NCBI GenBank assembly: GCA_024434165.1
Contig: QMIW01000017.1
Location: forward strand, 1 to 55,990
Direction: 5' to 3'
Source of the DNA: Chloroflexota bacterium
Lineage (GTDB): Bacteria > Chloroflexota > Anaerolineae > Anaerolineales > Villigracilaceae
Length of the DNA: 55,990 nucleotides
Shown here one piece after another: positions 1-55,990 of this stretch. The stretch's first letter is position 1, and every line of letters starts with the position of its first letter. The notes below the pieces were generated by a model. The model saw only the letters and a program-made list of their open reading frames with translations. It made no database searches and was not told the DNA's origin. The translations under genes and the position numbers were made by a program.

Positions 1-256
1 TTTAGAAAACAAATTCCTGCTCATGCCGCCGTCCTCGGCGGCGGGGACGCCGCCGGGAGCGTATTTTTGTAAAATTTATTTCGACCGACTACTTAACAAA
101 GCTCACGCCGCCGTCTCGACGGCGGTTTCCGAGGGAATCTTGCGCCGGGGAAAGTGTCCAGAATGGGTACTGCGTCTCACCTGCACCCATCGGCGAACGG
201 CGGCGCAAGGAGCAATTTAGGATTTTGCTCCTATTTGTACGATAGAGAAATTATAA
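1..256. repeat. GC-rich palindromic intergenic repeat at window edge
   Basis: No gene is supported here. Positions 18-60 hold a GC-rich palindromic block built around GGCGGGGACGCCGCC, and 107-128 carry a related CGCCGCC/GGCGG inverted repeat. A similar block recurs at 51566-51610. The short open frames across it have no ribosome binding site and low-complexity translations. It is best read as an intergenic repeat; its function is unknown. Confidence 0.5.
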
Positions 257-283
257 GAAGAGCCAGCATCTCGCTGGCTCTTC
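257..283 (-). terminator. Hairpin downstream of the secreted protein gene
   Basis: An 11 bp perfect stem (GAAGAGCCAGC / GCTGGCTCTTC) with a 5 nt loop lies 8 bases beyond the stop codon of the minus-strand gene at 292-1104. On the minus strand it is followed by a T-rich but not pure-T tract, so intrinsic termination is likely rather than certain. Confidence 0.65.
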
Positions 284-291
284 CTCTGTGG

Positions 292-1104
292 TTACGGCTT
301 GTTCTTGCCTTTATCGTCGTCTTTGTCCTTGCCCTTCTCCCGGTTTTCCTGACCGTTGCCCTGGTTTCCATTGTTCCCCTGTCCGTTGCCCTGACCATTA
401 TTCCCGTTACCGTTTTCCTTTTCCTTCTGCAGGGCGGCTGGCTCTCCTGCGGAATTATCCGCCCTGCCAGACATGACACTGCCGAGGTTCTCGCCCTTTT
501 TCAGCGATTTGACCACGTCGCCCCAGTTATCCGGCGTGGAGCCATCCGCAAGGGTGATACCGCTGTAATCGCCGCTTTGTTTGGCATCCAGCAGGGCGGT
601 AAATGTGGAGGTGTCGCCGTCTATCTGGTTGGTCAGCCATAACGCCTGGGCAATCACGCCGAAACCGAAGCCGTTCTCGTGATATTCCATGATGGTCTCG
701 TAGTCAACGCCGAGCAGTTCGCTGAAGAAATCTCCCAGCGCCGAACCCACCGGGTGTTCCTTTTCCGGTTCCTCGGTCGGAGGCTCTGGAAGGACCTGCG
801 AAGGGTCAATGGTAATCTCGGTATTGAGGGCATCCTCGTTGACGGTCGTCTCGCCGGTGGCGGGATCGGTGGTCACCAGCCCGAGGGCTTCCGCCGTCTC
901 CAGGCTGAGAAGGACGGTTTGGGCTGCCCCGATCGAGTCCAATAGGGTCACAGCCGCGATGGTTTCGCCGGTACCCGGGTCGGTTTGCAGTTCGATGGAT
1001 TGGATCGTGCCGGTGATCGGCGCGGGCTCCTGGGCGAACACAACGCCCGTGGAGGCGGTCAGCAAGACCGCCGCAAGCAATATGCCGGTAAGTATCTTTT
1101 TCAT
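292..1104 (-). CDS. Secreted protein with Asn/Gly-rich, charged C-terminus
   Basis: 270 aa protein of unknown function. The start at 1104 is chosen because AGAAAGGAG stands just upstream and the protein then opens with a clean Sec signal peptide: MKK, a hydrophobic core, and a likely cleavage after VFAQ near residue 25. Residues 30-110 are acidic and Thr-rich, with repeated DPGTGET/DPATGET motifs. Residues 115-200 form a compact region with aromatic residues. The last 50 or so residues are low-complexity Asn/Gly/Gln repeats that end in a Lys/Asp-rich tail. It stands alone, with a hairpin after it. The architecture resembles exported DUF-type proteins of Chloroflexota, but I cannot name a family. 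Export is well supported; the role is unknown. Confidence 0.75.
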   Translation of the reverse strand: MKKILTGILLAAVLLTASTGVVFAQEPAPITGTIQSIELQTDPGTGETIAAVTLLDSIGAAQTVLLSLETAEALGLVTTDPATGETTVNEDALNTEITIDPSQVLPEPPTEEPEKEHPVGSALGDFFSELLGVDYETIMEYHENGFGFGVIAQALWLTNQIDGDTSTFTALLDAKQSGDYSGITLADGSTPDNWGDVVKSLKKGENLGSVMSGRADNSAGEPAALQKEKENGNGNNGQGNGQGNNGNQGNGQENREKGKDKDDDKGKNKP

Positions 1105-1284
1105 GATTTTCTCCTTTCTAATCTGAGACAACGCAAAACTGCTCGCTGCGCCGCCCCTGGCGGTTCGCGCCCGGTGTTGCGCTGTACGGATGACCGCATT
1201 TTATATCGTTATGAACGCGGCTTCACTTTCAGTCCTGAAAGGAGGGGAGTACCAAAGTACCATCCATTAAAGGTTTACTAAGAA

Positions 1285-1437
1285 ACCCGAGTTGCTGCCT
1301 TGGTTTCAAGAGGCTTCCCTCACCCCAAACAAGGTTATATATTCCGGGATGACTTCCCCCTTTCCCGATGGGAGAGGGCAGGGTGAGGGCTTTGGGCGGG
1401 GAACCTAGAAAATCTATTGGAAGGTGGCAACTTGAGT
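1285..1437. mobile_element. MITE copy 1 (153 bp, 6 bp target duplication)
   Basis: Imperfect terminal inverted repeats begin ACCCGAGTTGCTGCCTT on the left and, read from the other end, ACTCAAGTTGCCACCTT. The element is flanked by the direct repeat TAAGAA (1279-1284 and 1438-1443), which looks like a target-site duplication. It encodes nothing. A nearly identical copy in inverted orientation lies at 29828-29979. Its right end reaches into the acyltransferase gene and supplies that gene's last codons and stop. The internal part holds a CCCTCTCC-type palindrome. Confidence 0.8.
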
Positions 1438-2097
1438 TAAGAATTTTTGTGAGTATTTGTTAATGTCCGAATATTCCCCGCGATATTCCTCGGGAAGCAT
1501 CGAAGCGATTCGAACCATCATCTCATCCACGATTTCCTGGCGCATCTCCGCGGTGACTTTCAAACCCTCAACCTTCAACCTAAACGGCTCGCCCACGCGG
1601 ACGTGGAAATCGGTGCGTTTGAAGCGCTTCAGGTTTTTGAGGAATACTTCGCCGCCCCAATGCGCCACCGGCAGAATCGGCGCGCCGGAACGCAGCGCCA
1701 AAATCACCGCGCCGGGGTGGGCGCGCAGCAGCCGCCCGGTTTTGTTGCGCGTCCCTTCGGGAGCGATGCCGAAAATGTACCCGTTTTCCAGCGCACGCAG
1801 AGCGTCCTTGAGCGCTTTCATATCCGCCTCGCCGCGCCGGACCGGGATGATATCCCACGCGCCGAACACCCAGCGCAGGAATAGGTTATCGAACGCCTCG
1901 GCTTTGCCCCAGCCCGAAATTTTGCGCGGCTGCAGCAGCGTAGCCAGCACAGGGACTTCGATCTGCCCGGTGTGATTCGATATGACGATCAACGGTCCCT
2001 GCATGGGGACTTTCTTTAATTCGTCCGCATCCATGCGGATGGTCAGCCGGAAGTAAACGCGCAGAATGCTTGTAATGATCCACTTTGAAATATTCAT
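1414..2097 (-). CDS. 1-acylglycerol-3-phosphate acyltransferase-like protein (PlsC family)
   Basis: 227 aa. The PlsC/LPLAT family transfers an acyl chain to lysophosphatidate at the membrane in phospholipid synthesis. A hydrophobic N-terminus (residues 5-20) is followed by motif I as N41-H42-T-G-Q-I-E47, so the canonical HX4D is HX4E here. The glycine-binding motif EGTR is at 114-117 and a conserved P-I-L-P-V block follows near 140. The start ATG lies 6 bp after the stop of the DagK-like lipid kinase gene, so the two genes are probably co-transcribed, and both act on phosphatidate-type lipids. The last 8 residues (LTQVATFQ) and the stop are read from the end of a MITE, so the native C-terminus was probably replaced. 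Family assignment is firm; the exact acyl acceptor is inferred. Confidence 0.85.
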   Translation of the reverse strand: MNISKWIITSILRVYFRLTIRMDADELKKVPMQGPLIVISNHTGQIEVPVLATLLQPRKISGWGKAEAFDNLFLRWVFGAWDIIPVRRGEADMKALKDALRALENGYIFGIAPEGTRNKTGRLLRAHPGAVILALRSGAPILPVAHWGGEVFLKNLKRFKRTDFHVRVGEPFRLKVEGLKVTAEMRQEIVDEMMVRIASMLPEEYRGEYSDINKYSQKFLTQVATFQ

Positions 2098-2103
2098 GAA
2101 GGC

Positions 2104-3024
2104 TCAGGCGGTGATGATTTCCAATTCCTGCGGGAGCAGTTCCAGGGTCAGATGAGAGCCGTCGAGGCAGATGAACTCGCCGTCTGCATGGGCGGGGAAG
2201 GTCAAATCCAGCGACCGGATCGAAATCCTTTTGGCGCGCTTCATTTGAATCTCCGGCAGAGAGGCTTGCGTGCCTTTGATGAAATGCGGGATCATCTGCA
2301 AAATGCGCCCCTTGCTGGCGGTCTCCGCAATGCACAGGTCGAAGTAGCCGTCGTCTGGCTGGGAGTTGGGCGCCATTTGAAAACCGCCGCCCATGCGCCT
2401 GCCGTTCATCACCGAGATCATCAGGGAGGTTTGTTTGATGGTCTCCCCGTCGTCGAGGACGATTTCCACCTGCGCCGGGTTGTAATAAAGGAAGACCGTC
2501 TTGAGGACGCCGATGAGATAGGCGGGCAAGCCGCGCGTCCAGCGCACTTTGATGGCTTCGTTGCCCACCGCCGCATCGAACCCAACGCCGATGCCGTTGC
2601 CGAAATAACGACCTTCGGGATAATCGCCGCCTTTCACAAAGCCGATGTCAATCTTTTTGCGCTTGTTCCCAAGCAGCGCGGCGAGTCCGTTTTCCAGGTC
2701 GGTGGGGATGCCCGTGCCCCCGGCGAAGTCGTTGCCGGTGCCGATGCCAAGCACGGTGAAGGCTGCGCTGTTGTATCCCGCCTTTTTGGCGCGCATGAGT
2801 CCGTTAATGGCTTCGTTGACCGTCCCGTCGCCGCTGGCGCATACGATCACGTCGAACCCTTCGCGGACGGCGCTCTCGGCGAGTTCGGCGGCGTGCCACA
2901 CGCGCTCGGTGCGCACGAGCGTAAAATCCACCCCGCGCTCCTTCAAATAAGTTTCGATTTGTGGAATGGACCTTTCGCCAAGTCCCCGCCCGGATATGGG
3001 ATTCACGATGACATAATATCTCAC
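2104..3024 (-). CDS. Diacylglycerol/lipid kinase (DagK/YegS family)
   Basis: 306 aa. The family phosphorylates diacylglycerol or related lipids with ATP. The N-terminal nucleotide-binding fold shows VNPISGRG (7-14) and the hallmark GDGT (65-68) followed by NEAINGL. A GIGTGNDFA block follows, and a later MGGGF and DDG segment is typical of the C-terminal beta domain. I start at the GTG at 3024, because GGAG sits 6 bases ahead of it and the family motif starts immediately. A TTG at 3036 would add only four residues. It is followed by the acyltransferase gene 6 bp downstream. The pair plausibly recycles diacylglycerol to phosphatidate. Confidence 0.9.
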   Translation of the reverse strand: MRYYVIVNPISGRGLGERSIPQIETYLKERGVDFTLVRTERVWHAAELAESAVREGFDVIVCASGDGTVNEAINGLMRAKKAGYNSAAFTVLGIGTGNDFAGGTGIPTDLENGLAALLGNKRKKIDIGFVKGGDYPEGRYFGNGIGVGFDAAVGNEAIKVRWTRGLPAYLIGVLKTVFLYYNPAQVEIVLDDGETIKQTSLMISVMNGRRMGGGFQMAPNSQPDDGYFDLCIAETASKGRILQMIPHFIKGTQASLPEIQMKRAKRISIRSLDLTFPAHADGEFICLDGSHLTLELLPQELEIITA

Positions 3025-3081
3025 AGTTTGCTCCAAGAACAGGATGGCGGGAGTTTATCTTTTGTGCGGCTGGTTGTCAAT

Positions 3082-3690
3082 CTACCGCGGCTTGTGTTTC
3101 AGGTAATCGTCGGGCGTATCCAGGTCTTGCAGAATGGCTGGCGTGCCGCTTTCCACATAGAGGATTTCCGCGTTGTGCCGGTTCAAAAAATCGCGCATGG
3201 TTGCGGGCTCGCGCATGGAGAGGATTTCGTCCCAAAGCGCCCGCGCCGCCAGCCAGGGATGCCCGCGCCGCATGTGATAACTCGGCACGACCAGGTTGGA
3301 TTTTGTCTCTTGAAACGCTTCACAGACGAGCCGCACGCTTCCTTCCCGGACCTGGGGCTGGTCGCCGAGACAAATGAGCGCTGCCTCCGCCTGTCCTTTT
3401 CCATCCTGCCCTGGCAGGATGGAGGACGGAGATCCCAGCAGCGCCCGCAAACCGCATTGCAGAGAGGTGAGCATCTCGCCGTCATCGTTGAGAACGATAT
3501 GCAGGTCGTCATTCGTAATTCGCCCGGCGATTTCGGAGTTGGTTACAAGGACGATATCTTCGATCCCCGCCGCCCGAATGGTTTGGATGACCCTGCCAAG
3601 CACGGTCGTTTCGCCCCAGGGCATCAGCATCTTGGGCTGACCCATGCGGACGGACCTCCCGGCGGCTAATACAATGGCTGAAACCTTCAT
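3082..3690 (-). CDS. MobA/MocA-like nucleotidyltransferase
   Basis: 202 aa single-domain NTP transferase. The signature LAAGRSVRMGQPK (8-20) binds the NTP, and GDQP in the middle and HP further on are typical of the MocA/molybdenum cofactor cytidylyltransferase group. Such enzymes attach CMP or GMP to molybdopterin for molybdenum hydroxylases. The ATG at 3690 gives the canonical N-terminus. A GTG at 3714 overlaps the stop of the upstream YqeC fusion gene (TAGTG) and is a real alternative start. Either way translation is probably coupled to that gene. With the fused domain next door, this locus carries two such transferases, probably serving the molybdenum hydroxylase at 11-15 kb. Confidence 0.85.
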   Translation of the reverse strand: MKVSAIVLAAGRSVRMGQPKMLMPWGETTVLGRVIQTIRAAGIEDIVLVTNSEIAGRITNDDLHIVLNDDGEMLTSLQCGLRALLGSPSSILPGQDGKGQAEAALICLGDQPQVREGSVRLVCEAFQETKSNLVVPSYHMRRGHPWLAARALWDEILSMREPATMRDFLNRHNAEILYVESGTPAILQDLDTPDDYLKHKPR

Positions 3691-3713
3691 CGTCAATGAC
3701 CAATCTCTGCTCA

Positions 3714-5036
3714 CTACTCGCTACTCTCTACTCTCTTCAACCGTTCATAATCTTCTGGTTTGTCCACATCGAAGAGCAGAATGTCGTCGTGCCAGGGCAG
3801 GTATTCCACGCGATGTTTGTCGAACACGGCGCGTCCGCCGGTGTCGCCCGTCAGTTGCAGGAGGTCGGGAAAGGCAACTTTATCGAACAATACCGGGTTG
3901 GCGCGGCGTTCTTCGAGGACGAGCGGCGCAAGGATGGGCGAGAGGCTGTTTGAGTGTGTTTCAACCAAAGCGCGGATGACTTCGACGGGAATTTGCGGCT
4001 GGTCTGCCAGCAGGAAGATGGCGGCGCCAACATTCGGGGTCAATGACCGAATGCCCGCCCGGACCGATGTGCTTTGTCCCTGCTCATACTCCGGGTTGTG
4101 GACGATGCTCACGGGCAGGTCTCTTAAGCAGGATTCGACGTCGGCGTGGTAAAAGCCTGTCACCGCCACCACAGGCTCGAGTCCCGAATGAAGCGCGGTT
4201 TCGGCAACGTGCCGCACGAACGGTTTGCCCTTCCAATCCAGTAATTGCTTGGGCGCTCCAAAGCGGGTGGATTTTCCCGCCGCGAGGAGGATGCCCGCCG
4301 TGCGTTCCAGCGTATTGAACGTTTCCCGTTCCAGCGAACCGACGATGACCGATTCGAAATGCTTGAGCAAACCGCGCGCCATGCCGCCGCCGATGGCTTG
4401 CAGTTCGGGCGTATCTGCCTGGTTGAGCAGCGCGATGCGGCGGGCATGCGGCGGAATGTTCTTCAACCCGCCCTGCGGATGGGTGAGTACGTCCAGGATG
4501 GCTTGCGGTGTGATGGGGTCGCCGTGCGCCAGCCCGCTGAGGCGCGAAAAAAGTTCGGCGCGTTGAACGTGCTCATCGGCGAGCGGCTTGCCGATTGCGC
4601 CCAGCCCGGCAATGAGGATGACGATGTCGCTGAAAGGCGGGATGGGCGGCTCGTGTTCGGCGGGAGCCTTGAGCGGTTTCTGGCGCGAGCCATCGGCTTC
4701 GATCAGGAGGGGAATCGCTTGTTTTGCCGCCTTTTCGTGTAGCCAGTTGAGAACGGCTTCTGATACCGGTTTTGTGCGCTCGTTTTCGATCTCCCCTGTG
4801 ACCAGCGTTATGCCTTCGGCGGGCAGTTGAATCTCGCGCGGGTCGTGTGCGATGATGTGCCGGTCTGCCAGCGGGACCTGCCAAACCCCAAGGTGCGTGG
4901 TTGCCGTTACGAGGACCGGGGTATCGAACTGCCGCGCCAGTTGAAAGAGGGCAGTGGTCTTTCCGCCCGCGCCTGCAAGGCTGACGGTTTTGTTCGGGTT
5001 GGAGGAATCCAACCGCAGGGCATGCGCGAGGTTCAT
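3714..5036 (-). CDS. yqeC: YqeC-like selenium cofactor protein fused to MocA-like nucleotidyltransferase
   Basis: 440 aa fusion. Residues 1-235 match YqeC: a P-loop-like GAGGKTT (22-28), a TATTH segment and the EADGSR motif (113-118). YqeC is one of the two marker proteins of the selenium-dependent molybdenum hydroxylase trait. Residues 245-435 form a second domain opening with GILLAAGKSTRFG and containing LADQPQ, as in MocA-type cytidylyltransferases. The ATG at 5036 is preferred over a TTG six codons upstream on homology, although neither has a strong ribosome binding site. A separate MocA-like gene follows with overlapping ends. Its job is probably maturation of the molybdenum cofactor; the exact chemistry of YqeC is not established. 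Confidence 0.87.
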   Translation of the reverse strand: MNLAHALRLDSSNPNKTVSLAGAGGKTTALFQLARQFDTPVLVTATTHLGVWQVPLADRHIIAHDPREIQLPAEGITLVTGEIENERTKPVSEAVLNWLHEKAAKQAIPLLIEADGSRQKPLKAPAEHEPPIPPFSDIVILIAGLGAIGKPLADEHVQRAELFSRLSGLAHGDPITPQAILDVLTHPQGGLKNIPPHARRIALLNQADTPELQAIGGGMARGLLKHFESVIVGSLERETFNTLERTAGILLAAGKSTRFGAPKQLLDWKGKPFVRHVAETALHSGLEPVVAVTGFYHADVESCLRDLPVSIVHNPEYEQGQSTSVRAGIRSLTPNVGAAIFLLADQPQIPVEVIRALVETHSNSLSPILAPLVLEERRANPVLFDKVAFPDLLQLTGDTGGRAVFDKHRVEYLPWHDDILLFDVDKPEDYERLKRVESSE

Positions 5037-5063
5037 GCCCGAATTGTAAAACAAAAAGGGCGC

Positions 5064-5438
5064 TTACAAGGTCTTGCTGCGTTCGTCAATGATGTTCTTT
5101 ATATCTTCGACGAGGCTGGGGTTTCCGGCGCGCCCGCCCTTGGGGAAGATGCCGAATATTTTGATGGGGAGATATACCACGCTGATTACGGCGTTGGTCA
5201 GCCCAAGCAGAGCGCCAAATGTGTACGGCATTGCCAGCGAAAGCATGACCGAAATGACCAGCACGGTGCCTGTCGCCATGATGATCTGCATGACATCCGC
5301 CCATCGGTAATTGCAATTGCGCTGGCGGGCGACGAAATAACCCAATCCGATATTTAGAAACGGTTGAATGAACAGACCAATCTCTGGCAGCCCCACGACC
5401 AGGGAAATGAGGATGTACAATCCAAGTACAAGGCACAT
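5064..5438 (-). CDS. Small membrane protein
   Basis: 124 aa, unrecognised. The start at 5438 has AAAGGAG five bases upstream. A longer frame reaching 5645 would run into the divergent response regulator and begins with non-membrane sequence. Three hydrophobic stretches (about 2-22, 26-35 and 45-85) suggest an integral membrane protein, followed by a short cytoplasmic tail rich in charged residues (GNPSLVEDIKNIIDERSK). It lies 27 bp upstream of the YqeC fusion gene on the same strand, so it could be the first gene of that operon. No function can be assigned. Confidence 0.7.
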   Translation of the reverse strand: MCLVLGLYILISLVVGLPEIGLFIQPFLNIGLGYFVARQRNCNYRWADVMQIIMATGTVLVISVMLSLAMPYTFGALLGLTNAVISVVYLPIKIFGIFPKGGRAGNPSLVEDIKNIIDERSKTL

Positions 5439-5601
5439 GCTGGCTCCTTTCGTGTGCCGGAATACCTTTTTTGGGGAGACCCGTCCCGAAACAAACTTCA
5501 AGACTCCGGGGATGCTGCAATGAAACCACATCCCTGTATTCTTCCCGAAGGACGTATAATAGAGGCGCTTATGACTGCGGCAGGATGGAAGGGCGCTGCG
5601 T

Positions 5602-6501
5602 ATGGATAAACCCATCGCTTTAATCGTTGAAGACGACCGCGACATCGTCGCCTTGTTCCGGCATGTGCTCGATATCGCCGGTTATCAGACCGAGATCGTG
5701 CTCGACGGCAGGGACGCGATGGACCGTCTCGGAATCCTGACGCCCAACATCGTCCTCCTCGATCTGCAGCTGCCGCGCCTCTCCGGGGTGGAAATCCTCA
5801 AGAACATGCGCGACGACGAGCGTCTGAAGCGCGTCCCGGTGGTGGTCATCACCGCCTATGCCCCCATTGCCGACAGCCTGCCTGTCGAACCGGACCTGCT
5901 CCTGCTCAAGCCGGTGGATATCAACCAACTCAGCAGTCTCGTCCAGCGATTGCAAGCCACGCAAGGCGCGCTCAACGAACCCGCCCACGACAAGGTAACG
6001 GGTTTGTATACTTTCTCCTTCTTCACCGTACGCCTTGCCTTCTCCCTCGAACGCATCAAACAAAGTTCCTTCCGCCGCTTCGGCGTGTTGTTTGCAGAAG
6101 TGCCCCAGTTCGCAGACCTCAAACACCAGCTTTCGTTGAACGAATTGAACAGTTTCATGCGCAAACTGGCAGACCAGTTCCGCCTCACGCTTCGCCCTAC
6201 GGACACAATGGCCTGGTCGCCGAACGATGGAGTCTTTCTCACGCTGATAGAAGAGATACCCAGCCCCGAGGCGCCCCTGCGCATCGCCGGGCGCATGCGG
6301 GACAGCATGAAGCGCTTCCTCGATATGAACGACACCGGGCTGGACCTGCGCGTGAACCTGGGCGTCCTGTTGTGCGACTCGGAATATGAAGACGCCCAGC
6401 AGGTGCTGAGGGACATCGAAACAGCCCGCGGACAACTGCGCGCGGGCATGTATACCAACCCCTCGATCTTCGACCGTGAAATGTTGAGAGCGCGCCGATA
6501 G
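5602..6501 (+). CDS. Response regulator with degenerate GGDEF-like output domain
   Basis: 299 aa. Residues 4-118 are a receiver domain with acidic pocket E10-D11-D12, phospho-acceptor D54 in LLDLQLP, T84 and K103. Residues 125-299 align with a GGDEF diguanylate cyclase. The start is marked by DKVTGLYTFSFF, comparable with the family's D-x-LTGLxNR-x-x-F, and the end by a VNLGVLL strand. Where the GGDEF loop should be, the sequence reads SPNDGVF, so cyclase activity is unlikely. It may bind a nucleotide or a partner instead. A TATAAT at 5555-5560 could be the -10 box. The gene is divergent from the small membrane protein gene and has no kinase beside it. Confidence 0.85.
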   Translation: MDKPIALIVEDDRDIVALFRHVLDIAGYQTEIVLDGRDAMDRLGILTPNIVLLDLQLPRLSGVEILKNMRDDERLKRVPVVVITAYAPIADSLPVEPDLLLLKPVDINQLSSLVQRLQATQGALNEPAHDKVTGLYTFSFFTVRLAFSLERIKQSSFRRFGVLFAEVPQFADLKHQLSLNELNSFMRKLADQFRLTLRPTDTMAWSPNDGVFLTLIEEIPSPEAPLRIAGRMRDSMKRFLDMNDTGLDLRVNLGVLLCDSEYEDAQQVLRDIETARGQLRAGMYTNPSIFDREMLRARR

Positions 6502-6508
6502 CGAACCA

Positions 6509-7297
6509 CTATGGAACGGCGTGCGCCAAAAGGCGCGGAAATTTCCTGAGAATCCTGCCGTAGATTTCGGGGGAAATCTCGTAAATGCGGCTTAAAATTT
6601 CCTCCACCTGTTCGGGGCTGGCATCTTTCTTGCGGCTCATCTCGATTTCGAGCCTTTCGAGGTCGTGCCCCAGGTTGTGGATTTGTTCTTCGGTCAGGTT
6701 TTCGTCCTTCCACATGGTTTCGTAGATCGTATCGAGGCGCGAGGTCATCTTCACGCCCTGCTCCGCCAGCCAGTCGTGGACGGCGGCGTACGCCGCCACC
6801 GAGGAAATACGCGGCAGGTTGTGCTTTCCGTGAATGGGGTCGGCGTCCGGCACGTCGCCGTGCACGCGCATCCAGCGCATTACACGCCGCATCTTGTCCG
6901 CCATCGCTTCACGCTGGTCGTCCTGCCATTGGATGTGTCCCGGCACGACGATGTCCTTCGTCATGCGGTAGACCTTTTCGAACGGCGGGGGGTCGGCGAT
7001 GACTTGCCTGCGAACATCCACCGGTTTGACCGCTCCCGCTTTTTTCTTTTCCTTTGATTTTCCGCCGCCAGTCTTTTTGCGTTCCCTCCCGCCTGCTCCT
7101 GCGCCCCCTGCTTTCTTCGTCTTTTGATACGCTCTCACGGCGCGCCTGCCTTCACCCTCCAATTGACCCTTCACCCAATCCACGACAAAATCCTCGATCT
7201 CGCTCTCGAATTTGTCCCGAATTCTTTCCGGCACCTCCTCGCGGTACCATTCCCTGAACCTGCACCAAATGCGGTTTCGTTGATAGTCGCAACTCAT
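6509..7297 (-). CDS. Protein of unknown function with basic linker
   Basis: 262 aa, not recognised. The start at 7297 has AAAGGAG six bases upstream. The N-terminal 60 residues are helical and rich in Arg, Glu and Trp. Residues 65-95 form a Gly/Lys-rich flexible linker with repeated KKAGG/KSKEKKK patches. The C-terminal 160 residues are helical with many charged residues, and residues 190-235 could form a coiled coil (EEQIHNLGHDLERLEIEM). No signal peptide or membrane segment is visible, so it is probably cytoplasmic. The basic linker could contact nucleic acid, but that is a guess. It converges with the response regulator gene, with 7 bp between their stops. Confidence 0.7.
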   Translation of the reverse strand: MSCDYQRNRIWCRFREWYREEVPERIRDKFESEIEDFVVDWVKGQLEGEGRRAVRAYQKTKKAGGAGAGGRERKKTGGGKSKEKKKAGAVKPVDVRRQVIADPPPFEKVYRMTKDIVVPGHIQWQDDQREAMADKMRRVMRWMRVHGDVPDADPIHGKHNLPRISSVAAYAAVHDWLAEQGVKMTSRLDTIYETMWKDENLTEEQIHNLGHDLERLEIEMSRKKDASPEQVEEILSRIYEISPEIYGRILRKFPRLLAHAVP

Positions 7298-7400
7298 GGC
7301 GTCTCCTTTCTGGTCCATCGTTGCACATTTTCATTATGGCACGACGCCGCATGAACTTCAATAAGCAGTACGGGAATTGGATTTGTTCTATCCGAAAAGA

Positions 7401-8207
7401 CTATGCCTTGAGGCGATCCTCGTGCAATTTGGCGAATACCGCTTCCAGCACGCCGCCCGCCACCGCCAGCGATTTATCCGAAACCAGGCGGCACAACTCC
7501 GGGTCGCTGCGTGCGTCCACGTCGCCGATCTTCATGCCCTCGGTCACTTCCACGCGCGGATGAATCAAGCCGCGCAGAACGCCGTTGAACGGGCTGACGA
7601 TCGCAGCATCGCCGACTTTTGCAATACGTTCTCCCTCCCTGCATGGATCCCCAATATCCTTGAACGGCTCTACGAACCCCGATGCGGGCGCCCTCAACAC
7701 GCGGCGCGGGTCGCCGTCGGGTGCGCGGCTGTCGGGTTGAGCCGCTCCCTGCCAGTGGACCCTGCCGAGGGTATGACTGCGGCGGGTTTCGATCACAGCG
7801 TGGCAGTTCTCGCCGGCGGTGAATCCGGGTCCAAGTCCGATATGAAGCGGGACCTCCAACGGCAAAGGTTCGGGTTCGGTCTTCAGCAGCCGCGCATCCA
7901 CTACAAAGGTCGAATGCGGGCTGGTCAAAAACTGGTTGCGGAGGATGTTCGCCTGCGGGTCAATCAGCACGGGGATTTCCCCCGCCTCCAACGTGACCTG
8001 GAGTTGGTCCGCCGAGACCAGGCGCGCCGTTACGCCCTCGACGGTCTGCTCGCCCTCATAGACCGCCTCTGAAAAGCAGACCGTGCGGCGCACGGCAAGC
8101 GGTTTATCCAATTCGAGGATGACCACCGGGAAGCCGACGCGGTGCAGCCGGAGCGCGACCCCGCTGGCGAGGTCGCCGCCGCCGCGAATGAGGATGAGGG
8201 GATTCAT
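7401..8207 (-). CDS. yqeB: YqeB/EF2563-family selenium-dependent molybdenum hydroxylase system protein
   Basis: 268 aa. It begins with a Rossmann-like strand-loop ILIRGGGDLASGVALRL (5-21), typical of the EF2563/YqeB family, whose members accompany selenium-dependent molybdenum hydroxylases. Later family blocks include GLGPGFTAG, GRVHWQGAAQPDS and a C-terminal VAGGVLEAV. The ATG at 8207 overlaps the stop of the DUF1361 gene (ATGA), so the two are translationally coupled. YqeB together with YqeC in one genome is the accepted marker pair for the labile-selenium cofactor of molybdenum hydroxylases. Here both lie within 4 kb of a hydroxylase locus on the same strand. The biochemical role of YqeB is not established. 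Confidence 0.9.
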   Translation of the reverse strand: MNPLILIRGGGDLASGVALRLHRVGFPVVILELDKPLAVRRTVCFSEAVYEGEQTVEGVTARLVSADQLQVTLEAGEIPVLIDPQANILRNQFLTSPHSTFVVDARLLKTEPEPLPLEVPLHIGLGPGFTAGENCHAVIETRRSHTLGRVHWQGAAQPDSRAPDGDPRRVLRAPASGFVEPFKDIGDPCREGERIAKVGDAAIVSPFNGVLRGLIHPRVEVTEGMKIGDVDARSDPELCRLVSDKSLAVAGGVLEAVFAKLHEDRLKA

Positions 8208-8914
8208 GAAATTTCCTGTGGGGCTTTATTTGTCTGTTCCTGCAATAATAACCCGAAAGTATATGTGCTGACATAAATGAAAATGAACAGCGCGGAAAAA
8301 ACGCTGATGAACACAATGGATTGCAGGCTGGGGTTGGCGGCGTAATGCAGGAACTCCGCCAGCCGCTGCTTCGGGCTCAGGAGCAGGTCCCACGAATTCC
8401 AGCGCAGGAAGCGCCCAATGTAAATGCCGAGCGCACCCAATACGCCCACCGTGCCGACGAAGAGCCAGCCTGCGATGCGCCCAAACTCGCGGCGCACGAT
8501 GCTCTGCATCAGAAATAGGGAAACCATGCCCAGCGACAAGCCCGTCCATGCAAACCACAAAAGGAGGAGTACGTCAAACCAAAGCGGGATATGCGGTTTG
8601 GGGTCGCTGAGGTGCAGGAGGTCGGTCAGGATGTAAGGCGCGTTGGGGAAGAAAATCAGCCAGAGTCCGGCGGCGAAGGGCAGGGTCAGCAGGATGGATT
8701 TCCGGCTCCAGGAAAACGCAGTGGCGGCGTATGCCAGCCCAAGCGGAATCCACGCCAGGAAGATGTTCCAGACGAGAAAGGCATACTCGCCTGAGCCGCT
8801 CATCCTTACCCGCAGGCGGAACAACATCAGGGAGAGCAGGGTCGCTCCGCACAACTGGGCAAAGATTGTCAGGCGGAACCTGTAAGGTTGGATGTATTTG
8901 TAAAGGGTTTTCAT
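8204..8914 (-). CDS. DUF1361 membrane protein (copy 1)
   Basis: 236 aa. The start at 8914 has GGAGG eight bases upstream. Six or seven hydrophobic segments make this an integral membrane protein. The conserved stretch around FLVWNIFLAWIPLGLAY, and FFPNAPYILTDLLHL followed by IPLWFD, are DUF1361 signatures. The function of the family is unknown. A close paralogue is the neighbouring gene at 8992-9753; both share the IWN/VWN-FLAWIP block and the YIGRF-R-NSWD block. Its stop overlaps the start of yqeB. The pair may be partners in a heteromeric membrane complex, which is an inference from tandem duplication only. Confidence 0.85.
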   Translation of the reverse strand: MKTLYKYIQPYRFRLTIFAQLCGATLLSLMLFRLRVRMSGSGEYAFLVWNIFLAWIPLGLAYAATAFSWSRKSILLTLPFAAGLWLIFFPNAPYILTDLLHLSDPKPHIPLWFDVLLLLWFAWTGLSLGMVSLFLMQSIVRREFGRIAGWLFVGTVGVLGALGIYIGRFLRWNSWDLLLSPKQRLAEFLHYAANPSLQSIVFISVFSALFIFIYVSTYTFGLLLQEQTNKAPQEIS

Positions 8915-8991
8915 TTGGATGCCTCCGTTGTCCAGCAGATTGTAAACTGCCCGGCTTTCAAAGGCTTGCAATGACTCGCGGGTTTCGATTC

Positions 8992-9753
8992 TCAGCCTTT
9001 CCCTGGATTGACCTGGGAGGGCTGGGTGCTGGCGAGTTGTTCCGGCGTGCTTTGCGCGCGGCTCGTCTGCTCCTGGAGCATGTGACTGAACGAATAAAGC
9101 AGGAGGTACACGAACAGGAAGAAGAAGGTGTAAAGGATTGTGAACGCCGCAAGCCGCATGCTTGGGTCAACGACGATGCCGAGGATTTCAAAGGCGGTTT
9201 CCGCCGGGTCTTGCAGGATATCCCACGAGTTCAGGCGCACGAAACGTCCGATGTAAATCCCGAAACTGCTTGCCGCGGAGATGACGAAAACGAATACCCA
9301 GCCAACCCAACGCCCAAAGGTGCGCGCGACGATATCCTGCATGAGATAGAGCGAGATCACGCCCAGGAGCGTCCCGGTCCACGAATTCCAGCCGACGATG
9401 ATGACGTCGTACCAGAGCGGCGCGCCGTACCCGCCGGAACGGGCAAGGTCCTGCAGGTCAGTGAGCATGTAGGGCGCATTCGGAAAGAAGATCAGCCACA
9501 GGAAGGCGATGACCGGGATGACGAGATACAGCCAGATGCGCCGCCACGAAACGGCGTGCGCCACATAGGCGAGGATGAAGGGAATCCAGGCGAGGAACAG
9601 GTTCCAGATCAAGCCGGCGTGACGGGTCGAATCGGTGTACGCCACGCGCGCCAGCACCAGCAGAATGCAGACCAGACAGGCGAGGTTGAGCAGGACAAAG
9701 ACGGCAAGGTTGTGCCGGTTTCGATAGACGAAGTTTTTCAGCCGGTTATACAT
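8992..9753 (-). CDS. DUF1361 membrane protein (copy 2)
   Basis: 253 aa paralogue of the downstream DUF1361 gene. It has the same segments: a first TM near 16-37, then IWNLFLAWIPFILAY, FFPNAPYMLTDLQDL and YIGRFVRLNSWD. It differs mainly in a longer C-terminal tail of Ser/Gln/Pro-rich sequence after residue 225. The ATG at 9753 lies 3 bp after the stop of the DinB-like gene, so both belong to one operon with the hydrolase, DinB, DUF1361 and yqeB genes. The role is unknown. Confidence 0.85.
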   Translation of the reverse strand: MYNRLKNFVYRNRHNLAVFVLLNLACLVCILLVLARVAYTDSTRHAGLIWNLFLAWIPFILAYVAHAVSWRRIWLYLVIPVIAFLWLIFFPNAPYMLTDLQDLARSGGYGAPLWYDVIIVGWNSWTGTLLGVISLYLMQDIVARTFGRWVGWVFVFVISAASSFGIYIGRFVRLNSWDILQDPAETAFEILGIVVDPSMRLAAFTILYTFFFLFVYLLLYSFSHMLQEQTSRAQSTPEQLASTQPSQVNPGKG

Positions 9754-9756
9754 GAT

Positions 9757-10248
9757 TTATCGGGAGCGCAGGTAAACGATGAGATCAACATCGCCGGGGG
9801 AGTGCCCAAGCGCGGTGAGCATGGCGGCGGCTTCGGCGCGGTGCTGAGTCCCGTGATTGATCAGGTGCGCCATCACATGCCAGAGGATATCCTCTTTGGG
9901 GTCTCCGCGCGTGGTCTTGTAATGGAAGATGGAGTTGAGGCGTTCGTCGGTCACCGCAGCGGCGAATTCGCTCAAGGACCGGTCTTCTTCCTGCAAACGT
10001 GCGCGGAGCGAATCGAACGTTGGAAAATCCTCCGGCTTGATCCACACGCTCGGCGAATCGCCCTCCCAGCGTTTGCGCCAGATCCACTCGGCGAAGAGAA
10101 TGTGAGTCAGCGTGCCGCGCAGCCCTCCGTGAGGATACGCCGCATCGGCGAGGAACTGCTCCGGGGTCAGGTTCGAGGCGGCGGCGAGGATTTTTTCGTT
10201 TGCCCACCGGTTGTATTGATAGAGAAGTTGGATGTCTTCCTTGTTCAT
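9757..10248 (-). CDS. DinB-family protein
   Basis: 163 aa four-helix bundle protein. DinB/YfiT-like proteins bind a divalent metal through three histidines and often act as thiol-dependent S-transferases, for example with bacillithiol or mycothiol. The likely ligands here are H49 (in LTHILFAEW), H132 and H136 (in NHGTQHR); extra histidines stand at 124 and 128. The ATG overlaps the stop of the upstream alpha/beta hydrolase gene (ATGA), and the DUF1361 gene begins 3 bp after its end. The thiol cofactor and substrate cannot be told from sequence. Confidence 0.88.
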   Translation of the reverse strand: MNKEDIQLLYQYNRWANEKILAAASNLTPEQFLADAAYPHGGLRGTLTHILFAEWIWRKRWEGDSPSVWIKPEDFPTFDSLRARLQEEDRSLSEFAAAVTDERLNSIFHYKTTRGDPKEDILWHVMAHLINHGTQHRAEAAAMLTALGHSPGDVDLIVYLRSR

Positions 10249-11129
10249 GATGACTGCCTTTTCAGAAACTCCAGCAAAATCGGGTTGACTTCACCGGGCT
10301 TTTCGTAGTGAGGGATATGACCGCAGTTCTCGATCACGTGGAATTCTGCGTGGGGGATGGCGTCGAGAATATCCGCGCTGTGCTCGAACGGGACGGTGGT
10401 ATCCTGCCTGCCCCAAAAGAGCAGGGTGGGTTTTTTTAGTGCGCCAACCCGCCGGTATGTGCCGGCGAACGAACCCAGCATGCCGGTGCGCATCGTGGAA
10501 AGGATGGCGCGCTTGAAGCCCCGGTACTGCATCTGGATTTTGTACCTCGCCTGGAATTCCTTCACCAGCTGCGGCGTGAACAGATCCGCTGCGATGCCCT
10601 TCACCAGGTTTGCGCTTCCGAACAGACCGAAGAACAGTTCGCCAGCCACCGGCATGGTCACCGCTTTGAGCAGCGGCGAAAGAGGGATTGCCTTCGCCCC
10701 GGCGGGGTCTATCAAAACGTGCCTGGCGACGCGGTCGGGATATTTATCAACGAATGAAGCCGTAATGGGTCCGCCCATCGAAAGCCCGACCAGGTTCACC
10801 TGCTTGAAATCCAGCGCGTCCAGCAGTTCTTTCAACTGGCGCACGAACAGATGAACATCGTAGCGGACGGGCGGTCTATCCGAGTAGCCGCGCCCAAACA
10901 GGTCGTAGCGCAGGACGCGAAACCCCTGCCTGCATAGAAAGTCGAACGTGGGGTCGTAGATGAAATACGGCACGGAGAACCCGTGAACCAGTACCACGGA
11001 AATCCCGTTTTCGCCTCCGCCGGTTTCATAGTGGGTGACGCCGTCTGAAAGCGCGACGAACGCCCCGTCCGCTTCCCGGCGGGCGGCTTGATCCATTTGC
11101 CTGGTTTCATCCAGATAGGGGAATGGCAT
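10245..11129 (-). CDS. Alpha/beta hydrolase
   Basis: 294 aa with the start at 11129. An ATG at 11159 is an alternative, but it lies inside a palindromic repeat. The oxyanion-hole HGF sits near residue 49. The nucleophile elbow GLSMGG places Ser117, Asp243 lies in GRQDTTVP, and His271 in ENCGHIPHYEKP, completing a Ser-Asp-His triad. The spacing and the cap region (150-220) are typical of C-C hydrolases, esterases and haloperoxidase-like enzymes, so the substrate is open. It is the first gene of the hydrolase-DinB-DUF1361-DUF1361-yqeB run. Confidence 0.87.
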   Translation of the reverse strand: MPFPYLDETRQMDQAARREADGAFVALSDGVTHYETGGGENGISVVLVHGFSVPYFIYDPTFDFLCRQGFRVLRYDLFGRGYSDRPPVRYDVHLFVRQLKELLDALDFKQVNLVGLSMGGPITASFVDKYPDRVARHVLIDPAGAKAIPLSPLLKAVTMPVAGELFFGLFGSANLVKGIAADLFTPQLVKEFQARYKIQMQYRGFKRAILSTMRTGMLGSFAGTYRRVGALKKPTLLFWGRQDTTVPFEHSADILDAIPHAEFHVIENCGHIPHYEKPGEVNPILLEFLKRQSS

Positions 11130-11143
11130 GGTTGACGAAAGAC

Positions 11144-11215
11144 GTACCGCAAAACTCATTTTGCTTCCCGCCTGCGGCGCAAGACAGATGCCGCGCAAGA
11201 TGAATCTTGCGGTAC
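11144..11215. repeat. REP-like palindrome, GTACCGCAA family (copy 1)
   Basis: A 72 bp element bounded by the inverted repeat GTACCGCAA / TTGCGGTAC, with an internal CAAGATGAATCTTG palindrome. It occupies the gap between the molybdenum hydroxylase gene and the hydrolase gene. Related copies are at 20174-20225 and 55722-55822. Confidence 0.7.
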
Positions 11216-11221
11216 GAAATG

Positions 11222-13414
11222 TTACTTGATTTTGCCGAGCGCCCTTAACACGCGCTCGGGCGTAAAGGGAAACTCGTTGATCCACACACCGGTGGCGTCA
11301 TGGATGGCGGCGGCAATGACGGCGGCGACCGGCAGGTAGGGCAGTTCGCCCATGCCGCGCGCCCCCCATGGTCCGTTCGGGTCCGGCACTTCGACCACCA
11401 CCGAATCCACTTTTTCGGGAATATCCCAAACGGTGGGAATGAGATAGGTGCTGAGCTGGTCGGTCAGCACGCGCCCGTCTTTTGTCTTGAATTCTTCCAG
11501 CACGGCGTACCCATGCGCCTGCACGATTGCGCCTTCGATCTGCCCGACCACCAGGTCTGGGTTGATGGCTTTGCCCACGTCGTCGGCGGAGGTGATGCGG
11601 AGCACGCGCACGTGACCGGTCTCGGTATCCACTTCCACTTCCGCGGCTTGCGCCACATACGCATACTGGAAGTTGGGCATGGAATAGCCGGTTTCCTTGT
11701 CCATCGGAGTGGTGGGCGGGGCGAAATACGAAAACTCCGCCACCGCGGGGCGCTCTTCGGCTTTCCATTTTTCGAGCGCCTGTTCCGCCGCGCCTCGAAC
11801 CGCGTTGCCTGCCATGAACGTCAGGCGCGAAGCGGATGCCGAACCGGGGTTTCCCTGCGTGGCAGAATCCGAGGTGCGCAATTCGATCATCCCAACCGGC
11901 ACGTTCAACACTTCCGCCGCCATTTGTGAGATGACCGTGTGAAAGCCCTGACCGACTTCCGCCCCGGCGTGATGCAGGACGACCCGTTCGATGTTCCCGT
12001 TGCCGTGAATTTCCACCTTCGCCCAGCAGTTCTCCTTGTAGCCAAACGAGAAGCCGACGTTTTTAAAGCCAGCCGCAAAACCCCGCCCGCGGACAACCGC
12101 GCCTTGCGGTTGGCGTTTCGCCCTTTTGCCAGCCTTCCTCCAATTGAACGAATCGCGCGCGGCTTCGATGCACTCGGCGATGCTCACCGGGTTGGGGGCG
12201 GGCGTGCCCACGCCCAGCGTATCGCCGTTCTTGAGCGCGTTCTTCAAACGGAACTCCACCGGGTCCATGCCGAGTTTTTCGGCGAGTTTATTCATCTGGC
12301 TTTCCGCCATGAACAGGGCTTGCGGCGCGCCGAACCCGCGGAACGCCGCGCCCGGCACATTGTTGGTGTACACGCCGTACACATCCGTTTTGACGTTGGG
12401 GATGTAATACGGTCCTGTGGATGTAATGGCGGAGTTGCCAAGCACCTTGTTGGTGGTGTACATGTATGCGCCGCCGTCGCCGATGATCTCGTTTTCGGCG
12501 GCGACCAGCTTGCCCTCTTTGGTTGCGCCCCATCTGGCTTTCAGAATCACGGCGTGGCGTTTGCCGTGTCCGATGATCGATTCGCGGCGCGACCAGACGA
12601 TCTTCACCGGCCGCTTCAATTTCATCGCCGCCAGCGCAAGGACGATTTGCACCGAGAGGTCTTCGCGCCCGCCGAAGGCGCCCCCAATGGCAGGATAGAT
12701 TACGCGCACCTGTTCTTCGGGCAGATCCAGCGCGTGGGCAATGGATTTGCGGTCCGCATGAGTCCACTGACCGGCGCTCTCGACCACAACGCGCCCTTCT
12801 TCGTCAAGGTATGCCAGCCCCGCTTCGGGCTGCAAATAAGCGTGTTCCTGCACCGGCGTGCGATACTCTTCCTCCACGATCGCGTCCGCCTGGGCGAAGC
12901 CTTCATCCACATTCCCTTTGCGGATTTTGTAATGGACGCAGATGTTCGAGTCGCCCCGGTCCGGGTGGAGGCGGGGCGCATCGGGACGCATCGCAATGAC
13001 CGGGTCCAGAAGAGGCGGAAGGTCTTCATAATCCACCTCGATCAATTTCAGCGCCGCATTCGCCTGGACCTCGGACTCTGCGACGACAACCGCAACCTGA
13101 TCCCCCACGAAGCGGACGATGTCGGTGTACGGCTTGCCTGCTCCCGGTCCGCACAAGACCGGCTGGTCGGGAATCTGCAAACCGTATTCGTTGACCGGAA
13201 CATCCTTTGCCGTGTACACCGCAACGACGCCGGGCGAGGCAAGCGCTTTGTCAATGCGGATATCCTTCACCCTTGCGTGCGGGCGCTCCGCAAAGAGGAT
13301 TTTCATGAACAGCATGCCGGGTTTGGTCAGGTCGCCGGAGTACAGCGTTTCGCCGGTGACTTTGCCGCGCGCATCCACGCGCGATTGGGAGGTTCCAATG
13401 GAATGGTCGGACAT
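11222..13414 (-). CDS. Molybdenum hydroxylase large subunit (xanthine dehydrogenase family)
   Basis: 730 aa, the molybdopterin-binding subunit. It hydroxylates a heterocycle or aldehyde with water at a Mo centre. Seen in order: the a/b hammerhead (15-125), the GGAFGGRED molybdopterin motif, AFRGFGAPQ (the substrate-pocket loop), GAEVGQG, and the C-terminal GARGMGE with catalytic Glu690. EHAYLQPE around 190 matches the region of the second pocket glutamate in xanthine dehydrogenases. It lies 6 bp after the small membrane protein gene, which in turn follows the fused FAD/2Fe-2S subunit, so the holoenzyme is encoded here. YqeB, YqeC and MocA-like genes nearby suggest a selenium-containing cofactor. 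The substrate (purine, nicotinate or other) is not determined. Confidence 0.92.
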   Translation of the reverse strand: MSDHSIGTSQSRVDARGKVTGETLYSGDLTKPGMLFMKILFAERPHARVKDIRIDKALASPGVVAVYTAKDVPVNEYGLQIPDQPVLCGPGAGKPYTDIVRFVGDQVAVVVAESEVQANAALKLIEVDYEDLPPLLDPVIAMRPDAPRLHPDRGDSNICVHYKIRKGNVDEGFAQADAIVEEEYRTPVQEHAYLQPEAGLAYLDEEGRVVVESAGQWTHADRKSIAHALDLPEEQVRVIYPAIGGAFGGREDLSVQIVLALAAMKLKRPVKIVWSRRESIIGHGKRHAVILKARWGATKEGKLVAAENEIIGDGGAYMYTTNKVLGNSAITSTGPYYIPNVKTDVYGVYTNNVPGAAFRGFGAPQALFMAESQMNKLAEKLGMDPVEFRLKNALKNGDTLGVGTPAPNPVSIAECIEAARDSFNWRKAGKRAKRQPQGAVVRGRGFAAGFKNVGFSFGYKENCWAKVEIHGNGNIERVVLHHAGAEVGQGFHTVISQMAAEVLNVPVGMIELRTSDSATQGNPGSASASRLTFMAGNAVRGAAEQALEKWKAEERPAVAEFSYFAPPTTPMDKETGYSMPNFQYAYVAQAAEVEVDTETGHVRVLRITSADDVGKAINPDLVVGQIEGAIVQAHGYAVLEEFKTKDGRVLTDQLSTYLIPTVWDIPEKVDSVVVEVPDPNGPWGARGMGELPYLPVAAVIAAAIHDATGVWINEFPFTPERVLRALGKIK

Positions 13415-13420
13415 GGCTTC

Positions 13421-13843
13421 CTATCGTTTGTATCGTTTCACCTTGATGTTGGGCGGCGGCACGTCGAGCGGACCATAGCGCGACGGGGTCATGATCCCAT
13501 GGATGAATGCGTACACCACGGAAATGATTCCGCTCAGCAGCACCACATAAATGAAGGACATGGCTGCATAGGCGTAAAAGTTCGCAGTGTTGGTGACGGG
13601 AGCGAGCAAAGACATCAAGCCGCTCGAACGATAAAAGAAATCCGGGTAGCGCGGCGTCCCCAGCAATTGATAGGGGATCGCCCAGTTGTTGTCGAGACCG
13701 AACTTGATGGTCTCGACGCCCGCCACGATGGAAATGGCGGGGATGATGAGCATCATCAAGCAGCCAATGCCGCGCCACGCATAATGGGGCTCGCGGCGCT
13801 TCTCCTTGCCTCGCTTTACCACTGAACTTTGATATTTGCTCAT
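13421..13843 (-). CDS. Small membrane protein between hydroxylase subunits
   Basis: 140 aa, not recognised. A basic N-terminus (residues 1-20) precedes hydrophobic segments at about 25-45 and 88-115, and the C-terminus is basic with Pro residues (PPPNIKVKRYKR). Most of the loop between the segments is polar with aromatic residues. It lies 9 bp after the FAD/2Fe-2S gene and 6 bp before the Mo subunit gene. This is an unusual place for a membrane protein and could tether the hydroxylase to the membrane. That role is inferred from position only. Confidence 0.7.
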   Translation of the reverse strand: MSKYQSSVVKRGKEKRREPHYAWRGIGCLMMLIIPAISIVAGVETIKFGLDNNWAIPYQLLGTPRYPDFFYRSSGLMSLLAPVTNTANFYAYAAMSFIYVVLLSGIISVVYAFIHGIMTPSRYGPLDVPPPNIKVKRYKR

Positions 13844-13852
13844 TTCAGAACC

Positions 13853-15280
13853 TCAGGATTGGGATTTTGCGGCTTCTTCGATGGCTTGGACGATCTTGTA
13901 ATAACCCGTGCAGCGGCACAGGTTGCCGGTGATGGCTTGCTCGACTTCGTGCTTTGTTGGGTTGGCTTTTTCCTCGAGCAGTTTCGCGCCGGACATGATA
14001 AAGCCGGGGATGCAGTACCCGCATTGCACAGCGCCGTGCTCGATGAATTTTTTCTGTACGGGATGGAGCCTCCCCTCTCCTGAAGGAGAGGGGCTGGGAG
14101 TGAGGTCAGCCAGTCCCTCCACGGTGACGATCTCCGCACCGTGTGCACGGGGCGCCGGCACTAGGCAGGACATGACCGCCTGCCCATCCAAAAAGATGGT
14201 GCATGCGCCGCATTCGCCTTCGGCGCAGCCTTCTTTTGTGCCAGTCAACATGCCCTCTTCGCGCAGAAGCCGGAGCAGGGTTTTGTCGAATCCATTATGG
14301 AAAGTGTATTTCTTTCCGTTGATGGTGGTTTCGATGGGGGATTCGGGGAATTTTGAATTTTGAATTCTGAATTCTGAATTTGTCCTCAACAGGATCGGCT
14401 TCTTTGGCATGCCCGCCTGTTCCTCGCCATCGCGGATGGCGGTCAGCCCGCGGCGGGTGATGACGCGCACCATTTCACTGCGATAGGCTGCCGAGCCGCG
14501 CACGTCGTCTATGGGTTTTGCCGATTTCACCGCGAGGTTCGCAGCTTCGGCGATGTTCTTATCGTTGAGTTTTTTGCCCGCCAGGAACTTTTCCGCTTTG
14601 GAGGCATGTGTGATGATGGGGGTCACTGCTCCCAGTGTGATCGAGGCTGATTTGACGGTATCCCCTTTGAGGTCCAGGATGATCGCGGCGTTGACGAGGG
14701 AGATCGCCTGGGCGCGGCGTAAAGCCAGTTTGATGAAGGTCCCGCGCTGCGATTTGGTCATCGCCGGGAACGAAATGTCCACCAGCAGTTCGTCCGGTTC
14801 CATCACGGTCTTGCGGACGCCGGTATAGAATTTTTTGAGCGGGACGACGCGCGTCTTCCCCGCCGAGACCAGCGTGACTTTGGCGCCCAGCGCCATCAGC
14901 GGGGTGATGGTGTCGTTGGCGGGCGAGGCGGTGATCAGGTTGCCGGCGATCGTACCGCGGTTGCGGATTTGCGGCGCGCCCACTTCCCACGCGGCGCGCG
15001 CCAGTGGATAGGCACGCGCCCGGATGAGTTTGGAGGCGGCGCAGTCGTTGTGCGTGACCAGCGCGCCGAGATGGATGACGTCGTCCTCGTCAATTGTGAT
15101 TTGGGTCAGTTGGGGGATGCGCGTGACATCAATGAGGGTCTCGATGCCTTTGCGGACTCCGCGCTCGAGTTCGAGGATGAGGTCGGTGCCTCCGGCGACC
15201 ACGCGGGCGCGTTCCCGTTTTTCCGCAAGGATGCGGAGGACCTCTTCAATGGATGTTGCGTTGATGTATTCGTGCCACAT
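13853..15280 (-). CDS. Fused FAD-binding and 2Fe-2S subunit of molybdenum hydroxylase
   Basis: 475 aa. Residues 1-280 form a CoxM-type FAD domain: AGGTDL near the N-terminus, then RNRGTIAGNLITASPAND for FAD binding. Residues 315-475 form a CoxS-type protein with the plant-type cluster CAEGECGAC...C and the second cluster CGYC...CRC. These relay electrons from Mo to FAD and are normally two separate genes. The linker (NSEFRIQNSKF) is translated from AATTC-rich repeat DNA at 14347-14384. A second insertion (TPSPSPSGEGRL) between the two cluster domains comes from a CCCTCTCC palindrome at 14068-14109. I start at ATG 15280, because the ATG at 15298 belongs to a palindromic repeat; neither has a clear ribosome binding site. 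Confidence 0.88.
   Translation of the reverse strand: MWHEYINATSIEEVLRILAEKRERARVVAGGTDLILELERGVRKGIETLIDVTRIPQLTQITIDEDDVIHLGALVTHNDCAASKLIRARAYPLARAAWEVGAPQIRNRGTIAGNLITASPANDTITPLMALGAKVTLVSAGKTRVVPLKKFYTGVRKTVMEPDELLVDISFPAMTKSQRGTFIKLALRRAQAISLVNAAIILDLKGDTVKSASITLGAVTPIITHASKAEKFLAGKKLNDKNIAEAANLAVKSAKPIDDVRGSAAYRSEMVRVITRRGLTAIRDGEEQAGMPKKPILLRTNSEFRIQNSKFPESPIETTINGKKYTFHNGFDKTLLRLLREEGMLTGTKEGCAEGECGACTIFLDGQAVMSCLVPAPRAHGAEIVTVEGLADLTPSPSPSGEGRLHPVQKKFIEHGAVQCGYCIPGFIMSGAKLLEEKANPTKHEVEQAITGNLCRCTGYYKIVQAIEEAAKSQS
14068..14109. repeat. CCCTCTCC palindrome inserted in frame in the 2Fe-2S domain
   Basis: The stem CCCCTCTCC / GGAGAGGGG with a 4 nt loop, followed by a GGGAGTGAGGTC tail, is the same type of sequence seen in the MITE cores and at 34432-34494. 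Here it is translated as TPSPSPSGEGRL in the loop before LHPVQ. The surrounding protein keeps all cluster cysteines, so the insertion seems tolerated. Confidence 0.7.
14347..14384. repeat. AATTC short tandem repeat at the domain junction
   Basis: A run of degenerate GAATTTT / GAATTCT heptamers (about five units) lies exactly at the junction of the FAD and 2Fe-2S domains and is translated as NSEFRIQNSKF. Such heptamer runs are normally intergenic, which suggests the junction was once a gap between two genes. Confidence 0.65.
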
Positions 15281-15293
15281 ATGGTTTGGCAGT

Positions 15294-15374
15294 GTCATTG
15301 CGAGGCGAAGCCGAAGCAATCTCCTGTTGACTGGGAGATTGCTTCGCTCCTTTCAGCCGCTCGCAATGACATAA
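15294..15374. repeat. TCATTGCGAGG palindromic repeat (copy 1)
   Basis: An inverted repeat starts GTCATTGCGAGG and ends CTCGCAATGACA, with internal AAGCAATCTCC / GGAGATTGCTT arms. It fills the gap upstream of the fused hydroxylase subunit gene. A related but more diverged copy lies directly before ffh at 54252-54357. Confidence 0.75.
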
Positions 15375-15375
15375 G

Positions 15376-15897
15376 TTACCGGCTTCCCGTCACCACTTCG
15401 GCGCGGCGCTCGAAGGTTTCGACCGCGAGACGGGCAAGCGAAGTGATGTTGCGAATGGCGGCAGGCAGGGCGGCTTCGTCGCCGAGGCTGGCTTCCACGT
15501 TGTCCAGCGCGTTTTTGACCTGGTCGCCCAGGTCGAAGAAGGCGGCGTCGAATTGATAGATCGCCTCGAGTTCCTTCTCGTTGATCTTGACCGCATCGAA
15601 CAGACCGGAATATCCGCGCGCGGCGGTGCTGATCTTGTCAATGAAAGTGCGCAGGGAGAGGACCGCCTTTTCCATATCGTCCACGTATTTGATCATGCCG
15701 TTGTTGACGAGTTCCACCTGCAGGTTCGATGCGCGGCTCCACTGCTCTTCGAATCGGCGCGCCACGGTTTCCCGCAGGAGTTTATCTGCGTCGCGGCGGT
15801 TTTGCCGTTCCACATAACCGCCGAAACCGGGGATGTATCCGACCAGTTTCTTGAACGGGTCTACCTGACTGCTTACTTTTTCAAAAAAATCGCTCAT
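15376..15897 (-). CDS. Conserved-looking helical protein of unknown function
   Basis: 173 aa, not recognised. The start at 15897 has AGGAGG five bases upstream. The sequence is almost wholly helical and charged, with no signal peptide. A short [21 protein letters not shown] segment near residues 18-40 is distinctive and may be a family marker. The middle (75-150) has the heptad-like spacing of a helical bundle. It is probably a cytoplasmic soluble protein. A good promoter stands upstream. The downstream neighbour on the same strand is the molybdenum hydroxylase, but a repeat separates the two, so it need not belong to that operon. Confidence 0.75.
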
Positions 15898-15950
15898 GTG
15901 AGCCTCCTGCCATGATATACGCACTTCGTCGCATTAAGTCTTGCCAGCCC

Positions 15951-15980
15951 ATTATAGCCGTAGTTTCTGGTTATAATCAA
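15951..15980 (-). promoter_or_regulatory. Sigma70-type promoter for the gene at 15376-15897
   Basis: On the minus strand, TTGATT (-35, 15980-15975) and TATAAT (-10, 15956-15951) are separated by 18 bases. The start codon lies about 54 bases downstream. The -35 region overlaps a plus-strand TATAAT (15972-15977) that could serve fbaB, so the divergent promoters may interact. Confidence 0.55.
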
Positions 15981-16004
15981 GCCGGGCAAAAACCCCGCAT
16001 AAAA

Positions 16005-16035
16005 GGTGACAATGATCCCGCAGGAGATTGTCACC
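16005..16035 (+). promoter_or_regulatory. Inverted repeat in the fbaB leader
   Basis: A perfect 9 bp inverted repeat GGTGACAAT / ATTGTCACC with a 13 nt loop lies 26 bases before the fbaB start codon, between the promoter region and the ribosome binding site (CAGGAG at 16049). It could be a repressor operator or a leader RNA hairpin; the sequence alone does not decide. Confidence 0.5.
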
Positions 16036-16061
16036 CGACATTCTTTTCAGGAGCAAAAGCC

Positions 16062-17126
16062 ATGACAACCGACATTCAATCCCTGCTGGGCGCGCAGGCG
16101 GAATCCCTGCTGGGATTCAATTCGCCCAAGATTCCCAGGGAACGCCTTCACCTGCCCGGTCCCGATTTTCTCGACCGCATCTTTTTGCAATCCGACCGCA
16201 ACCCCCGCGTGCTGAACAACCTGGCGCGGATTTACAACGGCGGACGCCTCGCCGGGACGGGATACCTGTCCATCCTGCCGGTGGATCAGGGCATCGAACA
16301 TTCGGGCGGCGCGAGTTTCGCCAAAAACCCCGATTACTTCGACCCGGAGAACATCGTCAAACTTGCCATCGAAGGCGGATGCAACGCCGTCGCTTCGACC
16401 TTCGGGGTGCTGGGACTGATGTCCCGCAAATATGCGCACCGGATTCCGTTCGTGGTCAAGATCAATCACAACGAACTGCTGACTTACCCGAACAGTTATG
16501 AGCAGATTCTGTTCGGCACGGTGGAGCAGGCGTACGACATGGGCGCGGCGGCGGTCGGTGCAACGATTTACTTCGGCTCGGACGACTCGCATCGTGAACT
16601 GATCGAAATCGCGGAAGCGTTCGCGTACGCGCACGAACTCGGCATGGCAACCATCCTGTGGTGCTACCTGCGCAATTCGGCATTCAAAAAGGACAAGGAT
16701 TACCACGTCTCCGCCGACCTGACCGGGCAGGCGAATCATCTCGGCGTGACGATCGAAGCGGATATCATCAAGCAAAAACTGGCGGAGAACAACGGCGGCT
16801 TCATCGCCCTGAACGCGGAAAGCGTCTCCTACGGCAAACTGGACAAACGCATCTACAGCGACCTGACCAGCGACCATCCGATTGACCTGTGCCGTTACCA
16901 GGTGGCGAACTGCTACATGGGACGCATCGGGCTGATCAACAGCGGCGGCGCCTCAGGCGAGAACGATTTTGCCGAAGCCGCGGCGACCGCCGTTATCAAC
17001 AAGCGCGCCGGGGGACAAGGGTTGATCTCCGGGCGCAAAGCCTTCCAGCGCCCCATGAAGGACGGCGTGAAACTGTTGAACACGATCCAGGATGTGTATT
17101 TGGATAAGAGCATTACGATAGCGTAA
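16062..17126 (+). CDS. fbaB: Class I fructose-bisphosphate aldolase (FbaB/DhnA type)
   Basis: 354 aa, matching E. coli FbaB nearly end to end: [10 protein letters not shown], the [10 protein letters not shown] strand, [30 protein letters not shown] and the closing [10 protein letters not shown]. The enzyme reversibly splits fructose 1,6-bisphosphate through a lysine Schiff base in glycolysis and gluconeogenesis. The start at 16062 has CAGGAG upstream and gives the family's usual length; the open frame extends further upstream without homology. It is a single-gene unit with a leader inverted repeat and a strong terminator. Confidence 0.96.
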
Positions 17127-17164
17127 AAAAGGAGCGCCGCCTCACCGACGGCGCTCCTTTTTTG
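17125..17164 (+). terminator. Intrinsic terminator of fbaB
   Basis: GGAGCGCCG / CGGCGCTCC stem flanked by an A-run upstream and a T-run (TTTTTT) downstream, directly after the fbaB stop. The symmetrical A/T tails would also let it act on the opposite strand. Confidence 0.93.
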
Positions 17165-17241
17165 TAGTTGGCTGAGACTCTAAATGACGCGAAATTCGCC
17201 GAAGGGTCCAGAACCGACGAAACCGTGTCGAGTGATTATTC

Positions 17242-17285
17242 CGTTCGCCCCGCGCAGCGGAGACGGGGTGCATACTGTGTTGAGC
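17242..17285 (-). repeat. attC-like palindrome fragment (element B)
   Basis: On the minus strand it begins GCTCAAC (fits RYYYAAC) and continues through CACCCCGTCTCCGCTGCGCGGGGCG, nearly identical to the start of the long element at 17852-18057. No matching GTTRRRY end is visible further on, so it is truncated. It lies about 105 bases after the stop of the small membrane protein gene, as an attC site would follow its cassette gene. Confidence 0.5.
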
Positions 17286-17393
17286 AGTTTTTGTTGTGCA
17301 AGGTTCGCCATTGAAATAAGAGACTGCCGCCAGCATAAGAGGATTTTCACATACAACTTAATCTTTAGCAAGAAACAAAATATAACTTGCGAA

Positions 17394-17810
17394 TTAATTG
17401 TGCTTCCGAAGTTTGTCTATTACTTCAGAACGTATAACAGAGAGTCGAAAGAAAAAACTACTCAAAATCATGGCTGCACCTGCTTCTAGCATTGACCTTA
17501 AAAACCCAGGATCTAAAATAGAACTTAAGCCTACTACTCCATAAAACAGAAGAATGCCAAAAAATGTAAGTATTGCAAACTTTTGTCTATCATTCAACAA
17601 CAAATATTCAACAAGGCTGCCACCCCACCAGCCTAAAGCAAATATGAGTGCAAGTAAAAGCGTCGAAGGAAAAATCCAATTATCTGCAATGAAGTTATAT
17701 TCTGTTTCGCCATAAGCCATTGAATGGGCAATTGCTCGTAATCCACCCGAAAATGGAATTAAGGCGAAAAGAAAAAGCCCTATAAAAGATATTTTTGACT
17801 TCGTTTTCAT
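17394..17810 (-). CDS. Small four-TM membrane protein (cassette-like gene)
   Basis: 138 aa with no recognisable family. Four hydrophobic segments at about 7-26, 46-68, 78-100 and 106-123 predict an integral membrane protein with short loops. Codon use is visibly AT-richer than in the surrounding genes, suggesting transfer. It is bounded by attC-like palindromes: one ends 42 bases before its start codon and a fragment of another lies beyond its stop. It may be an integron-type gene cassette. No function is assigned. Confidence 0.65.
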   Translation of the reverse strand: MKTKSKISFIGLFLFALIPFSGGLRAIAHSMAYGETEYNFIADNWIFPSTLLLALIFALGWWGGSLVEYLLLNDRQKFAILTFFGILLFYGVVGLSSILDPGFLRSMLEAGAAMILSSFFFRLSVIRSEVIDKLRKHN

Positions 17811-17851
17811 TAGAATAGATTGTGCTTTCTACATTTGTTTTTCAAGGAACT

Positions 17852-18057
17852 GCCCAACGGCGAGCGACACCGCCCCGAGCGGAGCGAGTGGGGTGTACCT
17901 GCACTGGGGCGGGGACGGCGAAGCCGTCCAACCAGAAAAATGGTAAGGCGTGGAAAACTGCTTGGGATGTGCGCACGCCGCCGAAGGCGGCAGTCCCACC
18001 TGCCTGGCCGTTCGCCCCGCGCAGCGCAGCGGAGACGGGGTGCACGCTTTGTTGGGC
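17852..18057 (-). repeat. attC-like imperfect palindrome (element A)
   Basis: 206 bp bounded by GCCCAAC at one end and GTTGGGC at the other, which fit the RYYYAAC / GTTRRRY core sites of integron attC. Inside are CCCCG...CGGGG hairpins near both ends. It lies between two same-strand small genes, 22 bases after one stop and 41 bases before the next start, as between cassettes. The length exceeds that of usual attC sites, so this is a likeness rather than a proof. Confidence 0.55.
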
Positions 18058-18079
18058 GCATTCACACTTATGTAAACCT

Positions 18080-18628
18080 TTACGGATTTAGCGAAGGACT
18101 GCCCGTTGATAGAAAGATATCTACAAATGTTAAACTGCGTTCTTGATCTTCGTAAATGTAGATGAAATCTAATACATTCTTTCGATAAATTATATATCCT
18201 CCTTTATCATTCTCGCTAACCCAATCGATCTCCCATCCGATGGCTGGAAGCCGTTGCAGATAATATTCCAATACAATATCTTGGTCTACTTCTGTGACAT
18301 AGACATACCATCGATCTTTGGGTTGTCCTTCTGCGGCTACTGCATCTGACGGAATGGGAATATTGTGGAATAGTGACACGGGTGTGCCAGATGGAATGGA
18401 ACGTGTTGGTTCAGGAGTAAGAGTTGGAGTAGGAGTTCGGGTTGGTGTAGTGTGAGTAGGTGGGGCAGTGATGGTAGGGGATGCTGTAAATGTGGGGGGA
18501 CTTGTTGGTGTGGGCGTACTTGGTTGAAACACAAACATTGTATTACAGCTGGCGACGATAAAACTACTGACCAATATGCAAGGAATGAGGATAAGCCAAG
18601 CTTTTTTTATTTCAATGATGGTTTTCAT
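18080..18628 (-). CDS. Thr/Pro-rich lipoprotein (cassette-like gene)
   Basis: 182 aa. The N-terminus has a signal peptide and lipobox VASC, with the lipidated Cys at residue 28. Residues 36-80 are a Thr/Pro linker (TPTPTSPP-like), a common style in Chloroflexota lipoproteins. Residues 85-182 form a globular domain with several Tyr/Trp residues and mixed strands and helices; I do not recognise it. The gene is AT-richer than its neighbours and lies between two attC-like palindromes, so it may have been acquired as a cassette. It is probably anchored on the outer face of the cell membrane. Confidence 0.72.
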   Translation of the reverse strand: MKTIIEIKKAWLILIPCILVSSFIVASCNTMFVFQPSTPTPTSPPTFTASPTITAPPTHTTPTRTPTPTLTPEPTRSIPSGTPVSLFHNIPIPSDAVAAEGQPKDRWYVYVTEVDQDIVLEYYLQRLPAIGWEIDWVSENDKGGYIIYRKNVLDFIYIYEDQERSLTFVDIFLSTGSPSLNP

Positions 18629-18655
18629 TGTAATCCTTCGACTCTTATTTTAAGC

Positions 18656-18717
18656 GCCCAACGGTTTGCGGCACCGCCCCCGAGCGGAGCGAGTGGGGTA
18701 CCTGCGTGTGGGCGGGC
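18656..18717 (-). repeat. attC-like palindrome end (element C)
   Basis: On the minus strand it ends CCCACTCGCTCCGCTCGGGG...GTTGGGC, nearly identical to the matching end of element A, and stops 27 bases before the lipoprotein start codon. The opposite RYYYAAC end is not visible, so this copy is truncated. Confidence 0.5.
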
Positions 18718-19273
18718 GTGGACAAGGTTTGAGAGCAGGAAAAACTCAAAGCCGGAACGGGATTATCGGCTAAATCAATCTCTCGCAAGGTTGGAGCAAG
18801 AACACAGATGCCGGCACTATAACCCGAGTATACAAATTCCTGGCTTTCTTTAAACGTTCTACGCAGGACAAAAGTATTTCCACCCACGACCCATACTCCT
18901 CCAAGTTCTGACAGTTTTTGCTTGAAATCGGCATTTCGAGCGAAGTAATTTCTTAAATCAAGCTCTCTTTACTACTTTTGGATTCTAATGCCTGAATTAA
19001 TTTGGGACTTTAGGCGGCAAAAAGTTAGAATATCCTGACCAATTTTCGCTATTCTAGCACACCCCACAAATACTTTACAATGCCCGCAAAACTCCTCTCC
19101 TCAACTATGTATTAATCCTCTCAAGAAAGAATTCCAAACGCGTTTAGAGAGGATCCAAAACGAGTCCAAGAAGAAAACCTGGCAGCTTGGCGTCACAGCG
19201 GTTATGTTTGCGTAAGACGGTTAATTGCCACTTACCAAATCACCAACCACAAATTCTCTAGTCTCTAATCTCC
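18718..19273. other. AT-rich stretch without a supported gene
   Basis: About 550 bases with many stops on both strands. A minus-strand frame at 18645-18887 (80 aa) reads as protein-like in its first 50 residues but then runs into attC-like element C. It could be the remnant of a further cassette gene. Nothing else coding is supported; 19120-19215 may be a relic of an older insertion but matches nothing I can name. Confidence 0.4.
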
Positions 19274-20164
19274 TCATCGCCGGCTCCGCCCAACCGCCAG
19301 CATCTTGTTGCGGATCGGAAAGACGAGAAAGAACAAACGCACGAATGGCAGCAGCAGCCTCACCAACAGGTTCGATTTGACCAGTTTTTTCAGGTAAAAG
19401 CTGTAAGGGAAGGAAAGTTCATGAAAGCGCCTCAATTCCACCACCTCCAAACCCGCCGCCTCCAGCGCGGACCTCATCTCCGCTAGTGAGAAGATTTGCT
19501 TGTGCCCGAATGGCTTGGCGGAATACATCGCGTTCAAAAAGGTCGGGTATTTCCCGCCTGAGACCTTGTAAGTGAACTCCCCAAAGCGGTGATAGAACGC
19601 ATCGCGGCAGGGCGTGTCAATCAACAGGATGCCGCCCGGTTTGAGCGTCTCTGCCGCGGCGCGCAGGGTGGCAAGCGGGTAATTCACATGCTCGATCACA
19701 TCCCAAAGCGTCACCACATCGAACGCGCCGCGATACGCGCGCCAATATTCGTCCTCGATCGGGCGTTTGACGATCTCCAGCCCGTGCCTGGTCTTTGCAT
19801 AATAAGCGCGCGAGTCGCTCAATTCGATGCCCATGCACTTCGCGCCTGCCTCCTTCATCTTCGAGAGGAACAAGCCGCCGCCGCAGCCGATATCCAACAC
19901 CTTGCTGTTGGCGATTGTCCCATTTCGCCGGACCGCCCTCACCTGGTTTTCGATTCGCTCCGGGTTCGATTGCAGGGACGTTTCGATATAGACGATCTCC
20001 TCGTCCGTCAAGCCGCTGCCGTCAATCTCCGGCACGATTTCCTCCACCGGGTCGAGGTGATTCACATAATGAAAACCGCCCGGCGAAACGAACACATTCG
20101 CGCCGGATAATTGATATTTCGGCTTGCCGCCGGTTTGGTGTTTTAGTTCGTCGAAGTTTTCCAT
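19274..20164 (-). CDS. Class I SAM-dependent methyltransferase
   Basis: 296 aa. SAM-binding motif I is VLDIGCGGG (89-97), followed by GIELSDSRA with the acidic ribose-binding residue. FDVVTLWDVIEHV matches the Methyltransf_23/UbiG-like type, and LKPGGILLIDTPC is the next strand. The first 70 residues are an extra helical region. Residues 250-285 are basic and hydrophobic (LVRLLLPFVRLFFLVF) and may sit at the membrane. Such enzymes often modify small lipids or sugars; the substrate is unknown. The gene has no operon partner in sight. Confidence 0.87.
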   Translation of the reverse strand: MENFDELKHQTGGKPKYQLSGANVFVSPGGFHYVNHLDPVEEIVPEIDGSGLTDEEIVYIETSLQSNPERIENQVRAVRRNGTIANSKVLDIGCGGGLFLSKMKEAGAKCMGIELSDSRAYYAKTRHGLEIVKRPIEDEYWRAYRGAFDVVTLWDVIEHVNYPLATLRAAAETLKPGGILLIDTPCRDAFYHRFGEFTYKVSGGKYPTFLNAMYSAKPFGHKQIFSLAEMRSALEAAGLEVVELRRFHELSFPYSFYLKKLVKSNLLVRLLLPFVRLFFLVFPIRNKMLAVGRSRR

Positions 20165-20173
20165 GGTTTCACT

Positions 20174-20225
20174 GTACCGCAGGATTTATCTTGCGAGCGG
20201 GGGTACGAAATAAATTTCGCGGTGC
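20174..20225. repeat. REP-like palindrome, GTACCGCAA family (copy 2)
   Basis: Starts GTACCGCAGGATTTATCTTGCG and ends with ACGAAATAAATTTCGCGGTGC, matching the other family members at 11144-11215 and 55722-55822. It fills the gap between the methyltransferase and kinase-like genes. Confidence 0.65.
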
Positions 20226-20233
20226 AAATCACG

Positions 20234-20821
20234 TCACCTGATTTTATCAAGGATGACCGGCACACTGACGGGATACTCTGCGCTTTCGGTGGAGACATCC
20301 AACCTGAGGACGTTTTCCTCCGGCAGGGACGCCAGCCACTCGCGGATGAATCCCTCCAACAGAGCCGCATCGTCACTGGACGCGATGTTGATTCTGTTTC
20401 TGGCAGCGAGTCTCTCGCGGACGGTTTGGGCGTCTGCGCTGAGGGCGATGACCAACTCTGGAGGGGGGAGCAGGCTCCGGGTCCACGTGTGGAAGCGGCG
20501 GCACAGGTCGAATTCCGCGTCGTTGAGCCAGCCCCGGGCGTGGAAGAGGCGGGTGAATCCGTAAAAATCCAGGTCGAAGCCGCCGTCCATCAAGGCGGGC
20601 TTGCCGCTTGCACGCAGGCTGCGTTCCTGTTCGGCGCGGTGGAGCAGGTAATCCATCTGGTTGGCGAGCGCGTATTTTTTATTCTGCTTGAAGAGCGCCT
20701 GGAACGGACGTTCCTCGTGTTGTTCGTAGGCGGTGGCGAAGTCGTGCCTTTTGCAAAGCGCGCTCATGAGCGTCGTCTTGCCCACGCCGCTTGCCCCAAC
20801 GATGACAATCAGTTTGTTCAT
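20234..20821 (-). CDS. Deoxynucleoside-kinase-like P-loop protein
   Basis: 195 aa. It starts MNKLIVIVGASGVGKTT with the Walker A motif at 9-17. Later features fit the deoxynucleoside kinase family: DGGFDLDFYGFTRLF in the middle, a conserved Glu/Arg region, and RERLAARNRIN, which resembles the lid arginines. The family phosphorylates deoxynucleosides with ATP for nucleotide salvage. A much longer open frame upstream is shadow; the ATG at 20821 gives the right domain start. Other small P-loop kinases remain possible. Confidence 0.78.
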   Translation of the reverse strand: MNKLIVIVGASGVGKTTLMSALCKRHDFATAYEQHEERPFQALFKQNKKYALANQMDYLLHRAEQERSLRASGKPALMDGGFDLDFYGFTRLFHARGWLNDAEFDLCRRFHTWTRSLLPPPELVIALSADAQTVRERLAARNRINIASSDDAALLEGFIREWLASLPEENVLRLDVSTESAEYPVSVPVILDKIR

Positions 20822-20905
20822 GCGCTGTCTGTTATAGCACAGGGACGAATCCGTTACAAGTAAAAGTTGGTTTCCGAAACCGGATGGTTTTCGTATAAAA
20901 TATCC

Positions 20906-21394
20906 ATGCCCGAGGAGACGAATTTGACGAAGCCCATTGATCTGACCTCCGACGACCCGATTTTGGAACGCTTGAATTTCAAGCCGTATCGCAACATGGT
21001 GGTGAGGCGGGCGGTCCCGTTTGTGCCGAAACCGGACGAGCCGCAGACGATGGAGGTGAAGACGCCCTGGGGTTCCATGCTGACGGCAAAACGGGGGGAT
21101 TTCCTGGTCAGCGAACTGGATTCGCCAAACGATTGCTGGCCCGTGGACGCCAAGATTTTCGATGAGACTTATGTTGTCGTAGGACCCGGTCTGTGCGTGA
21201 AGCGGGCGGTGACGATGCTCGTGCCGTTGAGCGAAGTCACGAACGGCGACGAAGACCGGCTGGTGACGGTGCATACCCTCGAAGGACCCGAGACCGTGCG
21301 CGCGGGAGATTTCTTCCTCGCCAGGGGGGTGAAAGGCGAAATATGGCCCTACCCAAAGGAAAAAGTGTTGGCAAAAATGAGACCCGTCGAATAG
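20906..21394 (+). CDS. PGDYG-like domain protein
   Basis: 162 aa. The central part (55-105) has GDFLV...WPVDAKIFDETY, which resembles the PGDYG domain pattern. A second, similar RAGDFFLARG follows near residue 140. No catalytic residues are apparent and there is no signal peptide. I use the ATG at 20906 because the domain-like sequence begins after it; the upstream extension from 20867 crosses the region between divergent promoters. The function of PGDYG-type proteins is unknown. A terminator overlaps its last codons. Confidence 0.65.
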   Translation: MPEETNLTKPIDLTSDDPILERLNFKPYRNMVVRRAVPFVPKPDEPQTMEVKTPWGSMLTAKRGDFLVSELDSPNDCWPVDAKIFDETYVVVGPGLCVKRAVTMLVPLSEVTNGDEDRLVTVHTLEGPETVRAGDFFLARGVKGEIWPYPKEKVLAKMRPVE

Positions 21395-21412
21395 CGGCGG
21401 GTCTCATTTTTT
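21376..21412 (+). terminator. Terminator overlapping the end of the PGDYG-like gene
   Basis: ATGAGACCCG / CGGGTCTCAT stem followed by TTTTTT. The left arm encodes the last residues of the gene, so stop codon and terminator overlap. Confidence 0.88.
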
Positions 21413-21422
21413 GTGCATTACT

Positions 21423-21514
21423 GATGTTGCGCAGCAGGGGCGACTCTTTCTTGACAGATTGGCTGCTTGTTTTGCCCAAATGGGCAGCCTCTGCGATGAA
21501 ATCGCGTAAGGTGA
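21423..21514. repeat. GACAGATTGGCTGC intergenic repeat (copy 1)
   Basis: Contains GGGGCGACTCTTTCTTGACAG, GATTGGCTGCTTGTTTTGCCC and GAAATCGCGTAAG. The same blocks, slightly changed and in the same order, form the end of the window (55865-55980). It lies after the stop of the large conflict-type gene. Confidence 0.7.
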
Positions 21515-23932
21515 TTACTTCTTTTCCATCGCATGGATTTTCTTCACCGGCTTGGAGTGGGAAGAGGCTGGCTTGGCGTCCAGGATGAGGCGTTCGAGGG
21601 CGTTATCTATGACGTTGTAGATGAACTTCGACGGGTTGATGAACTCGACCATGCCGCCCGTATCGCGCATTAGTTCGATCATGTGCCGCGTCAGGTGAAT
21701 GTCGCGGTCGCCGCTGAGGATGGTCTCGTTTGCGACGGCGATCAACCGCACCTTGCCGATGCCCCCGCGCCCGAGCGCCGAGTAGAGCGCCCAGCGGTTG
21801 TTGCGCTCGTACAGGTTGTCGCCTTCCTTTGGCGCTCCCAGCACTTCATGCTGGTTGATCTCGCTCACCAGCGGGTGGTTGCGAATCTTGTAGAAGCGGT
21901 CCACCCATGTTTCGCCGGCGGGCGAGATGAACTCCCTCACGTAGGAGGAATCGGACATCGGCAGGTATACCTTGACCTTCAAACCCATTTCAGTGCACAG
22001 CTCGGCAAAGATGATCTCGCTTCCCGCCGAGAGACCGGCGAGAAATGCGCGGTCGTCCGGTCCGGGTTTGAACTTGTCCAGTTTTTTGCGAATCTCCTGG
22101 CGGATTTCGCTTTCCTTATCCGCCGGGAAGACCTTCTTGCTCTTGCGGGGATAATCCACCATGTAGCCGGTGAACAGCAGCGCGCGCCCGCCGTCCTTCT
22201 TTGCCTTGCGCGTTTTCCTGGCAGGCGAGAGGTCTCCCGATTCCCCGTAACTGACGCGGGCGATTTCCTCTTCGATCAATTTGATGCTCGCGTTCACAAA
22301 GCGCGTGCGCAAACCGACCGCCTTGAGAATCTCCAGCTGGGCAAGGGATGAGTTCAGGAAGAAGAGATTCCGGCGCGAGGCGGTGATCGCCTTGCGGTAG
22401 GCGCGGATGATCGAATCAATGTCGTCCGAGGTGAGCAGTTTCAACTCGGCGTAGGAGACCAGCGTCCAGTAATCGGCTTTGTCGCCTTCGATTACGATGC
22501 GGCTCTCCAAACCGAAGAGCAGGGTGTTGCGCAGGCTGGGCAGGGTTTTGCGGATGCGCGCAATATCGGGGTCGGGCGATTTATTGGCGCCGAGTTTGTC
22601 GGCGAGATGGACGGCGAGCATCGAGAGGGTGAAGGCGTTGATGCCGGGATAATAATCGTTCAGGTCCAGCTTGAAACCCTTCATGTAAATATCCACGGAC
22701 TTGATCAGCCAGTGATAGGAATCGAACGCCTGTTTGAGCCGCTCGGCGGGGTTGCGCACCTTTTTCCAGGATTCCGTCCACATCTCCTTGTAGATGCGTC
22801 CCAGGTAGGTGATGGAATTACTGTCGTTGGGGTGATCCTTGAGCAGGTTTTCGATTTTGATGATGGCTTCATCCACGCGCCCGATGCGGTTGAGGTGGAA
22901 CGCCTCTTCGCGGCGGAATTCCAGGTTGGCGGAATTGACCTCCAATCCCTTGCGGTACTGCGCCAGCGCCAGTTCATGCCTGCCCAGGTTGGCGAGCGCC
23001 CGCCCCACGTCGCTGATGGCTTCCTCGCGGATGAGCGGGTTGCGGATCTCTTCCGTGAGCAGGAGGATGTCGCCGATGTGTTTTTGCCGCTGGGCGATGT
23101 TGACCTTTTCTTTCCATTCGTTGTACTCGCGCCAGAAGCCGGTTGCCAGCGGGGTTTGCAGGCTTTTGCGTTCGGGCTCCTTTAAGCCGGAAAGCAGGTT
23201 ATAGATGGGACTGTGAATCGCATCGCGGTCGGACGCCCAGGTATCCCGGACCATGCGGGCGATGGCTTTGATGTCGCTGCGGATGTAATCCGGGTCCGGT
23301 TCGCCCTCGCGGGTGATGTGGTACGGCAGGGTGCGCACGTTGAAGATGTCGAACGGCATGTAGGCGCGTCCCGCCTGGATGTGAACCACGCCTCTTTTGC
23401 GCAGGGCGTGGCGGATGCCCAACTCGTAGAAGGCGTTGGCGTTGTCAATGCTCAGGTCGCAGAGGACCATATCCGCGAGCAGGAGTTCCTGGAACATGTC
23501 GGTGAGGATGTCGCCGGAGGCGGTCTCTTCATCCGCGCGGAAGGGTTCGAAGCCCGCTTCCTCCAGCGCGGGTTTGATCAGGATGTTGTAAATGGCGTTG
23601 AAGTCGAAGGGTTGACCGTCTGCGCCTTTTTTCTTTCCAAACGGCATAACGACGAAAGCGTGCGGGCGCACTTCCGGGTGCAGGGGTCCCGAATCAATTT
23701 CCGGGGAGGGCAGCGCCGTGGTCTTCGCAGCAGCCTGCGCGTCCGGCGCGGAGGCGGGCTGGCTGGCGTTCGCAATTTTGGCTGCCTGGGCTGGGTCCTG
23801 TCCCGTCTCTTCCTCTTTGGCGGGAGGAGCCGACGCAGCGGGCGGGGGCGTTGCGATCAGCGAAACAGCCGGACCGGGTTTCTCGGTCTCGGTCGTTTCG
23901 GTCTTGGTGGTCTTGCCGTTTGTTTCGGTCAT
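21515..23932 (-). CDS. TIR/deoxyribosyltransferase-like, TPR and DUF4071-like multidomain protein
   Basis: 805 aa, last gene of the four-gene conflict-type operon. The start at 23932 has GGAG six bases upstream. Residues 1-85 are low complexity (Thr, Ala, Pro). Residues 91-210 form a Rossmann-like domain beginning HAFVVMPFG and containing DLSIDNANAFYELG, where Glu170 sits at the position of the catalytic glutamate in TIR and nucleoside 2-deoxyribosyltransferase folds. Residues about 300-400 carry TPR-like helices. About 378-568 resembles DUF4071, the TRAFs-binding region of MAP3K-like proteins (GRIYKEMW, YYPGINAFTL). Residues 608-793 look like another Rossmann-like nucleotide-binding region (FLAGLSAGSEIIFAELC). 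The architecture points to nucleotide-based immune signalling; this is inference. Confidence 0.82.
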   Translation of the reverse strand: MTETNGKTTKTETTETEKPGPAVSLIATPPPAASAPPAKEEETGQDPAQAAKIANASQPASAPDAQAAAKTTALPSPEIDSGPLHPEVRPHAFVVMPFGKKKGADGQPFDFNAIYNILIKPALEEAGFEPFRADEETASGDILTDMFQELLLADMVLCDLSIDNANAFYELGIRHALRKRGVVHIQAGRAYMPFDIFNVRTLPYHITREGEPDPDYIRSDIKAIARMVRDTWASDRDAIHSPIYNLLSGLKEPERKSLQTPLATGFWREYNEWKEKVNIAQRQKHIGDILLLTEEIRNPLIREEAISDVGRALANLGRHELALAQYRKGLEVNSANLEFRREEAFHLNRIGRVDEAIIKIENLLKDHPNDSNSITYLGRIYKEMWTESWKKVRNPAERLKQAFDSYHWLIKSVDIYMKGFKLDLNDYYPGINAFTLSMLAVHLADKLGANKSPDPDIARIRKTLPSLRNTLLFGLESRIVIEGDKADYWTLVSYAELKLLTSDDIDSIIRAYRKAITASRRNLFFLNSSLAQLEILKAVGLRTRFVNASIKLIEEEIARVSYGESGDLSPARKTRKAKKDGGRALLFTGYMVDYPRKSKKVFPADKESEIRQEIRKKLDKFKPGPDDRAFLAGLSAGSEIIFAELCTEMGLKVKVYLPMSDSSYVREFISPAGETWVDRFYKIRNHPLVSEINQHEVLGAPKEGDNLYERNNRWALYSALGRGGIGKVRLIAVANETILSGDRDIHLTRHMIELMRDTGGMVEFINPSKFIYNVIDNALERLILDAKPASSHSKPVKKIHAMEKK

Positions 23933-23960
23933 GATATTCTCCGATTCCAGGAACGCGGAA

Positions 23961-25301
23961 TCAACCTTTTGCCTCGCTGGTCTTCGGGAAACGTGCAAGC
24001 AGGTTGTTCAGCACGGGGCGCGGGGTGTTGCCGCTGATTTCAACGTCCTTGTACTCGCCCGCAATCTCTTCGAGCGAAGAGGACAAGCCGAATCGTTCCG
24101 CGATGTTTTCGGTAAACTCGCGGATCGCATCCCTCATCGCCGCCAGTTCCGCCTGCACGACTTCAGACGCGGCTTCCTCGGCGAGCGTGCCCAGCGCCTC
24201 TTCGAATTTCTCGGTGAGCGAATCTGCCGCCTCTTTCATGGCTTCGGAGGCGTAGCCGGCGACGGCATCTTCCATACCTTTGCGGAGGCGGCGGTCGGTC
24301 TCGCGCTGCTCCTGAATGATGCGGTTGATGAGGCTGGCTTCCTCGTCCAGGCTGGATTCCTTGAGCGCCTCCTGCATGGCTTTGATGTATTCCACGTTGC
24401 GGCTCCAGAGGATATCCTCGGTGGAGTTGACCATTCTGTAGAACTCGCTGCGGGTGCGTTCCTCGGCTTCGAGGTTTTTCCAATGATCGGAGATGATGTT
24501 TAACTCCATGATGACCTTGCTGTAATTGCGCACGACCAGGTCGAGGTTCTTCAACTCCTGCCAGCCGAGGAGCGTAGTGGTGATGGATGCGGTCAGTGCA
24601 ACCCACAGCGCCAGGGTGCTGTAGGTGCTGCTGAACGCCGCCAGAAATGCACCCGCCGCGCCGGAGAGCAGGATCAAAACCTGGAGTTGAGTTCTTTCCC
24701 GCTGCTTTTGGTTGATCTTTTTGACGTGCCAGTTCAGTTCGTTTTCGAGACGGTATTTGAAGTATTCATCCCCGGTCAGGTCTTTGAAGCCGGGGTCGCA
24801 GTTCGGGTATTTGGGGTCGAAGCGGGGCGGCGGCGGCACGTCGCCTTTGTAGGCTTCCATCACCAGTTCGCCGTTCATGCCGCGATAGACGGAGCGCTGG
24901 ATTTTGGCGAGCCTTTTTTCGAGCCATTCGCGCCGCCTGGGGTTGCCCTGCAGGATCGTCCTGTACAGGTAAATATCCTTCAGGGTTTCTTCCGCGCCCG
25001 CGCGCGCGATCAGCCAGTCTCCGGTGGCGAAGAATTTGCTGGTAAACGCCGCCAATGCCGAGGCGAGGATGGGAGCCGCGATCAGCAGAATTTGGAGCGT
25101 CAGTTTGCCCGCCCTGGGGAGATCGTCCGGGTAACCGGTGTAGAGGATGGCGAACAGGGTTGCCAGCACGCCGAGGACGGCGATCCACTGCCTGAGCCGT
25201 GAGTACGCCGACGTGCGTTTGACCGATGTGGCGTCGTACTGGGCGAATTTTCGCCAGGCAACTTCCAAAATGGGGGTGATGTTCTGTTCCTTGTTTTCCA
25301 T
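23961..25301 (-). CDS. Double SLATT-like (DUF4231-type) membrane protein
   Basis: 446 aa. The start at 25301 has AAGGAG eight bases upstream. Two membrane hairpins at about 38-57/66-88 and 206-224/228-247 are each linked to a characteristic helix: GAEETLKDIYLYRT after the first pair, and KYRLENELNWHVKK before the second. This is the layout of the SLATT superfamily, two-TM proteins proposed to form pores as effectors of nucleotide-activated conflict systems. The C-terminal 130 residues are an amphipathic, Glu/Ala-rich helical region. The gene is separated by 28 bp on both sides from the TIR-WD40 and TPR genes, so co-expression is very likely. Pore formation is a prediction for the family. Confidence 0.83.
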   Translation of the reverse strand: MENKEQNITPILEVAWRKFAQYDATSVKRTSAYSRLRQWIAVLGVLATLFAILYTGYPDDLPRAGKLTLQILLIAAPILASALAAFTSKFFATGDWLIARAGAEETLKDIYLYRTILQGNPRRREWLEKRLAKIQRSVYRGMNGELVMEAYKGDVPPPPRFDPKYPNCDPGFKDLTGDEYFKYRLENELNWHVKKINQKQRERTQLQVLILLSGAAGAFLAAFSSTYSTLALWVALTASITTTLLGWQELKNLDLVVRNYSKVIMELNIISDHWKNLEAEERTRSEFYRMVNSTEDILWSRNVEYIKAMQEALKESSLDEEASLINRIIQEQRETDRRLRKGMEDAVAGYASEAMKEAADSLTEKFEEALGTLAEEAASEVVQAELAAMRDAIREFTENIAERFGLSSSLEEIAGEYKDVEISGNTPRPVLNNLLARFPKTSEAKG

Positions 25302-25329
25302 GTTCAGCACTCCTTGTTTCCTGTGCGGT

Positions 25330-28323
25330 TTACGGCAGCGCCGGGCACAGAAGGTGATATTCGTCCTCATTGAAGAAGAATTCCCACTGGCTTGGGTTCA
25401 GGTTCCTCACCAGGCGGGAGCAGGCGGAATTGACCAGTTCCTCGGTTGCGATGGGCGTGAGCAGGTCCACATCCCAGAATTGGACGATCTTGCGGGAGAC
25501 GGTGGCGAGCAGTTGACCATCGGGCGAGAAACTGACCCCGGCAACCGAATCGCCGTGCGGGATGCGCATCACTTCCTGACCGGTGGACAGGTCCCACAAA
25601 TAGACGTAGCCGTCATCGCCGCCGGAAGCGAGCCATTGTTTTCTGGAATTGAAATCGAGCGAAGTGATTCGCCCGTCCTGCAGGAAGCGGTAGCGCGGCG
25701 CGCTGAAGGTCTGCTCGTTCATATCCCAGATGTTGATGCTGCCCTCCGAGGTGGTGGTCGCCAGCCAGTTGCCTTCGCTGTTGAAGTTCAACGAGCGGAT
25801 GCGCCCCACCTGCTTCAGCACAGCGGCTTCCTTGTTGGCGCCGGTATCCCACAGGACGATCTTGTTGGTCAGCCCGATCGCCAGGATGGAATCCCTGGGG
25901 CTGTACGCCGAAGTGAAGGCTGTTTCCTCGAACGGGATGCTGTTCGCCAGTTGACCGGTCTCGATATCCCAGATGTAGACGATGCGGTTGCCTTCGTTGG
26001 TGGTGGCAAGCCGTTTGCCGTCCGGGCTGATGGCGAGCCCGCTGATGTTCGAATCGTGCGGAAGCGTGTGCAGTACCCCGGTTTCCAGGTTGTAAAGCAG
26101 GGCGCGCGGATTGCCCGTCTCCGAATTGATCGAAATGGCGACCCATTTTGAATCCGGGCTGATCTTGGTCTGCGCGCTGTTCTCATCGAAGGTGAGGACC
26201 GGATCGCCCAAGCCGCCTTCGTGAAGCGTGGTGATCTCGCCGGCGGGAATCTGCCAGAGTTTTTTGTCGTTCGTGTTGATGAGAACCCAGTTCCCGGCGG
26301 GGTCGAACTTTGCTTTGTTGGCGCGCTGGGGGAATTCGATGATGCCCACGCGCGCATAAAGGGAGGAGATATCCCAAATGGTGATGTTCCCGCTCCGGTC
26401 GCCGGCGATGAGGCGTTTTCCATCCGGGCTGAAGGCGAGCGCGGAGCCGGTATCGTCGAGGAAGGGTTCGAGCATCAGCGCGCCCGATTGCGCATCCCAG
26501 ACGCGGACGCTCAAATCGGAGCCGGTGCTGGCGATCCAGTTCCCATCCGGGCTGACCTCCACTTTTTGGACGAAACTGCCGTGATACATGCGGATTGTCT
26601 CCACGCCGGTTTCCGCGTCAAAGACCCGCACGATCTTATCGTCCGATGTGGTGGCGAACCAGGAACTATCCGGCGCGAAGGCGACATCTCTCACCCAGTC
26701 TGGATGTTTGAGGATGTGAGTCTGCCGCCCGGATTCCGCCCTGGCGATGCGGGCGGTGCTGTCTGCGCTGATGGAGACCATGATTTTGCCGTCCGGGCTG
26801 ATCGCCGTATCGAACACTTCCGCATCGTGATAGGGTCCCGGTTGGAGTACGCCGGTCGAGACCTTCCACAAACGCACCCTGCCGTTCTTCATGCCGATGC
26901 TCAGCCATTCGCCGTTGGGGTGGAATTTGACGACGTTGACCGGTCCGTTGGAAAAATTGAACGTATAGACGGTACGCCGCAAATCGAGGTTGATGACCAC
27001 GACCAGTTCGTTTTCCAGCCCGCCGACGAGGACCTTGTTCTTCGCATTGATGTCAATATCGAGCACCGGCGACTCATAGTTGAGGATGGTGTTGAGGCTG
27101 CCGCTTTCAAAATCCCACAGACGAATCGTGCCGTCCTTGCTGGCGGTGATCAGCAGGCGGTTGTCGCTCGTGACGAGGGCGTCGGTCACGTCGCCATCGT
27201 GCTGGACGCAGTATTCCTTCCCGGCGGTCATGCTCCACACACAGGCGGTATCGTCGGCGCTGGCAGAGACGATAAATTGCCCGTCCCCGCTCACGCTGAT
27301 GTTCCAGATCCTGCCGGTGTGCCGCATCTGTCCCGCCGGAATTGCCATGCGGCTGAGGTTGTTCCGCAATACGTCCTCGGCTTCGGTGGATGGAAAGCGT
27401 TCGAGTGATTCGAGGGCAAGCAGGGTGCTGGTATCCAATTCGCCGGGGCGTCCGCTATAGGTGCGCGCCTGCGCCGCGCTGCGCTGCGCCTTGGCTTCGT
27501 TCTCGTTCTGCAGCGCCCGTTTTTCGCTTTCCTCCGCCAGCGCCCGCTGCATGTTGGCGAACTCCGCGTTGGCTTGGGCTTCGACGGCGTTTTTCTTTGC
27601 GCGTTCTTCGCTTTCCACGGACTGAATCCACAACCGAATGGCAAACATCAGCGCGATGATGCTCACGACCAGCATGATGCCGAATGTGAACGTGTATCGT
27701 CTCTGCCGTTTGGATGCATACTCGCGGCAGGCGCGGATATACTCGGCTTGCAGGGGCGTGACCTGCCGCCTTTCATCCTCCGTTGATTCCGCCATCCACT
27801 GCTCGGCTTCTTCGAGCGAAGAACCGCCCAGCAGGTAGCCCGGATTTTCCTTCTTCTGTTTCCATTGCACGGCGCGTTGAAGCAGGTTGGTGTGCTGCCG
27901 AACCCACTCAAGGTCGGTCAGGACCGTTTCCACCAGTTTGGGGATGACCTCCCTGAAGTTTTCCTTTTTGGGCCGCATGAAGACCCAGTTCGTGGACGAA
28001 AGCCTGGGATGCAGTTTCGTCCGTTTCTCCGGCTCGTGATACACAACCGGAATGATCTTTTTATTCAACTGGAGCGCGATCTCCAGTTCCTGGTAGCAAT
28101 ACTTGGATTTGAGGGAATCGGGCGTGATGATGAAGATGAACGCATCGGAGGACTCGATGGCGGTTGTGATGGTCGCCATCCAGTCCGCGCTGAAGGGGAT
28201 GCCCTCCCAGTCCACCCATGCTTCGATGCCCGCCTCATCAATGGCGGCGTTCAGTTTTCGCACAAAACTTTTGTTTTTGCGCGAATACGAGATGAAGACC
28301 TGAGTCTTTCGTTTTTCAGCCAT
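25330..28323 (-). CDS. TIR-TM-coiled coil-WD40 protein
   Basis: 997 aa. Residues 6-135 form a TIR domain: VFISYSRKNKSF, the DWEGIPFSADW loop, and KYCYQELE with predicted catalytic Glu79, as in NAD-cleaving TIRs. A single TM segment at about 211-233 is followed by a coiled coil (235-285). Residues 335-985 carry about 14 WD40 repeats with many D-x-x-V/I-R-V/L-W blades, enough for two propellers, followed by a short C-terminus. A TIR attached directly to WD40 sensors without a STAND ATPase is less usual than NACHT-WD40 proteins. The WD40 part may sense a trigger and the TIR part may deplete NAD or make a signal for the SLATT protein. Domains are clear; function is inferred. Confidence 0.9.
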   Translation of the reverse strand: MAEKRKTQVFISYSRKNKSFVRKLNAAIDEAGIEAWVDWEGIPFSADWMATITTAIESSDAFIFIITPDSLKSKYCYQELEIALQLNKKIIPVVYHEPEKRTKLHPRLSSTNWVFMRPKKENFREVIPKLVETVLTDLEWVRQHTNLLQRAVQWKQKKENPGYLLGGSSLEEAEQWMAESTEDERRQVTPLQAEYIRACREYASKRQRRYTFTFGIMLVVSIIALMFAIRLWIQSVESEERAKKNAVEAQANAEFANMQRALAEESEKRALQNENEAKAQRSAAQARTYSGRPGELDTSTLLALESLERFPSTEAEDVLRNNLSRMAIPAGQMRHTGRIWNISVSGDGQFIVSASADDTACVWSMTAGKEYCVQHDGDVTDALVTSDNRLLITASKDGTIRLWDFESGSLNTILNYESPVLDIDINAKNKVLVGGLENELVVVINLDLRRTVYTFNFSNGPVNVVKFHPNGEWLSIGMKNGRVRLWKVSTGVLQPGPYHDAEVFDTAISPDGKIMVSISADSTARIARAESGRQTHILKHPDWVRDVAFAPDSSWFATTSDDKIVRVFDAETGVETIRMYHGSFVQKVEVSPDGNWIASTGSDLSVRVWDAQSGALMLEPFLDDTGSALAFSPDGKRLIAGDRSGNITIWDISSLYARVGIIEFPQRANKAKFDPAGNWVLINTNDKKLWQIPAGEITTLHEGGLGDPVLTFDENSAQTKISPDSKWVAISINSETGNPRALLYNLETGVLHTLPHDSNISGLAISPDGKRLATTNEGNRIVYIWDIETGQLANSIPFEETAFTSAYSPRDSILAIGLTNKIVLWDTGANKEAAVLKQVGRIRSLNFNSEGNWLATTTSEGSINIWDMNEQTFSAPRYRFLQDGRITSLDFNSRKQWLASGGDDGYVYLWDLSTGQEVMRIPHGDSVAGVSFSPDGQLLATVSRKIVQFWDVDLLTPIATEELVNSACSRLVRNLNPSQWEFFFNEDEYHLLCPALP

Positions 28324-28341
28324 TAAGCCGGAATCATACGG

Positions 28342-29754
28342 TTAGCGGGTGAGGAACCATGCCGCCACATACCCTTCATGGGTGGCATCTTTAACTTTAA
28401 TCCACTGGTTGTTTGCGCCGACCTTGGATTCTCCGCCGGGCTCCGTGATGGTGAATTCGTAGTTGATCGGCACACGCTTGATCAGCGTCGCATCGCTCAC
28501 GACGGGTTGATTGCGCAGGGAGACCGCCTCGGCGGTGGTGCGCACTTTCACCGGAGTCCCGCTGGCGGGCGGGGTGGCGCTGGTCGTCTGGGCGGTGGAG
28601 CCGCCCGCGTATTTGACATACCACGCGGCGACGTATCCTTCCCTGCCGCCCGCATCGCGGACCTTGATCCACTGGTTTTGCACGCCGACTTTTGGAATGG
28701 CTTGATTGGCGGGTTCGAGGCTGATCAATTGCTCGTCCGCGTTTATGTAGCGGATGAGCGTTTCAGGCGAAACCACCGGCTTGCTGCGCAGGGAGATCTG
28801 CGTGGTGGGGTAGAGCGCCAATGCGCCGGCAGGCACGGGGGCGGGAGAGGGCGCGCTTCCAGGTTTGGGAGCGGAACCCGGCGTCGGGGCGGAACCGGGC
28901 GCGGGAGACGCGGCAGGTTTCGAGGTCGGGGTGGAGGCGGGGCTGCGCTTCTGGTCGGAGACATACCACGCGGCGACGTATCCCTGATCGCCGTTCGGGT
29001 CCTGCACCTGAATCCATTGCCCCTGCACGCCGATCTTTGCCTTCGCCTTGTCCTTCGGTTCGAGGCTGATGAGTTCGGTGTTCATCAACATGCGCTTCCA
29101 CAGGTAGCCGGTGACGGAAGGCTCCGCGCGCAGGGCGAGGTCGTCTTCGGCGGCGTAAAGGATGAACTTCTCGGCGGGGAGCGGGAGGTTGGTTTTCCTG
29201 GGCGGCTCCGGCGGGATGACGCCGTAGTTGTTGAACCACAGCACCGCGCTGATCTCGGTTGCCAGTTTTGCGCCGTTGTATTTGTAGCGCGTGGTGAGCA
29301 ATACTTCTTTATCGGGTGAATCGCCGCTGTATTTGTACGGGTCGTAGATGACGTAATCTTCGCCCTTCTTTTCCTTCACCAGCACGAAATGGGTCTGAAT
29401 GCCCGCCTGCTTGTTCCAATCCACCTGCAGGATGACCGGCTTGCCCTCGGCGACCGCCGCATCAATGAGGGCGATGGGGGCGGGGGTGGTTTCGCAGGGC
29501 TGCATATCGCGGTAGGCGCAGTTGCCCCACACGTACGGCAGGACGCTAGGGATAAAAAGCGCCCCCTGAAAACCGCCAGCCTTTTTCATTTTTTCGTTGA
29601 CGGTTACAGGGGTCTCGTCGTACCCGATGCCGTTCAGCATCATCGTGACCGATGTGAGCAGGCATCCCCACGAGCCGATGGTCTCCTTTGAAAATCCGAG
29701 CGGAGTGTTCTTCCAGGCGTCGTCGTTCTGATAAAGGTTCTTGGTGACGAACAT
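28342..29754 (-). CDS. C39-like cysteine peptidase with three SH3 repeats
   Basis: 470 aa, first gene of the four-gene operon. The start at 29754 has AGGAG nine bases upstream; an ATG three codons earlier is too close to that site. Residues 1-190 resemble the C39/papain-like fold, with Cys31 (SWGCLLTS), His122 (THFVLV) and Asp138 (IYDPY) as the likely triad. Three bacterial SH3 units follow, each ending in GYVAAWY or a close variant, joined by Ala/Pro/Ser linkers. Unusually for SH3-bearing peptidases there is no signal peptide, so it is probably cytoplasmic unless exported by another route. In the operon it could act as a protease effector or as an activator that cleaves a partner. Confidence 0.83.
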   Translation of the reverse strand: MFVTKNLYQNDDAWKNTPLGFSKETIGSWGCLLTSVTMMLNGIGYDETPVTVNEKMKKAGGFQGALFIPSVLPYVWGNCAYRDMQPCETTPAPIALIDAAVAEGKPVILQVDWNKQAGIQTHFVLVKEKKGEDYVIYDPYKYSGDSPDKEVLLTTRYKYNGAKLATEISAVLWFNNYGVIPPEPPRKTNLPLPAEKFILYAAEDDLALRAEPSVTGYLWKRMLMNTELISLEPKDKAKAKIGVQGQWIQVQDPNGDQGYVAAWYVSDQKRSPASTPTSKPAASPAPGSAPTPGSAPKPGSAPSPAPVPAGALALYPTTQISLRSKPVVSPETLIRYINADEQLISLEPANQAIPKVGVQNQWIKVRDAGGREGYVAAWYVKYAGGSTAQTTSATPPASGTPVKVRTTAEAVSLRNQPVVSDATLIKRVPINYEFTITEPGGESKVGANNQWIKVKDATHEGYVAAWFLTR

Positions 29755-29793
29755 AAACTTCATCTCCTGCTGAATTGGATTGGATAATTTTAC

Positions 29794-29820
29794 TCTATTT
29801 CGATTGTTATGAATTTGCAA
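29794..29820 (-). promoter_or_regulatory. Possible promoter of the conflict-type operon
   Basis: On the minus strand TTGCAA and TAGAGT are 17 bases apart. Only the -35 box is good. The MITE ends 8 bases further upstream, so the element may influence expression. Low certainty. Confidence 0.35.
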
Positions 29821-29827
29821 CTTTTTA

Positions 29828-29979
29828 ACTCAAGTTGCCACCTTCCAATAGATTTTCCAGGTTCCCCGCCAAAGCCCTCACCCTGCCCTCTCCTATCGGG
29901 AGAGGGGGAAGTCATCCCGGAATATATAACCTTGTTTGGGGTGAGGGAAGCCTCTTGAAACCAAGGCAGCAACTCGGGT
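29828..29979. mobile_element. MITE copy 2 (152 bp, 6 bp target duplication)
   Basis: Near-identical to the element at 1285-1437 but inverted, with the same terminal inverted repeats and flanked by the direct repeat TTTTTA (29822-29827 and 29980-29985). It lies immediately upstream of the four-gene operon and encodes nothing. Confidence 0.8.
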
Positions 29980-30112
29980 TTTTTAAGAAAGGATGCTCCC
30001 GCCTCTTTTCTGACCCGTGCCCTGCCTGCCCCCATTTGAGTCCTGCCGCCCTCCTGGCTTGTACCCAAATAATATGAAGATGTGGGGCGGCCCCATCCGC
30101 GCAAGGTGTTTT

Positions 30113-31384
30113 TTATTTACAACAGACCCACGCACCCGCCATCAACTCTTCCGGGATTCCGGAATCGCCCGCAAACTGACGAGCCGCGAACCTGCCGCCC
30201 TGCATCACATATTCGATATTGCCGCGTTCGGCGAGCGAACGCAAATCCTCCAGCGGGTTTTTCTTCACGATAAGCAGGTCTGCCAGTTTTCCGGCTTCGA
30301 GCGTGCCGAGTTTACTCTCCCAGCCGAGCGCGCGCGCCGCGTTTTTCGTCGCCGCAACGATGCAATCCATTGCAGACATCCCCGCCTGCGACATGTAATA
30401 CAACTCCAGCGCATTCTCACCGTGGAAGTTATATGGCGTGGCGGCGTCGGTTCCCATTGCAATCGGCACGCCCGCCTCGTGCGCCTTGCGGAGCGAGAGC
30501 ATCGCATCCTCCTGGGTTTCCCTGCTCTTTTCCATGATCCAATCCGGGATGCCGGGCTTGTTGCCGTCGAGGACATCGAACCCCGCTTTGAGGGTCGGCA
30601 CGAGGAATATCCCTTCTTTTGCCATGCGTTCCATCACGCGCGGATCGCGGTTCAGGTACGTGCCGTGTTCGATGGTTTTTGCGCCCGCCTCCACAGCATT
30701 GCGAATCCCTTCGATGCCGTGCGCGTGCGCCGCGACGATCTTGCCCACTTTGGCGGTTTCCACCACCGCCGCGCGAATCTCTTCCAACTCGAATTGCGCT
30801 GCGCCGGGTTTTTCGCCGGGCGCAAGCACGGCTCCCGTCGCCAGAACCTTGATCAGATCCGCCCCGGCTTTCAGTTGTTCGCGCGCTGCCTTGCGGACCT
30901 CGTCCACGCCGTCGGCTTCGCGGTACATGCCGTCGTACCATTCGCTGCCTGTGGAGGTGATCGAAAGCAGTTTGCCTGCCAATACCATGCGCGGCGCGGC
31001 AAACCAGCCTGCCTCCGCCGCCTTGCGCAGGGAGAACTCAAGGTGATGCCGCCCGCCCACATCGCGGATGGTGGTGATTCCCGCCGCAAGCGTATTCTGC
31101 GCATGCCGGAGCATGACCAGCATCGTCCAGCCCCATGGACCGTTCAGGGTGCTGTCCGGCAGGCTCTCCGCCGCAATGTGAACGTGACAGTCAATCAGTC
31201 CCGGCAAAATGAAGCGCCCGGCCAGGTCAATTTCGTTTACTGATTTCTCATCGGGCGGCTGCCATCCTTCCGAAGCGCCCGCGTAAAGGATGCTGTCGTT
31301 CTCTATCGCCACGCTTCCGCGTTCGATTGGTTTGCCGCCTGTCCCATTTATGACGGTGGCGTTTTTGAATAAAGTAATGCTCAT
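30113..31384 (-). CDS. Amidohydrolase family metal-dependent hydrolase
   Basis: 423 aa. Metal-binding pattern of the amidohydrolase superfamily: His67-x-His69 (CHVHI), Lys179 (LIKVLATG, probable carbamylated bridge), His220 (AAHAHG), His240 (IEHGTYL) and Asp313 (GTDAATP). This layout fits the imidazolonepropionase-like / Xaa-Pro dipeptidase group. No signal peptide is present, so it is probably cytoplasmic. The substrate is unknown; cyclic amides and dipeptides are typical. The next gene on the same strand ends 2 bp upstream of this start, so they form an operon. Confidence 0.88.
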   Translation of the reverse strand: MSITLFKNATVINGTGGKPIERGSVAIENDSILYAGASEGWQPPDEKSVNEIDLAGRFILPGLIDCHVHIAAESLPDSTLNGPWGWTMLVMLRHAQNTLAAGITTIRDVGGRHHLEFSLRKAAEAGWFAAPRMVLAGKLLSITSTGSEWYDGMYREADGVDEVRKAAREQLKAGADLIKVLATGAVLAPGEKPGAAQFELEEIRAAVVETAKVGKIVAAHAHGIEGIRNAVEAGAKTIEHGTYLNRDPRVMERMAKEGIFLVPTLKAGFDVLDGNKPGIPDWIMEKSRETQEDAMLSLRKAHEAGVPIAMGTDAATPYNFHGENALELYYMSQAGMSAMDCIVAATKNAARALGWESKLGTLEAGKLADLLIVKKNPLEDLRSLAERGNIEYVMQGGRFAARQFAGDSGIPEELMAGAWVCCK

Positions 31385-31386
31385 GG

Positions 31387-31890
31387 TTACGGCTTCCAGT
31401 TTTTATGGGCTCGATAAGCGGGCGGCGGCTGGATTTTTTGATCGCGCTCCATCACCCGTTCCGCCAGCCATTGAAACCACTCGAACGCGGATTCGCGCTT
31501 CCACGCCGCGCGAATCTCCAATACATAATTTTCCAGCCTGTTCCATGAAAGCATGATGGGCCCGCTGTAGGCGTCTTCCACCATGGCAATATCTATCTCG
31601 CGGCGGAAAACAAGGATGCCGAGACGCTCCCATGTGCCAAGCAGCATGTAGAACGCCAGGTGTTGATCCGGCGAAAGACCGTCAACTTCCTCCTTGCCGG
31701 GGTTGTGATCGAGCTCGAGAACGTACAGCAAACCCCGCACAAAGTCGTTGGTTTGAAACGAATTCAGCATCAGGATCGCGGCTTCGCGCTTCCGCATTGC
31801 CTGAAAATTTCTCAAGTTCAGGATTCCGAAAATGATGCCGAGAATGACCGCAGTGGTGGATATGATCTGAAAAATCAGGGTGAGTTCCAT
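31387..31890 (-). CDS. Single-TM protein of unknown function
   Basis: 167 aa. The start at 31890 has AGGAGG seven bases upstream. One N-terminal TM segment (5-25) is followed by a helical cytoplasmic domain with conserved-looking aromatic residues (LAFYMLLGTWERLG, SAFEWFQWLAERV). It resembles DUF4760-type proteins in layout, but I cannot confirm the family. Its stop lies 2 bp before the amidohydrolase start. Confidence 0.72.
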   Translation of the reverse strand: MELTLIFQIISTTAVILGIIFGILNLRNFQAMRKREAAILMLNSFQTNDFVRGLLYVLELDHNPGKEEVDGLSPDQHLAFYMLLGTWERLGILVFRREIDIAMVEDAYSGPIMLSWNRLENYVLEIRAAWKRESAFEWFQWLAERVMERDQKIQPPPAYRAHKNWKP

Positions 31891-31960
31891 CAGCCGCCTC
31901 CTTGCCTGCTGTTTACCACGTGAATGGAAACGATTGCCGCGCGCCAATCCGAAAATCGGA

Positions 31961-32701
31961 TTATTTGTGATTCTGATATTGCTTTAGCCACCAGGCGGAG
32001 CCGGGCAAGCCGCTGGTTCGCACGGCGTTGAGCAGCGAATGGGTGTCGAAATACACGCGGCGCAGGTCCACTTTGAACGTGCTGCCGGTCTGTTCGAGAA
32101 TGGCATATTCCGCCCAGGGCAGAAGGGTGGGCGGCTTTCCGGGTGCGTACGCATGCAGGAAGGCGTTGCCGACACTGCCCGAATTCAGGATGAGCAGGCT
32201 GCCGTGCCGCCGGTGCATTTGAATGTGGGAATGTCCGCCGATAAAAACGGTGGCGGGCTGCCCTGCAAGGAATTCATCCAGTTTGTCGGCGGAGGTGGTG
32301 GCAAGGATGAGATCGGTGGTGGAACGGGGGGAGCCGTGAAAGGCGAGCAGTTTTATCTTTGCGGAAAATTCGATTTCATGCGTTGCGGCAAAGGATTGGA
32401 TGAAGTTCAAATCGCCGTCCGTGAGGCGTTCGCGCCCCCAATAAAGGTCCGGGACAAGGTAATCGGTGATTTCATACTCCCCGGCTTTTTCAGGTTCCAG
32501 AATCGCCGCATCGTGATTGCCTTTGACATTGACGCTGTTGATTTCCCGGAGCGCATCCAGCACTTCGCGCGGGTGTGGTCCGAGCGTGACGGTATCTCCG
32601 AGGCAGATGATTTGGTCTGCCCCCTGTTTCTTAATATCCATAAGGACAGCTTCCAGCGCCGTGAAGTTGCCATGAATGTCTGAAATGAATGCAATCCGCA
32701 T
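31961..32701 (-). CDS. Metallophosphoesterase (YfcE-like)
   Basis: 246 aa calcineurin-like phosphoesterase. Two-metal motifs: D8-I-H10 (SDIHGN), GD36, GNHD (61-64), a His in AFHGSP, and GGHSH followed by NSGSVG. This is the cytosolic YfcE/MJ0936-like group that acts on phosphodiesters or phosphomonoesters. The C-terminal 50 residues form a substrate-side extension. The gene stands alone between two unrelated genes; the natural substrate is not known. Confidence 0.88.
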   Translation of the reverse strand: MRIAFISDIHGNFTALEAVLMDIKKQGADQIICLGDTVTLGPHPREVLDALREINSVNVKGNHDAAILEPEKAGEYEITDYLVPDLYWGRERLTDGDLNFIQSFAATHEIEFSAKIKLLAFHGSPRSTTDLILATTSADKLDEFLAGQPATVFIGGHSHIQMHRRHGSLLILNSGSVGNAFLHAYAPGKPPTLLPWAEYAILEQTGSTFKVDLRRVYFDTHSLLNAVRTSGLPGSAWWLKQYQNHK

Positions 32702-32835
32702 GAGATACTCTTTACCCTACCATTGTACACGACATGATAAGCCTGAGAATTTTGGGGACTTGAAATAGCACTTTTGGGTGATGCCGGGCGCTGCGCATCC
32801 TCTCTGACCCGGCGGCTGCCAGCCATGCCTGAAAA

Positions 32836-33282
32836 TTATCCATCCTTTATGGCGATCTCATGGGTGCTGATTTCGAGTTCGAGTTCGTCGCCGTATTGGA
32901 GCGCGGGAATTTCATGGGCGATCACTTCGATCAACGATGGGTTTTGAAAATGGCTCTTCTTTGTCTCCGGGTGTGGATAATACACCCAGCCCGGGTATTC
33001 ATTGCCGTTGAAAACGACTTTGCAACGCGAAAAGGAAAACGTTTCCGGCGGGTGCAGGTCCGTCCATTCCACCAGTTCGAAAGTAACCTCCGGCGCGGAC
33101 ATTTCGAACGTGAACGGCGCGATGGAAATGTTCAATGTGCCGTTGAAATATTCATACAGGTCCAGCCCCAGTCGTTTGAAGAACGGCTTCTGCTTTTCCA
33201 GCGTGCTGTATGGATAGTCTTTGGATGGACGCGAGGCGACCTGGTGTCCGCGCACGAGGATGCCGCGCAGGGTTCTCTTCAT
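32836..33282 (-). CDS. RibK-like (CTP-dependent riboflavin kinase fold) protein
   Basis: 148 aa. The pattern resembles archaeal CTP-dependent riboflavin kinases (DUF120): an N-terminal glycine-poor LRGILVRG strand, LGLDLYEYFNGTLNI corresponding to the family's LGxxPYPGTLNV, and the C-terminal IEVIAHEIPALQYGDELELEI corresponding to IEIIAP...LxxGDxVxI. The fold would be a cradle-loop barrel. The nucleotide-binding loop is not clearly conserved, so activity is uncertain. Such proteins are rare in bacteria. No operon partner is adjacent. Confidence 0.55.
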   Translation of the reverse strand: MKRTLRGILVRGHQVASRPSKDYPYSTLEKQKPFFKRLGLDLYEYFNGTLNISIAPFTFEMSAPEVTFELVEWTDLHPPETFSFSRCKVVFNGNEYPGWVYYPHPETKKSHFQNPSLIEVIAHEIPALQYGDELELEISTHEIAIKDG

Positions 33283-33418
33283 GGTTCGCGCAAGTATATC
33301 AGGTTGGTGGCGGAGAGAATTTGGAAATCCTGTCCGGGATGCACCCGCTTTGGGAGTGGTACCAGCCGCGAGGTCCGCAGGAGGCGGGGGTGCGCCGAAA
33401 AATAGTCCCCGCCGGGGG

Positions 33419-33447
33419 TTGAAATTTTAGAAAAAATGTTCTAAAAT
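33419..33447 (+). promoter_or_regulatory. Promoter with overlapping operator-like inverted repeat
   Basis: TTGAAA (33419-33424) and TAAAAT (33442-33447) are 17 bases apart, a near-consensus sigma70 promoter 38 bases before the VOC gene. A perfect 8 bp inverted repeat TTTTAGAA / TTCTAAAA (33425-33432 and 33439-33446) fills the spacer and covers the -10 box, where a repressor would block transcription. Confidence 0.7.
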
Positions 33448-33485
33448 AGGATATTCGCATCCGCTTTTATAAAAAGGAGTATCCG

Positions 33486-33848
33486 ATGTCTAAACGAAAT
33501 GTTGTCCATATCGAAATCCCTGCCGCAAACGTGGAGGCAGCGGGGCAGTTCTATCATGACCTGTTCGACTGGAAACTTCAGCCCGTCCCTGAAATGAATT
33601 ACACCATGTGGGAGGCGGGCGATGGCGACAATTATGGCGGCTTCCCGGAAGTTTCGGAGGAAAACCCCGCCGGGCGTGTGTTGATCTACATTGCGAGCGA
33701 CGACATCGAAGAGGATTTGGAAAAGGTCGTGGAACTGGGCGGCAGGATCTTGCATGAAAAAGCGGAGATTCCCGGCACAGGCTGGTACGGTATCTTCGAA
33801 GACCCCACCGGGAATGTGCTCGGCTTGTACACCGGGATGAAAGGCTGA
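33486..33848 (+). CDS. VOC (glyoxalase/bleomycin resistance) family protein
   Basis: 120 aa with AAAAAGGAG before the ATG. Two beta-alpha-beta-beta-beta modules typical of the vicinal oxygen chelate fold: VVHIEIPAANVEAAGQFYHDLFDW in the first half and ILHEKAEIPGTGWYGIFEDPTGNVLGLY in the second. Possible metal ligands are His10 and a Glu-bearing strand. Members include lyases, dioxygenases and small-molecule resistance proteins; the substrate is unknown. The strong promoter with an operator-like repeat suggests inducible expression. Confidence 0.88.
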   Translation: MSKRNVVHIEIPAANVEAAGQFYHDLFDWKLQPVPEMNYTMWEAGDGDNYGGFPEVSEENPAGRVLIYIASDDIEEDLEKVVELGGRILHEKAEIPGTGWYGIFEDPTGNVLGLYTGMKG

Positions 33849-33933
33849 CTGGGCATATTATGAACGAACCGGTTCGAGCGCTTCCCCCGAAAACGAAGGC
33901 AGATCATACCTTCAAAAGAGGAATGTAATTGCC

Positions 33934-34239
33934 GTGTATGCGATGATGGGAAAACTTACCGCCTTGAATGGAAAGCGCGGCATGCTTGCGGAGGTGCTGC
34001 TGCGCGCTTCGCAAGTGGCTGCCCAAATGGACGGCTGCCGCTCGTACGTTATCTTCGAGGATTTGCGCGATGAGACCTGCCTGTGGGTGTTCGAAACCTG
34101 GGACAGTAAGGACGCGCACGATGCCTCTCTTCAGGATGAACGGGTGCGGTCGCTGATTGCCGAGGCGAAGCCGATGATTGATGGAATGCCGTTCGGCGCT
34201 GAACTGCGCCTGATCGGCGGGCATGGAATTTCCTGCTGA
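33934..34239 (+). CDS. ABM-domain monooxygenase-like protein
   Basis: 101 aa dimeric alpha-beta barrel of the antibiotic biosynthesis monooxygenase (YgiN-like) family: GKLTALNGKRGMLAEVL, CRSYVIFEDLRDETCLWVFETWDSKDAHDASL and a C-terminal AKPMIDGMP helix. Such proteins act as quinol or heme monooxygenases, though many have no known substrate. The start is a GTG at 33934; AGAGGA stands 11 bases upstream, a long spacing. It lies 85 bp after the VOC gene on the same strand and could be transcribed with it. Confidence 0.8.
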   Translation: MYAMMGKLTALNGKRGMLAEVLLRASQVAAQMDGCRSYVIFEDLRDETCLWVFETWDSKDAHDASLQDERVRSLIAEAKPMIDGMPFGAELRLIGGHGISC

Positions 34240-34320
34240 CTTCGCCGCTTGACGCAGGTTGTCCGCGGTGGTATGCTTGCGCGCAATGTCCAACCGGCTG
34301 AACACCAACACCAATATCAA

Positions 34321-34345
34321 CCTCACCAATGATGATTTGGTGAGG
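34321..34345 (+). repeat. Short intergenic hairpin
   Basis: CCTCACCAA / TTGGTGAGG stem with a 7 nt loop, without a T-run. It lies in the gap after the ABM gene; a weak terminator or a repeat are equally possible. Confidence 0.45.
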
Positions 34346-34398
34346 CATTGGTGGTTCTCAGGTGAACAGGAAAAGGTTCAGCCTGGCTAGTTACACCC

Positions 34399-34428
34399 AA
34401 TGCCCCGAAATTTCGGGGCATTATTTTT
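34399..34428 (+). terminator. Terminator-like palindrome before the aminotransferase
   Basis: AATGCCCCGAAA / TTTCGGGGCATT, a perfect 12 bp arm palindrome, followed by ATTTTT. It probably ends the transcript of the VOC and ABM genes. Confidence 0.7.
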
Positions 34429-34431
34429 ACC

Positions 34432-34494
34432 TCACCCATCCCCTCCCGCCCCTGCCTTCGGCAGGATAGGGTGGGGTTGGGAGAGGTCAGGAGC
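34432..34494. repeat. CCTCACC/GGTGGGG palindromic repeat carrying the ribosome binding site
   Basis: CTCACCCATCCCCTCCC...GGGTGGGGTTGGGAGAGG with an internal CCTGCCTTCGGCAGG hairpin. It belongs to the same broad family as the MITE cores and the insertion at 14068-14109. Its right end abuts the CAGGAG that serves the aminotransferase gene. Confidence 0.55.
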
Positions 34495-34498
34495 CACC

Positions 34499-35800
34499 AT
34501 GATTCCCAACACCACCCCCGTCCTCGCCGTTGACGAAAAGAATCTCGTTCCCGTCAGCGATCACCTCAAGCAAATGGCGGATATTCCTCCCTCGCGCATG
34601 TTCCTCATCAACAAATCGTTGAAGGTGTATCAGGAGAAAAATCCCGGAGGGAAAATCTTCGACGCCTCGCAAGGGGATGGCGGCGCGTCGCTGCCCGGCA
34701 CCCCAAAATTTATTCTGGAACGTGCGCTTCAACTTCAACTGGAGCATGGTACGGCTTACGACATGCCGTTCGGCACGGACGCCTATCGCAAGTCCGTGAT
34801 CGAGCAATATTGGAAGTTAGACTCCGCCTCTGGTTGGGGTCCCGCCAACGTCCTCGGCACTGCGGGCGGACGCGACGCGCTGATCAAAGCTTATCAAGCC
34901 ATGCTCGCCCTCGGTCACGGACGGCAAGGCGATCTCATCATGGTCTCGCGCGTCCCGTGGATCTCGTACAACTGGGGACCATACGGAGTTGGCGCAAATG
35001 TCCTCTGGGCGCCCGGCGACCCCGCGCAGGGGTGGGCGTATTCCGAAGATGCAATCCGTGAGAGCGTGAAGTTCGCCGAATCGAAGGGACGCAAAATCGC
35101 AGGTCTTGTCATCACCAATCCCGATAATCCCACTGGCTTGACCATCGCAGTCGAAAAGCAGGTCTCGCTCGCCAAAGCCGCGTTGGAATCTGGTGTTGCG
35201 TTTGTCCTCTTCGACTGGATGTACCACTACGTGACCGACGAATCCCCGATGGATTTGAACTCCTTCCTCAAGTTCTTCACCCCCGAAGAACGTAAGCGCA
35301 TCATGTTCCTGGACGGAATTACCAAATCGCTTGGCGGATCGAACGTCCGCAACTGCCATTTGATCGCGGATGAAGCCGTCATCAAGTTCATCACGGCGCG
35401 CGCGTCACATACGGTCATGCCTTCGTTCTTCTCATTGGCAGTCGCTATGGCAGCCTACGAAATGGGATTTGCCGAAGCCGCCAAGACCATCATCGAACCG
35501 ACCAACGCCAGCCGCGTTGCCTTGAAAAAACTCCTCGCCGAAAACGGATTCCAGCACATCATCGGCAAGGGATATTACGCCTTCATCAATGTAGGTGAGT
35601 TTATCAAGGCGAAAGGCTGGGCAGATACCGAACCACTCGGTCAATATCTCGCTGAAAATCACGGAGTCGCCGTTGTCCCTGGCGCGTTCTTCTCACCCTT
35701 TGGGGGTGAGTGGATTCGTTTCTCCTACGCCACGCCTGTGGAACGGACGGAAGGCGCGTTTGGGAGGTTAGTGGAGGGATTGGAGTCGTTGAAAAAGTAG
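34499..35800 (+). CDS. PLP-dependent aminotransferase (class I/II)
   Basis: 433 aa fold-type I aminotransferase. The start at 34499 has CAGGAG upstream; the longer frame translates a palindromic repeat. TAGGRDALIKAY is the phosphate-binding loop, NPDNPTG is the conserved segment that stacks on the cofactor, and the DGITKSLGGS region carries the likely Schiff-base Lys. WIRFSYATP near the end holds the Arg that usually binds the substrate carboxylate. The substrate cannot be told. The next gene downstream is the GCL-like/M20 fusion, 317 bp away, so joint function is only possible. Confidence 0.9.
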   Translation: MIPNTTPVLAVDEKNLVPVSDHLKQMADIPPSRMFLINKSLKVYQEKNPGGKIFDASQGDGGASLPGTPKFILERALQLQLEHGTAYDMPFGTDAYRKSVIEQYWKLDSASGWGPANVLGTAGGRDALIKAYQAMLALGHGRQGDLIMVSRVPWISYNWGPYGVGANVLWAPGDPAQGWAYSEDAIRESVKFAESKGRKIAGLVITNPDNPTGLTIAVEKQVSLAKAALESGVAFVLFDWMYHYVTDESPMDLNSFLKFFTPEERKRIMFLDGITKSLGGSNVRNCHLIADEAVIKFITARASHTVMPSFFSLAVAMAAYEMGFAEAAKTIIEPTNASRVALKKLLAENGFQHIIGKGYYAFINVGEFIKAKGWADTEPLGQYLAENHGVAVVPGAFFSPFGGEWIRFSYATPVERTEGAFGRLVEGLESLKK

Positions 35801-36117
35801 AAAGTGGTTTGATAATCTGAGAGGTCTTTGTTCATGCTCGTAATTTTAGCAGAGACTCTTGCTATACCATCCACGAATTTTCAATCACGAATAAACGAAC
35901 GGGCGCGACTCAATTCGTTTATTCGTGGCACATTCGTGGACGGAATACCTCGAAGGCACGTTCGCAAGATTAATGGAACAGCTTTTGACTTTTTCCTTAT
36001 CACCAATGAGCAAATGACATAGTTTTTGAATTGTCTTGACCTGCCACTTTCTACTTTCCACCCCTCTTTCTTCTTTCCTCTTTCATAATCATACACCTCA
36101 CGCCTTAGGAATCCTAC
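35801..36117. other. Intergenic region with long inverted repeat
   Basis: No gene is seen. Positions 35873-35940 contain a long inverted repeat built from CACGAATAAACGAA / TTCGTTTATTCGTG with outer CCACGAAT / ATTCGTGG arms. It is a palindromic intergenic repeat and may also form a terminator for the aminotransferase gene. The rest, rich in short pyrimidine tracts (36036-36090), shows no clear promoter. Confidence 0.55.
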
Positions 36118-39009
36118 ATGTCCCCTCAACAATTCGCCGACAAATACCTGCTCGCCCTCGAAGAATCCATCAAAGAAAAACCCTCCAGCGGACTCAACGG
36201 CTTCGAACAGGAATGGAACCTCCTTGATGAAGACCTGCGTCCATTGCTGACCGTGGGCGCGGGACCCAGCCAGCATTCGTTCGTGGATTATCTCCGCGCC
36301 GAGTGCATCCCACCATGGCAGGCGCAGTTCAGCCAGCTCGAAGTCTTTCACTGGATGATCGAGTGGGCTACGCGCCCGTATTACAGTCCGCGCGGGGCCA
36401 TCTACGAAGCGCGGCTGCACGAAGCCTCGCTCATCAACGCGCTGCATCGCGCGGGCATCAACTTCGGCGAACGCCTGCATTACTGGCACGGCAACCTGCT
36501 CTTCCTCACCGACATAGGTCATCATTCCATCCCTGGCAATTGGGCGATTGCCAAACGCCGTTACCTCGAAAAATGCGTTGACCTCTACGGCGATACGCTC
36601 GCGACTACAGGCATTCACACCAACATGTCCCTGCCCGACCCGCTCTTCGCTTGGGACTTCATGCACCTCACGCCCACCGAGCGCGGCGACATGCACCTCG
36701 ACGAATTCAAATCCGAGTTTTACATCACCGCCACGCGCCTCCTCCGCGCCTTTGCCGCACTCTTCATCGCCACCAGCGCCTCTACGCCGATGCAGGCTCA
36801 AGTCCGCGGTGGACGCGCTGTCGTCGCCCTCACCGAGTTCGATTCGATTCGCAACCTCACGTTCCCGAATCCACCCGCCATTGACCTCCCCGACCTCTAT
36901 CGTTCGTACAACGATTATCTGCAAATTTCCTACGATCTCGTACGCCGCGGTGTCCGCTTTGGGAATAACAACTGGACTCCCGTCCGCGCCCGCAGTTTTG
37001 CCGAACCCGTCGAGCGGAGCAGCTCCACCAAGAGCGACCAGCTCGCCTCTCTCTACGCCCGAGGCTTGTTCGCCGTGGGTGAAGCGACTCCACCCGAGGA
37101 GATGGCTCTGCAAATCGAAAAGCAAAACCTGATGGCGCGCATCAACCTCCCGATGGGACGCGTCGAAGTCCGCACCGATGAAGGCGGTCACTCACTGGAT
37201 TTGGACATTGCGAATCTGACTCTCAAGCATCTGCTTCTCCTTCGCATCTACTCCGACCCGAAATTTGCCCGCTCCTTCCGCTACGACCGCGAAGACATCA
37301 CCCGCGCCCGCGCCAATGAAAACCTCGCCGCCAAATACGGCTTGCGCGCCGAAATCGAAAATCCGCTCACGGGCAAACCCATTTCCATGCGCGCCTTCTT
37401 GAAGTGGACTCTCAACGAAGTGAAGCCGCTCGCTGAGGCGTTGGGTGAACTGGAGAATTTGACTCCCCTCGTCGAAATATCCGAAGGCGGACGCAACACC
37501 GCCGAAAAAATCCGTGCCCGTCTGCAACTGGAGCTTGGCGAAAACGATGAAGTCCCGCTTACGATATTGAAGGAATTGTTCTACGAACGCGAAGCCCAGG
37601 TGAAATCCGATGTCGAACGCATCGCCTCCGATTACAGCTCGCTTGGTTCTGACGCCTCGAAGATTGCCGAGTACATCCAGCGTTCCCGCGACGTCGTTCG
37701 CAATGTCCCCTCCGCGCCGATTCGATTCCGTCCGCGCGAGCAGGCGGTTATTGAAATTTCCTATCCCGATAAAACCTCCGAAATCCTGGATTTAGCCCAA
37801 CAATTGATTCGTATCCCGTCTGTCACCGCCTCGCCCAACGAACGCCTCGACGAAGTCCACCGCGCCGCTTCCCTGATTGACGACTACCTCCGCAACGCAG
37901 GTCTTCAAACCAAATTCTTCGACGGAAAGTATCCAGCGATTTACGCAACGTTCCCGCCAATTACTTATTACCAATTACCCAATAACCCAGTCTCCAGTTT
38001 CCAATCTCAACGCGAAACGTCTAATCCTCCAATCCTCTTAACAGGTCACTTCGACGTCGTCGAACCCGACCCCGATGACTCCCAATTCATCCCGCGCATC
38101 GAAGGCGATTACCTGTGGGGTCGCGGCGCAGCGGACATGAAGACCGTCGTTGCCACGTATCTTGTTTGGATGAAAGACATGTGCAGGGACGACTCTCGCA
38201 GTCGCCCAAACATTGCATTGTTATTGGTTGGTAATGAGGAAAATGGGGAAGCAGAGGCATGGGGAACGCCGTATGTTCTCAAGGCGTTGGGCGAACAGCA
38301 GGATGACCGCAAGGATCATCCCTACACACCCGCACTTTTCATCGCTGGCGAACGGACAGGTGAAAAAGGCGACGAACTCTTCGGTGAAATCTGCGTTGAG
38401 AATCGCGGCGTGATGCGCTTCGATGTGATCGCGCGCGAGACGAAAGGTCACTCAGGCGTTGCAGGCACAGGCGACTTGAGTGAAAAACTCATCGCCGCGC
38501 GTTCAGCATTGAATGAAATCTTTGCCAAACATCTCACGCTCAAATCACCCGATGGCTGGCAATCGCAGGCGAAATTCCCATTCATCAATGTTGGGACTCC
38601 TGGCATTTACAACGTCACGGCAGGGGAGGGGATATTAGGTGTTGAAATTCGTCCCATTCCGCAGGACGATGTTGAAGGTCTAAGGTCGAAAGTCGAAGGT
38701 TATTGTGCCGAAAACGGACTTGAGGTTAATTTCTCGGTGATGGAAAACGGCGTGGCATGTGACCCAAACAACCCCGCCCTGAAGGCATTGCTCGAAGCGG
38801 TGAAGCAGGCTGGGGGTGGAGTCGAGGCGAGAATCGGGAGGAAGTTACCCGGCACCAGCGCAAGATTCGCTCCCGGCGGGCAGGCGGTCGTTTGGGGGCA
38901 GTCGGGAGTTGGTCCCCATGCGAAGGATGAACGGCATTACATCCCCAGCATCGAACCGTATTACAAATCGCTGAATGAGTTGGCAAAGTTATGGGTAATG
39001 CGAAATTAA
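36118..39009 (+). CDS. Glutamate-cysteine-ligase-like domain fused to M20 metallopeptidase
   Basis: 963 aa two-enzyme fusion. Residues 1-560 resemble the carboxylate-amine / glutamate-cysteine ligase group: GFEQEWNLLD near 28-37, GIHTNMSLPD and a conserved Arg-Glu region (GRVEVRTDEGG). Residues 560-963 are an M20 zinc peptidase: His644-x-Asp646 (GHFDVVEPD), bridging Asp673 (GAADMK), Glu707-Glu708 (GNEENGE) and a C-terminal GPHAKDE His. One half would form a gamma-glutamyl-type amide and the other cleave a peptide or acyl amide. The peptidase domain contains a repeat-derived loop (YQLPNNPVSSFQSQR) at about 620-637. The reaction sequence is not established. Confidence 0.82.
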   Translation: MSPQQFADKYLLALEESIKEKPSSGLNGFEQEWNLLDEDLRPLLTVGAGPSQHSFVDYLRAECIPPWQAQFSQLEVFHWMIEWATRPYYSPRGAIYEARLHEASLINALHRAGINFGERLHYWHGNLLFLTDIGHHSIPGNWAIAKRRYLEKCVDLYGDTLATTGIHTNMSLPDPLFAWDFMHLTPTERGDMHLDEFKSEFYITATRLLRAFAALFIATSASTPMQAQVRGGRAVVALTEFDSIRNLTFPNPPAIDLPDLYRSYNDYLQISYDLVRRGVRFGNNNWTPVRARSFAEPVERSSSTKSDQLASLYARGLFAVGEATPPEEMALQIEKQNLMARINLPMGRVEVRTDEGGHSLDLDIANLTLKHLLLLRIYSDPKFARSFRYDREDITRARANENLAAKYGLRAEIENPLTGKPISMRAFLKWTLNEVKPLAEALGELENLTPLVEISEGGRNTAEKIRARLQLELGENDEVPLTILKELFYEREAQVKSDVERIASDYSSLGSDASKIAEYIQRSRDVVRNVPSAPIRFRPREQAVIEISYPDKTSEILDLAQQLIRIPSVTASPNERLDEVHRAASLIDDYLRNAGLQTKFFDGKYPAIYATFPPITYYQLPNNPVSSFQSQRETSNPPILLTGHFDVVEPDPDDSQFIPRIEGDYLWGRGAADMKTVVATYLVWMKDMCRDDSRSRPNIALLLVGNEENGEAEAWGTPYVLKALGEQQDDRKDHPYTPALFIAGERTGEKGDELFGEICVENRGVMRFDVIARETKGHSGVAGTGDLSEKLIAARSALNEIFAKHLTLKSPDGWQSQAKFPFINVGTPGIYNVTAGEGILGVEIRPIPQDDVEGLRSKVEGYCAENGLEVNFSVMENGVACDPNNPALKALLEAVKQAGGGVEARIGRKLPGTSARFAPGGQAVVWGQSGVGPHAKDERHYIPSIEPYYKSLNELAKLWVMRN

Positions 39010-39016
39010 CTTCGTA

Positions 39017-39637
39017 TTACTTTTTCGGTAAAAAATCGAACGGCGGGCGTTGATTGAGTTTGATCAGGTTTGCACCCGTCTCATTCACGAACAATGCGGT
39101 AAGCGACCCGGTATCACAACTCAGGCGCTGAAAATGATCCAGCGGCATACCCAAAAAGTGCGCCACAGCCAGTTTGATCGGGTCGGCATGAAAGACGACG
39201 GCAATCATGTCCTTTGGCTTGTGTCTTTGCGCAATGTCTTCCAGGGTATTTACAATCCGGGTCTGGGTCTCTGGAAACGACTCGCCCTCGGGAAAACGAA
39301 ACCGCGACGGCGCATGTTGAACGACCTTCCAAACTTTGGTAAGCCGAAGCGCCTTCCAGGATCTTCCCTGCCATTTGCCGATGTCCGTTTCCATCAAACC
39401 GGATTCCTGCGAGATATTTAAGTTATGCGATTCGGCGATCGGCGCGGCGGTCTCCATCGCCCGCTCGAGCGGACTCGAGTACACGGCTTTAAGCGGGACG
39501 TCCTTCAACGCCTCGCCCAACGCCTGAGCCTGCTTCCTCCCCTTTTCGTTCAGGTGTACGCCGGGAATTCGCCCTGCCATTTTCCCTGTTTTGACGTAAT
39601 CGTTCTCGCCGTGACGAATGAGTAATAATAGCGGCAT
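39017..39637 (-). CDS. Histidine phosphatase family protein
   Basis: 206 aa. The RHGE catalytic motif (8-11) begins LLLIRHGENDYV and is followed by GVHLNEKGRKQA. YSSPLERAMETA carries the second Arg and VVFHADPIKLAV the second catalytic His. The GENDYVKTGKMAGR segment marks the MSMEG_4193-like phosphomutase/phosphatase subgroup. It removes a phosphate from an unknown small molecule. It converges with the GCL-like/M20 gene, 7 bp apart. Confidence 0.88.
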   Translation of the reverse strand: MPLLLLIRHGENDYVKTGKMAGRIPGVHLNEKGRKQAQALGEALKDVPLKAVYSSPLERAMETAAPIAESHNLNISQESGLMETDIGKWQGRSWKALRLTKVWKVVQHAPSRFRFPEGESFPETQTRIVNTLEDIAQRHKPKDMIAVVFHADPIKLAVAHFLGMPLDHFQRLSCDTGSLTALFVNETGANLIKLNQRPPFDFLPKK

Positions 39638-39644
39638 TGTTTTT

Positions 39645-39673
39645 CTTGTAAGTCGAAATTCATTTCGACTTAC
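39645..39673. repeat. Palindrome between histidine phosphatase and rarA
   Basis: GTAAGTCGAAAT / ATTTCGACTTAC, a 12 bp perfect inverted repeat with 2 bases between the arms, at the 3' end of rarA. It overlaps the rarA stop region. It may be a terminator for rarA or a small repeat. Confidence 0.55.
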
Positions 39674-41076
39674 TTGATCTTCCTCTTCATTTCCTGGATT
39701 TGTTCTTCGCTCAACGCGGGTACATCCTCCCGTCGTTCAATTCCCAACGCTTTCCGCTGCGCCTCGCGCCACATGTCGAGCCGCGCCGCCACTTGAGATT
39801 CGTAGCCCTCTTCCGATGGGGAGTAAAAATATGTGCCGAGCAGCCGTTTGGGTAAATATTGCTGCGGAATGAAGTGCCCTTCGTGCTCGTGCGGATACAC
39901 ATAATCCCTGCCGTGTCCCATCGCGGCGGCGTCGCGGTTGCCGTCCATGAGGTGGCGCGGCACGGAGATCTGACCCTCGTCCTCGATCTTTTTCATGGCT
40001 TTGAAATACGCGCCCGCGCTGTTGGACTTGGGCGCGGTGGCGAGATACAACGTGGCTTCCACGATGGGGTAAATCCCTTCGGGCAAGCCGATGTAATCGA
40101 AGGCTTGGGCGGCGGCGGAGGCGACCACCAGCCCCATTGGGTCGGCGAGACCGATATCTTCGCCCGCGAGGATGATCAACCGGCGGAGGATGAATTTTGG
40201 GTCTTCGCCGGCGTAGATCATTTTCGCCAGCCAGTAAAGCGCTGCGTCGGGGTCCGAGCCGCGCACGGATTTGATGAAGGCGGAGATTGTGTCGTAATGC
40301 GCGTCGCCGTCTTTGTCGTACAGCACTGCCCGTCGTTGAATGGACTCCTGCGCCACTTCCAGCGTAATGTGAATGATGCTGTCTGCGCCTGGCGGCGTGG
40401 ATTCCACCGCCAGTTCGAGGGCGTTGAGCGCGTTCCGTGCGTCGCCGGAGGCAACCTCAATCAGGTGGGCACGGGCTTCCGGGTCCAGTGTGATGCGTTT
40501 GTTTCCGTAGCCGCGTTCCCGGTCGGATAACGCCCGGTCGAGCAGAATCCCCGTCTCCTCTTTGTTCAAATTTCGCAATTGAAAAACGCGCGAGCGCGAG
40601 ATCAACGCCTTGATGACCTCAAAATACGGGTTCTCGGTCGTTGCGCCGATGAGGGTGACGACTCCCGCTTCGACGTGGGGCAGGAGCGCGTCCTGCTGAG
40701 CCTTGTTCCAGCGATGGACTTCATCCACAAAGAGGATGGTGCGTTCATTGTGGAGGCGGCGGCGTTCGAGCGCTTCGTCAATGACCACGCGCAGGTCGGC
40801 TTTGCCCGCCAAAATGGCGGAGATGGTGACGAAATGGCTGCGGGTGGTGTTGGCGATGACCTGTGCGAGGGTGGTCTTGCCCGTGCCGGGTGGTCCCCAC
40901 AAAATGATGGAGGAGAAGAGGCGGTCCGCTTCGATGGCGCGGCGGAGAAGTTTCCCCTCGCCGATGATATGCTCCTGCCCGATGTATTCCTCCAGCGTGC
41001 GCGGGCGCATCCGCGCGGCGAGCGGCGCTTCCTGTTTCATGCGTTCCTGCATGGCGTGATCGAAGAGATCGGGCAT
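39670..41076 (-). CDS. rarA: Replication-associated recombination protein A (RarA/MgsA)
   Basis: 468 aa AAA+ ATPase of normal length. Walker [10 protein letters not shown] (61-69), Walker B FVDEVH (117-121), sensor GATTENP and an Arg-bearing SRSRVF block. The C-terminal region with [26 protein letters not shown] and the YPHEHEGHF box is diagnostic of RarA, which acts at stalled replication forks as a tetramer. Monocistronic by position; the two STAS genes end just upstream of its start on the same strand. Confidence 0.95.
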
Positions 41077-41102
41077 GGAGCGATTCTACCATGCAGGCAT
41101 GT

Positions 41103-41135
41103 GCCATAAACCCGGCGGGGAAGCGCCAGGTTTAT
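41103..41135 (-). terminator. Hairpin after the STAS genes
   Basis: CATAAACC / GGTTTATG outer arms with a GC-rich inner stem; no long T-run. It lies between the end of the downstream STAS gene and the start of rarA and probably separates their transcripts. Confidence 0.5.
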
Positions 41136-41151
41136 GGATGTGGGCGGAAAA

Positions 41152-41550
41152 TCAGAAGGAGGAAATCGCCAGTTTGCGGTCGGTATACGTATCTATGAAC
41201 ATATCGAAACCGGCTGTTTTGAACGCCGTGGCGGCTTGTTCCGACAAGTTGAGGATTTTCAGGTGTGGAGACTTGTAAGTGCCTGCGCTGATGCCCTTGT
41301 GCATTTCCTCTTCGCTGATGTCCTGGTTTTCCGTGCGCAGGCGGGTGAAAATGGTTTGCAGGGCACGCAGTCCGGCGCTGCTGAGGAAGGGTGCGTTCGT
41401 CAGGTCCACTAAAATGTGATGCGCGCCTTTGGCGATCAGTTCTTCGACTTGCGACTGAAACGCATGGTAACTATTCGAATCGAGGTTGCCGCTTACTTGC
41501 ACAACAGTGACCGGGACACGTCCTTGTTCGAGCGCGGTGGTGATTTCCAT
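41152..41550 (-). CDS. STAS-domain anti-sigma factor antagonist (copy 1)
   Basis: 132 aa. The start at 41550 has AAAGGAG six bases upstream. STAS fold with the conserved LSSAGLRAL block, where Ser57/Ser58 is the expected phosphorylation site for an anti-sigma kinase. GNLDSNSYHAFQ is the first conserved strand-helix. Residues 80-105 are an insertion (EEMHKGISAGTYKSPHLKIL) shared with the neighbouring paralogue. It probably binds a serine kinase in a partner-switching pathway; no kinase or phosphatase lies in the window. Confidence 0.87.
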   Translation of the reverse strand: MEITTALEQGRVPVTVVQVSGNLDSNSYHAFQSQVEELIAKGAHHILVDLTNAPFLSSAGLRALQTIFTRLRTENQDISEEEMHKGISAGTYKSPHLKILNLSEQAATAFKTAGFDMFIDTYTDRKLAISSF

Positions 41551-41615
41551 ACAGTTCTCCTTTACGAATAATTTGGTAATGTCAGGAGTAATTATACAGT
41601 TACGCTGCGGCGGAT

Positions 41616-42032
41616 TCAATCGGCAAATGGCTGGAACGATTCCAGCGCTGTTTGAACGTCGGGGTGGACCTCGATGTAGACGTCGAACCCGCTCAATTCA
41701 AAAGCCTCCTTTACCCGTTCGGCAATGTGGCCGATTTTGAGATAAGGCGATTTATATGCGCCGGCGCTCATCCGCCTGCGGAGTTCGTCGTCGTTCACGT
41801 CCTTGTGGAATTCGCGCAGCTTGTTGAAGAGCGTGTGGATGACCCTCAAGCCCGCGCTGCTGATGTATGAAACATCCTTCATATCCAAAAGCAGGTAGCG
41901 TGCGCCGTTTGCGATGGTCTCTTCCGCCCGCGCCTGAAAGACCTTGTAATTGGATGAGTCAATTTCGCCCTTTATGCCGATGACGGTCACGGGGACGCGG
42001 GCGTTGCGGGTTGTGGTGATGATTTCCAGCAT
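41616..42032 (-). CDS. STAS-domain anti-sigma factor antagonist (copy 2)
   Basis: 138 aa paralogue of the gene 65 bp downstream. ISSAGLRVI with Ser58/Ser59, GEIDSSNYKVFQ, and the same AGAYKSPYLKI insertion. The ATG at 42032 has AAAGGA upstream. The two copies presumably form a pair of antagonists, perhaps with different partners. Tandem duplication is clear from sequence; the target sigma factor is unknown. Confidence 0.87.
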   Translation of the reverse strand: MLEIITTTRNARVPVTVIGIKGEIDSSNYKVFQARAEETIANGARYLLLDMKDVSYISSAGLRVIHTLFNKLREFHKDVNDDELRRRMSAGAYKSPYLKIGHIAERVKEAFELSGFDVYIEVHPDVQTALESFQPFAD

Positions 42033-42061
42033 TCTTGTTGTTCCTTTGCGAGAGTGTGAAT

Positions 42062-42955
42062 TCAGGCGTTGGGGCTTTCCCTGCGGTTTTGCAGGTGCGC
42101 CTGGTTGACGATGTAAATTCCCGCCAGCGCCACCGCCCCGCCGACCCATTGGATGGGTCTGGGTATTTCGCCCAGCAGCGGGATGGCGAGGATGGTCGTC
42201 AGGACGGGCTGCCCGATCAGTGTGGGAGAAACGACCGAAGCAGGCAGGTGACCGAGCGCATAGGAAACGGCAAGGTAACCGATCATTTGCGAGACGATGG
42301 CGGTCGCCAGAAAGACGAGCCAGGTTTGCGCGTTGTAGCCCGTGAACGAATTGCCGAGCGCGAGGTTCATCGCCATCATGCCCGCCGCTGCGCTGACGCC
42401 CACCAGCCAGGTGTAACGGAACGGGTCCATGTGCTCCCGTCCGCGCTGGGTGACAAGCTGGTACGAGGCGTAGAAAACCGCCGCGCCGCTTGCCATCAGA
42501 TCGCCGATGCCGAAAGTGGGATGACTCAAAAAATCGGTGCCGACGATCAACGCCGCGCCGGAAAGCGCCAGGGTGAGCCCCAGCCAGAACGAGCCGCGCA
42601 GTTTTTCCTTGAAGAAGAACAACGCAAACAGCGCGACCCACAACGGTGACGTGTTGCCGAGCAGGGTGGCATTGGCGGCGGTGGTGTATTTTACCGAGGT
42701 GTTCCAAAACGCAAAATCGAAGGCGGTAAAAATTCCCGCCAGAAGCGGGAACCCAATGAAACGTTTATCGAGCGGGGCGGATGTCCGCTGGCGGTGAAGG
42801 AAGAGGGGAAAGAACAGGATGGTGGAAAAGAGCAGGCGGTAAAAACCGGTGATGGGTCCGGGGGCGTCTGCCCAGCGCACGAACATGGCAGAGAGGCTGA
42901 GCGCGACAATGCCCACCGCAAGCGCGATGTAGGGGAGCAGGCGGGTTTTGTTCAT
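42062..42955 (-). CDS. EamA/DMT-family transporter
   Basis: 297 aa with ten hydrophobic segments in two EamA repeats: the first includes LSLSAMFVRWADAPG and FWNTSVKYTTAANATLL, the second FYASYQLVTQ and YLAVSYALGHLPASVV with LLGEIP near the end. Members export metabolites, amino acids or nucleotide precursors. The ATG at 42955 is preferred over an upstream TTG/GTG extension that overlaps the HAD gene; it lies 14 bases after the HAD stop. The substrate is unknown. Confidence 0.88.
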   Translation of the reverse strand: MNKTRLLPYIALAVGIVALSLSAMFVRWADAPGPITGFYRLLFSTILFFPLFLHRQRTSAPLDKRFIGFPLLAGIFTAFDFAFWNTSVKYTTAANATLLGNTSPLWVALFALFFFKEKLRGSFWLGLTLALSGAALIVGTDFLSHPTFGIGDLMASGAAVFYASYQLVTQRGREHMDPFRYTWLVGVSAAAGMMAMNLALGNSFTGYNAQTWLVFLATAIVSQMIGYLAVSYALGHLPASVVSPTLIGQPVLTTILAIPLLGEIPRPIQWVGGAVALAGIYIVNQAHLQNRRESPNA

Positions 42956-42968
42956 GCAGGAGATTCTA

Positions 42969-43712
42969 TCAGATGCGGCGGAGGGCGATCCGCTCAAGGG
43001 TAGGCGGCAGCTCTGTGAGTTTGCGGATGCTGAAGTCCGGTTTGATGCGGCGCATTTCCTCGTCTGTAAACCGGGCGCGGCGCGTGATCCAGATCGTTCT
43101 CATCCCAAGTTGTTTCGCGCCTTGAATATCCGCTTCGAGGCTGTCGCCGATCATCACCGCTTCATTCGGTTCGATGTTCCACTGCGCCAGCGCCATCTCG
43201 AATGCGCGCGGGTGCGGTTTGCGGTAAAAGCACGCGGCGGAGGTCAGCACGAAATCGAAATGCGGGCGAATGCCAAAGCCTTCGATGAGTTCCTGCACAT
43301 CCTTGTCGTCGCCTGCGTTCGAAAAAATACCGAGTTTGTATTGGTTGAATTTCAACTCCCGGAGCGTTTCGACGGCGTCGTTTTCGATCTCCCAATTGCT
43401 CTGGGTGACGGAGTAGAGCGCATCCAAAGCGGACCTCAGAACTGATTCGGCGCACTCGGCTTGACCCAACGCTTTGAGCGTTTCCCGCAGCACGAAATGG
43501 TACGTGGTTTCCTGCAAGTCCTTATCGCGCTGTTCGTAGTATTCGTGCAGCCGTTCGCGGAACTGCCTCGCCTCGATGTGAATGTTGTGCTGATGCAGGA
43601 CGCCGGCGAGCGCCTGGTCTGCCCGGGCGTGGACGGCTTCCCAATCGCCGCGCGCGCGCATGAGCGTCCCGCCCAGGTCGAAGAGGAGGTGTCGGAAATG
43701 CGATGCGGTCAT
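42969..43712 (-). CDS. HAD-superfamily hydrolase
   Basis: 247 aa. Motif I is FDLGGT with nucleophile Asp12; the usual second Asp of DxD is Gly, as in some HAD members. IFSNAGD is motif II, RKPHPRAFEMAL carries the motif III Lys, and MIGDSLEADIQGAK is motif IV. The cap of about 85 residues between motifs I and II is of type C1. Missing the acid/base Asp could lower phosphatase activity. The gene stands 13 bp before the EamA transporter on the same strand. Confidence 0.85.
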   Translation of the reverse strand: MTASHFRHLLFDLGGTLMRARGDWEAVHARADQALAGVLHQHNIHIEARQFRERLHEYYEQRDKDLQETTYHFVLRETLKALGQAECAESVLRSALDALYSVTQSNWEIENDAVETLRELKFNQYKLGIFSNAGDDKDVQELIEGFGIRPHFDFVLTSAACFYRKPHPRAFEMALAQWNIEPNEAVMIGDSLEADIQGAKQLGMRTIWITRRARFTDEEMRRIKPDFSIRKLTELPPTLERIALRRI

Positions 43713-43765
43713 CGCCGTTTGTATACCGCGATGACCGCATGATGTAAAGGGGAATTAAGTATGGT

Positions 43766-45457
43766 TTACTGCTGGCGGACGTAAAAAGTTCCGCGCTGGA
43801 CGAGTTGATTATCCGCGTAGAGTTCGACGGTGTATTCGCCTTCGGAGAGGATGAAGACGTTGGTGTATTCGTAACCGAACGTGCGATACCATGTGCTGCC
43901 GCTGCTGATGTCGTCGTTCGATACGATGCGGAGCGACTGGTCTTCGATGCCGTTCACGAACACCTTCCAAATCATCTGCCGGGGCGCCTGCCCGGCGTAG
44001 GTGAATTCGACCGTGAAGGATTTCTCGCCAAACGGGATGGTCGAATTGGGAGCAGGCTCGAAGCCGGTGATGAAGCCTTGTTCGTCCCTGCCGGTGATCT
44101 TACCGACGATGAACTCCTGCACGAGCATCACTTCCTGCCCGCCGGGAAGGCTGCCAGTGTATTCGAGCGCCACCGTCGCCTCTTTGAGGCGTTTCATTTG
44201 CTCTTCGGCAAAATTGCGGATGGCATTGTGATCGCCAAGGACGAGGCTGGCAGGCGGGGCTTGCGTCCACTCCCTGGGGTTGTTTTCGAGCATGTGAATC
44301 AGGTTTTGAAGGTCGAGCGCACCGGCATCCATGTAATACCACAGGGAGGCGGGCGGTTCGGCTCCGGCTGCGTGCGCTTCGTTCACCTGCCGCTCGGCTT
44401 CCTGGATGAGCAGATCGTACTGCGCCCGTGAATTCTCGAAGTCGCCCATGGCAAGGTAACTGATCGCCTGGTTCATCCTCATGCCGAGCACCTCCGGCTG
44501 GGCGGCGAGAATCCGGTCGTTGGTTTCGATTGCCTTGTCGTATTGACCGGCGAGGTAGTACGTCCAGCCGAGGTTCCAGTTGATGCTGATGTCGTCCAGC
44601 CCTTCGCTGCGGGCGGCTTCCATTTCCGAAATGGCTGTGTTGAGGTCGCCCAACTCGTAGTAGGCGAGTCCGCGCTCGTAGTAGGCTTTGGCGTAATAGG
44701 GATTTTCGTTGACCGCCTCTGTGAATTTCTCGATGGCTTCCTCGTACCTGCCCTGATATGACAGCCCCGTACCTTCCGCATAGGCGGCAATGGCTTCGGT
44801 ATTGACCTCGGGGCGGACCCACAGTTCCAACAGGGACCAGCCAAGCCACAGCATACAAAAACCGACGATGCCCGAACCGACGACGATGAACAGCCAGCGC
44901 ACGCGCCCCTTCAACGCCATGGATAGACCGTACAGGGAGAGGGAAACCGTCAGCAGTGTGATTTGAACGATGAGCGCATCGGCTGTGGCGGCTGTAAAGT
45001 TGCCCAGTTCTGATTCTGCGAGATACGTCTCCGAAAGGCGCGTGGATTCGACCAGGTAGGCTTCGGCTTCATACTTGTACGATTCGGGCCAGCCGAACGA
45101 CGGGTCGAAATATCCCGGCGCGAGCAGGTCGCTGAGGGATTCGATGCGCTTCTGCATCTGCTTGTAGCGTTCAACGGCGGCGGTGTCGCCATTTTGTTCC
45201 GCGGCAGTGATCTGCCAGCTCAGTTCGCGCCAGGTCTGGAAGGCGCCCTGCCAATCGTAACTGAACTGAATGCTCCCATTCACCTCGGTCTTTGTGGCTT
45301 CGATGGCGTATTGCTGGGCGCGGCGGCGTGCCTGGTCGGAGATGTTCGAGGCATAGTTCTGGAAATAAGCGGTGATGGCAACCCAGATCGCAACCGACGC
45401 GATCAGGATGGTTGCCATGTTCTCGAATCGCTGTTCTTTCCTGGTCTCGGTGCTCAT
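43766..45457 (-). CDS. TPR-containing membrane protein
   Basis: 563 aa. The ATG overlaps the stop of the preceding membrane protein gene (ATATGA), with GGGAGG upstream. TM segments at about 14-31, 170-190 and 205-230. Residues 245-390 carry at least three TPR motifs (GRYEEAIEKFTEAVNENPYYAKAY; YYAKAYYERGLAYYELGD; NWNLGWTYYLAGQYDKAIE). Residues 450-563 form a beta-rich domain, likely extracellular, ending in YTVELYADNQLVQRGTFYV. With its partner it may form a cell-envelope complex; the role is unknown. Confidence 0.8.
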   Translation of the reverse strand: MSTETRKEQRFENMATILIASVAIWVAITAYFQNYASNISDQARRRAQQYAIEATKTEVNGSIQFSYDWQGAFQTWRELSWQITAAEQNGDTAAVERYKQMQKRIESLSDLLAPGYFDPSFGWPESYKYEAEAYLVESTRLSETYLAESELGNFTAATADALIVQITLLTVSLSLYGLSMALKGRVRWLFIVVGSGIVGFCMLWLGWSLLELWVRPEVNTEAIAAYAEGTGLSYQGRYEEAIEKFTEAVNENPYYAKAYYERGLAYYELGDLNTAISEMEAARSEGLDDISINWNLGWTYYLAGQYDKAIETNDRILAAQPEVLGMRMNQAISYLAMGDFENSRAQYDLLIQEAERQVNEAHAAGAEPPASLWYYMDAGALDLQNLIHMLENNPREWTQAPPASLVLGDHNAIRNFAEEQMKRLKEATVALEYTGSLPGGQEVMLVQEFIVGKITGRDEQGFITGFEPAPNSTIPFGEKSFTVEFTYAGQAPRQMIWKVFVNGIEDQSLRIVSNDDISSGSTWYRTFGYEYTNVFILSEGEYTVELYADNQLVQRGTFYVRQQ

Positions 45458-46089
45458 ATCATAAACCTCCCAATCAGGATGCCAAGAATGCCGCCCAGCG
45501 CGAACAGAATGCCGATGCCAGCCCAGAGGTATTTGATCTTCTTTTCGGTGGCTTGCGCCAGCGTAAAGAACCAGAACGAGACGGCAAAGACGATCATATC
45601 TGCGGTGAGGAAGGAGGAGCGGGCGCGCAGCTGGTCGGACTCCGCAAAGTACGGCGCGGCGTTCAGGTCTTCGTTCTGAGCGTCCTGCGCCCAGGCTTCC
45701 TGCAGCTCGCGTTCCAGGTCGTATTGCCCGTCCGGGTTGATGTAGCGCGGACTGAAAAACACGGAACTGATTCCGCTCGCCACACCCCAAACCTCGCGTT
45801 GAAGCGCGCCGTTCCGCAGGTCGGTTTCTTCATCGGCGGTTGGGTCGTACAGCAGCCTGCCCAACTCATCGTAGCGGACGTAGGCGGTGTAGGCGCGGTA
45901 ATGTTCATAAGCGTAGACGTGGTTGATGATGTCGGCTTTTTGCGCGCGGATGGAAGCGTCCAGCCCGGCGAAGTCGGCATCTCCCGCGTTGGAGACCGCC
46001 ACAGAGGCAAGGCACGCGGCTGTGGCGCCCAGGACCGTGACGATGGCAACCATGACGGCAACATACGATTTGAAGGTATCCTGCTTCAT
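45454..46089 (-). CDS. Two-TM membrane protein, partner of the TPR gene
   Basis: 211 aa with CAAAGGAG before the ATG. An N-terminal TM (10-32) and a C-terminal pair (about 161-178 and 188-208) frame an acidic, Tyr-rich loop of about 120 residues. The loop has repeated-looking Asp/Ala segments and may be extracellular. No family is recognised. Its stop overlaps the start of the TPR membrane gene, so they are translated together, and the shared residues in the loops (YFDP, ESDQLRAR-type) hint at distant relatedness. Confidence 0.75.
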   Translation of the reverse strand: MKQDTFKSYVAVMVAIVTVLGATAACLASVAVSNAGDADFAGLDASIRAQKADIINHVYAYEHYRAYTAYVRYDELGRLLYDPTADEETDLRNGALQREVWGVASGISSVFFSPRYINPDGQYDLERELQEAWAQDAQNEDLNAAPYFAESDQLRARSSFLTADMIVFAVSFWFFTLAQATEKKIKYLWAGIGILFALGGILGILIGRFMI

Positions 46090-46123
46090 AGAAATCTTCT
46101 CCTTTGGCTGGATGGATTTTCAA

Positions 46124-46900
46124 TTACCCGGCGCTCTTCAGGTAAATACCCGTCGGGTCCAATTCTCTGCGCAAAATCTTCAATTCCTTGTTTGTAACAG
46201 GCTCGGTGACTTTGAGCTGCGGGGCGGTTCTCAAATCCCAGCCGGTGTTGGCTTTGGCTTCCTCCACCGTCTTGCCGGGGTGCAGGGCAGTGAGGATCAT
46301 CTCGCCGGATTCGTCCGGCTCCATCATGCCGATGTCGGTCACGACGGCGAGCATCCCTCCGCCGCGCAACCCGGCGCGCTCGCGGTCGCCCTTGCCGTTG
46401 ATGAATCCGGCGGAGGTCATGAATTCGACCTTCTCCGGGAAGCGGCGTTTCTGGTGAGGGGTCATGATGTAGCAGCGCCTTGCCCACGCGGCAATTTCCT
46501 GCGAGCCGCCGGAGCCGGGAAGTCTCACTTTGGGGTGTGCATAGCCGCCGATGACGGTGGCGTTGATGTTTCCGTATTTGTCAATCTGTGCGCCGCCCAT
46601 AAAGCCCACGTCCACGTTGCCGCGCTGGAGGTAATTGGAAAAAATATCGTACATGCTGACCACCGACAGTGATCCGCTGACAAGGGTTGGGTCGCCGATG
46701 GAGAGCGGCAGGCGGGCGGGCTCTGCACCGATCACGCCCGCTTCGTAGATCATGACAAGGTTGGGGGCGTGCGTACGTTTGGCGAGGTTGCAGGCAAGGT
46801 TGGGTTGACCGACGCCGACGAACACCACATCGCCGTCGCGCAGCAGGCGCGCGGCGTTGATGATCATCAGTTCGGCGGAGGAGTAGTTGAGTTCGGGCAT
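46124..46900 (-). CDS. CoA-transferase family I, beta subunit
   Basis: 258 aa. The family signature with the catalytic glutamate appears as MIYEAGVIGA (S-E-N-G position, Glu retained), and GNVDVGFMGGAQIDKYGN is the usual conserved turn. This is the GctB/IpdB-type beta subunit, which transfers CoA between acyl groups or hydrolyses a cyclic CoA ester in catabolism. The alpha subunit gene is at 47854-48756, with an alpha/beta hydrolase gene between them on the same strand. The substrate is not known. Confidence 0.88.
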   Translation of the reverse strand: MPELNYSSAELMIINAARLLRDGDVVFVGVGQPNLACNLAKRTHAPNLVMIYEAGVIGAEPARLPLSIGDPTLVSGSLSVVSMYDIFSNYLQRGNVDVGFMGGAQIDKYGNINATVIGGYAHPKVRLPGSGGSQEIAAWARRCYIMTPHQKRRFPEKVEFMTSAGFINGKGDRERAGLRGGGMLAVVTDIGMMEPDESGEMILTALHPGKTVEEAKANTGWDLRTAPQLKVTEPVTNKELKILRRELDPTGIYLKSAG

Positions 46901-46926
46901 AAGATCTCCGGTGGAAAAAAGTTGGT

Positions 46927-47814
46927 CTATTGTTCTGGCTGTTGGTGATGGATGACGGACTGCCGTCTATGATCAATGGTCAGCATAAAGTTGTTGATCC
47001 TTTCAGCCACTTCCTGCGGATGTTCGAGCGGCAGGATGTGGGTGGCTTTCTCCATCGTTTCAATTTGAATTTTCGGGTTCTTCTTCTTAACGAGTTTTGC
47101 CGCTTTTTCCAGGAACGTATCCGTCTCGGCGCCGCGGATGATGAGCGTGGGCACTTCGAGGGCTGGCAGTCTGCGCCAGAGGTCGAAATCGCGCAGACCC
47201 GTCAGGTAGATGTGCGCTTCCCATTCGGGCGCATAGACCAGTTCGTAACCGCCGTCCGCTTTTGGCTGGGTGATTCCTTCGATGTATTCGCGCAGGCTTT
47301 CGTCACTCATATAGCGGAAGATGGGGCGGCTGCGGTAGCCGCGGAAAACGGTTTCCAGATCGTCGAAGGTGCGCCGGCGTTTCTTTGCCGCCGGGATGAG
47401 CGGGTGGAGTTTTTCTCCCAGCCCGGTGGTGCGCAGGATGTTCCATGCAAGCAAAAACGGCGGAACGAAGAACACCGGGTCGAGCAAAACGATGGCGCGG
47501 AAGCGCTGTGGGTCGCGCATGGCGGCGCGCAGGGTGACGATCCCTCCGATGGAATGACCCACTCCGATCACAGGACCAACTCCCCGGTCCGAAAGGAAGC
47601 GAAGCAGGTCGTCGGAGAGCGGATGCCAGTCGCGCAGGTCGCGTGGGTTGGCGTCATCCCACAAGGGGCGGAGTTTCATCCCGAATACATGATGATTTTT
47701 TTGTAAATGTGCCAGCAGCGATTTGTAACACTCAGGCGGGTAGCCATTGGCATGGAGGAAATGAAGCGGCGCGCCGCTGCCGCCGAGATCGAAATAGTTC
47801 ATCTGCTGATTCAC
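46927..47814 (-). CDS. Alpha/beta hydrolase between CoA-transferase subunits
   Basis: 295 aa. HANG forms the oxyanion loop, GHSIGG places Ser88, and later GAETD with a downstream His (KATHILPLEHP) completes the triad. The cap (about 115-200) is basic and helical. It lies between the two CoA-transferase genes, so it may hydrolyse an ester or C-C bond in the same pathway, for example a ring-cleavage product. That link is inferred from position. Confidence 0.84.
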   Translation of the reverse strand: MNQQMNYFDLGGSGAPLHFLHANGYPPECYKSLLAHLQKNHHVFGMKLRPLWDDANPRDLRDWHPLSDDLLRFLSDRGVGPVIGVGHSIGGIVTLRAAMRDPQRFRAIVLLDPVFFVPPFLLAWNILRTTGLGEKLHPLIPAAKKRRRTFDDLETVFRGYRSRPIFRYMSDESLREYIEGITQPKADGGYELVYAPEWEAHIYLTGLRDFDLWRRLPALEVPTLIIRGAETDTFLEKAAKLVKKKNPKIQIETMEKATHILPLEHPQEVAERINNFMLTIDHRRQSVIHHQQPEQ

Positions 47815-47853
47815 GCTAATCTTTGCAGGGATTCCGGGTTGTTGATGCGCAAA

Positions 47854-48756
47854 TCAGTAACTTCCATAGTTGATTCTTTCGCTCAGCCTTGCTTTCACCT
47901 TCAACCGCTTGTGCGTCTTTGCGCCGAGTTTCTTCCAGTAGGCGCTGCGGTCTTTTACGCCGAACACCCACTCGTCGAGATACTTTTGCACGCTTTCTTT
48001 CGACTCGCTGATCTTATCCCATGCGAGGTAGAACTCGTTGTCGCGGTCGTAATATCCCTGCGAATAGGAGGGATGACTCGCAAACGGGACGTGACACACG
48101 GCGCTGACGACGATGCCGGGAATCATCGTGCGGTTCGGGTCGGAGCGGATGACTGCTTCGTCCACGATTTCTTCGGCGGTGAGGATGACTTTTTTCGCGG
48201 CAAAGGCGGCTTCCTTTTGTTCGCCAATGATGCCCCACAAATGCGCATTGCCGTTCTTGTCGGCGCGCTGTACATGGACGATGGCAACATCGGGGTTGAG
48301 CGCCGGCACCACGATGACGTCCTTGCCGCCGTACGGGTCGGGGATGCGCTTGATGAGCGGGTTGGCGCGTTCGAGGTCGGTTGCGCCGGTTTGGTTCATC
48401 GGTAGAAAAGGCAGACCGGACGCGCCCGCCTGCAAACGGGTGATCATGCCGAAGTGGGAATATTCCTCCCATTCGAGTTCGCCCTTTTCGATGGCAGACC
48501 GGACGATGCGCAGCGATCCCACGCCGGGATTCCCCATGTAGGAAAAGATGACTTTCTTTGCACAGCCCGCCGCGACCATCTGGTCGTAGATCAAATCCGG
48601 TGTAGCGCGCGCGAGGGTCAGATCTTTCTTTCCCTGGCGGATGATTTCGTGTCCCGCTGCAAAGGGGATGAGATGGGTAAACCCGGCGGCATAGACCGCA
48701 TCGCCGTCGTTCACAAATTCTGAGATTGCCTTCTTGAGGGAAATAAGTTTGGACAT
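47854..48756 (-). CDS. CoA-transferase family I, alpha subunit
   Basis: 300 aa. GDAVYAAGFTHLIPFAAGHEIIRQG resembles the CoA-binding loop of alpha subunits, followed by YMGNPGVGS and a conserved PDVAIVHVQRAD strand. It matches the GctA/IpdA type and partners the beta subunit at 46124-46900. Together they would move or hydrolyse CoA from an acyl-CoA intermediate. Confidence 0.87.
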   Translation of the reverse strand: MSKLISLKKAISEFVNDGDAVYAAGFTHLIPFAAGHEIIRQGKKDLTLARATPDLIYDQMVAAGCAKKVIFSYMGNPGVGSLRIVRSAIEKGELEWEEYSHFGMITRLQAGASGLPFLPMNQTGATDLERANPLIKRIPDPYGGKDVIVVPALNPDVAIVHVQRADKNGNAHLWGIIGEQKEAAFAAKKVILTAEEIVDEAVIRSDPNRTMIPGIVVSAVCHVPFASHPSYSQGYYDRDNEFYLAWDKISESKESVQKYLDEWVFGVKDRSAYWKKLGAKTHKRLKVKARLSERINYGSY

Positions 48757-48773
48757 AAATGCTTCTTTGTTCC

Positions 48774-49040
48774 TTATTTTGATTCCTTTTTCTCCTGTCC
48801 GCCCTTTTTTCGTTTGCTCAATAGGTTTTTCAACCCCGCAAACCTGCCGGAAGCGGGCGGCGGCGCTTTCTTTCGCCGAAAGTACCAGCCGATGGCGAGC
48901 AGCAGCATGGCGCCGAACAGGTAATCGAAGTCCACCTGGTCGGCGAGGTCGGAGGTTACGAAAAGCAGGAACGAACCCGCGCCCAACACCATGAAAAACG
49001 TTCCCACGCGGACGATGAGAGGGTCGTCGTTTTCTTCCAT
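48774..49040 (-). CDS. Small two-TM membrane protein
   Basis: 88 aa. TM segments at about 12-28 and 39-53 with an Asp-rich turn between (DLADQVDFDY), then a strongly basic tail (RRKKAPPPA...KRKKGGQEKKE). No family is recognised. Its stop lies 17 bp before the CoA-transferase alpha subunit start and the two may be co-transcribed. Confidence 0.65.
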   Translation of the reverse strand: MEENDDPLIVRVGTFFMVLGAGSFLLFVTSDLADQVDFDYLFGAMLLLAIGWYFRRKKAPPPASGRFAGLKNLLSKRKKGGQEKKESK

Positions 49041-49078
49041 GCCGTTATTTTACCTGCGGGAAGCAGAAGTATACAGAA

Positions 49079-49235
49079 TGCACAGGTATGCAAGTAAACA
49101 AGTACACAGAGTACACAGGTAAACAATCCGTTCCTGTTTACCTGTGTACGTGTTTACCTGTTCACCTATTCACCTGTCTACCTGTGTACCTGTCTACTTT
49201 ACTTGTGTACCTGTTTACCTATTCTACCTGTCTAC
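49079..49235. repeat. Degenerate TACCTGTT tandem repeat with inverted half
   Basis: About 100 bases made of variants of an 8 to 9 bp unit (TACCTGTK, with CACCTATT and TACTTGTG forms), preceded by the complement (ACAGGTAAACA, AAGTACACAG). The whole can fold back on itself. It lies directly after the stop of the dehydrogenase gene and reaches its last codon. It has no spacers of constant length, so it is not CRISPR. Confidence 0.7.
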
Positions 49236-50806
49236 TTGATCAGCGTGCGGATCTGCTCGTGCATGTACAACGGCAGGTAGTAGTGACCGCCGGCGTTCTT
49301 GCCGCTGGAGCCGGAACCTTTCCATCCGCCAAACGGCTGGAAGCCGGGCCACGCGCCGGTCGTTGCGCCCTGCGGGCGGTTGGCGTACGTCACACCGGCT
49401 TCGATCTTGTCGAAGAACCATTCGACCTCTTCCGCCGAGCCATAGAAACCGGCGGTGAGACCGTAGTTCACATCGTTGGCGATCTGCATGGCTTCGTCGA
49501 GGTTCTTGACCTTGCCGATGGTGGTGATGGGCAGGAACATTTCATATTTCCACAGGCGGTGCGAGTAGGGCAGGTCGGTCGCAAAGGTGTTTTCGCAGTA
49601 ATAGCCTTTGTCATACATGCCGCCGGTGCGAACCTTGCCGCCCGTCAGGAATCTGCCGCCGCCCTGGTGAATCTCTTCGCAGAAGTTCTTGAAGTCGTTG
49701 TAGGACGACTTGTTGATGACGGGTCCGTTGTAGGTGGCGCGCTCGGTCGGGTCGCCGAGGACCAGCTTCTCGGTGGTTTCCTTCAGGCGCGCAATCAGTT
49801 CATCGTAGACAGGCTCCTCCACCAGCACGCGCGAAGCGGCGGAGCACTTCTGTCCCTGCAAGCCAAACGCCGAGCGGACGATGCCGATGGTGGCGCGTTC
49901 CAGGTCTGCGTTCTTTGAAACGATGGCGGGATTCTTTCCGCCCAGTTCCAGAATGATCGGGCGCACATAATTGCGCCTGGCAAAGTCCTGGAACATCTTC
50001 ATGCCCACATCAAAGGAACCGGTAAAGGTCGCGCCGTCCACTTCGGGGCTGTCCACCAGTGCCTGCCCAAGCGTGGAGCCGGGACCGGTCACGAAATTGA
50101 CCACGCCGTCGGGGATGCCCGCATCGCGGAAGCAATCCACCAGCAGACGGACGATCCAAGCCGTGTCGGTGGCGGGTTTGATGACGATGGTATTGCCGGT
50201 GGCGAGCGCCGCGCCCGCCGGTCCGCCGGTGAGCGCGAACGGGAAGTTGAACGGCGAAACCACCAGCCACACGCCGTACGGTCTCAGCACCGAAACGTTG
50301 CGCGCCTCGTATCCAACCAGCGGGTCCTTGCCCATCTCCACAACATAACCGTCGTTCTTTTCCATTTGGTAGCACGAATAATAAATAAGGTCGGCGGTCT
50401 CCTGCACGTCGCCCAGCGACTCCATGCGGTTCTTGCCGACCTCCAGCGCCATTGCCGCGCCCAACTCGAAAATGCGTTCCTCGATCAACGCAGCCGCCTT
50501 GCGCAGCAGTTCCACGCGCTTCTGCCAGGGTGTGCGGCTCCACATCGGGAAGGCTTTGCGCGCCGCCGCCAGCGCATCCTGGGCGTGTTTGGCGTTCCCC
50601 TTCTGCATGGTTGCCAGCACCCAGTCCACATTGACCGGGGAGCGGTCTTCGAACTTCTCGTCTGCCTGCACCTCCCTGCCGTTGATGAGCATGGTGTATT
50701 CCGTGCCCATGCTGCTCTTGAGTTTCTCCACCGCTTTGTCGAAGCCGGCATGAAGCTCCTCAGGCGGATTGAACATTGTTGCGTATGTGAGTTTGAAATC
50801 TGCCAT
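49232..50806 (-). CDS. L-glutamate gamma-semialdehyde dehydrogenase-like enzyme
   Basis: 524 aa aldehyde dehydrogenase. The start at 50806 has AAAGGAG upstream. Catalytic Cys321 (GQKCSAAS), general base Glu287 (LELGGKNP), SPFNFPFA and the FTGSFDVG NAD loop fit the P5C dehydrogenase (PruA/RocA) subgroup, which oxidises glutamate semialdehyde from proline to glutamate using NAD. No proline dehydrogenase is in the window, so the substrate assignment rests on subgroup likeness. It stands alone. Confidence 0.88.
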   Translation of the reverse strand: MADFKLTYATMFNPPEELHAGFDKAVEKLKSSMGTEYTMLINGREVQADEKFEDRSPVNVDWVLATMQKGNAKHAQDALAAARKAFPMWSRTPWQKRVELLRKAAALIEERIFELGAAMALEVGKNRMESLGDVQETADLIYYSCYQMEKNDGYVVEMGKDPLVGYEARNVSVLRPYGVWLVVSPFNFPFALTGGPAGAALATGNTIVIKPATDTAWIVRLLVDCFRDAGIPDGVVNFVTGPGSTLGQALVDSPEVDGATFTGSFDVGMKMFQDFARRNYVRPIILELGGKNPAIVSKNADLERATIGIVRSAFGLQGQKCSAASRVLVEEPVYDELIARLKETTEKLVLGDPTERATYNGPVINKSSYNDFKNFCEEIHQGGGRFLTGGKVRTGGMYDKGYYCENTFATDLPYSHRLWKYEMFLPITTIGKVKNLDEAMQIANDVNYGLTAGFYGSAEEVEWFFDKIEAGVTYANRPQGATTGAWPGFQPFGGWKGSGSSGKNAGGHYYLPLYMHEQIRTLIK

Positions 50807-50963
50807 AGTGTTCTCCTTTTGGAATTTGTGAGACAAACTACAAAACAAGTATAGCGTAGGATTTCAAGCCCGTCAAAGTTAACGTCGTTTAAGGGCGCAG
50901 ACGATGTCCGTAAGATGGCAGGGTCGAAGGGTATCAATATTCCATACAAAGAGGAGAATTTCG

Positions 50964-51500
50964 ATGAAACCCCGCTTCATTTTCTGGACATTCAACCTGG
51001 TCGCTGTTATTCTGACGGCTTCCTGCGCCCCCGCCGCTGTGACGGAGCCGCCCGCCGCCGCAGCCACCATCCCAGTGGAGCAATCCACCTCGACGGCGGC
51101 GCCAACTCCCCTGACAGAATCAACCGCCGCCGTCACGGATGCGCCCACAATCCAGCCGATCGCCACCTCTCGTGGACCAAGCCTCGAAGCCACCGATCCC
51201 TCCACCGTTTCGCTGGCGTCCGGTCAACTGCAGCTGGTGGAATTCTTCCGCTTCACCTGAGGTACCTGCCGCACCATGGCGCCCATGGTTCATGGGCTCG
51301 AAGCAGAGTATTTTGGCAGAGTCAAGTTCACCTACCTCGATGCCGACGACCCTCAAACGCAAGCCTTGCAGCGCGAACTGGGTTTTGTGTACCAGCCCGA
51401 ATTCTACCTGCTCGATGCAAACGGAAACGTCCTCAAGAAATTGATAGGGTTCGTTTCCGAAGAGGAATTCCGAAATCTGTTTGACCAATATCTTCAGTAA
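50964..51500 (+). CDS. Thioredoxin-like selenoprotein lipoprotein (TGA read as Sec)
   Basis: 178 aa if the TGA at 51258-51260 is read as selenocysteine (Sec99). The start at 50964 has GAGGAG upstream. A signal peptide with lipobox LTASC (Cys21) predicts a lipoprotein on the outer face of the membrane, followed by a Thr/Ala linker (25-85). The domain then runs LVEFFRFT-U-GTC-R-T-MAPMVHGLEAEY, VKFTYLDADDP, and FYLLDANGNVLKKLIGF, which matches thioredoxin folds: Sec99-x-x-Cys102 replaces CxxC. The frame stays open for 78 codons after the TGA. A 7 bp hairpin follows the TGA at the right distance for a bacterial SECIS. A gene caller would split it at 51260. A nonsense mutation is the alternative. 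Confidence 0.85.
51268..51297 (+). promoter_or_regulatory. Candidate bacterial SECIS hairpin
   Basis: ACCATGG (51273-51279) pairs perfectly with CCATGGT (51283-51289) around a 3 nt loop CGC; the loop begins 20 nt after the TGA and has G at its second position. A short lower GCC/GGC stem (51268-51270 and 51295-51297) may extend it. Known bacterial SECIS elements place a small loop with an early G about 16-37 nt after the UGA, so this fits. Folding was judged by eye. Confidence 0.75.
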
Positions 51501-51517
51501 CGAAGCGCTCCATTATC

Positions 51518-51549
51518 GAAAACGACCCGCCGTTCGGCGGGTCGTTTTC
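51518..51549 (+). terminator. Intrinsic terminator of the selenoprotein gene
   Basis: GAAAACGACCCGCC / GGCGGGTCGTTTTC perfect 14 bp stem with a GTTC loop; the symmetric A and T tails would let it work in both directions. Confidence 0.92.
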
Positions 51550-51565
51550 ATTAGACCTCTTGTAT

Positions 51566-51610
51566 AAGTGCTCCCGACGCAGTCCTCGCGGCGGGGACGC
51601 CGCCTTGAGC
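51566..51610. repeat. GC-rich palindromic repeat (second copy of window-edge type)
   Basis: GCTCCCGACGCAGTCCTCGCGGCGGGGACGCCGCC resembles the block at 18-60, sharing the GGCGGGGACGCCGCC core and flanking GCTC/GAGC. It lies between the terminator and the end of the membrane protein gene. Confidence 0.55.
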
Positions 51611-51642
51611 AGGTAAAAAAGTGACTTTTGCAAGAAGTCTAT

Positions 51643-52713
51643 TCAAAAACTGAAAAGATTGCTGACGATATTGATGAATATCTCGAAGATGATCAGCAGG
51701 AACGGTGAGATGACCGTCGCAGCCAGGCGGTAGAACGTCGTTCCCTGAAAGGGCCAATCGGTGGTTTTCGAGACCGTCTCGATTGCCTTCTCCAGCTGGT
51801 GAAGCGCTTCCACCTCCTTCCAGTAGGTTATGGATCTTGTGTCGTCGTCGAATTTTCGATATAACCTCTGCGATGCCTCTTGAAAATCGTAGTTCAACCG
51901 GTCCAACATCCTGTTTTTGATGCGGGACATCCTCTGGTGAGCCTCCCAGATCGGCAGGAAGAAACTCGCCGGCGCGACAATGAAATACAGCGCAGCGTAG
52001 ATCGAGAATTCGAGGATGGGCGGTTCGATCAAGAACGGCTGCAACCCGAGATTCAACGCAATAATCGCAGCGACGCCCACGAATTCCAGCGCAAAGTTTT
52101 TCACGCTTCGGAAAACCTCAAGACGGTCGGCATCCACCGTCAGTGGAAAATCGGCGTGTTCGAACAGATTGTTCAACTCGATGGAGGTTGCAATATGGCG
52201 GCAGGCGGAAACGCCGATGCAATAAAAAGCGAGAAACCGGACGGTTTGAATGAAGCCGATCTCGACCCAGTTTGCGCTGTACCAGAATTCCCCGAAATGT
52301 TGAATGCTGTATGAAGTTCCGAGGCTTGCGCCCAGCAATCCGAACAATGCCCCCACAACCCACCAGAGTTTGCGGGCGTGAGTGTGGGCGATCACTTCGT
52401 AATGTGGGTTATGAGATTTATCCTCCTCGCGCAGGTAGCGTGTGACGCTGTCATAAGTCCGCAGGATGCTGATGGGCTGGTAGGCGTAGAAATATCCCGC
52501 CATTGGGTAGACCAGCACGATGTTGATCAGGTTGATGCCATCCACTTTGGGCGGGTATCCCCACAGGCGCGGCAGGACAAACGCATAAAGAACCCCGGCG
52601 GCGATGAAGAAAAGCGCCATGCGCCAGGGTTCGACTTTCCATTTGCCGAGTACCAGCAGCGCGATTGGATCCGATCCGTAAATATCCGCCGGCGACAGAT
52701 GTTTCGATGACAT
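51643..52713 (-). CDS. Polytopic membrane protein of unknown function
   Basis: 356 aa. Hydrophobic segments at about 30-50, 62-82, 115-135, 150-170, 210-230, 237-257 and 333-352. A cytoplasmic helical stretch (258-325) is rich in charged and aromatic residues (RMSRIKNRMLDRLNYDFQEA). No family is recognised. It lies 18 bp after the stop of the Atg22-like transporter gene, so the two are likely co-transcribed; it may be an accessory subunit. Confidence 0.72.
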   Translation of the reverse strand: MSSKHLSPADIYGSDPIALLVLGKWKVEPWRMALFFIAAGVLYAFVLPRLWGYPPKVDGINLINIVLVYPMAGYFYAYQPISILRTYDSVTRYLREEDKSHNPHYEVIAHTHARKLWWVVGALFGLLGASLGTSYSIQHFGEFWYSANWVEIGFIQTVRFLAFYCIGVSACRHIATSIELNNLFEHADFPLTVDADRLEVFRSVKNFALEFVGVAAIIALNLGLQPFLIEPPILEFSIYAALYFIVAPASFFLPIWEAHQRMSRIKNRMLDRLNYDFQEASQRLYRKFDDDTRSITYWKEVEALHQLEKAIETVSKTTDWPFQGTTFYRLAATVISPFLLIIFEIFINIVSNLFSF

Positions 52714-52731
52714 GACGTCTCCAGCGGTGGA

Positions 52732-54090
52732 TTAACCGCCGTTGAATTTTTTGGCGTCCGCTATCGCTTTGTTGACGTTTACGAATGGGAGGATGATCAG
52801 CCCCATGATGAAGAAGAAGATCAGCGAAAGGATGCCCACCCGCAAGTCGTTGAAGATCTGGTTGGCGAGCCCGAATACCAGCGGACCGATCCAGGACGTG
52901 CCGCGCTCGGATACTTCGTAGAACGCAAAGAATTCCGCCTCCTTGCCGTTCGGGATCATCTGCGCAAACAGGCTGCGGCTGATGGCTTGCGAACCGCCCA
53001 TCACCAGGGCGATGAACGCGCCCAGGATGAAAAATTCCAAAGTTACATTCCCGCCTCTCAGACCGCCGTAAGCGTAAATAACCACGCCCGCCCAGATCAC
53101 CAGGCTGACGATGATGGACTGCTTGGCGCCAATCCATTTTGCCAGCCTGCCCCAGAACAGCGCGCCGAAGAACGCCATGAACTGGATCATCAAAATAACG
53201 GAAGTGAGCGTCGTTTGGTCCTGCTCCAGCCCGCCCTGGAGGACGGGCGCGGCGGCAAAGGTCGCGGCGACTGCGATCACCGTCTGAATGCCGTCGTTGT
53301 AAAGGAAGTACGCCAGCAAAAATCTCAATGTTTCCGGGAAGTGCTTCACTTCGCTGAATGTCTTTTTCAACTGTTTGAAGCCGATGCTGACATACGTCTC
53401 CCCGGAGGGTAGCGTCCGTGCCGCGTGGCGCGGACGCAGCCGCGCCCAGGTGATGAGGGCAAAGCCCAGCCACCACAGCCCCGCCGATGCAAGATTGATC
53501 CTCACAGCAAGTTCGGTGGAAATACCAAACGGCTCGCGCAATTGAAAAAACGCCAGGTTGAGTGCCAGCAGGATGCCGCCCCCCATGTAACCCATTGCCC
53601 AGCCGTAGGATGACACCCGGTCGCGCTCCTCTTCGCTGGCGATATCCGGCAGGTAGGCGTTGTAAAACACCATCGCTGCCCCAAAGGAAAGATTGGCGGC
53701 GATGAACAGCAGCCCGCCCAGCCACCATAGCCCGCCGGTGACGAGGAACAGCAAAAGGGTCGCCAGTGCACCGATGGTTGCAAAGATTTGCATCATGCGT
53801 TTTCGCAGGCGCGAGTAATCGGCAACCGCTCCGAGGATGGGCAGGAACAAAACCTGCATCCCGACGGAAAAGGAAATGCAGTAGGGCAAAAACGAATCAG
53901 GCGCAACGGGGATTCCAAAAAACGAAACGGTTGTCGTCCCTGCCGCTTCCGCCGCCGTGCGCGCCAGGCTTGCCACGTACGGACCCAAAAACACGGTCCC
54001 CACCGTGGTGCTGAAGGCGGAATTCGCCCAATCGTACATCGCCCAGCCAAAGATTTCCTTCCTGTCGTTCACCATCGCTTCGGTTGCCAT
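52732..54090 (-). CDS. MFS transporter, Atg22/UMF1-like
   Basis: 452 aa. The start at 54090 has GGAGG upstream; the longer frame runs into repeat DNA. About 12 TM segments. The opening IFGWAMYDWANSAFSTTV is the family hallmark, and LPDIASEEERDRVSSYGWAMGYMGGG and MGGSQAISRSLFAQMIPNGKEAEFFAFYEV are the conserved Atg22-like loops. Members are thought to export amino acids or other small solutes. Substrate unknown. Confidence 0.9.
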   Translation of the reverse strand: MATEAMVNDRKEIFGWAMYDWANSAFSTTVGTVFLGPYVASLARTAAEAAGTTTVSFFGIPVAPDSFLPYCISFSVGMQVLFLPILGAVADYSRLRKRMMQIFATIGALATLLLFLVTGGLWWLGGLLFIAANLSFGAAMVFYNAYLPDIASEEERDRVSSYGWAMGYMGGGILLALNLAFFQLREPFGISTELAVRINLASAGLWWLGFALITWARLRPRHAARTLPSGETYVSIGFKQLKKTFSEVKHFPETLRFLLAYFLYNDGIQTVIAVAATFAAAPVLQGGLEQDQTTLTSVILMIQFMAFFGALFWGRLAKWIGAKQSIIVSLVIWAGVVIYAYGGLRGGNVTLEFFILGAFIALVMGGSQAISRSLFAQMIPNGKEAEFFAFYEVSERGTSWIGPLVFGLANQIFNDLRVGILSLIFFFIMGLIILPFVNVNKAIADAKKFNGG

Positions 54091-54251
54091 GGCTCCTCCG
54101 TTGATTCTCAGAATGTCGTAAGCAGGAACACGTGCCAGTATAAGGAGTTTCGACTCCGCTGTAAAGAAATTACGGATGGAACTCCCCGCCTCTTTCTTGA
54201 CCCGCAACCTGCTCCGCGCTACAATGCCTTTTCCTACCCTTAGCCTTTCCG

Positions 54252-54357
54252 TCGTTGCGAGGAGCCCAAAGGGCGACGAAGCAGCCTCCCTGTTGCAAGG
54301 GGATGGTGCCGCCACGGCGCCGCGCGACGCTGCAGGCTAACGCCCTCGCAATGACAG
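54252..54357. repeat. GTTGCGAGG palindromic repeat (copy 2)
   Basis: Starts CGTTGCGAGGAGC and ends CCCTCGCAATGACAGG, with GAAGCAGCCTCC and GCCGCCACGGCG in between. It is related to the element at 15294-15374 but longer and diverged. It stops just before the ffh start codon and supplies the sequence containing its ribosome binding site. Confidence 0.7.
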
Positions 54358-54367
54358 GATGAATTCA

Positions 54368-55690
54368 ATGTTTGAAACACTTACCGGACGACTCAACCAA
54401 ATCTTCGATCAACTTCGCCGGCGCGGAAAACTCTCCGAAGCGGACGTGGACGCCGCCATGCGCGAGGTGCGCCTTGCCCTGCTCGAAGCGGACGTGCACT
54501 TCAGTGTGGTCAAGTCCTTCATTGCCCGCGTGCGCGAACGGGCTGTCGGCGCGGAGGTATCCAGGGCGCTCAACCCCGGTCAGCAGGTCATCAAGATCGT
54601 CAACGAGGAGTTGATCGGTACGTTGGGCGAGCCCGCCCCATTGAACCTTACCGGACCCAAACCGCGCGTCGTCATGATGGTCGGTTTGCAGGGTGCGGGC
54701 AAAACCACCGCCGCGGGCAAACTGGCGCGTTTGATGAAATCCAAAGGCGAGCGGGTTTTGCTGGTGGCGGGCGACCCGTACCGTCCTGCCGCAGTCAAAC
54801 AGTTGCAGCAGCTCGGCGAACGGCTGGATGTGGAAGTGGAAGCGGAGCTCTCGATCACGCCGCCGCAGCTCGCCAGGCGCGCGCTCGATAAAGCTGAAAA
54901 GGGCGGCTACAGCCTGATGATCGTAGATACAGCCGGACGGTCCCAGATGGATGCGCAGTTGATGGATGAATTGAAAGCCATCGCCGCCAATGTCAACCCG
55001 GTGGATATCCTCCTCGTCATTGATTCCATGATCGGTCAGGAGGCGTTGAACATCGCGCAGGGTTTCAAGGATGCGATCAACCTGACGGGGCTGGTCCTCA
55101 CCAAAATGGACGGCGACTCGCGCGGCGGCGCGGCGATCTCCATTCGGTCGGTCACAGGTGTGCCGATCAAGTTCATCGGCACAGGCGAAAAACTCGACGC
55201 GCTCGAAACCTACGACCCGGCGCGCCTGTCCTCGCGCATCTTGGGCATGGGTGACGTGATCGGCTTGATCGAAAAAGCCGAAGCGATGTACGACGCCCAG
55301 ACCGCCGAAAAACAGGCGCAGAAATTGATGAAGGGCGAGTTCTCGCTGGAGGACTGGCTCGAGCAAATGAAGCAAATGAAAAAGATGGGTCCCCTCGCGC
55401 AAATCATGGACATGCTTCCCGGTCAGTTTGGGCAGGCTGCGCGCGGGATTGACCCGGCGCTGGTGGAGAAACAGTTCAAACAATCCGAAGCCATCATCAA
55501 CTCGATGACGTTGAAGGAACGCCGCAACCCGGATATCCTGAATGCCTCCCGCAGAAGGCGCATTGCAGCGGGTTCGGGAATGGAAGTGCAGGATGTGAAC
55601 CGCCTCATCAAGCAGTTCCGCGAAGCGCAGAAATTGATGAAGACCCTGCAAAAGACAGGCGGCAAGGGGTTGGGGAAGTTGTTTGGGTGA
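54368..55690 (+). CDS. ffh: Signal recognition particle protein Ffh
   Basis: 440 aa. The start at 54368 gives the usual MFETLTGRLN; an ATG three codons upstream is also possible. NG domain with P-loop GLQGAGKTT (106-114), DTAGR, TKMDGDSRGG and GTGEKLD. The methionine-rich M domain (about 290-440) includes QMKQMKKMGP and ILNASRRRRIAAGSG for 4.5S RNA and signal peptide binding. It directs nascent membrane and secreted proteins to FtsY and the translocon. Immediately before it lies a palindromic repeat. Confidence 0.96.
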   Translation: MFETLTGRLNQIFDQLRRRGKLSEADVDAAMREVRLALLEADVHFSVVKSFIARVRERAVGAEVSRALNPGQQVIKIVNEELIGTLGEPAPLNLTGPKPRVVMMVGLQGAGKTTAAGKLARLMKSKGERVLLVAGDPYRPAAVKQLQQLGERLDVEVEAELSITPPQLARRALDKAEKGGYSLMIVDTAGRSQMDAQLMDELKAIAANVNPVDILLVIDSMIGQEALNIAQGFKDAINLTGLVLTKMDGDSRGGAAISIRSVTGVPIKFIGTGEKLDALETYDPARLSSRILGMGDVIGLIEKAEAMYDAQTAEKQAQKLMKGEFSLEDWLEQMKQMKKMGPLAQIMDMLPGQFGQAARGIDPALVEKQFKQSEAIINSMTLKERRNPDILNASRRRRIAAGSGMEVQDVNRLIKQFREAQKLMKTLQKTGGKGLGKLFG

Positions 55691-55721
55691 AAGCCCGAAG
55701 GTGAATAGATGATGTTGCGCA

Positions 55722-55822
55722 GTACCGCAAGATTTTGTACATTTCCCGATTATTCTGACAACGGAGTGCCGCAAGATTTATCTTGCGATGGGCGGCGCAA
55801 CATGAATTTTGCGTTGCGGTAC
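55722..55822. repeat. REP-like palindrome, GTACCGCAA family (copy 3)
   Basis: 101 bp bounded by GTACCGCAA / TTGCGGTAC, with internal GTGCCGCAAGATTTATCTTGCG. Third member of the family seen at 11144 and 20174; it follows ffh. Confidence 0.75.
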
Positions 55823-55864
55823 TACAAAGTGCGCAAGATAAGCGAGTAACTCACCTTACGCGGT

Positions 55865-55980
55865 AGGGGCGACCATGTTTTTTCAAAATGTATGGCACAG
55901 GGCGGCCCTTTCTTCACAGATTGGCTGCCTGTTTTGCCCAAACGGGTCGCCCCTGCGGCGAAATCGCATAAGATGAGTGA
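55865..55980. repeat. GACAGATTGGCTGC intergenic repeat (copy 2)
   Basis: GGGGCGACC, CACAGATTGGCTGCCTGTTTTGCCC and GAAATCGCATAAG in the same order as in the repeat at 21423-21514. No gene is seen after ffh to the window end. Confidence 0.7.
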
Positions 55981-55990
55981 GTAATATTAA

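Follow-up and report, generated by a model that had tools for sequence, protein, structure and literature searches.

A predicted selenocysteine-containing thioredoxin lipoprotein of Anaerolineae and the RNA hairpin behind its UGA codon

Is an in-frame TGA, reached 98 codons into a short lipoprotein gene of a Chloroflexota bacterium from the Villigracilaceae, the end of that gene or a codon for selenocysteine (Sec)? The gene lies in a stretch of 55,990 nucleotides (contig QMIW01000017.1 of assembly GCA_024434165.1), referred to here as the window, and a sequence-only reading of this DNA had proposed that the TGA is translated. Elsewhere TGA serves as an ordinary stop, ending 11 of the 27 open reading frames in the window that were taken as genes. 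The explanation that best accounts for the observations as a whole, and which we hold with near certainty, is that the gene encodes a selenoprotein, a thioredoxin with a predicted lipid anchor, whose UGA is recoded through SelB and a downstream hairpin.

The gene and its predicted product

A single frame, preceded by a ribosome-binding-site-like AGGAG, runs from ATG 50964 through a lipoprotein signal into FFRFT-TGA and on to a TAA at 51498–51500, with no other TGA along its length (Table 1). This arrangement is as the sequence-only reading described it, except that it counted 78 codons after the TGA, where there are 79 sense codons between TGA and TAA. Decoded as Sec, the TGA gives a protein of 178 residues with U99 in the motif FFRFT-U-G-T-C-R-T-M-A-P. 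The terminator that had been placed after the gene stands only in part: there is a strong 14-bp hairpin downstream of the stop codon, but U residues sit within its stem, and a terminator scan reported no site there despite the strong fold.

Table 1. Features of the selenocysteine-encoding locus, in window coordinates
Feature	Position	Strand	Basis
Divergent aldehyde dehydrogenase gene (context only)	49232..50848	-	gene order in relatives
AGGAG, ribosome-binding-site-like, 7 nt 5' of ATG	50952..50956	+	sequence
CDS of predicted Sec-containing thioredoxin lipoprotein, 178 aa	50964..51500	+	frame, Pfam match, homologues
Predicted signal peptide ending in lipobox VILTASC; predicted lipidated Cys21 at 51024-51026	50964..51026	+	sequence pattern
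Pro/Ala/Thr-rich linker joining anchor to domain	51027..51182	+	sequence
Thioredoxin domain	51183..51497	+	PF00085, AlphaFold2 model, PDB fold match
In-frame TGA, read as Sec99, first position of UxxC (UGTC)	51258..51260	+	frame and orthologues
TGC, Cys102, second residue of UxxC pair	51267..51269	+	frame and orthologues
Putative bSECIS hairpin, 7 bp, loop GUU, 20 nt after TGA	51281..51297	+	fold, covariation, synonymous null
14-bp hairpin 3' of stop codon, possible terminator	51518..51549	+	-27.4 kcal/mol, z -6.98

With Cys substituted for Sec, residues 87–171 match the Pfam thioredoxin family PF00085 (E 1e-9, 38.7 bits against a gathering score of 23.5), and this match, together with the codons of orthologues, bears out the placing of the TGA at the first Cys of the thioredoxin CxxC motif. 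An AlphaFold2 model of the 104-residue domain has a mean pLDDT of 95.4, and the first PDB match to the predicted fold is S. aureus thioredoxin (TM 0.85). Four thioredoxin-type NCBIfam models match at E ≤1e-5, all under their cut-offs, and no selenoprotein model matches at that threshold. For the thioredoxin equivalog TIGR01068 the score is 40.2 bits against a cut-off of 96.8, and the protein is thus not an ordinary TrxA. Export and lipidation at Cys21 are predicted from the N-terminal sequence. When a signal-plus-lipobox pattern was scored on 146 distinct rows having at least 50 residues before the Sec site, its strict form fitted 124 of them (0.9 expected with shuffled residues) and a loose form 138.

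Conservation of the TGA codon and of the hairpin behind it

A search of 150 genomes of the family at E ≤1e-8 gave a match in 96, of which 95 are strong and one, in genome G040, is weak; all 95 strong matches contain a TGA within the match, that of G105 being split by a run of N. From these 95 genomes 76 orthologues were fetched, every one of which has the TGA at the same codon, and in most of them the frame ends 79–80 codons past it. A further 14 weaker matches (L099–L112), eight with TGA and six with a Cys codon, were treated as paralogues and excluded from the counts, although 11 of them were used in the tree discussed below. These include thioredoxin-like paralogues with a TGA at the same place, in the contexts YADWU (L099, L102, L103 and L105) and FFSGTU (L110), as well as a QSPYU group with both Sec forms (L104, L111 and L112) and Cys forms (L108 and L109).

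A scan of one genome per species yielded 105 related loci, of which 80 were kept. To judge from their titles these 80 are all from Chloroflexota, 79 with TGA and one, L190, with TGT, and these counts are to be read knowing that many of the loci come from genomes already in the family search and that, of the two scan patterns, one ends in Cys and favours Cys forms, the other, VHGLEA[EK]Y, spans the hairpin and is biased towards Sec forms. Across the class, 53 of 298 genomes match at 1e-16, and in a sample of the phylum the matching genomes (14 of 301) all lie inside the class Anaerolineae. The class-wide set of 206 loci contains 58 duplicates, leaving 148 distinct sequences, of which 138 have TGA and 10 a Cys codon. 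At the second position of the pair, 136 of the 138 distinct TGA rows have a Cys codon and two have TGA. The latter two, the class relatives L237 (genome G352) and L250 (genome G245), have the motifs UPTU and USTU, and their thioredoxins may carry two selenocysteines.

Gene order around the locus is partly conserved. Upstream, 48 of 80 loci have an aldehyde dehydrogenase gene (with an identity of only 30% in one of them), some of the loci without it being cut off early, and a gene like that at 52732–54315, labelled MFS, is found downstream in 27 of the 80. A functional link with the aldehyde dehydrogenase was considered and set aside, since the conserved gene order could not be developed into a functional claim.

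The source genome is a draft (4.4 Mb in 173 contigs, 98% complete), in which a TGA might arise as a sequencing error, from a miscalled Cys or Trp codon, or mark a pseudogene with a nonsense mutation, but the same TGA in independent genomes, 76 of 76 fetched family orthologues and 138 of 148 class-wide sequences, refutes this, as do the continuing frame and the covarying hairpin; its probability is negligible, and the assembly error that the sequence-only reading had itself raised is excluded.

The hairpin, GCCCAUG-GUU-CAUGGGC, has the 7 bp that had been claimed for it and starts within the 20–22 nt range given, but its loop is GUU (or G-GUU-C) and not CGC. According to the available part of a 2026 review (PMC13188914), the bacterial SECIS (bSECIS) model has an apical loop of 3–9 nt, an upper stem of 4–16 bp, a G in the first two loop positions, 16–37 nt from the UGA to the apical loop and a free energy of −7.5 kcal/mol or lower. 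Here a stem of 7 bp carries a 3-nt loop, the distance from UGA to apical loop is 27 nt (51261–51287) and the free energy is −11.3 kcal/mol. The loop in the window begins with G, and a G falls within the first two loop positions in all 138 distinct TGA rows. At the gathering threshold Rfam has no match in the window and no family there that covers the hairpin. The 21-nt hairpin has an energy z-score of −3.36, and longer stretches fold no better than shuffles (−1.32 for 66 nt, −0.21 for 45 nt and −0.53 for 41 nt); because these latter scores are weak, the case for a SECIS rests on comparison.

That comparison was made at two levels. In the family alignment of 75 rows, from which L096 was left out for its Ns, 96.2% of cells pair against 93.1 in shuffles, and 19 cells are changed on both sides against 2.8, a value that none of 500 shuffles reached; counted as pairs, three are changed on both sides against 1.5, with 10 of 500 shuffles as high. 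The innermost pair fails in 16 of the 75 rows and the outermost in four. Given no structure, RNAalifold recovers the five core pairs and, ahead of them, also a short stem of four nearly invariant pairs. Across the class, the five core pairs of the 138 distinct TGA rows give 690 cells, of which 687 are paired; under synonymous recoding of the same residues the number is 476 (sd 9.7), and the highest of 1000 draws reached 509. The full set of five is intact in 135 rows, compared with 13.4 expected from the recoding, and each of the other three rows has a single core pair broken. The stem-loop occurs in 42 variants, such as CCTGTG/CACAGG, CCTACC/CGTAGG and CCGTCC/CGACGG.

Could the hairpin arise simply as a by-product of protein conservation, in the segment MAPMVHGLE, with the UGA decoded in some other way such as near-cognate readthrough? 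The stem does lie over this part of helix 1, which is conserved, and two of the seven pairs are invariant in the family. The shortfall of pairs under synonymous recoding nevertheless argues strongly against such an origin, and so does the choice of codons within the stem: its Gly codon is GGG in 69 of the 75 rows with Gly there, compared with 93 of the 467 Gly codons found in other parts of the domains, and a matching change in the partner codon accompanies six of eight Pro-to-Ser replacements and 12 of 13 A-to-G changes at the Met/Val/Ile codon. Pairing is also weaker among homologues with Cys. The ten Cys-codon rows (L190, L218 and L225–L232) form 28 of 50 core pairs, slightly more than their synonymous null of 21.8 (sd 2.5), with five pairs in L229, four each in L218 and L230, three in L228 and two in each of the remaining six. 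We therefore regard an origin as by-product as very improbable. The behaviour of the hairpin supports its being a bacterial SECIS selected as RNA, and in its covariation and its fit to the published model it bears out the identity first suggested for it.

Decoding machinery and cysteine homologues

If the UGA is to be read as Sec, the organism must be able to decode it, and all four genes that the sequence-only reading named for a search of the genome (selA, selB, selC and selD) are present. The scores are 327.6 bits for selB (cut-off 242.25), 544 bits for selA and 367.7 bits for selD, and a single tRNA-Sec lies over the gathering score at 67 bits, with UCA at the anticodon position. This tRNA sits on a different contig, ARAGORN having found no tRNA within the window or beside selB. 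The selD frame holds a TGA of its own (L018 2398–2400, minus strand) in the context AGUASK, which fits the UxxK motif given for Sec-SelD in the available part of the 2026 review (PMC13188914); the SelD of this genome is thus probably itself a selenoprotein. The machinery, the conserved TGA codon and the covarying bSECIS-like hairpin together support the original proposal of Sec, and for a UGA read as sense, with Sec inserted at U99 via SelB and the bSECIS, the support is as strong as sequence data can give.

Two other genes had been cited in favour of this reading, yqeC (3714–5054) and yqeB (7401–8207), which we take to belong to the selenium-cofactor trait. Both are indeed in the window, but they lie 43–46 kb away and concern a different use of selenium, and we reject them as evidence for this gene. 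Over window positions 3714–15319, YqeC is fused to a molybdenum-cofactor cytidylyltransferase-like domain, and YqeB is accompanied by xanthine-dehydrogenase-like subunits whose FAD and iron–sulfur parts share one frame. The region is apparently the selenium-cofactor trait, a second selenium use in the source genome.

Homologues with Cys at residue 99, for which a search had been suggested, do exist within the class. They have the same domain as the Sec gene and differ from it in the Cys codon at the Sec position and in the weaker hairpin; all except L190 and L218 are distant relatives. In L190 the hairpin and the residues that it encodes are both altered (VHGL to VMNY). In L229 (genome G380), L218 (G429) and L230 (G434) most core pairs are still formed, and selA is not over the cut-off in these genomes; their hairpins are apparent relics of Sec-to-Cys changes.

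The distribution of selA follows that of the TGA codon closely. Of the 53 class genomes with a match, nine are family members, each with selA, and were excluded; among the 44 that remain, with a homologue outside the family, selA is over the cut-off in 36 of 37 TGA genomes versus one of seven Cys genomes (Fisher p 7e-6, with kinship ignored). The exceptions are a TGA genome, G390 (91% complete), that has no selA over the cut-off, and a Cys genome, G375, that has it. Five extra genomes outside the 44 all have selA, including the Cys genome G150 that carries L190, so that the Cys form does not require the loss of selA. A tree of 122 rows, 11 of them paralogues, implies at least 10 changes between Sec and Cys, eight of which are forced by well-supported branches, although a short alignment and the meeting of several long branches make the placements uncertain. 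In an underpowered comparison of six independent Sec/Cys pairs, about 4.9 on average are concordant with selA and none is discordant (p about 0.06). Within the family selA is found in 143 of 150 genomes and the thioredoxin in 96, implying that the thioredoxin gene is not what keeps the Sec trait.

In known bacterial selenoproteins Sec insertion and termination are in competition, and some of the product here could be a short protein of 98 residues. Were that short form functional, the UGA would let selenium decide whether a bare lipoprotein or the full thioredoxin is made. We consider this unlikely, given that only the signal, a linker of low complexity and the domain's first strand precede the UGA, with no function of their own that can be recognised.

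Predicted function and relation to known Sec proteins

How might such a protein be made and used? With the UGA read as Sec, SelB carrying Sec-tRNA(UCA) would bind the hairpin just past the UGA, and the ribosome would insert Sec at residue 99 rather than terminate. The product would then be exported, lipidated on Cys21 and tethered to the outer face of the membrane via a flexible linker of ∼50 residues. There the Sec99/Cys102 pair (UGTC) would carry out thiol-disulfide (selenol-selenenylsulfide) exchange, and could be re-reduced through a membrane carrier of the CcdA/DsbD type. The source genome has two CcdA/DsbD_TM matches over the cut-off, one of them beside a gene for a CxxC lipoprotein, and it thus probably encodes a means of carrying reducing power across the membrane. 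The neighbour in question (L255 761–1420, directly upstream of the DsbD_TM gene at 1498–2169) is labelled a TlpA-like lipoprotein from its sequence, with the motif AVWCSKC. It shares a lipoprotein-like start and a CxxC motif with the protein described here and differs in having Cys rather than Sec and in its sequence.

Judged by its fold and UxxC motif, the protein most likely serves to reduce disulfides or oxidants outside the cytoplasm. A role at the cell surface as a DsbA-like oxidant, or as a peroxidase, is the most serious competitor, since UxxC is found in Trx and in DsbA/DsbG-like selenoproteins alike, according to the available part of the 2026 review (PMC13188914). The domain is, however, nearest to classical thioredoxins by both sequence and fold, and CcdA/DsbD-type carriers are encoded; an oxidant or peroxidase is accordingly a minority prospect, though a substantial one, and a reductase is clearly favoured over an oxidase.

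The available parts of the 2026 review (PMC13188914) and of a 2022 review (PMC9312934) list Sec-thioredoxin (Trx, PF00085, UxxC) among the experimentally verified selenoproteins, and in the part available of a 2006 survey (PMC1794560) a thioredoxin row bears the figure 7. By its domain, the TGA at its CxxC motif and its predicted fold, the gene is a member of this established family, and a bSECIS behind the UGA is to be expected of all such genes. Compared with known Sec-thioredoxins by domain and UxxC, the branch described here appears to differ in its predicted export and in a predicted lipid anchor joined to the domain by a long linker; it was found only in one Chloroflexota class, and the protein falls below the TIGR01068 cut-off. 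The Sec-containing thiol:disulfide interchange, DsbG-like, DsbA-like and TlpA-like (UGC) proteins are likewise redox proteins of thioredoxin fold with UxxC or UGC, but as far as the available part of the 2026 review goes (PMC13188914) they are filed under PF13098, NF041057, PF01323 and cd02966, whereas the present protein matches PF00085 best.

For Anaerolineales, the available part of a 2016 single-cell paper (PMC4959059) reports Sec formate dehydrogenases and a Sec translation factor, and the word thioredoxin is absent from that text. Among the literature matches listed, with most subscription papers outside their coverage, there is no description of a lipoprotein Sec-thioredoxin of Chloroflexota. 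The new elements are thus the predicted lipid anchor, the presence of Sec, as read from the codon, in every family orthologue checked, and the trace that the RNA signal appears to have left on the protein sequence.

A broader picture, which we put forward tentatively and at somewhat less than even chances, is that these proteins form a clade of surface lipoprotein thioredoxins in which one family can in effect no longer do without Sec, and in which the sequence of helix 1 is dictated by the RNA signal. Changes in helix 1 would then be confined to those that preserve the hairpin, a constraint that would be lifted upon a change from Sec to Cys, often accompanied by loss of the decoding genes, while two lineages may have gone on to a UxxU diselenide.

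The prediction of an extracytoplasmic selenoprotein raises the question of why a protein in that location needs selenium. Gene calling that treats TGA as a stop splits the gene in two, and a conserved redox protein has therefore likely been overlooked in many Anaerolineae genomes. The lineage also offers a natural experiment for following what an RNA signal costs a protein in sequence and how Sec decoding is lost.
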